Of a stretch of DNA of 36,453 bases, positions 1 through 36,453 are shown piece by piece (position 1 is the stretch's first letter; every line of letters begins with the position of its first letter). The DNA lies in assembly GCA_013349585.1 (NCBI GenBank), contig DUZG01000014.1:1-36453 (forward strand), given 5' to 3'. The notes under the pieces are model-generated. The model ran no database searches and was not told where the DNA came from. It was given only the letters and a program-made list of their open reading frames with translations. The DNA is from Nitrospinota bacterium (GTDB lineage Bacteria > Nitrospinota > Nitrospinia > Nitrospinales > VA-1). A program made the position numbers and the translations under genes.

Positions 1-395
1 ATGTCATGGTCGAGGGTTTTAAATCCTAATTTTACATATATTGCGCTTGCTATCGGAACAGCCGTAAAAATCGTCATAAGGTACCCTTTAAGGCCCATTA
101 CCTCCTTCAGCAATCGGATACTGTGAGCCCGATATTCCTTTTCGACAACCCAAGCAGACCAGTTACACACCTTATAGGTGATGGAGCCAATCGTTCTCTT
201 GCTAAAAATAGTACCTAGAAATCCTACGATGACTCTATCTGCCTCCAAGACGTAACCAAAATAATTTTCCTCAGAGTTCCAGTGATTCACGAACAATTGC
301 CTGCAATCTTCCTTAGAAACAGGCTCCTCGAATAACCTGACTAATTTAAAGACTCCTTCGAAATCTGACTCCAGCGCCTTTCGAACGATCATCAT
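1..395 (-). CDS. GNAT-like N-acetyltransferase, partial (C-terminus runs off the left edge)
   Basis: Minus-strand open frame from ATG at 395 with no stop to position 1; translation MMIVRKALESDFEGVFKLVRLFEEPVSKEDCRQLFVNHW...GYVLEADRVIVGFLGTIFS...IASAIYVKLGFKTLDHD has GNAT-like layout (IRKA.ESDFEGV..L, VIVGFLG, YVKLGFK). Confidence 0.6.
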   Translation of the reverse strand, partial: MMIVRKALESDFEGVFKLVRLFEEPVSKEDCRQLFVNHWNSEENYFGYVLEADRVIVGFLGTIFSKRTIGSITYKVCNWSAWVVEKEYRAHSIRLLKEVMGLKGYLMTIFTAVPIASAIYVKLGFKTLDHD

Positions 396-406
396 GTCCC
401 CTCTGT

Positions 407-616
407 TTAATATTCATTCTTGTCCAACCATTTCTTAATTAAATCCTCACAGATATTACTTTTAGAGATGGTTGGTGTTTCACCCTTCTTTATTTGTTTA
501 TCCTGTTCTGCCCTCACCCCAAGATTAAATCTAATTTTAGTTTCCTCATCCAGATACACCTGAACCGATGCCTGTCTTAATTTAGTAGGTTTTGTTTCTG
601 CTGTTTTCTTTGCCAT
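407..616 (-). CDS. Small hypothetical protein (MAKKTAETKPTKLRQASVQVYLDEETKIRF...), possibly RHH-like; internal Met at 616 preferred over ORF start at 664
   Basis: ORF track frame; MAKK start is a more natural N-terminus; basic N-terminus followed by short beta/helix pattern. Confidence 0.45.
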   Translation of the reverse strand: MAKKTAETKPTKLRQASVQVYLDEETKIRFNLGVRAEQDKQIKKGETPTISKSNICEDLIKKWLDKNEY

Positions 617-757
617 CAACCCTCTCCAATAACATCTATTTTTCCCAATTCTAACCGCATCCAATCTTTAGTCAATAGCACATAATTTAGTTTTTTAAGC
701 ACTACAGTTATGTAATACTACAATTAACATTATTTACTAACTATTGAAACTCTGATT

Positions 758-1042
758 ATGAATATCCAACAAATCAAATTCTGGAGAAAAACATTAGATT
801 TTGACTCAGGGGAATATCCGCAGATCAGTAACCAAGATTTAGATGTTGTGGATTTCTTAATAGATGAACTTGAGAAATCTCATGAATCCAACAAAAAGAA
901 TAAATGCTCCAGTTGCTTATTTTGGGAAAAATCATCAGAGACAGGATTTGGTTTTTGTCCTATCGGCAAGGATTACTTTTTAGGAAGTAATAAGTGTGAA
1001 TACGGAACATGGAAACTTAATAAAGAAGGAGAAGAGTTATGA
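758..1042 (+). CDS. Hypothetical Cys-rich small protein (CSSCLFW...GFCPIG...C)
   Basis: Complete 94-aa ORF; ATGA stop/start overlap with the following lipoprotein gene. Confidence 0.5.
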   Translation: MNIQQIKFWRKTLDFDSGEYPQISNQDLDVVDFLIDELEKSHESNKKNKCSSCLFWEKSSETGFGFCPIGKDYFLGSNKCEYGTWKLNKEGEEL

Positions 1043-1677
1043 AGAAGATGCTGATTTTAGTGTTGATGAGTGTTTTAGTTTTTACTGGAACTGGATGTGC
1101 AACCAATCCAATTTTGAATGGAAAGAATGTTGGTGGTGTCATTGGTTCTTCCGGTGGAGCATATGGGGGGTCAGTTTTGACAAAGAACTCATCTAAAGGA
1201 GTTCAAATTGCAAGCATCGCAGGTGGAGCATTACTCGGTTGGTTGGCAGGTTCTAAAGTTGGTGAGTATTTTGATGAGAGGGATAAGAAACGACAGGTCA
1301 AGTTGATAGAAAATGTCTTGGAGAATAATAGAGACAATATGACATCAACTGACACTTACAAAAAGACATGGACTAATCCGAATGGTCAGCAACAAACTGG
1401 AATGGTCACTCAGTCAATAACACCTCTTAGAACTTTTCAACAACCTCAGAATAATATCTATGTTGGAGATCAAAGACCATCATTACCTAATGGTCACCCT
1501 GACAAATGGAAAGAGTTCACATACACGCAACCAAATCAAAATAATCAATATGCATCATCTGGTCAGGTTTGTAGGGATGCTCAAATCACAATCAGCATTG
1601 AAGGATTAGGACAACCAACTAAACAGCAATTTTATACTGCTTGCCGAACAGAACAAGGTTGGAGGAGTGTAAATTAG
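1039..1677 (+). CDS. Glycine-zipper lipoprotein, 17 kDa surface-antigen/OmpA-like 2TM type
   Basis: Signal peptide with lipobox-like FTGTGC, Gly-rich GKNVGGVIGSSGGAYGGSV...IAGGALLGWLAGSKVGEYFDERD. Confidence 0.7.
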   Translation: MKKMLILVLMSVLVFTGTGCATNPILNGKNVGGVIGSSGGAYGGSVLTKNSSKGVQIASIAGGALLGWLAGSKVGEYFDERDKKRQVKLIENVLENNRDNMTSTDTYKKTWTNPNGQQQTGMVTQSITPLRTFQQPQNNIYVGDQRPSLPNGHPDKWKEFTYTQPNQNNQYASSGQVCRDAQITISIEGLGQPTKQQFYTACRTEQGWRSVN

Positions 1678-1707
1678 GATTGTTTCAGATCAATTTTAAG
1701 GTAGTCT

Positions 1708-1746
1708 AGAGTCCAGTTTCCGGCAAGGTTTCTGGACTCTTTTTTT
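1708..1746 (+). terminator. Intrinsic terminator
   Basis: AGAGTCCAG - 15 nt - CTGGACTCT followed by TTTTTT, 30 bp after the stop of the lipoprotein gene. Confidence 0.85.
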
Positions 1747-1972
1747 AGGGAAAAATAGTGACAAAAATGCAGGAATTTTTCGGCATTGATTTACCCCCAA
1801 ATGAACAGTTGGCACTTCTATAAGTCTTCTATAAGTATTTTTTAGAATTTATAAAACCATGTTAAAATTATAAGTAATTGGTTTTAAAGGGTTTTAATGA
1901 TTTCTAGGAAGGATTAAACCGTTGACCAAATGTTTTTTAAGGGAGCAAGCAAATATTTTTTCATAAATATGA

Positions 1973-2764
1973 TTAGCGAATTTTCTTGAGATATCCATTT
2001 GGATTAAAAGTCATATAAAATTTTTCACAGTTTTGATCTATTTCAAAAGAATCATTATGATTAAAAAATTCCTGAATGGCCTCAAAGGGTCCATCGCCCC
2101 AGTTTGGCATGATAGGATGACCGTTAATATTAGAGTCTTCCACAATCATATAGCTATTGGGGGTTACAAAATCACAGTAAATTTTCATTTCTTTTAGCAC
2201 ATGATGCATATTGTGATCAGAGTCGAGTATAACCAATACAATCTGGCTTCCTTCAATCATTTTAGCAATTTTTTGAACCACCTTATCGCTTGTGGATGAT
2301 CCCTTTAAATATGTAATTCTTTCATGAACCGGACGGTTTTCTAATTCCTCAATATCGACGGCAATCACCTTTCCTTTTCCAATGGAATCCATTATCGAGG
2401 CAAGAAAACCAACACCACCGCCCTCATTCGTCCCCGTTTCAATAACAATATCTGGTTTTAATTCAAATAGGAGTTCCTGGTAAATCCAAAGATCCATAGG
2501 GCATTTCATTGTTCGATGCCCCATCCACCGAGTATTTTTCCAGGTTCTCTCTGGTGAGCTATAATAAAGCGAATGGAATTGAGCTGGTATATCTCCAGAA
2601 TTTTTAGAAAAATAATTGTATGATCTAACAAAAATAAGCTCCAAGACAAAAGTTGCGATTCGAAATATTTTCCGAAAAACCCCATCTTGGGAAAGACCCA
2701 TAGCCCTACTGATTTTTTTACTTCTCTTCATATTCTTGATACACTCCGCAAAAATTAGCCTCAA
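1973..2764 (-). CDS. CmcI/cephalosporin-hydroxylase-like SAM-dependent methyltransferase (sugar O-methyltransferase type)
   Basis: Motifs DLWIYQELLFELKPDIVIETGTNEGG, KVIAVDIE, VILDSDHNMHHVLKEM, YMIVEDSNINGHP typical of CmcI family. Confidence 0.75.
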   Translation of the reverse strand: MRLIFAECIKNMKRSKKISRAMGLSQDGVFRKIFRIATFVLELIFVRSYNYFSKNSGDIPAQFHSLYYSSPERTWKNTRWMGHRTMKCPMDLWIYQELLFELKPDIVIETGTNEGGGVGFLASIMDSIGKGKVIAVDIEELENRPVHERITYLKGSSTSDKVVQKIAKMIEGSQIVLVILDSDHNMHHVLKEMKIYCDFVTPNSYMIVEDSNINGHPIMPNWGDGPFEAIQEFFNHNDSFEIDQNCEKFYMTFNPNGYLKKIR

Positions 2765-2840
2765 TAATATTCGGCAACATGATAAAATGATACGCTGATA
2801 CTTATAAAATGTCTATTTGTTCTAAAAATCTGGAGCCCCT

Positions 2841-4073
2841 TTGAAATACCCAACCTGTCGATTCTGTAATGCAAATCTGATTTCGTTTTGTGACCTTGGC
2901 CTATCTCCTCTTGCTAATTCATTTCTGAAAGAAAGTCAGCTACAGACTGATGAAGCATTTTACCCCTTGCATGCCTACATCTGTGAAGATTGCCATCTGG
3001 TACAACTTGAAGAATTTGAATGTCCAAAAAATATTTTTACCAATTATGCATACTTTTCGTCTTTTTCTAAAACATGGTTAAAGCATTGCCAAGCTTACAC
3101 AAATAATGTGATCTCCAGATTCAAACTTGATCGCAAGAAAAAGGTAATTGAAATTGCAAGTAACGATGGGTGCCTTCTAAAATATTTTAATGAATCAAAA
3201 ATTCCCGTTTTGGGCATCGAACCCGCAGAAAATGTAGCACGGGAAGCAGAGGCTTCTGGAGTACCTACTGTAAAAAGTTTTTTCAACTCTGAACTTGCTC
3301 GAAAGCTAAAGGCCGAAAATAAGCAAGCCGATTTTTTAATTTGCAACAATGTTCTAGCTCATGTCCCAAATCTTAATGATTTTATTGCTGGTTTAAAAAT
3401 TCTACTTAAACCTGAAGGCGTAATTACCTTGGAATTCCCCTCTTTAATGAAATTAATAGAGCAAGTTCAGTTTGATACGATTTACCATGAACATTTTTCC
3501 TATTTTTCATTATTAACCGCTGAAAAATTATTTTCTCATCATGGATTAACCTTATTTGATGTTGATGAGTTAAATACTCATGGGGGCTCTTTACGAATAT
3601 ACGCTCAACACAAAGAAAACACAGAAAACTTAACAAGTGAAAACGTATCACGTATTAAACTAATGGAAAAAAATAAAGGCTTGGACAAATTAAGTTCTTA
3701 CCTTAACTTTACAAAACAGGTGGAAGAAACAAAACGAAAACTTTATAGTTTTTTAGCTAAAAAAAAGCAATCAGGAAAATCTATAGCCGCCTATGGCGCC
3801 CCTGCCAAAGGCAACACACTTCTTAATTATTGCAATATCGGAACCGATTTAATTGATTATACTGTAGATCTAAATCCTGGAAAGCAGGGTCATTTTCTTC
3901 CCGGCACCCATATTCCGGTCTTTCATCCAGATAAAATTAAGGATACTAGACCCGACTATCTTCTCATTTTACCATGGAACATAAAAAACGAAATAATGGA
4001 ACAAATGAAAATTATTAATACATGGGGAGGGAAGTTCATTATTCCCATACCAAAAGTAATGGTACAACAATGA
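2841..4073 (+). CDS. NDP-hexose C-methyltransferase (zinc-binding N-terminal domain, SAM methyltransferase, C-terminal domain; TylCIII/NovU/EvaC-like)
   Basis: N-term CRFCNANLISFCDLGLSPLANSFL, CEDCHLVQLE; VIEIASNDGCLLKYF; DTIYHEHFSYFS; IAAYGAPAKGNTLLNYC. Confidence 0.85.
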   Translation: MKYPTCRFCNANLISFCDLGLSPLANSFLKESQLQTDEAFYPLHAYICEDCHLVQLEEFECPKNIFTNYAYFSSFSKTWLKHCQAYTNNVISRFKLDRKKKVIEIASNDGCLLKYFNESKIPVLGIEPAENVAREAEASGVPTVKSFFNSELARKLKAENKQADFLICNNVLAHVPNLNDFIAGLKILLKPEGVITLEFPSLMKLIEQVQFDTIYHEHFSYFSLLTAEKLFSHHGLTLFDVDELNTHGGSLRIYAQHKENTENLTSENVSRIKLMEKNKGLDKLSSYLNFTKQVEETKRKLYSFLAKKKQSGKSIAAYGAPAKGNTLLNYCNIGTDLIDYTVDLNPGKQGHFLPGTHIPVFHPDKIKDTRPDYLLILPWNIKNEIMEQMKIINTWGGKFIIPIPKVMVQQ

Positions 4074-4600
4074 TTTTTAAAGAAACCAATTTGCAAGGGG
4101 CATTTGTTATAGAACCTGAAATGTTAACCGACGAGAGAGGGGCTTTCGCCCGTATATTTTGTAAAAAAGAATTTAAAAACCATGGACTGAACCCAAATAT
4201 TTTCCAGTGTAGTATTTCGCTCAATAAAGAAAAATTTACTCTAAGAGGAATGCACTTTCAAAAAATCCCTCACGCTGAAGCTAAACTAGTTCGATGCTCC
4301 CGAGGACTCATCTATGACGTGATTGTGGATTTACGACCTAACTCGCCTACCTATATGGGATGGACCTCTATAGAAATATCTCTCGAAAACAAGAGAATGG
4401 TATATGTACCTGAAGGATTTGCTCATGGATTTCAAACCTTGGAGGACAACACAGAAGTAATTTATCAAATGTCCCAGTTTTATTCTCCAGGCCACTCCGG
4501 TGGGTTCCGCTGGGATGACCCTTCATTTAATATTGAATGGCCTACCGAACCAATAGTCATTTCACCTAAAGATAAAATTTTTTCTGACTTTAGGTCATGA
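4070..4600 (+). CDS. rfbC: dTDP-4-dehydrorhamnose 3,5-epimerase family protein
   Basis: MIFKETNLQGAFVIEPEMLTDERGAFARIFC, LRGMHFQ, KLVRCSRGLIYDVIVDLRPNSPTY, YVPEGFAHGFQTLEDNTEVIYQMS; ATGA overlap with upstream gene argues for start at 4070 not 4022. Confidence 0.88.
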   Translation: MIFKETNLQGAFVIEPEMLTDERGAFARIFCKKEFKNHGLNPNIFQCSISLNKEKFTLRGMHFQKIPHAEAKLVRCSRGLIYDVIVDLRPNSPTYMGWTSIEISLENKRMVYVPEGFAHGFQTLEDNTEVIYQMSQFYSPGHSGGFRWDDPSFNIEWPTEPIVISPKDKIFSDFRS

Positions 4601-5499
4601 AAAAAACCTTGGTAACTGGAGCATCTGGTTTTATAGGAAGGCATGCGCTCGAGCCTCTATTACAGGCTGGCCATGAAGTACACGCTGTCTCATTTAAAAA
4701 AAAATCGGGAAATGAGACCAATATAAAATGGCACCAGGCTGACCTCAAAAACTCTACTCAAACGCAAGACCTTATAGGGAAAATCCAACCCACCCATCTA
4801 CTCCATTTTGCCTGGTGCGCCGATCCGGGAAAGTTCTGGACAGACCCCGAAAATACTCAATGGGTTGAGGCTAGCTTTAATTTAATAAAAAATTTTCACG
4901 CGCAAGGTGGCAAACGAGTAGTTATTGCTGGCAGTTGCGCTGAATACAATTGGAATAAAAGTATCTATTCTGAAAAGGCAAGTCCTGAAATGCCAGCTAC
5001 GCTTTATGGGAAATGTAAGCAGGAACTTCAAATCAAAGCCGAGTCTTTCTGTCATAAAGTCGATTTAAGCCTTTGTTGGGGACGAATATTTTTCGTTTAC
5101 GGACCTTACGAGCACCCGGAGCGCCTTGTCTCTTCAGTAGTTCGTTCTTTATTGAAAAATGAACCTGCGGAATGCTCCCATGGAAAACAAAAACGAGATC
5201 TACTTTTTGTTGAAGATGTAGCCTCTGGATTCGTATCTATCCTGGAAGATAAGATAACGGGAATTGTAAATATAGGATCAGGCAAGGGTGTCGCACTCAA
5301 GGACGTTATAAAAACCATCGGCGATAAAATTGGACGAAATAATTTGATTAGGATAGGCGCCCTTCCCTCTCCCATAAATGATCCGCCGATACTGGTGGCC
5401 AACACAAAAAGGTTAACAGAAGAAGTCGGATGGACACCAAAGTTCGATATCAATGCAGGGCTTGACCGAACAATTCAATGGTGGAAAAGTGCACTGTGA
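4597..5499 (+). CDS. NAD(P)-dependent epimerase/dehydratase (SDR), probable NDP-4-keto-sugar reductase
   Basis: Rossmann GASGFIGRHALEPLL, YxxxK (YGKCK), GRIFFVYGP; overlaps upstream gene by 4 bp. Confidence 0.85.
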   Translation: MKKTLVTGASGFIGRHALEPLLQAGHEVHAVSFKKKSGNETNIKWHQADLKNSTQTQDLIGKIQPTHLLHFAWCADPGKFWTDPENTQWVEASFNLIKNFHAQGGKRVVIAGSCAEYNWNKSIYSEKASPEMPATLYGKCKQELQIKAESFCHKVDLSLCWGRIFFVYGPYEHPERLVSSVVRSLLKNEPAECSHGKQKRDLLFVEDVASGFVSILEDKITGIVNIGSGKGVALKDVIKTIGDKIGRNNLIRIGALPSPINDPPILVANTKRLTEEVGWTPKFDINAGLDRTIQWWKSAL

Positions 5500-5555
5500 A
5501 ACCCAACAGCATCTAATAAAACCTACTTATTTTTTTGCGGTGGGATTGAGAAAAT

Positions 5556-6317
5556 CTACATTTCTTCGGCGATGATAGCTTTCAGTTTTGAGCGCAGCCT
5601 GAAAACCGCTTTGGAGTGGATTTGTGAAACTCGGGATTCTGTTATATCTAGAACTTCCCCGATCTCTTTCATGGTCAGTTCTTCATAATAGTAAAGGGAT
5701 ATCATCAATCGCTCTTTTTCAGGAAGTGTATCGATGGCCTTGGCGATAATCTCTTTCAGCTCGCTCAGACGGAACGATGTTTGTGGATCGTTATCGCCCT
5801 TGCCTGCTAGACAGTCCAGAAGACTTTGTTGTTCGCCGGACTCCTTGGCGATGCCTAAATCCTCCAAACTGAGAATCGGCATGCTTTTCGTTTCGTTCAT
5901 GGTAATGAAAAGTTCATCCATGGTGACACCCATTTCACCAGCTACCTCATCATCTTCAGGAGGACGGCCCAACTTATTCTGCAATTTCTGAACAACTTCA
6001 TCCAAAGCAGAGGCTTTTTGCCGTACCGATCGCGGAACCCAATCCATTGATCTCAGTTCGTCAAGAATAGATCCGCGAACCCTGAATTCAGCATAGGTTT
6101 TAAACTTGGCACCACGTGATGCATCGTATTTGTCAATCGCGTCAATCAAGCCGAGCACGCCGACACTGATTAAGTCATCGACTTCGATATGCGGAGGTAG
6201 GCGCATCGCGATCCGGTTCGCAACATATTTGATCATCGGCGCGTATTCCTTAATTACCTCTTCGCGGTTCTCTACCGAAATCTCAATTCGATTGATTGCA
6301 TGTCCTTTAGTAGCCAT
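5556..6317 (-). CDS. fliA: RNA polymerase sigma-28 factor for flagellar operons
   Basis: YVANRIAMRLPPHIEVDDLISVGVLGLIDAIDKYD, YAEFRVRGSILDELRSMDWVPRSVRQKA, region 4 LTMKEIGEVLDITESRVSQIHSKA. Confidence 0.95.
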   Translation of the reverse strand: MATKGHAINRIEISVENREEVIKEYAPMIKYVANRIAMRLPPHIEVDDLISVGVLGLIDAIDKYDASRGAKFKTYAEFRVRGSILDELRSMDWVPRSVRQKASALDEVVQKLQNKLGRPPEDDEVAGEMGVTMDELFITMNETKSMPILSLEDLGIAKESGEQQSLLDCLAGKGDNDPQTSFRLSELKEIIAKAIDTLPEKERLMISLYYYEELTMKEIGEVLDITESRVSQIHSKAVFRLRSKLKAIIAEEM

Positions 6318-6332
6318 TTATATTTTCTCTCA

Positions 6333-6581
6333 TTACGCCCTTTGATCCAATTGAGTGCCCTTGTCTTCTTCCTGATCCTTGTCGACCATATCTTCTTTCT
6401 CTTCTTGCAGCAACATCGAACCTACTCCCCAAGCCAGTAAACCAAAAAGTATCGCACCACCAATCCCGCGAGAGATTCCCGTGAAAAAAGTCGCCCCCAT
6501 TAAAACACTGCCTATGGATAGAATTCCAAAGGACAGTAGACCAAACGAAGCGGCCATCTTTTGTATATTAAGGGGAGTCAT
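6333..6581 (-). CDS. Small two-TM membrane protein between flhG and fliA
   Basis: MTPLNIQKMAASFGLLSFGILSIGSVLMGATFFTGISRGIGGAILFGLLAWGVGSMLL + acidic tail; ATGA overlap with flhG stop (start at 6581). Confidence 0.7.
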   Translation of the reverse strand: MTPLNIQKMAASFGLLSFGILSIGSVLMGATFFTGISRGIGGAILFGLLAWGVGSMLLQEEKEDMVDKDQEEDKGTQLDQRA

Positions 6582-7441
6582 TTGGCTTGAAAAGCACTCC
6601 TCCAAAAATAAGGTTGATTGCCTTCACCAGATTTCGGTTTCTCTTTTGAAATCTTTTCGGCAAGTTCATTGATGCAACCGCTGAATTTTGAAAAAGGGTA
6701 AATTTCCAGAAAAGCTTTTTGTTGGCGAATCGCTTTCGGAACATTAGGGTCGTATAATATATATCCCATATACTCAACAGAAACACCGCTAAGAAAGCGA
6801 TCGGTAACTGCTGTCAAGTTTCTGTAAACACCTTGTGCTTCTCTTTCAGACGCAACGGAGTTAACAATCAACCTGAATTTTTTTTGTGAATGGTTGTTAT
6901 GTAAAATCTTCATCAAAGCATAGACATCGGTCAACGAAGTCGGCTCTGTTGTGGCAATAAGAAGCGTTTCATGGGCGGCACTGCAAAAGAAAGTTACATT
7001 AGCTGAAATACCCGCGCCCGTATCGAAAATCAGAAAATCATATCCACGGCTGACCCGATCTAACTCATCCATGAGCATCATTTTCTTTTCGGTCTCCAAT
7101 TGTGTTAACTCTTGAAGTCCGTCACCTGCTGGTAAAACATGAATACCTTCCGGGCCGTGCAATATAATGTCTTCGACATTCAATTCCCCTGACAAAACAT
7201 GGCCAATATGCTTTTTCGAAACTAATCCTAAAAGAATATCAATATTGTTCAGGCCAAGATCCGCATCGACCACCAGAACTTTTTTACCCCGTTTAGACAA
7301 GGCATAAGCAAGGTTAGCCACGATATTGGTTTTACCAACACCGCCCTTACCGCTACTGACTGCTAGAACTCTCAAATCTGATTCGTTCATTTCACTGTAT
7401 GTCATTCTTTTTAAAGTAGTTGCTTGCCCGTCCAATATCAT
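6578..7441 (-). CDS. flhG: MinD-like flagellar number regulator ATPase
   Basis: VSSGKGGVGKTNIVANLAYAL, VVDADLGLNNIDILLG, FLIFDTGAGIS; downstream of flhF. Confidence 0.93.
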   Translation of the reverse strand: MILDGQATTLKRMTYSEMNESDLRVLAVSSGKGGVGKTNIVANLAYALSKRGKKVLVVDADLGLNNIDILLGLVSKKHIGHVLSGELNVEDIILHGPEGIHVLPAGDGLQELTQLETEKKMMLMDELDRVSRGYDFLIFDTGAGISANVTFFCSAAHETLLIATTEPTSLTDVYALMKILHNNHSQKKFRLIVNSVASEREAQGVYRNLTAVTDRFLSGVSVEYMGYILYDPNVPKAIRQQKAFLEIYPFSKFSGCINELAEKISKEKPKSGEGNQPYFWRSAFQAK

Positions 7442-7468
7442 ATCTTAATCCCCTAATTTATCTTGAAA

Positions 7469-8530
7469 TCAGTTAAAAATCAAACTTATTACTTTATCGG
7501 GTGCCGCAACTTCCAAGTCTTCAGGCACATTCTGACCTGCAGTAAAATAAGACAGAGGAACCCGGTTTCGTACAGAGAAATTAAACAAAGGGCCAAAACT
7601 CAAACCTTCATCCAGTTTGGTAAAAAGCACACGGTCCACGCCAAGCGGCAAAAACTGTTGATAAGTCGTTGATAACAGCTTCTCCTGAGCAGTGACACTG
7701 AGAACCAGATGCGTTTCTACCCCACCGACCGCATCAAAAATTTCTTTAAGCTGCCGCGAGTAATCTTTATCTCGATGCGACCGTCCTGTGGTATCAATTA
7801 GAATGAGATCTTTATCGGAATGTTTATTAACAATTTCGCGTAGCTCGCTTTTGCCCCCTGCTACCTCAACAGGCAATTTCATAATATCTCCATAAATTTG
7901 TAATTGATCAACGGCACCCAACCTATAAGTATCTAGAGAAACCAAAGCCACTTTTTTATTTTTACGAATCGCGTAGTTTGCGGCAACCTTGGCAATGGTT
8001 GTGGTTTTTCCAACGCCTGTCGGACCCACGAATGCAACCATTTTTGGACCCTCCGTTTGCAGGTTAATTTCACCTTCAAAGGGAATGACCTTTTTCATAA
8101 GGTTCATCGCACGTATTTTTTCTTTCGCTGGTTTTTCATCGTTCTGACCTATGGATTTTTTTAGTATCTTAGATGCCAGTTGCTCATCCAATCCGTTTCC
8201 CACCAGATGGGAATAAGTCTCAAACTGACTGGGCTTTAATCCCAAAGTCTGAGCTTGACCCTTCTCACTTAAAAGATTGAAGATGAGAGATTTCATATCC
8301 AAACCATCGCCTTCATTCAAATCCAATTCACTTTCAATATTTGCAACGACCGGTTCTTCGAATTCAATGGCCGCTGTTATTTCCACCTTATTTGCAACAC
8401 TGCGACCATATAAAGGCAAATTTGGTTTTATGGAACGAGTGCTCATTATCAGCGCATCGTCACCCAACTCGAGTTTCACCTGCTTTAGAGCCTCGACATA
8501 ATTTTTAGCAGTAAATTTTTTAATTTGCAT
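7469..8530 (-). CDS. flhF: Flagellar biosynthesis SRP-like GTPase
   Basis: MQIKKFTAKNYVEALKQVKLELGDDALIMSTR; GPTGVGKTTTIAKVAANYA; LIDTTGRSHRD. Confidence 0.95.
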   Translation of the reverse strand: MQIKKFTAKNYVEALKQVKLELGDDALIMSTRSIKPNLPLYGRSVANKVEITAAIEFEEPVVANIESELDLNEGDGLDMKSLIFNLLSEKGQAQTLGLKPSQFETYSHLVGNGLDEQLASKILKKSIGQNDEKPAKEKIRAMNLMKKVIPFEGEINLQTEGPKMVAFVGPTGVGKTTTIAKVAANYAIRKNKKVALVSLDTYRLGAVDQLQIYGDIMKLPVEVAGGKSELREIVNKHSDKDLILIDTTGRSHRDKDYSRQLKEIFDAVGGVETHLVLSVTAQEKLLSTTYQQFLPLGVDRVLFTKLDEGLSFGPLFNFSVRNRVPLSYFTAGQNVPEDLEVAAPDKVISLIFN

Positions 8531-10607
8531 TCAAGTCCACCACACCTATCGTCTTTATCTGCACCGAAGGAGAAACCTCGCTGTGCGAAATGATTGCAAG
8601 ATCGGGTAAAAAGCGTTCCGTAAATTTTCGTATGTGCATTCTCAATCCTGGAGAAGCCAGTAATACCGGCGATGTCTCAAGAGTCGGCGTAATTTTTTCA
8701 ATCATAGACTTTAATTTTGTAAGAAATTTTTCCGCCGTATTTGGTTCCAATGCCAGATAAGCACTGGTTTCAGATTTTTGTATCGAACCTTCAATAATCT
8801 CTTCAATCCTTCGATCCAAAGTCAAAACAGACAGAGTTCCATCCGAAGATTGGTATTGTTTAGTGATAGGACGAGCTAAGGATTGACGTACATATTCCGT
8901 TAGCACATCCGCATCCTGAGTTAATGAAGCATAATCAGAAAGCTGCTCAAGAATTGTCCTGAGATCTCTAATAGAAATCTGTTCTTTAAGCAGGTTTTGA
9001 AGAACTTTCTGAACTTTTCCAAGAGGCAACAGGTTCGGGATTAACTCTTCAACCACTTTCGGGTTCGTCTCTTTAAACTTATCCAACAACGCCTGCGTTT
9101 CTTGACGACCCAGCAATTCAGGTGCATGCCGTTTAATCGTTTCTTTAATATGTGTGGTGATTACGGTTGCCGGGTCTACAACAGTGAACCCTGCCATCTG
9201 TGCTTCCTGTTTTTTATTACTCGGAATCCATACAGCAGGCAGTCCAAAAGTCGGCTCCGTAGTTCTAATACCATCTAATTCTCTTTCAGTTGTTCCAGGG
9301 TTCATAGCAAGTATCCGTCCCATCATTATAGAATCACGCGCAACATCCACGCCTTTGATAACCACCGAATATTCATTAGACTTGAGTTGCAGATTATCTC
9401 GAATATGTAACGGAGGAACAATAAAACCCATCTCCAATGCAAACTGTCTGCGAATAGATTTAATTCTTTCCAGAAGTTCTCCGTTGCGGTCTGCATCCAC
9501 CAGCGGGATTAATTCATATCCCACTTCCAACTCCAGAACATCAAGAGGAAGAATAGATTCCACTTTTTCCAGCAGCGGTGCTTTCGCTTCATCATCTTTC
9601 TTTCTTAGAGCCATTTGCTCGATTTTCGTGTCAGATTTAATTTTGTTGTAGGCAATTACCCCAGCAATCAACGACATTAAGAAGAATGGAAAATGTGGCA
9701 GCCCCGGAATCATACCGAAGAAGAAAAGAATGGCAGAGGCAATGATAAACGCATAAGGTTGATTGAGAAGCTGACTCATCAATTCACCCGGCAGGTTTTT
9801 ATCAGACTGCGCCCGTGTAACTACCAGACCCGCCGCTGTAGAAACCACCAAGGCGGGGAGTTGAGAAACCAATCCATCACCAATCGTAAGCAAAGTATAA
9901 ATTTGAGCCGCTTCAGCAGCTCCCAAACCCTGCTGAAAAACACCAATTGCAAATCCACCTAAAATATTTACAAGAGTGATGAGAATACCAGCGATAGCAT
10001 CACCACGAACGAAGCGAATGGAACCGTCCATGGAACCATAAAAATCTGCTTCGCGCTCCAGATTTCTTCTTCTGGTACGAGCATCCTGCTCTGTAATGAG
10101 TCCGGCATTCAAGTCGGCATCAATACTCATCTGCTTTCCGGGAATGGCATCCAATGTAAAACGTGCGGCAACTTCCGAAGTTCTTACAGAACCTTTTGTG
10201 ATTACAATAAAGTTGATCATTACCAGGATAATGAAAACAACTGTTCCAACAATAAAGTTGCCACCCACTACAAAGTTACCAAAAGATTCAATGACCTCGC
10301 CTGCGGCACTGGATCCCTGATCGCCGTTCAACAAAATGATTCGAGTGGAAGCAATATTCAACGAAAGCCGTAGAAGCGTTATGATTAACAGGAGTGACGG
10401 AAAAACAGAAAATTCCAAAGGCGACAACATAAAAACCGCCACCATCAAAATGATCAACGCAAAAGTAATACTGAAGGAAATTAGAATATCCAACAAGAAA
10501 GTAGGAATCGGCATCACCATGACACCAAGAATCACAATGATTCCCGTTGCAACCAATATTTCCTGAGGTCTTTGAGCAATTGCCTTTAAAACTTCATTTT
10601 GCGCCAT
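8520..10607 (-). CDS. flhA: Flagellar type III export protein FlhA
   Basis: 695 aa, multi-TM N-terminus, FHIPEP-like MSIDADLNAGLITEQDARTRRRNLEREADFYGSMDGSIRFVRGDAIAGILITLVNILGG. Confidence 0.97.
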   Translation of the reverse strand: MAQNEVLKAIAQRPQEILVATGIIVILGVMVMPIPTFLLDILISFSITFALIILMVAVFMLSPLEFSVFPSLLLIITLLRLSLNIASTRIILLNGDQGSSAAGEVIESFGNFVVGGNFIVGTVVFIILVMINFIVITKGSVRTSEVAARFTLDAIPGKQMSIDADLNAGLITEQDARTRRRNLEREADFYGSMDGSIRFVRGDAIAGILITLVNILGGFAIGVFQQGLGAAEAAQIYTLLTIGDGLVSQLPALVVSTAAGLVVTRAQSDKNLPGELMSQLLNQPYAFIIASAILFFFGMIPGLPHFPFFLMSLIAGVIAYNKIKSDTKIEQMALRKKDDEAKAPLLEKVESILPLDVLELEVGYELIPLVDADRNGELLERIKSIRRQFALEMGFIVPPLHIRDNLQLKSNEYSVVIKGVDVARDSIMMGRILAMNPGTTERELDGIRTTEPTFGLPAVWIPSNKKQEAQMAGFTVVDPATVITTHIKETIKRHAPELLGRQETQALLDKFKETNPKVVEELIPNLLPLGKVQKVLQNLLKEQISIRDLRTILEQLSDYASLTQDADVLTEYVRQSLARPITKQYQSSDGTLSVLTLDRRIEEIIEGSIQKSETSAYLALEPNTAEKFLTKLKSMIEKITPTLETSPVLLASPGLRMHIRKFTERFLPDLAIISHSEVSPSVQIKTIGVVDLNAN

Positions 10608-11143
10608 AATTTATACCTTCGATCCAACAAAAAATTGACAGTTTAAAACTCGACCTGTTTCCCAAGAAACCCCTTTAAACATAAAGTCTTTATCCGGTTT
10701 TTCAGTTATCGAGTGAATTCAGAAATCAGTCCATAACCCTTGATATAGCTAATAATGCAAGTGCCATGCCGCCCTCTTGCAAGAGAGACAATATGACATA
10801 GATTTTTTAGGTGTATAAGAGGTGAACTCGGCACGAGAAGTTGTCGGGCGACATAGATACCGGCTTTTCACACCATTTACGGAAGTCCACAAACGACTCA
10901 GGCTGTGTGAAAACGTAAAGTACAGATATTTTTTAAGTGACAGTTATCTCATTTATTTTTAATTCCAGATTAAGTTATTTTGAGTCTATTGGTTTTCTTG
11001 GTTCGGGTAGTATTTTTAAAAAATACCTATATATCAGCTTCTATTTTAGAAGCGGAAGGGTTATGTGCAAGAGCTACCATATAAGGGGCAACCGTTAGGC
11101 CAGCTTAGCGGGCATTGATTAGTTGCCTCCGACGGATCGCCGG

Positions 11144-12220
11144 TTAGCGGGGTTGGCCTGGGCTTTTGAGTTTGTAGACATAGGCCAGTATCTCGGCTAC
11201 GGCTTTAAAAAGTTCGTCGGGAATCTGTTGTCCTATTTCCACGGTTTTGTTCAATACTCGGGCCAGGGGTTTGTCTTCGACAATAGGGATATTGTGTTCT
11301 TTGGCAATTTCACGAATTTTCATAGCTACTTCCCCCGCTCCTTTGGCTACAATTATAGGCGCGGCATGGTTCAGCATATCGTATTTAATGGCTACTGAAA
11401 TATGAGTCGGGTTGGTAACAATAACATCGGCTTCGGGGACAGAAGACATCATCCGTTTTCGGGACATTTCCATTTGCGCTGTGCGTATGCGTTGTTTGAT
11501 CTGCGGATTCCCGTCTGTGTCCTTCCTCTCCTCTTTCACTTCCTGCTTGGTCATACGCAGGTTTTCTTTATAGGTAAATTTTTGGAACGAAAAATCAAGA
11601 AGCGATAGAAAAATCATTAGCACCAGAACTTCGAAAATGATCTCTAGAGCGACTTGCCCCATGAAAGACAATATCCCCCCTACTCCTAACCCCATCAGAG
11701 GTGGAATTTCTGTCCAATGCGCTTTAATCGTATAATAGGAAGCGACTGAGATGACCCCAACCTTGAAAAGGGACTTGAATAATTCCATCACAGAATTCTT
11801 TGAAAATATTCGCCCAAATCCTTTCAGTGGATTCAGCTTACTGAACTTCGGTACCAGAGGATGACCCGAAAAACGAACCCCCCCAATTTGAACCACATTA
11901 GAAGCGACACCCGCAAACATGATCATCAAGAGAAATGGGCCAACGATTTTAACAAAGGCCTTCATTGAGTTAACCGCAACCTTATATAACTCTTCTATAC
12001 TGAGTTGAATGTAGCTGGCTTCAGAAATCATGGTATGCCAGGCTTCCAAAACATTACGTGTGCTTTGATCGCCCGTTATCATAAAGCCCGAAAGAGCAGC
12101 CAATAGAATAAATGCGGAGTTGATTTCCTTACTGTGGGCAAAGTTACCCTTATCTTCGGTATCTGTGATTCGTTTGGAGGAGGGTTCCTCTGTTTTTTGA
12201 TCTTTATTGTCGTCTGCCAT
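11144..12220 (-). CDS. flhB: Flagellar type III export switch protein FlhB
   Basis: DQKTEEPSSKRITDTEDKGNFAHSKEI; autocleavage motif NPTH (DVIVTNPTHISVAIKYD). Confidence 0.96.
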   Translation of the reverse strand: MADDNKDQKTEEPSSKRITDTEDKGNFAHSKEINSAFILLAALSGFMITGDQSTRNVLEAWHTMISEASYIQLSIEELYKVAVNSMKAFVKIVGPFLLMIMFAGVASNVVQIGGVRFSGHPLVPKFSKLNPLKGFGRIFSKNSVMELFKSLFKVGVISVASYYTIKAHWTEIPPLMGLGVGGILSFMGQVALEIIFEVLVLMIFLSLLDFSFQKFTYKENLRMTKQEVKEERKDTDGNPQIKQRIRTAQMEMSRKRMMSSVPEADVIVTNPTHISVAIKYDMLNHAAPIIVAKGAGEVAMKIREIAKEHNIPIVEDKPLARVLNKTVEIGQQIPDELFKAVAEILAYVYKLKSPGQPR

Positions 12221-12326
12221 CTTGTTCTTTCAGTTTTATATTTCTACAGCAGGAGTATTCAAAAATATTGCCTGCATTTCTTTACTAAGAAGCAACCCCT
12301 TCATTCCCCCTTATCAGAGGGGGAGA

Positions 12327-13103
12327 TTAAATTCCCCGCATGAACCCCATAAATCTTTCAGGCAAGGCATGCATTTCCTGCTGAACTAAAACACTAAAGA
12401 AGGATATCGACATCCCCACCATTAAAAGACCGACACCGATCTGCAACGGAAAACCCACAATAAAAACGTTCATTTGTGGAACTGTTCGAGCCACTAGCCC
12501 CAACCCAACACTTAAGAAGAAAAGAATAGCCATGATTGGGGCCGCAATTTTTATAGCAGTCGTAAAGGTCGCAGAGAACAGGTGCAAAACATACTCCGGA
12601 GTAATGCTGGCAAAATTTATTTCAAAAGGATTAATGATAAAGAAACTTTCAACAATCGCCTGAATGATGTAGTGATGTGCATCGAGCGCCAAAAAAATCA
12701 GTATCGCGAGAATATTATGGAACTGCGCCGTTACCGAAACCTGAGTATCTGTCTGCGGATCGATTACGTTTACAACCCCAAATCCCATTTGAAAATCCAC
12801 AACTGTTCCAGCAATCTGAACCGCTGTGAAAATGAGCCTAGCAATATAAGCAATACCCAACCCTATCGTTACATCGGCCATCAAAAATTTTACTAACTCA
12901 AAAAGCCCTTGCGGCTCTGGCATAGGTCTATCGTGAACCAATGGAAAAATTGCCATCGAAAGAAAGAGCGTCAGCCCAATTTTCATAACGGTCGGAATCT
13001 GCTTACTACCTAGAATAGGAACAAAAATGATCATTGCCCCAACGCGAAATAATACGAAAAGAAATCTTTCGAATTCCGCGTAATTGAGATTTAGAATGTC
13101 CAT
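12327..13103 (-). CDS. fliR: Flagellar biosynthesis protein FliR
   Basis: 258-aa multi-TM; QMGFGVVNVIDPQTDTQVSVTAQFHNILAILIFLALDAHH. Confidence 0.95.
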   Translation of the reverse strand: MDILNLNYAEFERFLFVLFRVGAMIIFVPILGSKQIPTVMKIGLTLFLSMAIFPLVHDRPMPEPQGLFELVKFLMADVTIGLGIAYIARLIFTAVQIAGTVVDFQMGFGVVNVIDPQTDTQVSVTAQFHNILAILIFLALDAHHYIIQAIVESFFIINPFEINFASITPEYVLHLFSATFTTAIKIAAPIMAILFFLSVGLGLVARTVPQMNVFIVGFPLQIGVGLLMVGMSISFFSVLVQQEMHALPERFMGFMRGI

Positions 13104-13372
13104 TACTGGATATACTCAGGGAAGTTGGTTAAAATTTTTGAAGTGAAGGTGAGCATCAACTGCATCAACCATGGGAAGAAAAGTAGAATGGAAAGAAAGA
13201 CCGCCAGAATCTTAGGGATAAAGGTCAAAGTGATTTCCTGAATCGAAGTCACCGCCTGAAAAATGGAAACCGCAAGACCGGTCACCAACCCAAAACCCAG
13301 CATAGGGGCGGATAGGAGCAAGGTCGTCTTAATGCTTTCCATAGCAAAATCTATAATAAATGCCTGATCCAT
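13103..13372 (-). CDS. fliQ: Flagellar biosynthesis protein FliQ
   Basis: 89 aa two-TM; LGFGLVTGLAVSIFQAVTSIQEITLTFIPKILAV. Confidence 0.95.
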   Translation of the reverse strand: MDQAFIIDFAMESIKTTLLLSAPMLGFGLVTGLAVSIFQAVTSIQEITLTFIPKILAVFLSILLFFPWLMQLMLTFTSKILTNFPEYIQ

Positions 13373-13379
13373 AACTTAG

Positions 13380-14138
13380 CTAGCCTCCAAAACTTCGCAT
13401 GAGTGATCCTACTGTCAAATACCATCCATCAACCATGACGAACAGCATCAGCTTAAAAGGTAGCGAGATTAAAACAGGGGGCAGCATCATCATACCCATC
13501 GACAGCAGAATACTCGCCACCACCATATCTAAAATCAAGAATGGAATATAAATTAGAAATCCAATCTGAAATGCAGTTTTCAATTCACTAATGATGAAAG
13601 CTGGAATCAATGAACGGATATCGATATCTTCATTAGTCGTCGGGTTCTCCCCAGAGATTTCAATAAACAATGACAAATCTTTTTCACGTGTTTGCCGTAG
13701 CATAAATTCCTTGAGAGGCATCTCTGCTTTTTTAAGCGCATCCGTCTGAGAAATTTCTTCATTCAAAAAGGGTTGCAAAGCTTTCTCATTGATCTCTGTC
13801 CAGGTAGGCCCCATAACAAAAAGTGTTAAGAACAAACCCAAGCCAATCAAAATCTGCGTCGGCGGAGTTTGCTGTGTGCCCATCGCCTGCCGGAGAAATG
13901 AAAGGACAATTATGATCCGCGCAAATGAAGTGGTCAAAATTAGAATCGATGGGGCCAGAGTCAGAATCGTCAACAGAAAAAGAATTTGCAAAGCACTGGA
14001 TACTTTTTCCGGATCTTCTACATCATCCATTCCCAGTTGAATGGATGGCAGTGATATAGCCTCTGCAAAGGGAACCATTCCGCCCCAAACAAGGGCCGTT
14101 GTAAGAATCAGTAATATAAATATAATTTTTCTAGTCAT
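13380..14138 (-). CDS. fliP: Flagellar biosynthesis protein FliP
   Basis: LTILTLAPSILILTTSFARIIIVLSFLRQAMGTQQTPPTQILIGLGLFLTLFVM. Confidence 0.96.
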   Translation of the reverse strand: MTRKIIFILLILTTALVWGGMVPFAEAISLPSIQLGMDDVEDPEKVSSALQILFLLTILTLAPSILILTTSFARIIIVLSFLRQAMGTQQTPPTQILIGLGLFLTLFVMGPTWTEINEKALQPFLNEEISQTDALKKAEMPLKEFMLRQTREKDLSLFIEISGENPTTNEDIDIRSLIPAFIISELKTAFQIGFLIYIPFLILDMVVASILLSMGMMMLPPVLISLPFKLMLFVMVDGWYLTVGSLMRSFGG

Positions 14139-15430
14139 GCTCTTGCCGTTTTTAACTTTCCAATTTTTTGCAAAATTTGATCCTTCGCATCTGCAACCGT
14201 TTGCTCTTTAGCGTCTTTAGGTGTTGCATATTTATTCAAGTAACTCGAAAACTTCCCCGCCGCTTGTGCTGCTACGGAACGAGTACTTTTTTCGCCTGCG
14301 GGTGCAGAGTTCCAACCCAGCTCACTCTTGCCTTTACCACCGGCATTCTTTATTTCTTCAATTTTTCCTTCATCTGTAATGCTACTGAGAAGTGTGATGC
14401 TATCCTGCGATATACCCAGCACAAGAACCTCGCCAGCCACTTCTACCAAAGCAATATTCTTTTTCGGACCCAAAAACCATGTTCCCAAAACATTCACTAG
14501 TTTATTTCCACCGCCAAAGGCTGTATTTTTCAGCACATATTTTTTGAACCCGAAAAAAATCAAGAACATCAATCCCAGCACCAAGGCAAACATGGATATC
14601 ATTTTCAACCCAGAGGGGACCAACTCCATCGGCTTCCCTGTGGCTCGTGAGTCCTTTAAGGAAAAACCCTTATTATCTTTCGTTGTGATTTTTGATTTAT
14701 TTTGGACGGCATCCTTTTTATCTTTATCAGAACTGTACAATGCTACTTTTTTAATTTGATCGACCAGGGGGGCAACTCCCATCCCCGCGCGTTTGACTTT
14801 TATTTCGGAGGATTGAGGTTCTACTATTTTAATAGTCGGTTCTTTTTTCTTAACTGCGGGAGCCAAACTTTCTTCCTGCCTCTTCATTTTTTTCGATGCA
14901 CGAGAAAGGAACTCAGTTAATTCCTTATCTCCCATAACATCTGTATTTTGAATTTTCTGTGAAACTGCCTTTAAAGAACCTATGACGGACTCTACATAAG
15001 CCGTATCGAACCGAACAATTATGAACCGGCCTTGCGATACCAGTTTGAATCTCTCTTTAATATCATCGGTGCCAGGTTTAATATGAAAACGCACTCGCAA
15101 AGTCTCACCATCGAACTGACTGGCAAAAACTTTTGTGACCATAGAGCTATCTGCAGCAAAACTTTTTTTCGCAGGCTCAATAAAAGCTCCTGGAAAATCA
15201 AGTTGCACAGATTTTTCGTAAAAAACCGGCTCGGCCCAATTCTCAACTGGGTTTTCAAATTCCAGGCGAACTATATGACCGTTACTCATTAAATGGGAAT
15301 GAACCTTTATTAATGGATTTAAAGAATCCCATTTGCCTTTTACTTCTAGCTGGTTACTGGCCCCGGCCAAGCTGGTAAAAACGAGTAAAAAGAGATGTGA
15401 AAAAGTCAGGAGTTTTGAAAAATTTTTCAT
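14135..15430 (-). CDS. fliO: FliO-type flagellar protein with long N-terminal extracytoplasmic AMIN-like domain
   Basis: Position 5' of fliP; signal peptide, beta-rich N-terminus (LEVKGKWDSLNPLIKVHSHLMSNGHIVRLEFENPVE...), TM (MISMFALVLGLMFLIFFGF) then FliO-like LGTWFLGPKKNIALVEVAGEVLVLGISQDSITLLSSI; Met at 15430 preferred over 15472. Confidence 0.8.
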   Translation of the reverse strand: MKNFSKLLTFSHLFLLVFTSLAGASNQLEVKGKWDSLNPLIKVHSHLMSNGHIVRLEFENPVENWAEPVFYEKSVQLDFPGAFIEPAKKSFAADSSMVTKVFASQFDGETLRVRFHIKPGTDDIKERFKLVSQGRFIIVRFDTAYVESVIGSLKAVSQKIQNTDVMGDKELTEFLSRASKKMKRQEESLAPAVKKKEPTIKIVEPQSSEIKVKRAGMGVAPLVDQIKKVALYSSDKDKKDAVQNKSKITTKDNKGFSLKDSRATGKPMELVPSGLKMISMFALVLGLMFLIFFGFKKYVLKNTAFGGGNKLVNVLGTWFLGPKKNIALVEVAGEVLVLGISQDSITLLSSITDEGKIEEIKNAGGKGKSELGWNSAPAGEKSTRSVAAQAAGKFSSYLNKYATPKDAKEQTVADAKDQILQKIGKLKTARA

Positions 15431-15642
15431 TTGCTGCACCTTTGATCTTAGTAAATACGTCAAAAAAACCAACGCTTTTGGTTTAATTAACTAAGAATGC
15501 AAAGACTGTACCTAAACGCACAAAAAAAACTTTTTGGGATATTTTTTATCAGGGGAGGTTGTTGAGCAGAAAAAACGGCAAATAACCAGGACAGAAGTCT
15601 GCCTAATAAGACAATCAGTCCTCTCGCATAAACCGGTCTGGT

Positions 15643-16026
15643 TTATGAGAGGGACTGAACGCGTTCCATAGGTGAAACGATATCGGTGAGTCTCACACCA
15701 AACTTTTCATTGACAACAACGACTTCACCACGGGCCACCAGTTTTTGGTTAACCAATACTTCCAGAGGTTCACCCACCAGTTTTGTCAACTCGATTACCG
15801 AGCCCTGCCCTAATTGCAGAAGATCGTTGATCAACATTTTGCTACGCCCCAATTCAACGGCCACTGTGAGAGGAATATCTAGAATAAGATCAAGACTTTT
15901 GGTTTCTTCACCCGTTGCCGGGGCAGCCTCATCATTATCTAAATCATCACCAACTTCGCCAGCCGCATCAATATCACCAATGTCATCTAAGGCATCAAAA
16001 TCTTCTTTTGCAGCTTCATCTTCCAT
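15643..16026 (-). CDS. fliN: Flagellar motor switch protein FliN (start at 16026 or 16047)
   Basis: LDLILDIPLTVAVELGRSKMLINDLLQLGQGSVIELTKLVGEPLEVLVNQKLVARGEVVVVNEKFGVRLTDIVSPMER. Confidence 0.95.
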   Translation of the reverse strand: MEDEAAKEDFDALDDIGDIDAAGEVGDDLDNDEAAPATGEETKSLDLILDIPLTVAVELGRSKMLINDLLQLGQGSVIELTKLVGEPLEVLVNQKLVARGEVVVVNEKFGVRLTDIVSPMERVQSLS

Positions 16027-16030
16027 GAGC

Positions 16031-17014
16031 TTATCCTTCCCTTTCAATTGTTTCTGTTAACTGGACCGCTTTATTCCCACGAGAAACACCGGGGAACCCT
16101 TTAAATTTGGGAATTTGTTCTACCTTCAAGGTCAACGGATCTGTTACATCATTTCCCAACATAAGCGTATCACCAACTTTGAAGTTCATTAATTCCTGCG
16201 GAGTTATTGTACTTGTTCCAAGCTCGGTAACCAGCTCTACCTCCGTTGTCAATAATTCTGTGCGTAAACGCCGAACCCAAACCTGATCCACTTCCATCTC
16301 TTCACTCTGGAACTGTGCTTTAAGCTTGGGAATAATGGGTTCAATAGCTGCATAAGGAAGACAAATAGTTAGAGTCCCCGATATGCTTTCCATCTCAATT
16401 TCAAAAAGTATGACCAAAACAATGTCAGTAGGAGGAACAATAGCCGCAAATTGCGGGTTCACCTCTGATCGAACAAAGTTCGTTGTCACCGTATGTACCG
16501 GACGCCAAGCTTTTTCCAGATCTCCCAACGCACTCAGAACCACGCTCTTGGTCATCCGGATTTCAATGGAGCTGAAATCTCGACCGGTGATCTTGGCCTC
16601 TTGTGTCCCGGAGCCTCCAAAAAAAGTATCGACCACTGCAAAAACCAGTTTGCTTTCCACAATCATCAGACCATGACCACGCAAAGGTTCCATACGAAAA
16701 ATATGCAAACTGGAAGGAATAGGTAATGAACGCAGGAAATCGCCAAACTTGATGGTATCGGTTGAAACGGTGCTGACATCGACCGACTTTCGCATCAAAG
16801 TGGAAAAGGTATTTCGAAATAACCTGGAAAACATCTGGTTAATGATGTCCAGAGTTGGTAGGCGTCCACGAATGATCTTTTCCTGACTGGTCAGGTCATA
16901 AGGTATGACACCCGACTCATCTTCTGGAGCTTCATCGGTTTCGGTCTCAACCTCACCATCGCCGACACCTCTTAACAACGCATCGACTTCTCCTTGGGAT
17001 AAAACCTCACTCAT
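16031..17014 (-). CDS. fliM: Flagellar motor switch protein FliM
   Basis: MSEVLSQGEVDALLRGV; YDLTSQEKIIRGRLPTLDIINQMFSRLFRNTFSTLMRKSVDV. Confidence 0.96.
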   Translation of the reverse strand: MSEVLSQGEVDALLRGVGDGEVETETDEAPEDESGVIPYDLTSQEKIIRGRLPTLDIINQMFSRLFRNTFSTLMRKSVDVSTVSTDTIKFGDFLRSLPIPSSLHIFRMEPLRGHGLMIVESKLVFAVVDTFFGGSGTQEAKITGRDFSSIEIRMTKSVVLSALGDLEKAWRPVHTVTTNFVRSEVNPQFAAIVPPTDIVLVILFEIEMESISGTLTICLPYAAIEPIIPKLKAQFQSEEMEVDQVWVRRLRTELLTTEVELVTELGTSTITPQELMNFKVGDTLMLGNDVTDPLTLKVEQIPKFKGFPGVSRGNKAVQLTETIEREG

Positions 17015-17044
17015 AACTCTAGCCTTGTTTGAAAATCCATTTTA

Positions 17045-17566
17045 TTACTGAATAATGAACTCACTAAAATATGCGTCTTTCACATGCCCCACCACCAAAA
17101 AGCGATTGACGCGCGTGGTAACTTCATCTTTGAGTTTGAACTTGCCCTGCACTGAATATACATCTTCAAAAGATTTGCTACTCAATAAAACAAGAATGGA
17201 GTCTGTGACTTTTTGAATATTCTCTTTTAACTCCGCGTGAACTTCAGGGGTACTCAACTCTAATGAAATAGTAACTTTCAGAAACCGTTTTCCCTCACTA
17301 CCGGCAAGGTTTAAGATGAAAGGGGCTAGAGGAAACATGACACCCAAGTTAACGTCTTCTCCTATCTCTTCTGCTGCGCCTTTCTCAACTTCAACAGGGA
17401 CCTCTTCAGCTGGTTTTTCCTGTAAAAAGGTAATATAAGCATAATATCCGCCTCCACCCAGCACTAACAGACCAACAATAATGCCAATGATCATTCCCAT
17501 TGACTTTTTTTTACCTCCAGCCTCAACGGCCTCCAAATCTTCTAGCGTGCCATCTTCTTCAGCCAT
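17045..17566 (-). CDS. fliL: Flagellar basal body-associated protein FliL
   Basis: Single TM, FPLAPFILNLAGSEGKRFLKVTISLELSTPEVHAELKENIQKVTDSILVLLSSKSFEDV; 5' of fliM. Confidence 0.9.
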   Translation of the reverse strand: MAEEDGTLEDLEAVEAGGKKKSMGMIIGIIVGLLVLGGGGYYAYITFLQEKPAEEVPVEVEKGAAEEIGEDVNLGVMFPLAPFILNLAGSEGKRFLKVTISLELSTPEVHAELKENIQKVTDSILVLLSSKSFEDVYSVQGKFKLKDEVTTRVNRFLVVGHVKDAYFSEFIIQ

Positions 17567-18018
17567 ATATCTTTCTCCCGCCCTGTTTCCATAAATGAAA
17601 AACTACACTTTAAAAACCAGGGACTTAATTTATCTTTTTCATTATCTCTTAGCAATCTGTATGCCAAACCCATCTTCTCACAACAGAAACTAGATAACTA
17701 TTTATATATAAAAGCTTTTTGGTCTGTGCACCTAAGCTTTCAACGAGCAATTTAAATAGAAGTGCTCTTCCCTCTGGTCATAATTTTGACGAAAACAGTC
17801 TAATTCTCCTATTCCATCAAAACGAAATCAACATCCATCTTTCAAATAATTTGATGCATTTTGTTGCAAAAATTGAGAGAGATTGCTTTTAAATCAAGCA
17901 ATCCTAGACACCTTATCGGCTAACCATTCTACCTTATTGAGAAAATTTTTTCATCTAACTTATTGTTTTTTAGTAAATTACATATATCCCTAAGGGTTTT
18001 TTCGTTAAATCTTTAACT

Positions 18019-18034
18019 TGGTACAGGAATTGAA
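18019..18034 (+). promoter_or_regulatory. Candidate sigma-54-like -24/-12 element upstream of amt
   Basis: TGGTACAGGAATTGAA: matches TGGCAC-N5-TTGC spacing but -12 is GA instead of GC. Confidence 0.3.
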
Positions 18035-18118
18035 ACCTACTCGTAAGTAAACGGCCTTTGGCCTAATTAAAATTTCTGAAATGTACTTTCCACTTACTTC
18101 ACTTGGAGCAAGGGTTTT

Positions 18119-19447
18119 ATGAAAATCAATATTCCGGACCATAGGACTAAGAAACCTTGGGCAATCATGGCTTTAATATTTGTAGGAGTCATTATATTGC
18201 CTTCTATGGCTCTGGCCGAAGAAACACCTGTTTTAAACTCAGGTGATACTGCCTGGATGCTGACAGCCACAGCCTTGGTTCTATTTATGACCATACCCGG
18301 ACTTTCATTATTTTATGGGGGCATGGTGCGCAGTAAAAACATATTATCTGTGCTCATGCAGTGTTTCGCTATCACCTCACTCATGACTCTTTTATGGGTT
18401 TTATACGCGTACAGCATCGCATTTGGCGGTGATGGCCCCTACTGGGGAGGGTTGAGCAAAATGTTTCTCGTAGGTGTGGGTGTTGATTCACTCAGTGGCA
18501 CCATCCCGGAAACCGTATTTATGACCTTCCAGATGACCTTCGCCATTATCACCCCTGCTTTAATGGTAGGAGCCTTTGCCGAGCGTATGAAGTTCTCGGC
18601 GATGCTGATCTTCATGACAATATGGATGACCCTCGTTTACGCCCCGATTTGTCACTGGGTCTGGGGTAGCGGTGGCTGGCTTGGCAATAAAGGAATCCTC
18701 GATTTTGCTGGTGGTACGGTTGTACACATTAATGCTGGTGTTGCAGGTCTGGTCGCGGCTATCGTTTTAGGTAAACGTAAGGGTTACCCGACCACCGCCA
18801 TGCCGCCACACAACCTCGGTTACACGCTGATAGGGGTTTCCATGCTCTGGGTCGGGTGGTTCGGATTCAATGCCGGAAGTGAACTAGCAGCCGATGGAGT
18901 CGCAGGAATGGCCATGGCCGTAACACAGATTGCAACCGCAACCGCCGCATTGAGTTGGATGTTCATCGAATGGGTAAAACACGGCAGGCCAAGCGTGCTG
19001 GGAATTGCTTCAGGTGCGGTGGCCGGTCTGGTCGCTATTACCCCTGCTTCTGGAGCGGTTGGCCCCATGGGAGCTATTGCAATTGGCCTTGCGTCAGGTG
19101 CGGGCTGTTTCATCGCATCTACATCACTCAAACGTGCTATGGGTTATGACGACTCCCTGGATGTTTTCGGAATACACGCAGTCGGCGGAATCATCGGTGC
19201 CATTTTAACCGGGGTGTTCTGCGCAGAGTCTCTGGGGGGTGCCGGTTTCGGCGGGGATATCAACAGCATCGGTGATCAGATTACAGTACAAGCCCTCGGC
19301 GTTGGCGCAACCATGTTCTACACAGGAATCATTAGCTTTATTATCCTGAAAGCCCTCGATGGAATTATGGGTCTCAGAGTCACCGATGACGATGAAAGCG
19401 AAGGTTTGGATCTCTCGCAACACGGTGAGCGGGGTTATATTATCTGA
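18119..19447 (+). CDS. amt: Ammonium transporter Amt with N-terminal signal peptide
   Basis: DTAWMLTATALVLFMTIPGLSLFYGGMVRSKNILSVLMQ; FAGGTVVHINAGVAGLVAAIVLGKRKGY; VFGIHAVGGIIGAILTGVF. Confidence 0.96.
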   Translation: MKINIPDHRTKKPWAIMALIFVGVIILPSMALAEETPVLNSGDTAWMLTATALVLFMTIPGLSLFYGGMVRSKNILSVLMQCFAITSLMTLLWVLYAYSIAFGGDGPYWGGLSKMFLVGVGVDSLSGTIPETVFMTFQMTFAIITPALMVGAFAERMKFSAMLIFMTIWMTLVYAPICHWVWGSGGWLGNKGILDFAGGTVVHINAGVAGLVAAIVLGKRKGYPTTAMPPHNLGYTLIGVSMLWVGWFGFNAGSELAADGVAGMAMAVTQIATATAALSWMFIEWVKHGRPSVLGIASGAVAGLVAITPASGAVGPMGAIAIGLASGAGCFIASTSLKRAMGYDDSLDVFGIHAVGGIIGAILTGVFCAESLGGAGFGGDINSIGDQITVQALGVGATMFYTGIISFIILKALDGIMGLRVTDDDESEGLDLSQHGERGYII

Positions 19448-19601
19448 TTAACAAGTAAGTAATTGACTTATATAATATTAAGCTATTGCTTATAGGGTTA
19501 TTTTAAGTAGAATATGCGCATATATTATCATTTAAAAGAGATTGTTGATATAAATAGGCATTAGCCTTTTGAAAAGGATAGATATCTATAAAGGAGTAGT
19601 T

Positions 19602-20750
19602 ATGTACAAAATGAAAAGGTTTTTAATTGATGGGTTTATTACCAGTGCCATTATGTTTGGTCTCGTAAGCACAGCTTATGCAGATTCAGCTTTGGAGCTG
19701 ATAAAAGATATTGAAGTGCATGGTTTTTCATCTTCATCCTATTCTCAAAACTTTGCAAACCCTACAGGAACAAGACAAAACGCCCTACGCGTTTATGACT
19801 TTGACGCAAACACTTTCAAATTTGACGTTGCGGAACTTGTTCTTAAAAGAGATGCTTCCGAAAAAGGCGATGTCGGATTCCGTACGGACATAACTTACGG
19901 TTTCAGTGGGCCCCAAGCAAATAAAGTCGGTGGGCCTAATGTTGGGGGAACCGATGTCAGCGATGATGATTTTGATTTGCAGATTGCGTATGTTCAATAC
20001 AACGCTCCCATTGGAAATGGATTGTTGATTGATGCAGGGAAATTTGGCACCAATATAGGTTCAGAAGTCATGGACGGATACGATGGATATAATTATTCCT
20101 TTTCCAGATCCTTCCTATTCTTCCTCGGGCCATTCACGCATAACGGAATACGCGTGCAATATCAATTGAGTGACACCGTGGGTCTCTTAGGCATACTCTC
20201 CAATGGCCATGACACCACCACAGATACGAACGATTCAAAGGGGTTTGGAGGACAAATCTCCTGGGCGGTATCTGACTCGGCAGTTGTTTATTTAAATTAT
20301 TTTGGCTCGGCAGAACCACAAACCGGCGTTCCCAATAATGCAGACGACATCAGAAATTTTTTCGACACGGTCATCGAGGTCAGCCTAAGTAAAAAACTGT
20401 TATTGAATTTGAATGCGGTATACGGCTCGGAAGATGATGCCACGGGACCCAACACCGGGGATCACACTTGGTGGGGGTTTTCTGGGATCGTTCGTTATGA
20501 TGTCAATAACTGGCTCTCTCTAAATTATCGTGCTCAAATTTTTCACGATCAAGATGGAGCTCGTTCAGGATCAAGACAGAAGTTATGGGCTATGTCGCTC
20601 ACACCAGAAGTTAGAATCAATAGCAATATGGTTGTCCGGGCGGAGTATCGTCATGATGAATCGGATCACTTTGTCTTTTCTAACCGAGATGGCGCTGGGC
20701 AGTCTTCTACCCAAGATACCCTTGCCCTTAACGCCTTGTTTTACTTTTAG
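19602..20750 (+). CDS. Outer-membrane beta-barrel porin (bbp2-like)
   Basis: Signal peptide, EVHGFSSSSYSQNF...NTFKFDVAELVLKRDASEKGDVGFRTDITYG, alternating beta-strand pattern, terminal aromatic ALNALFYF; AAGGAG RBS before ATG 19602. Confidence 0.85.
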   Translation: MYKMKRFLIDGFITSAIMFGLVSTAYADSALELIKDIEVHGFSSSSYSQNFANPTGTRQNALRVYDFDANTFKFDVAELVLKRDASEKGDVGFRTDITYGFSGPQANKVGGPNVGGTDVSDDDFDLQIAYVQYNAPIGNGLLIDAGKFGTNIGSEVMDGYDGYNYSFSRSFLFFLGPFTHNGIRVQYQLSDTVGLLGILSNGHDTTTDTNDSKGFGGQISWAVSDSAVVYLNYFGSAEPQTGVPNNADDIRNFFDTVIEVSLSKKLLLNLNAVYGSEDDATGPNTGDHTWWGFSGIVRYDVNNWLSLNYRAQIFHDQDGARSGSRQKLWAMSLTPEVRINSNMVVRAEYRHDESDHFVFSNRDGAGQSSTQDTLALNALFYF

Positions 20751-20761
20751 TGAACGACTAT

Positions 20762-20788
20762 CTCTCCGGAGCAACCTGCTCCGGAGAG
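20762..20788 (+). terminator. Strong hairpin after porin gene (weak U tract)
   Basis: CTCTCCGGAGCA-ACC-TGCTCCGGAGAG perfect 12-bp stem, 3-nt loop, followed by TCTTATCT. Confidence 0.7.
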
Positions 20789-21336
20789 TCTTATCTACAT
20801 ACAATCAAAATCCTGCTGTTACCCACAAGCAAGAGGCGTACGCAACATCCCCTACCTTGCCACTTTTGAAGTCGTAAAAATCACCAACAACATCTAGAGC
20901 ACCTTATGCACGCCTAGCATTCAAAATAGGCTGTGTATTTTTCAGGTTTTCAACAACAAACCTGACATTGTATTTCTCCACTACCTTATATTATTCTATA
21001 TTTCTAAAATAATTTTGCGCGAGGTTTTAGAAGCGAAAGGTGCGCGTGGAACCCCAAGTAATAGGGTTTTCTTGCGATTAATGCTGTACCCAATTTCGTT
21101 AATAGGGTGGAAGCATAGCTCACGCATCCCGGGATAAAAATCAAGATATAATCGAATTATTTCTCAATATAATTTGATTTATATCTAGGAATAATCCTAA
21201 ACCAGATCAACGCATCGTCAGGACATGAAGAGCAAAGGGCGTTTCCTCTAGGGGGGGGGTCCTTTTACCATAAATTTAAGTTTATATCGCATTGCATACC
21301 CGATAAAATAAGGGGATAACTTTAAATAGGAAAATT

Positions 21337-21675
21337 TTGTTCACACAAGCGCAGAATCAAATTATCTACCTTATGTTTTTGAATGGTCTGCTTTTTTTGG
21401 GACTCAACTTTGTTGCCTATTCAATAATATTTCCCGGCCCAAAAGGCTCCAAACGCATTGGCTATATGTTTATCACCTGTGGTTTGCTCGCATATCTAGT
21501 ACAGCAACTCCACCAGGGTATGATCGCTCTCGATTACCCACAAGAAAAGGTAAGCGGACTAATTTTAAGTGGTTTTGTGATACCCATTTTTTTCGTATCT
21601 CTGTTTTATTATCGAATAAAACGAAACCGAATAGAAAAAAAACAGGAATCAAAAAATGAGGTAAGCAATGATTGA
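21337..21675 (+). CDS. Small multi-TM hypothetical membrane protein, TTG start
   Basis: 112 aa with three hydrophobic segments; overlaps next gene start by 8 bp. Confidence 0.6.
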   Translation: MFTQAQNQIIYLMFLNGLLFLGLNFVAYSIIFPGPKGSKRIGYMFITCGLLAYLVQQLHQGMIALDYPQEKVSGLILSGFVIPIFFVSLFYYRIKRNRIEKKQESKNEVSND

Positions 21676-22696
21676 CCTAAGAAGCGATACACTCACTCAG
21701 CCAACCCAATCCATGCGTGACGCCATGGCGAATGCTGAGGTTGGCGACGATGTTTTTCAAGAGGACCCCACCGTTCAAAAACTTGAAACCCTGTCAGCAG
21801 AAAAAATGGGTAAAGAAGCAGCCCTTTTTGTCCCCAGTGGTAGCATGGGTAACCTGATAAGCGTACTCAGTCACTGTGGCAGAGGTGATGAAATTTTGCT
21901 AGGCGATAGATGCCATATCTCCATTTATGAGGTGGGGGGAGTCGCCGCATTGGGAGGAGTTCATCCGCGCCCCCTTCCCAACAACGACGATGGCACGATC
22001 TCTATCGATCTACTGGAAAAAGGCATCCGACATTCGGATATACACTGTCCCCCTACCCGTTTAATTTGTTTGGAAAACACACACAACTTTTGCCAAGGGT
22101 CACCAATCACTCCAGAGTATATGACCGAAGTCAGAGAAATGGCAAACAAATTTGGACTCAAAATTCATCTTGATGGAGCAAGAATCTTTAATGCCGCGGT
22201 TGCTCTTGGAGTCCCTGTTGCTAAACTAACTGAAAAAGTAGACTCGGTAATGTTTTGTCTTTCGAAAGGACTTTCTGCACCGGTAGGTTCTTTGGTTTGC
22301 GGATCATCCGAGTTCATTGACAAAGCGAGAAAAGCCAGAAAAATGGTGGGTGGCGGAATGAGACAGGCTGGTCATATTGCCGCGGCTGGGCTGATTGCGA
22401 TCACCGAGCTGGTAGACCGACTTCAAGAAGACCACGATAACGCAAAATTTCTTGCCAGCCAACTTTCTAAAATGGATGGCATTGATGTAGACATAGCCCG
22501 AATAAAAACCAATATAATTTTCTTCAAAATGACGGAAATAGATGGCCAGAATTTTCTCAATCAGTTGGAAAACAACCAAATTAAAATTTTAATGACCGGT
22601 GCAGGCGTTTTTCGAGCGGTCTTACACCGCGAAGTTTCCAAACAACAAGTTACAACGGTAGTCGAGACCTTCCAATCAATATTAAGCAAACAATGA
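21668..22696 (+). CDS. ltaE: Low-specificity L-threonine aldolase
   Basis: MIDLRSDTLTQPTQSMRDAMANAEVGDDVFQEDPTVQKLE; LHLDGARIFNAAVALG (PLP fold), CLSKGLSAPVGSLVCG. Confidence 0.94.
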   Translation: MIDLRSDTLTQPTQSMRDAMANAEVGDDVFQEDPTVQKLETLSAEKMGKEAALFVPSGSMGNLISVLSHCGRGDEILLGDRCHISIYEVGGVAALGGVHPRPLPNNDDGTISIDLLEKGIRHSDIHCPPTRLICLENTHNFCQGSPITPEYMTEVREMANKFGLKIHLDGARIFNAAVALGVPVAKLTEKVDSVMFCLSKGLSAPVGSLVCGSSEFIDKARKARKMVGGGMRQAGHIAAAGLIAITELVDRLQEDHDNAKFLASQLSKMDGIDVDIARIKTNIIFFKMTEIDGQNFLNQLENNQIKILMTGAGVFRAVLHREVSKQQVTTVVETFQSILSKQ

Positions 22697-22757
22697 TAAT
22701 TGACAATTTTGCAGATTGGTCTATAATAAAGATGATATTTTAACCAACAGGAAAATC

Positions 22758-23000
22758 ATGATAGAACTGGAAATGCAGGACAGAATGGAACTAGTGCGTG
22801 AAGCACAAGATGTCGTTAAAAGCCGGTATCTTTTATGCATTTTAGTCACACAGAGAATTCATCAACTGGAAAGTGGAGCACAACCAACCATCCCAGTCGA
22901 TCCCGAAGATCTTACCAATCCAAAAATATTTTTTGAATTAGCCTTAAGAGAAATTATCGAAGGCAATATGGATATGGAACAGGTTACCGAAGAAGAATAA
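22758..23000 (+). CDS. rpoZ: DNA-directed RNA polymerase omega subunit-like protein
   Basis: VVKSRYLLCILVTQRIHQLESGAQPTIPVD...NPKIFFELALREIIEGNM resembles RpoZ RY.LV..VAKRARQL..G......A.REI..G. Confidence 0.7.
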   Translation: MIELEMQDRMELVREAQDVVKSRYLLCILVTQRIHQLESGAQPTIPVDPEDLTNPKIFFELALREIIEGNMDMEQVTEEE

Positions 23001-23254
23001 TCCCCGGGCCTCGCCTGGCGGAAGCTGGTCAATCTCCCCCAATTACAGATACAACAATACCTTTATTACATCGTTAGAATACCTTTGCCAGTGAGGGCTA
23101 CTATATGCTGGGTTAATATCTAGCTATTCTATAACACGCACTCTTCAATTTAAAAAATCCTTTTATAGTTCGTTGATAATAAATTGAATCTCCCTTTTTG
23201 GGATGCCCTTCCCCGCATGTTATTCCAAAGCTCTCATCTTTTATCCAAAAAATT

Positions 23255-23290
23255 AACAAAAAAAACCCGCCGGAAATCCGGCGGGCTTTC
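23255..23290 (-). terminator. Intrinsic terminator of the cytochrome operon
   Basis: CCCGCCGGA-AA-TCCGGCGGG at 23266-23285; on the minus strand followed by TTTTTTTT-G; just downstream of the 23309 stop. Confidence 0.85.
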
Positions 23291-23308
23291 TTATATTACT
23301 TCTAATGA

Positions 23309-25081
23309 CTACTTAGGAAGCTCGTCACGACGCATTTTCCCTTCATCATACATTTTACGTGTACGCTTTGTCATCCATACCAACCAACCTTGAAAGCAGA
23401 TAAAAACCGCTGCAATGATAGGAGGCATGTAGTACAAAGAAGCAGGTAATGCTGGCTTCAAAATGGTGTAATACCATGTAGATATAGCCATATGTTCATC
23501 ATGCTCTTTATCTCTACCCGACCATTGAAAGAAACTAACTGGAATGAACTGTTCAGATGGAATCTGAACATCAAACTCGCCTTCCGTTTTCAATGATCTT
23601 TTGAACATAACTTTGACACGACCTTGATGATAAATGGAATCTACAATTTCCACTTTAGCTTCAGACTCTTTGTCAGATAAAGCATCAAATCCATTTCCTA
23701 CGAATTCTTTAACACTCATATCCAATTGATAGCCTTTTTCATTTGGCGCATTGGTAGCACTATAATCCTTGGCCATGAAACTAGCTTTCCAAATATCAAC
23801 TGGTTTCTTGGAATCCCCGTAAATGAAATACGGTTTTTCAGCACCAAAAAGATCCTGCAATTTTGCAGGCCATTGTATTGCGACAGCATCCGGATACTCC
23901 GGATCTGCAGACATAAAACGTTGGTCGTATTCTACCAAATAATAAACAGCTTGCTCTTCAGCACTCCATCGAGTAGTTACCCAGAGGTTATCCGCTTTAG
24001 GATCAAAGTTTCGTTTACCACGAGTAATTTGACCCGCCATAGCAATATGATGCCTTTTTGGGTTTTCTTTTAACTCTTCCGTAGCTGAAACTATCCTATC
24101 GTCCGTATCTGAAGACTGCCAACTTGGATCGTCTATCTTCGGAACAACTTGCCCCTCTGTATAAACAGATTGAATAAGGAAATCGGGTATTGGCTTGAGC
24201 GTCAATGCATCGATTTTCTTTCTCGGGCAAAGTGAGTTTACAAATGCTGCTACTTGCCATCTTTCAGGTCCAGTTAGTTGTTCCCGAAAGTTAGGCATTG
24301 GCGTGCCATTTAGGCCCGTAGATATAGCTCGAGCAATAACGAAAGGATTGTATACATCTCGACGAGCTCCACGATGGTTCCAACATTGTTGCCAGTTTGC
24401 AGCAACTATTGGAAAACCCCAATCATCTTTCATTGTTGGGTTACCATCTCCACGACCTTCACCACCATGACATTCCCAGCATTTATTCTTCATAAATAGC
24501 TCTTTACCAGCATCAACATGCTCTTGAGGAATTCCAAGATGGTACGGACCTTTAGTTTCGGCCCAAGGTGGATCTCCTAGCGGACCCTTACCTGAATCGC
24601 CTAGATCTGCATCGACCCCGGTGATCACATTATTTACTTCTTCGTCTTCATCGCTAAAGTCTCGATCTTGCACAAGACTTTTTACGAATTGAACAACTGA
24701 AAGGATTTCATCTTTAGATAAAAATTCTCCCCAAGCAGGCATTGCAGAACCTTGAAGACCATTCTTAACTGTATTTATCAGATTTATATCCAATGGAAGT
24801 TCTCCAGAATCCGTCCAGCGAATTTTAAAGGTTCCTTGGATAAAGTTTCTAGGTCTAGTGAAGAGACGATCTGCAGCAGGCCCATCACCGCCACCCTCTA
24901 CTCCGTGACACCAGACACAACGTTTAAAATAAACCTTCTTTCCCGACTCTAGCATGTCTTTATTGATCGGGTCCGGTACACCAGCAGCTAAAGCTGTACC
25001 CGGTAACATAATCATCGCCATTGCCAGAAAAGATAAAATCAGGCGTTTGATGTAATTATTGTTTGTCATGATCATTTCCAT
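23309..25081 (-). CDS. Exported di-heme cytochrome c with ethylbenzene dehydrogenase/NXR-gamma-like heme-binding domain and C-terminal TM
   Basis: Signal peptide; CVWCHG and CWECHG heme c motifs; EB_dh-like region (HHIAMAGQITRGKRNFDPKADNLWVTTRWSAEEQAVYYLVEYDQRF...DAVAIQWPAKL); C-term TM YYMPPIIAAVFICFQGWLVWM. Confidence 0.8.
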   Translation of the reverse strand: MEMIMTNNNYIKRLILSFLAMAMIMLPGTALAAGVPDPINKDMLESGKKVYFKRCVWCHGVEGGGDGPAADRLFTRPRNFIQGTFKIRWTDSGELPLDINLINTVKNGLQGSAMPAWGEFLSKDEILSVVQFVKSLVQDRDFSDEDEEVNNVITGVDADLGDSGKGPLGDPPWAETKGPYHLGIPQEHVDAGKELFMKNKCWECHGGEGRGDGNPTMKDDWGFPIVAANWQQCWNHRGARRDVYNPFVIARAISTGLNGTPMPNFREQLTGPERWQVAAFVNSLCPRKKIDALTLKPIPDFLIQSVYTEGQVVPKIDDPSWQSSDTDDRIVSATEELKENPKRHHIAMAGQITRGKRNFDPKADNLWVTTRWSAEEQAVYYLVEYDQRFMSADPEYPDAVAIQWPAKLQDLFGAEKPYFIYGDSKKPVDIWKASFMAKDYSATNAPNEKGYQLDMSVKEFVGNGFDALSDKESEAKVEIVDSIYHQGRVKVMFKRSLKTEGEFDVQIPSEQFIPVSFFQWSGRDKEHDEHMAISTWYYTILKPALPASLYYMPPIIAAVFICFQGWLVWMTKRTRKMYDEGKMRRDELPK

Positions 25082-25113
25082 ATGTTTAGGTTTTAGTAAC
25101 CGAAAGTTTATTT

Positions 25114-26079
25114 TTAACCTTCAGAGCCTTCTGTACCAAATGTTCTTGGATGCCAGCCTGTATACCAATACTCAAACAGAATGACCTTCCAAATTTCCTC
25201 GGTTTTCAAATGCTCTTCCCAAGGTGGCATTGCTGACGACCATGGGGTGGACTCGTTCGGTAGACCCGGTCCGCCCTTGGATACCCGCCAGAAAATAAAT
25301 GCTTCCTGCAACATGGCTATGGTGCCCGGATCAATAAAGTTTGCCGGAGTGGGGTTGAAAACATGTGAGAACATTCCCAATCCGTTTAATTGATCTCCAT
25401 GACAAAAATGACAATTTTGGAAGAAAATCGTACCGCCTTCTGTCACATACTTCATGTACTCATGCTTATCCGCATCAAGAAACGGGAAACTATCTTTATA
25501 GTTATCCTGCTCATCAACACGAAACGGGTTATTCGTGGATTCCAGCGGATAAGTCTTGCCATGCACCTTAGTGGTGGCAGGAGGCGCTGGATGCACCGTC
25601 CTCAACTCAACCGGTTCCTGGAAACTTGGATAAATAGACTGATATGTTGCCCACCCCACCAAAATTGGCATTGCGATCATCAAAACGATCTGCGCCAATT
25701 TATACTCACCTACGATTGCTTTAACAATCGGTTTTCTGAACTCACGAAAGGTTTCCGGATCCTGACTGATATAAAGAAAGGTTCCTATTGACCACATCAC
25801 CATATAGGTAATGAAAAGAGTCCATGGAATCGGTGGATACAAAACGAATTTGTAGAAATAAAAACCTATACCCCACACAAACAAGCCCATCATAGAAATG
25901 GGTGGCTTGAGCCTGAGTATAAAGTGCGTGATTATCAAATAGGCTACGAATAACAAAAAGTAAACATACCTATTTAAAAACCAGCCGACCTCCTTCGGTG
26001 TAAATATTGGAAATATAGCATTATGAAACACCGCCAGGCCGACAACAAATACCAAAAAGCTAACTAAAGTCTTGTTCAT
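25114..26079 (-). CDS. Membrane-anchored mono-heme cytochrome c (about 5 TM plus c-type domain)
   Basis: Five N-terminal hydrophobic segments; NCHFCHGDQLNGLGMF heme motif; C-terminal MPPWEEHLKTEEIWKVILFE. Confidence 0.8.
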   Translation of the reverse strand: MNKTLVSFLVFVVGLAVFHNAIFPIFTPKEVGWFLNRYVYFLLFVAYLIITHFILRLKPPISMMGLFVWGIGFYFYKFVLYPPIPWTLFITYMVMWSIGTFLYISQDPETFREFRKPIVKAIVGEYKLAQIVLMIAMPILVGWATYQSIYPSFQEPVELRTVHPAPPATTKVHGKTYPLESTNNPFRVDEQDNYKDSFPFLDADKHEYMKYVTEGGTIFFQNCHFCHGDQLNGLGMFSHVFNPTPANFIDPGTIAMLQEAFIFWRVSKGGPGLPNESTPWSSAMPPWEEHLKTEEIWKVILFEYWYTGWHPRTFGTEGSEG

Positions 26080-26091
26080 TGCTGCCTCCTA

Positions 26092-27462
26092 TTAACTGCC
26101 AGCCGGAGCTTCGGTCTGACTAATAAAATCCACAAGCTTATCGAGTGCTTCAACTGAAAGCATCTGCCCGAAAGTTGTAGGCATTAAACCATCCGGAAAA
26201 GATTCTCCGGCTTCCTCATTATACACCACGTATGCGCTAGGTTTTAGAATTGATTCCCTAACATATTCTTTGGTGTTAGTTGCATTTCCTTTATAGTTGG
26301 GATCTTTGATTCGCTTTGGAGCATTGATCTTCTCGTGAAGCTTTGGCCCCAATTCACCCATGGCACCTTCAACGCCAGGAATGGTATGACAAAGTGGGCA
26401 ACCTAATGTATTGATCATGGCCTGAATATCTTCCTGACCTGTCACAAATGTAGGCGCATCTTCATCACCACCGCTATCCTCTTCAACCACGGCACCACCT
26501 GTGTTACCGGCATCATCTTGCGGTAACGGAACGGTTACCGAAGCATATTCACCCGGCGTGTCTTTGGATTGTAGATAGGCAACGACCGCATTCAACTCAA
26601 CCCTGCTCAAACTTATCGGCGGCTTTACAATTACAGGCATCGGGCTTTTGGTATCTCCCGCTTTACCAAATCCTGTTACAACATAACAGGTCGGACACAT
26701 GAGAGATTCGCGAATATAATCTTCACCAATCAACTCTTCCGGACCATTTTGCCGTCGATACTCTTCTGGAATGTCAGCAGGCATTCCTTTGACAATACCA
26801 GAAGCAGGCTCCGTTTCGCCAATTTTCATAGGCAAATTCAAATACCTATCTTCTTTAATACGGTCATGACTTCTTTTTTCAACTCCAAACAAGTTTGGAC
26901 ATCGACCCATATGATCGCCTGGGTCAAAGGTGTGACATAAAGGACATTGCCCTTTACCAATAGATTTCTGACCTGCCACCTGTTTTGCGCCAAAAATAAT
27001 TACGCGTCCCATTTCAGCAAATTCTTCCATGGTGACGTCACCAACAACTGCCGCCTCTTTTGGTGGCGGATCACTACGCTGCTGCGGCAACCAATTTGTA
27101 TAACCCGCAAGCAATACAGAAACCGTGGTCCAGAAAAAGAAACCTCTAATGATTGGAGGTGATTGACTTTCAATATTATTGCTCTTGAAGAATATTCCCC
27201 AAGTGAGCAACAACACAATGATAAGCCAAATATAAATTGAAAAGAAAAAACTCAACTGCTCACCCTGGTTCAAACTAAACATATGAACCGTCATCATAAA
27301 AGATGCGATTGCAAATATGCCAAAAACTCCACCCCACATTTTGCCGCCGGACAGTTCTCTTTCTCGACAATTCAGCACTACATTGCCAAAAACGAATACC
27401 CCAAAAACGGCGAATACAATCGAAAGAAACGAAAATAAAATATCATGCTGCTCTGGTAACAT
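26092..27462 (-). CDS. Membrane-anchored cytochrome c with two c-type heme domains (about 4 TM)
   Basis: Four N-terminal hydrophobic segments; two CPLCHT motifs (QCPLCHTF, GCPLCHTI). Confidence 0.8.
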   Translation of the reverse strand: MLPEQHDILFSFLSIVFAVFGVFVFGNVVLNCRERELSGGKMWGGVFGIFAIASFMMTVHMFSLNQGEQLSFFFSIYIWLIIVLLLTWGIFFKSNNIESQSPPIIRGFFFWTTVSVLLAGYTNWLPQQRSDPPPKEAAVVGDVTMEEFAEMGRVIIFGAKQVAGQKSIGKGQCPLCHTFDPGDHMGRCPNLFGVEKRSHDRIKEDRYLNLPMKIGETEPASGIVKGMPADIPEEYRRQNGPEELIGEDYIRESLMCPTCYVVTGFGKAGDTKSPMPVIVKPPISLSRVELNAVVAYLQSKDTPGEYASVTVPLPQDDAGNTGGAVVEEDSGGDEDAPTFVTGQEDIQAMINTLGCPLCHTIPGVEGAMGELGPKLHEKINAPKRIKDPNYKGNATNTKEYVRESILKPSAYVVYNEEAGESFPDGLMPTTFGQMLSVEALDKLVDFISQTEAPAGS

Positions 27463-27544
27463 TTTTCCCTCTCTCCTATACCCTCAGATTAAATCCGGAT
27501 CGCGCTTCTTAATAGGCCAGAAGCGCGACCCAAACAGATAATGG

Positions 27545-29515
27545 TTATTGTTGTTGCTGCGCAGGAACCGGAACTGCTACTGGAGTCTTAACAGGCGATT
27601 TACCCGTCAAACTACCTACCCAAAAGACGACAACAAACTGTGTCCAAACAAACAGAGTGTTAAAGGTAAGCATTTTACCCGCCTCACCAATCGTCAAAGT
27701 GTACGCATCAACAGAGTTATCGCGAACAACTTCCGTTACATGCCAGAACAATCGAACGGCTGAACGGATATAACCCATAAGACCCATCAACCAAGTGAAG
27801 GAAATTGCCAACAAGAAAATAGCATATGTTCCAACCTTGGATTGCGTGCCCCACTGAATATCGCCATAAGACTCAGAGTTCTTAAACATGGAGATATTGA
27901 TCGCGGTACCCGCAAACAGAGTCGTAAGTGTTGTTGTAACCTGAGGCACAGAAAGTCCAACTCGCTGATTAGCAGGAAGAGCATAACCATATACGCCCAA
28001 GAAGATGATGTTAGCAGCGGCGCCAACAAAGATAGCCGCAATCCAACAGTTCCCTACAGTTGCCCACGGAACAGTGATTTTCTTATTTGCCCTCTGATAA
28101 AGAAGGAAACAGAGAATCGTGGTCGTGATCATCAGGTTCACCGCTGTATTTTTCGCCGACATCACACCAAAGTGACCTACGATCGGATGTTGAGCCCCAC
28201 CCATTGCCTTCAATTCGGCGGGGGTCATCACAATCGTATGAGGTGTCATCCACATCGTAAAACAACAGATCAAGAGAAGAACCATATACTTACAATACTT
28301 CATATATCGGTGCGATCCCTTGACCCTGGCCATCCCATTATGTAGATAGGAGTTAGCCGCGAAGAACAGTAAGCCGATCATTACAGCCTGGATGATGAAC
28401 AACCAAGCCATGATGCCACCCATAAGGGTGATACCCATCTGCTGACGGAACGCATACACTTCCTTCATCAACCAGTAACCAGCGAAGGGAAGCGGAATTA
28501 AACCAAAGATACAAATAAACATGGCGACATAACAAACCCAGTCATAATGCGCACGCTCTTCTTCGTTTTTAGCTGTTAGATAATGATATGCGGCATACGC
28601 ACCAACGATTCCGCCACCGAATACGATATTGCCAAGAATACGGTGAACCCCAACCGGATTCCAAAGTGTGGAATGAATGACATGCCAGATATTACCAAGG
28701 AAACGGCCTTCTGAATCAATTCCACCGGGAGCCTGCATAAAGGTTGCCCAGGAATTGGCCAGATACATCAGAACCGTACCAATGAGGTTGAGAAGAACTG
28801 AAAGACTACAATGAACCCATTTCAGGAATGGATCATCATTCATCTTGTCCCAACCGTAGTAGTAGACATAAAGAACACCAGACTCCGCCAAGAACATAAG
28901 CGCATAAACGTGCATAACAGGACGAAAAATTCCTGCCATATACTTAAAGAATCCAGGGAACAGAGTGATAAACGTAAAGAGAAGAATACCTCCGAGAATA
29001 GCAGTCCAAGAATACGCAGTCAGACTGACCTTCATAAGGTCTTTCGCCAACCGATCATATTTTCCAGACATCACAGGATCTTCTTCCCGGACACGAATTC
29101 CAATGAACTCGATCAACATACAGAAAATCGGCACTGCAAGAACAAAACTACCGAAATAAAGATGCTGCTGATTCGCTACCCAAAGAATGATTCGACTAGG
29201 TGCAAATTCATAATTATTGTAATCCTCCGGCCCTAACTCCGGCGCAGGATAGCCGCTAACCGGCCCCTTAAGTGGATTGCCTTCCCAGTCCTTATAAAAA
29301 ACGTCCTGGCCCCACTCAATTTCTGGCTCGCCTTCACCCTCAACTGCCTCTTCTGCTAAAACTTCTTTAGCAAAGGCCTCTTCAGCAAAAACTTGTTCAG
29401 CAAATGCCTCTTTCGCATCTGCAATGCCGGTCATTCCTGGAATTAGGTAAACGGCGATTGCCAAAACCAATCCCAGTGCAAATGTACCGATGTTTCGAGT
29501 CTTTTTCCCCAACAT
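27545..29515 (-). CDS. Cytochrome bd ubiquinol oxidase subunit I-like protein (CydA-like), with signal peptide and repeat-bearing N-terminus
   Basis: CydA-like RIILWVANQQHLYFGSFVLAVPIFCMLIEF, FLAESGVLYVYYYGWD (CydA FLES..GWD-like), VLMYLANSWATFMQAPGG, HRILGNIVFGGG; strong RBS AAGGAGG. Confidence 0.82.
   Translation of the reverse strand: MLGKKTRNIGTFALGLVLAIAVYLIPGMTGIADAKEAFAEQVFAEEAFAKEVLAEEAVEGEGEPEIEWGQDVFYKDWEGNPLKGPVSGYPAPELGPEDYNNYEFAPSRIILWVANQQHLYFGSFVLAVPIFCMLIEFIGIRVREEDPVMSGKYDRLAKDLMKVSLTAYSWTAILGGILLFTFITLFPGFFKYMAGIFRPVMHVYALMFLAESGVLYVYYYGWDKMNDDPFLKWVHCSLSVLLNLIGTVLMYLANSWATFMQAPGGIDSEGRFLGNIWHVIHSTLWNPVGVHRILGNIVFGGGIVGAYAAYHYLTAKNEEERAHYDWVCYVAMFICIFGLIPLPFAGYWLMKEVYAFRQQMGITLMGGIMAWLFIIQAVMIGLLFFAANSYLHNGMARVKGSHRYMKYCKYMVLLLICCFTMWMTPHTIVMTPAELKAMGGAQHPIVGHFGVMSAKNTAVNLMITTTILCFLLYQRANKKITVPWATVGNCWIAAIFVGAAANIIFLGVYGYALPANQRVGLSVPQVTTTLTTLFAGTAINISMFKNSESYGDIQWGTQSKVGTYAIFLLAISFTWLMGLMGYIRSAVRLFWHVTEVVRDNSVDAYTLTIGEAGKMLTFNTLFVWTQFVVVFWVGSLTGKSPVKTPVAVPVPAQQQQ
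29346..29420 (-). repeat. 5 x 15-bp in-frame tandem repeat in the bd-like gene
   Basis: Plus-strand units GCCTCTTCTGCTAAA / ACTTCTTTAGCAAAG / GCCTCTTCAGCAAAA / ACTTGTTCAGCAAAT / GCCTCTTTCGCATCT, encoding AKEAF AEQVF AEEAF AKEVL AEEAV-type pentapeptides. Confidence 0.8.
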
Positions 29516-29532
29516 GGTTTTAACCTCCTTTT

Positions 29533-29549
29533 AGGTCTGATCAGGACCT
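29533..29549. promoter_or_regulatory. Inverted repeat AGGTC-N7-GACCT immediately upstream of the RBS of the bd-like gene
   Basis: AGGTCTGATCAGGACCT. Confidence 0.35.
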
Positions 29550-29865
29550 GTTGCTAGTATTACCAAACTTAATTTAAGACCAATATATAAAAAAACTTAC
29601 CTTGTACTTAATTCACTTTTTCAGGCTGACTTAAAAAAATCAGCAAAACTCAAAAACCTCGCCAACCAACCCCCCACCCCGCCAATAAAAACCTGTCGGG
29701 CGACTCAAAGTCAGCAATAAAAAAAACCTGCTAATCCAATAACTTCTGATTTTATAAGGGTTTTCAGGCCCTCCTCAAACAACTTTTTTTTGGCGCACAA
29801 GTGCCCAAAATGATGGTGATTAGACCATAGCCTTCAGTATGTGTCAAGTTATAATCTACCCCTCT

Positions 29866-29898
29866 AACCCTGAAAATATAATGTTTTCAGGGTTTTTT
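29866..29898 (+). terminator. Hairpin with U tract on the plus strand, overlapping the hisD stop codon
   Basis: AACCCTGAAAA-TATAATG-TTTTCAGGGTT followed by TTTTG on the plus strand. Confidence 0.5.
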
Positions 29899-31200
29899 GT
29901 CAAGGCCTTCCATCCGTAATTTTACCGAATTGGCATGACCTCCCAAATCTTCCATTTCCGCCAGCATTGTTACAGTTTTGCCACAACTTTGTAACGCTTC
30001 TTTTGTGTAGGAAATCAGGCTGGTGCGCTTGATAAAATCGTAAACACCAAGAGGAGACGAAAACCGTGCCGTTCCACTTGTGGGCAAAACGTGATTTGGT
30101 CCTGCAAGGTAGTCCCCCATCGCTTCAGGCGTGTAATGGCCCATAAATATGGCACCAGCATTATTCACCTTTCCGACCCATTCTTGCGGATTTTCAACAG
30201 ATAGCTCTAAGTGTTCAGGGGCTATTTTATTAGCCATCTCCACCGCTTCTGACAGCGATTTAGTTATCAACAAACAGCAGTTATTATCCAAGGAAACCTC
30301 GGCAATGGCCTTTTTACTCAAGGCTTTAACCTGTTTCTCTAACTCCTGTTGGACGTTTTCAGCCAGCACCGCATCGGGAGTCACCAAAATGGGAACCGCA
30401 TCTTCGTCGTGCTCCGCCTGAGAAAGCAGGTCGGCGGCAACATAAGCCGGATTGGCAGAGCTATCTGCGACAATCAATATCTCACTGGGACCGGCAATCA
30501 TATCGATATCGACGATCCCAAAAACCAACCTTTTCGCCAAAGCCACAAAGATATTTCCAGGCCCTACAATTTTATCCACCCGCGGGATCGTATCTGTTCC
30601 AAAGGCCATCGCAGCGACGGCCTGAGCACCGCCCACCTTATAAATCTCTGTCACCCCCGCCAGATCTGCCGCTACCAACACATGCGGTCGCGTCACAGCA
30701 TCGGGAAAAGGCGAACACATTACCACCCGCTCTACCCCGGCAACCTTTGCAGGAATAGCATTCATCAATACTGATGAAGGATAAGAAGCCTTGCCTCCCG
30801 GAACATAAATACCCGCGACTGCAAGCGGTCGCACCATTTGACCGAGCATGACGCCTTCCTCTTCATAAGACCAAGAATCCTGCTTTTGTCTTTCATGGAA
30901 CAGACGAATTCTTTTTTCAGCTTCCTTGAGCGCGTCAAGTTCTTCTGGCTTTACTTCATTATAAGCTGCAGTTATTTCCTCTGCGCTCACCTTGATTTTT
31001 TCCAAAGGCAGGGTGTGACGATCAAAACGGTGTGTCAGCATCAATACCGCTTCATCACCCTTCTCTTTCACATCATTTAAAATTTTTTGGACTGTTTCAT
31101 CCTGCACGAATAAATCCATATTCGATCGATTCACTAAAGCATCCACCACATTCTGATAATCCGAGTCCGAAAATTTGCAAACTTTCATTTTAAAAACCAC
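29887..31200 (-). CDS. hisD: Histidinol dehydrogenase
   Basis: [81 protein letters not shown]. Confidence 0.96.
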
Positions 31201-31205
31201 CTTTA

Positions 31206-31883
31206 TTAAAAAGATATCTCATCAAGAAATTTTTTGGTCTTGCTACCTTCACACAAACCCGACTGCGTAATAAGCTCTAAATGTGTTTTAAGAAACTTCA
31301 AATCTTCCGGCAAATCCACATCGTACCAGACTGGCAATAGCTCTAAAGAAACGCCCGCTTTCTTTACACGGTCTAAGGTTTCATCTAGAACATGGCCTGT
31401 CCCCCAAGCAACGCCGTCAAACACTTCAGAGACCTTGCCAGTCATTGCAATCAGATAATACCCCCCATCGGTACTGGGGCCCAGCATCAAGTCTTTATCT
31501 GATGTTAAAGCTTCGTTAATATATGAGACAGGCAAAGACGGGCTATCCGACCCGATGATAACCACCTTTTTATACCCATCAGCAAAACGGTCGACAAAGG
31601 CCTGGCGCATTTTGTCTCCTAGGTCTTTTCCTTGCTGATTAAACAGCCTCGTATCAGAACCCTCTATTCCGTTAAAGAACCCGGAAAGGCTGGATGGCGA
31701 GATTCCCACAAAGCAGTCAGCATTGTCCACTAGTCGGATTTTTTCCAGGCTATCCTCAAGAAAGCAGATATAAAGCCTTAGAATGGTTTCATCGTCAAGC
31801 GAAGAACTCAAACGAGTTTTAACCTGACCCAGAATAGGATCACGCGCAAACAAAATAACTGCATTATTTTTTAATTTAGTCAT
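31206..31883 (-). CDS. TIGR04282-family (DUF2064) glycosyltransferase
   Basis: NAVILFARDPILGQVKTRLSSSL; VVIIGSDSPSLPVSYINEAL; LMLGPSTDGGYYLIAM. Confidence 0.88.
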   Translation of the reverse strand: MTKLKNNAVILFARDPILGQVKTRLSSSLDDETILRLYICFLEDSLEKIRLVDNADCFVGISPSSLSGFFNGIEGSDTRLFNQQGKDLGDKMRQAFVDRFADGYKKVVIIGSDSPSLPVSYINEALTSDKDLMLGPSTDGGYYLIAMTGKVSEVFDGVAWGTGHVLDETLDRVKKAGVSLELLPVWYDVDLPEDLKFLKTHLELITQSGLCEGSKTKKFLDEISF

Positions 31884-32204
31884 TAATTACCCAGTACTTT
31901 GAGGCTTCCACACTTATTTTTGTATGAGAACTGGAAGTTCTGCCCAACCCTCCCCTAACCATCAAGCCCTCAAATGATCGAGCTTGAGTCCCTATGAAGG
32001 GAAGAGAAATAAACAGTTCCTCACAGTCACTCAACGGGTGCTCATGAGGGGAGGCCAGGTGGGGTGTGAATTTAAAAACTCCCTTTCCCAAAATAGTATC
32101 AACTATGTAAAATCCCGATCTACAAAGGGGGGTTGACTCAACGCGTAAAGGCTCATAAACTTCAAGCATTACTTATATCGCCTCTTTAACAAGGAACACT
32201 CACC

Positions 32205-32744
32205 ATCCTCGATTTAGACCTTTCGCTATTCTACTGGATCAACCAGCATTTTCAATCCCGAATGATGGACAAATTCATGCTGTTTGTTACCATAAAAGAA
32301 AACTTTTATGGTGCCGGGATTGTCTGTGCCATTGCCCTTCTCGGAGTATATAAGCATCGCGGGCTCGCTTTCCTTGTCGCTGCTGGCATTTCCATCGGTC
32401 TGGCTGATGCCATAGGCCATAACATTTTAAAAGAAGGCATCGAGCGACTTCGTCCATGCCATGTTCTCCCGCCAGACATAATAGGTATAGTCAGCTGTTC
32501 CAACAGTTTTTCATTTCCTTCCAACCATGCAGCAAATTCAATTACGGCAGCAACTCTCTTGAGTCTCTGCTTTCGCAATACCACTCTACTGGTTTTTACT
32601 TTTGCGTTGATCGTTTGCTACTCAAGAGTTTATTTAAGAGTGCATTATCCTAGCGATGTGCTAGGTGGAGCCATGTTAGGAGCCTGCATGGGGTATCTGG
32701 GTTATCGTATTTATGGCAGGATATTACAATATATAAAACCCTGA
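32205..32744 (+). CDS. PAP2-family phosphatase; annotated ORF starts at ATG 32262 but conserved-looking N-terminus extends upstream with no ATG/GTG/TTG
   Basis: GIERLRPCHV, SFPSNHAANSITAATLL, SRVYLRVHYPSDVLGGAMLG; in-frame upstream ILDLDLSLFYWINQHFQSR after AAGGA. Confidence 0.8.
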   Translation: MLDLDLSLFYWINQHFQSRMMDKFMLFVTIKENFYGAGIVCAIALLGVYKHRGLAFLVAAGISIGLADAIGHNILKEGIERLRPCHVLPPDIIGIVSCSNSFSFPSNHAANSITAATLLSLCFRNTTLLVFTFALIVCYSRVYLRVHYPSDVLGGAMLGACMGYLGYRIYGRILQYIKP

Positions 32745-32757
32745 CCGGTCTGGTTCC

Positions 32758-33840
32758 ATGAACTCAAAAAGTTCACAAAGCCCAAAAAAAATTCTTATCA
32801 TCAAACTAAGCGCATTAGGGGACATTGTTCACACCTTACCCGTTCCCCGTACCCTACGACAGGAATATCCTGACGCTTTCATCGCGTGGATGATTGAAGA
32901 ACGTTATCAGGAACTTTTATATAACAATCCGGACATCGACGAAATTATAACCATCCGCACAAAAGTCTGGCGGAAAAACTGGAACAGGGAGACCTTCAAT
33001 GAAATCCTGCAAATAATAAAAAGTTTTCGGCGGAAAAAATTTGACGTGGTTTTCGATTTACATGGACTGATTAAAAGCAGCATCATCGCGATGCTGAGCG
33101 GAGCAAAAACTAAAGTTGGGTTCCACAGAAAAAATTGTAAGGAAAAAATCAGCGCCATCTTCACCAATATAAAAGGCCCTTATATGGCAGGTGGAATTCA
33201 TGTGGTCGATATGTATCTGACTCTGGTGCAATCCGCATTGGGCATACAAAACGAAGTGAAACAGTTTCCTATTTCCATCCCTGAAGCTCAGGAACAAAAA
33301 GTCGAAGACTTTTACCAGAGCCATCCCGAACTCACCGCCAAACCGATTGTGGGGATCAACCCCGGTGCCGGATTCGAGAGTAAACTTTGGGAGATGGAAA
33401 GGTTCGCCAAATTAGCAGATCGCATTGTGGATGAGATGGGCTATTCCATACTATTGCTCTGGGGACCGGGAGAAGAACAAAAAGCCAAACAAATTGCGGC
33501 ATCAATGAAACAAAAAAGCTGGGTCGCCCCATCCACCACAATTCAGGAGTCTATAGCTCTTTACAAACACCTCAAACTACTGGTAAGTTGTGATTCTGGG
33601 CCGCTTCATATTTGCTCGGCATTAAGCATCCCTACCGTATCGCTATTCGGGCCAACAGACCCGGTAAGAAACGGTGCGTATGGGTTGCACCACGAAACGG
33701 TTTATAAAATGCTTCCCTGTAGTTTTTGTTGGAAAAGAAAATGCCCCTTGGGCACCGATGAATGCATGCAGAAAGTGACCGTAGACGATGTATTTGAAGC
33801 TGTTCGAACCAACCAAACAAACAATAATAAAGTGGAGTGA
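32758..33840 (+). CDS. waaC: Lipopolysaccharide heptosyltransferase I-like (GT9)
   Basis: ILIIKLSALGDIVHTLPVPRTLRQEYPDAFIAWMIEERY; VGINPGAGFESKLWEMERFAKLADRI; LVSCDSGPLHICSALSIPTVSLFGPTDPVRNGAYG. Confidence 0.88.
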   Translation: MNSKSSQSPKKILIIKLSALGDIVHTLPVPRTLRQEYPDAFIAWMIEERYQELLYNNPDIDEIITIRTKVWRKNWNRETFNEILQIIKSFRRKKFDVVFDLHGLIKSSIIAMLSGAKTKVGFHRKNCKEKISAIFTNIKGPYMAGGIHVVDMYLTLVQSALGIQNEVKQFPISIPEAQEQKVEDFYQSHPELTAKPIVGINPGAGFESKLWEMERFAKLADRIVDEMGYSILLLWGPGEEQKAKQIAASMKQKSWVAPSTTIQESIALYKHLKLLVSCDSGPLHICSALSIPTVSLFGPTDPVRNGAYGLHHETVYKMLPCSFCWKRKCPLGTDECMQKVTVDDVFEAVRTNQTNNNKVE

Positions 33841-33843
33841 TTC

Positions 33844-34011
33844 ATGGGAATAGATAAAGAGTTGCTTGATATTCTAGTTTGTCCTAAATGCAAAGGCGAT
33901 CTTGAACTTAGCGAAAAAGAAGACAGTCTCAACTGCAAACCCTGTAGCTTGAGGTATCCCATTAAAGACGATATTCCCGTCATGCTTATTGACGAAACCC
34001 TACCTCTCTAA
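33844..34011 (+). CDS. Trm112-family zinc-ribbon protein, 55 aa (absent from the ORF track)
   Basis: Translation MGIDKELLDILVCPKCKGDLELSEKEDSLNCKPCSLRYPIKDDIPVMLIDETLPL; CxxC...CxxC and IPVML signature. Confidence 0.9.
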   Translation: MGIDKELLDILVCPKCKGDLELSEKEDSLNCKPCSLRYPIKDDIPVMLIDETLPL

Positions 34012-34077
34012 TTAAGCTAACGAAATACTTTTCCATAACATCGCTCTACTCCGGATCGTACAACCGTTCCTTAGCAA

Positions 34078-35154
34078 TTGACATCTCGTATGAAGCCATT
34101 CCTCAGATCCATTGAATATCGAATCAAGCTAATCATCTGGATTCTATTTAGGTTTTTTTCAGGAGGAAATGCTCCTCTTGCAACCCTCCCTGTTGATTTT
34201 TCAAAAATCTCCAATGTACTGGTGGTTCGTCCTGACCGGTTGGGGGACGTTGTTCTATCAACACCGGTCTATGAGTCTTTGAAGCGTTCCTTTCCTCATT
34301 TAAAAATCACTGTCATGGTAAACCCCATCCAAGCAGGGATACTCGAGGACAATCCACATTTGCATAAAATTATTTTAATGCGACGCAGGCGATTCTGGCG
34401 AGCCATTCGCCAATCGCGAAAAGAGAAGTTTGATCTCGCTATTACACTCAACAAAAAGTTCAGTGCCACGGCAACCATTTTCACTCTTTGCGCGGACGCC
34501 ACAATAACTGCTGGCTATCGTCATTCGCAAAGTTCATGGGGATACAACATACAACTACCTGTCGAAGCCCCACCCTGCCACGAAATTGAAAACAATCTGG
34601 CATTACTAAAGCATATGGGGGTGCCGCAAATTATCCAGCAGCCACGGATCTATTTTAATGACGGCGAAAAACAAAAAGTTGCAGGCATTATAAACTCCAA
34701 CAAAAATACGCGGCCGCTGATTCTTGTTAAAACTGGAACTCGCATCCCAGAATGGGGATGGCAATGGGGAAAGTTTCAGATTGTCATAGAACATATTTTA
34801 AAAAATGATATTGCCGACATCTGGTTGATAAATGGACCAGGGGAAGAAACCGAGCTAGAATCGCATATATCAAGAATGGAATTCAAACCACAATTACTGC
34901 CGCTGGTGAAAGTAAAAGAACTTGCGCTTTTGATGCAACAATGCGATCTTCTTTTATGCAACCACACGGGCATCATGCACCTTGCCTCGGCAGTTGAGAA
35001 ACCTGCTTGCGTTATATTTAAGCATGGGGAAATCCAGCGCTGGGGCCCCAGACACCCGAAAAGTGTGGTTCTCGATGACAGGCATCAAGATACTCTTATG
35101 CCAGAAACCGTTATCAACACCCTCAAAGAAATTCTGAAAGACCAAACTCCATGA
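34078..35154 (+). CDS. Glycosyltransferase family 9 / heptosyltransferase (start TTG 34078 or ATG 34090)
   Basis: VLVVRPDRLGDVVLSTPVYESLKRSFPHLKITVMV; LLLCNHTGIMHLASAVEKPACVIFKHGE. Confidence 0.87.
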   Translation: MTSRMKPFLRSIEYRIKLIIWILFRFFSGGNAPLATLPVDFSKISNVLVVRPDRLGDVVLSTPVYESLKRSFPHLKITVMVNPIQAGILEDNPHLHKIILMRRRRFWRAIRQSRKEKFDLAITLNKKFSATATIFTLCADATITAGYRHSQSSWGYNIQLPVEAPPCHEIENNLALLKHMGVPQIIQQPRIYFNDGEKQKVAGIINSNKNTRPLILVKTGTRIPEWGWQWGKFQIVIEHILKNDIADIWLINGPGEETELESHISRMEFKPQLLPLVKVKELALLMQQCDLLLCNHTGIMHLASAVEKPACVIFKHGEIQRWGPRHPKSVVLDDRHQDTLMPETVINTLKEILKDQTP

Positions 35155-36453
35155 GAAGCGAACAAAGTAAAACTTTATCTAACTCAAACATAGCAACTGC
35201 TGGATTAATTTTCAACGAACCGGTTGTATTCGAGTTGGGGTCACCCGGTCGCAAGGCCTATTCCCTGCCCTCCTGCGATGTACCGGAGATCGAACTGGAA
35301 ACACTGTTACCACCCGATGAAATTCGCGACCCTATTGAAGAGCTTCCAGAATTATCCGAGCTCGATGTCGTGCGCCATTACACAAGGTTGTCGCAATGGA
35401 ATTTCAGCATCGACACCAATTTTTATCCATTGGGATCATGCACCATGAAGTACAACCCAAAAATCAACGAAACGCTGGCGCGCCTGCCCGGTTTTGCAGC
35501 GCATCACCCCATGTCTGCCGATGAAGACTCGCAAGGCAGCTTACAATTGATGCACGAGTTGCAGGAATGTCTCAAAGAAATAAGCGGCATGGACCACGCC
35601 AGCCTGCAACCCGCAGCTGGTGCACAAGGTGAGTTTACTGGGATGCTGATGATACAGGCTTATCACACAGCAAAAGGAAATCCACGAAAAAAAGTGTTAC
35701 TACCCGATTCCGCACACGGCACCAACCCAGCCAGCGCAACTCTTTGCGGTTATAAATCTGTGCAGATACCATCTAACTCAGAAGGCCTGATCGACATAGA
35801 CATACTGGAAGCCATTATGGATGAAGAAACTGCAGCTATCATGTTAACCAATCCTAATACTTTGGGAATGTTTGAAAAAGATATCTTAAAAATAACCGAA
35901 ATCGTACACAGCAAAGGCGGACTGGTTTACTGCGATGGTGCGAACTTAAACGCGGTTATGGGAATTATAAAAATGGGAGAAATGGGGATAGACGTTTTGC
36001 ATATCAACCTACATAAAACCTTTTCGACTCCACATGGTGGAGGAGGACCCGGAGCAGGCCCTGTTTGTATAAAAAATATTCTCGAACCTTATCTACCGAA
36101 ACCAGTCGTAGAGAAAAAAGGGCAGAACTATTTTTTAAATTATGATCGCCCCGAAAGTATCGGCAAATTGAAAGTGTTCAACGGTAACTTCGGAATGTTA
36201 CTGAGAGCTTATGTCTACATCCGCACTCTCGGACCCGAAGGGATTCTCGAAGCCGCACAATCAGCCGTATTAAACGCAAACTACATTCGCGCAAAACTAA
36301 AAGACACGTTTCATCTACCATTTACAGGAGCCAGCCTGCACGAATGTGTGTTCAACGATAAAGGCCAAGGAATCAGCACGATGGATTTCGCTAAAGAACT
36401 TATCGACCATGGGTTTCACCCGCCAACGGTTTATTTTCCTCTGATCGTAAAAG
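35151..36453 (+). CDS. gcvPB: Glycine dehydrogenase (decarboxylating) subunit 2, partial (runs off right edge)
   Basis: FELGSPGRKAYSLP; NFSIDTNFYPLGSCTMKYNPK; LQPAAGAQGEFTGMLMIQAYH; DSAHGTNPASA; NPNTLGMFE; NLHKTFSTPHGGGGPGAGPV; ATGA overlap with upstream gene. Confidence 0.96.
   Translation, partial: MRSEQSKTLSNSNIATAGLIFNEPVVFELGSPGRKAYSLPSCDVPEIELETLLPPDEIRDPIEELPELSELDVVRHYTRLSQWNFSIDTNFYPLGSCTMKYNPKINETLARLPGFAAHHPMSADEDSQGSLQLMHELQECLKEISGMDHASLQPAAGAQGEFTGMLMIQAYHTAKGNPRKKVLLPDSAHGTNPASATLCGYKSVQIPSNSEGLIDIDILEAIMDEETAAIMLTNPNTLGMFEKDILKITEIVHSKGGLVYCDGANLNAVMGIIKMGEMGIDVLHINLHKTFSTPHGGGGPGAGPVCIKNILEPYLPKPVVEKKGQNYFLNYDRPESIGKLKVFNGNFGMLLRAYVYIRTLGPEGILEAAQSAVLNANYIRAKLKDTFHLPFTGASLHECVFNDKGQGISTMDFAKELIDHGFHPPTVYFPLIVK

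Follow-up and report, generated by a model that had tools for sequence, protein, structure and literature searches.

The four-gene cluster analysed here is already known as the bd-like_3/alternative-NxrC cluster of Nitrospira, its equivalent in Nitrospina and, by gene order, kustd1709-1712 of Kuenenia, and we are highly confident that it encodes a conserved electron-transfer module. The original prediction of an unconventional respiratory complex is borne out insofar as a conserved multi-cytochrome module is assembled on a CydA-like core without CydB. Its claim to be a discovery does not stand, because the four-gene order matches published descriptions (PMC6606698, PMC8026999; see also PMC3578206). 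Our full proposal, in which the module forms a cytochrome c-fed, bd-like (OR-N) membrane complex with oxygen as the most likely acceptor in Nitrospinaceae, is one that we hold with evenly balanced confidence. Complex stoichiometry, haem content, electron path and acceptor are predicted throughout.

The window, i.e., the whole analysed stretch of 36,453 nucleotides, is part of a Nitrospinaceae-type MAG of 2.02 Mb that is about 76% complete. The open reading frames of the four same-strand genes were confirmed at the predicted positions, as were the strong ribosome binding site and the terminator that flank them (Table 1). Gaps of 82, 12 and 32 nt separate genes 1-2, 2-3 and 3-4, respectively, and we infer that genes 1-4 form one operon and are transcribed as such. 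None of the partners predicted to be missing from the cluster (CydB, haem-copper oxidase, molybdopterin subunit) was found within it, and CydB (PF02322) was also absent from the remainder of the 76% complete genome. The closest relatives of gene 1 are from Nitrospina and Nitrospinaceae MAGs, and similar flanks are present in relatives (e.g., L085, L088, L089). A plasmid search gave no match. Elsewhere in the window, an ammonium transporter-like gene followed by a gene for a porin-like outer-membrane protein (18119-20750) adjoins flagellar-type genes (5556-17566).

Table 1 Features of the bd-like/alternative-NxrC cluster, with positions counted from the first nucleotide of the window
Feature	Position	Strand	Length	Description
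Gene 1	27545..29515	(-)	656 aa	CydA-like (bd-like, OR-N class) membrane core
Gene 2	26092..27462	(-)	456 aa	Membrane-anchored diheme cytochrome c, 2x CPLCH, about 4 TM
Gene 3	25114..26079	(-)	321 aa	Membrane monoheme cytochrome c, CHFCH, 5 TM
Gene 4	23309..25081	(-)	590 aa	Exported diheme cytochrome c with NxrC/EbdC-like domain and C-terminal TM helix ('alternative NxrC')
Ribosome binding site AAGGAGGT of gene 1	29523..29530	(-)		Strong; 7 nt before ATG
Intrinsic-terminator-like hairpin 3' of gene 4	23259..23292	(-)		15 pairs, T tail

The predicted CydA-like nature of gene 1 was supported by a match to PF01654, confined to residues 108-355 (E 3e-20), and by structure. An AF2 model built on a 46-sequence alignment (pLDDT 84.9, pTM 0.82), which superseded a poor model from a shallower alignment (pLDDT 46.7), retrieved CydA chains as best Foldseek matches (E 5e-9), with ten CydA chains at E <= 2.3e-5. 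The Foldseek match to the ActC/NrfD-like subunit of alternative complex III (6btm_C) was non-significant (E 0.1). Neither an internal duplication (N-terminal half against C-terminal half or middle) nor a hidden CydB (two-sequence CydB profile against either half) gave usable similarity in hhalign comparisons (E 0.03-0.25). In our own tree, gene 1 groups with bd-like proteins of Nitrospirota and apart from CydA. A repetitive AKEAFAEQVFAEEAFAKEV stretch at about residues 30-60 is found in Nitrospinales and is absent from two aligned Nitrospirota orthologues.

The alignment of haem ligands and Q-loop with CydA that had been recommended for gene 1 was made with E. coli CydA plus 53 further relatives. 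His118 and His291 correspond to E. coli His19 and His186 and are, together with His235 (E. coli H126), invariant across 46 bd-like sequences; equivalents of Arg448 and Trp451 are retained as well. In canonical cytochrome bd, haem b558 is ligated by His186 and Met393, and the di-haem oxygen site carries Glu99 and Glu445 (PMC6853902). The Met393 column holds Thr457 in gene 1, in a weakly aligned region where another Met could ligate the haem. Glu99 is replaced by Tyr204, which is invariant in the 46 bd-like sequences, and Glu445 by Ser585, in a column assigned by counting from R448/W451. The columns of Lys252 and Glu257, the Q-loop residues of the quinol site, are both Met, and this loss of quinol residues in the bd-like protein was published earlier (PMC3578206). 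A canonical bd quinol oxidase with its CydB encoded elsewhere would share the PF01654 match and the CydA fold, but CydB was not found in 27/31 Nitrospinales genomes tested, the window's own included. Given the loss of CydB together with that of the quinol, E99, E445 and M393 residues, the gene 1 module is, on sequence grounds, not a canonical bd oxidase, a conclusion that is new here, and we rule out this reading as having next to no probability. The OR-N class, in which the bd-like proteins of this cluster have been placed (PMC10839748, PMC12342949), is marked by a core of the CydA superfamily that has neither a quinol site nor CydB, as is the case for gene 1; oxygen reductase activity of this class is unproven in the literature (PMC10839748). 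As OR-N1 and OR-N2 are the types named for Nitrospinota (PMC10839748), gene 1 may belong to OR-N1.

Both CPLCH motifs predicted for gene 2 are present, whereas its four predicted transmembrane helices were reproduced by hydropathy only as three clear ones and a weaker fourth. By its similarity to Kustd1711 (PDB 7zs0, E 5.9e-8) and its two CxxCH motifs with distal Met loops, as in a Kustd1711-type diheme cytochrome, gene 2 is a homologue of a structurally solved cytochrome of about +350 mV, a link that is new here. Kustd1711 is a calcium-tuned diheme cytochrome with a Ca2+ beside each haem, which is held by backbone carbonyls, a haem propionate and water, not by side chains (PMC11791136). In both L191 and L195, a CydA-like protein continues at its C-terminus into a gene-2-type domain (i-Evalue 3.5e-42 and 4e-45). 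These fusions in two distant genomes, also new here, suggest a physical complex of the CydA-like core with the gene-2-type cytochrome. The fused CydA-like proteins form a paralogous clade outside the window's own clade in the tree, and thus the inference to the window complex goes by homology. For gene 3, the hydropathy count of five transmembrane helices and the single CHFCH agreed with the prediction. Its orthologues lie adjacent within the module in two phyla, and hhalign against a two-sequence CydB profile detected no similarity. The suggested structural substitution of haem c subunits for CydB is thus putative.

All four genes occur in the same order at 42 of the 54 loci that encode gene 1, far beyond chance, and the proposed neighbourhood survey thereby confirmed conservation of the cluster; the remaining loci end inside the cluster (11/54) or are broken by an N gap (1/54). 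Gene 1 itself was present in 37/37 searched genomes of the window's order, with a partial copy in G014. In profile searches, A-like genes of deep Nitrospinota (L188, L190, L192, L194, L196, L200; gene order differs in L190) and of Nitrospirota (L047, L054, L184, L185, L197, L198) likewise had all four partners around them, with partner homology in these distant lineages at E 1e-10 to below 1e-200. An apparent loss of genes 3 and 4 from L045 (CP070799.1) is not informative, as N runs interrupt the sequence; although titled a chromosome, this record is broken by 100 N at intervals of about 3 kb, as if contigs had been concatenated.

Gene 4 had been described as an exported protein with two CxxCH motifs and an EB_dh-like domain. 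In accordance with this, it has a signal-like N-terminal helix, two cytochrome c domains with the motifs CVWCH and CWECH, and a sub-threshold EB_dh match (E 1.3e-5), besides a TIGR03477 match (E 5.5e-11) and a C-terminal transmembrane helix at residues 545-563. Its diheme half resembles PDB 6h5l chain B (E 7.6e-76) and its EB_dh half resembles NXR-C (7b04, E 1.7e-18) and EbdC (2ivf, E 1.8e-11). The window shows, in order, the bd-like protein, two membrane c cytochromes and the EB_dh/diheme protein that mark the NXR-linked alternative-NxrC cluster. The similarity to NXR-C and EbdC would suit a function of gene 4 as an alternative NxrC by which NxrAB is held at the membrane, in a complex dedicated to nitrite oxidation. 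However, the haem-b ligands of NXR-C, Met155 and Lys305 (PMC8387239), fall on Tyr421 and Met533 in gene 4 and both positions vary across the family, which makes a haem b in gene 4 doubtful; the non-conservation of these ligands is new here.

Distribution of NXR also speaks against such a dedicated role. NXR was searched with a Nitrospina-type NxrA sequence, since TIGR03479 never matched at cut-off and picked other molybdoenzymes and was therefore dropped. The window's genome has the start of nxrA on another contig (G000:C75:5993-6130, 91% identity, residues 10-54 only), and no NXR genes lie near the window cluster. In many Nitrospinaceae MAGs nxrA is cut at contig ends, so that failure to find it in a MAG carries little weight. 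Still, the module is present in genomes, some of them incomplete, that gave no NXR match (G026, which is 96% complete, G047, G021, G022) or only distant molybdoenzyme matches (G053, G054, G063, G068, G072). As judged from its occurrence in genomes without detected NXR, the module is not NXR-specific, which is a new finding, and wiring dedicated to nitrite oxidation is weakened to a quite improbable explanation.

It is an acknowledged open question how oxygen is reduced by marine Nitrospinaceae that have no haem-copper oxidase (PMC8026999, PMC8115632), and the window cluster is one of two candidate loci for this function. Full-length COX1 and CydB were absent from most Nitrospinales searched. 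The only haem-copper signal in the window's 76% complete genome was a weak broken fragment, and short COX1-like frames were found in several other Nitrospinales genomes. Five genomes (G008, G009, G017, which is a single contig, G019, G037) had no match to either COX1 or CydB, leaving bd-like proteins as their only candidates for an oxygen reductase of known type. Because several Nitrospinaceae lack both haem-copper oxidase and CydB, the bd-like proteins probably perform the oxygen step in these organisms.

The other candidate, type B, is a second bd-like locus of Nitrospinaceae, in which the gene for a CydA-like protein of 690-730 aa precedes two others, one for a diheme cytochrome (CFNCH, CAVCH or CSVCH) and one for a product of about 160 aa (L086:7585-11034, L087:9179-12612, L090:41-3485, L091:6893-10252, L093:7877-11224). 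It accompanies type A, the kind found in the window, in 30/31 Nitrospinales genomes tested (as fragments only in G019 and G020) and was not detected in the window's own genome, which is incomplete. Type B of Nitrospinaceae retains a Glu at the E445 position. In the Nitrospirota locus L201 (6084-8675), two adjoining CydA-like genes (408 and 440 aa) both have Glu at this position and look like a CydAA'-type pair.

We propose that genes 1-4 constitute a single operon and that their products assemble into an electron-transfer complex in the membrane, of the bd-like (OR-N) kind already known. High-potential electrons, in nitrite oxidizers from NXR, would enter on the periplasmic side, where the anchored NxrC-like protein would accept them at its two haems c, and would travel by way of the two membrane cytochromes, diheme and monoheme, to the b-type haems of the CydA-like core. 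In this aerobic Nitrospinaceae lineage, oxygen would be the most likely end acceptor, and the complex would operate, by itself or together with the second bd-like protein of these genomes, as a bd-like oxidase supplied by cytochrome c. Kustd1711-like haems at about +350 mV would make gene 2 suited to downhill transfer to oxygen. Several observations count against oxygen, however. Anaerobic anammox Kuenenia has a same-order cluster beside NXR, and its whole NXR cluster, including kustd1709-1712, was down-regulated in a NO-fed reactor without nitrite (PMC6423088). Both Glu of the di-haem site are lost (Y204, S585), whereas type B keeps the one at the E445 position. A-like modules also occur without type B in genomes with haem-copper oxidases (G027, G053, G054, G063, G072, G101), and hence the module need not be the main oxidase in these six. 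An oxygen role is thus favoured in Nitrospinaceae by the lack of alternatives, while the presence of such a cluster in anammox bacteria and the loss of Glu ligands urge caution, and we give oxygen as final acceptor a slightly less than even chance.

A competing hypothesis, proposed earlier for this cluster (PMC3578206, PMC6606698), is reverse electron transport, by which proton motive force would drive electrons from NXR or cytochrome c (about +350 to +420 mV) to quinone for CO2 fixation, with type B performing the oxygen step. Co-regulation of the same-order Kuenenia cluster with NXR (PMC6423088), the loss of the canonical oxygen-site Glu residues in type A but retention of a Glu in type B, and Nitrospira quinones at +57 to +59 mV (PMC12324825) agree with it. 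However, gene 1 lacks the canonical quinone-site residues, and complex III could do the same job; its cytochrome b was present in 23/23 genomes tested, and reverse flow thus does not require the module. We consider reverse transport rather unlikely. In a broader idea, to which we attach tentative confidence, the module would predate nitrite oxidation, be independent of it and serve lithotrophic respiration in general. It would then be a bd-like enzyme that lacks CydB, is supplied by cytochrome c and has had its haem site remodelled, with periplasmic electron donors that differ among Nitrospinota, Nitrospirota and anammox bacteria. Testing of the role of each locus should be eased by the solved structure of a gene 2 relative, the genomes without detected NXR, the fusions and the differing ligands of types A and B.

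The conserved cluster has been described in Nitrospinae, Nitrospirae and anammox bacteria (PMC8026999, PMC3578206). In Nitrospira moscoviensis, the bd-like_3 cluster, which combines alt_NxrC_2 with two membrane c cytochromes, has the same four components as the window cluster, and alt_NxrC_2 has one transmembrane helix and two haem motifs, like gene 4 (PMC6606698). Paired bd-like genes about 5.5 kb apart in Nitrospirota L184 and L185 match the reported Nitrospira bd-like_3/bd-like_4 duplication (PMC6606698), whereas Nitrospinaceae have a single copy and no nearby bd-like_4 paralogue; the CydA-like protein of the window is about 58% identical to aligned Nitrospirota copies. The cluster of Nitrospina gracilis, Ca. 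Nitrohelix and Ca. Nitronauta is the same as that of the window and comprises a bd-like protein in which helices replace the Q-loop, two c cytochromes and a membrane alternative NxrC (PMC3578206, PMC8026999). One of these descriptions names a diheme and a triheme cytochrome (PMC8026999), while CxxCH counts in the window are 2, 1 and 2. The order in Kuenenia, with kustd1709 diheme, 1710 monoheme, 1711 diheme and 1712 CydA (PMC6423088), equals that of the window in a comparison drawn from papers and PDB chains, but the Kuenenia cluster adjoins nxr and the window cluster does not. The crystallized construct of Kustd1711 comprises a third domain besides its two haem domains, and gene 2 has N-terminal transmembrane helices in addition. 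With canonical cytochrome bd (CydAB; qOR) the module shares the CydA fold, His19/His186 and the Arg448/Trp451 equivalents; it differs by lacking CydB and the quinol site, by the replacement of E99, E445 and M393, and by having extra helices in place of the Q-loop as well as haem c partners.
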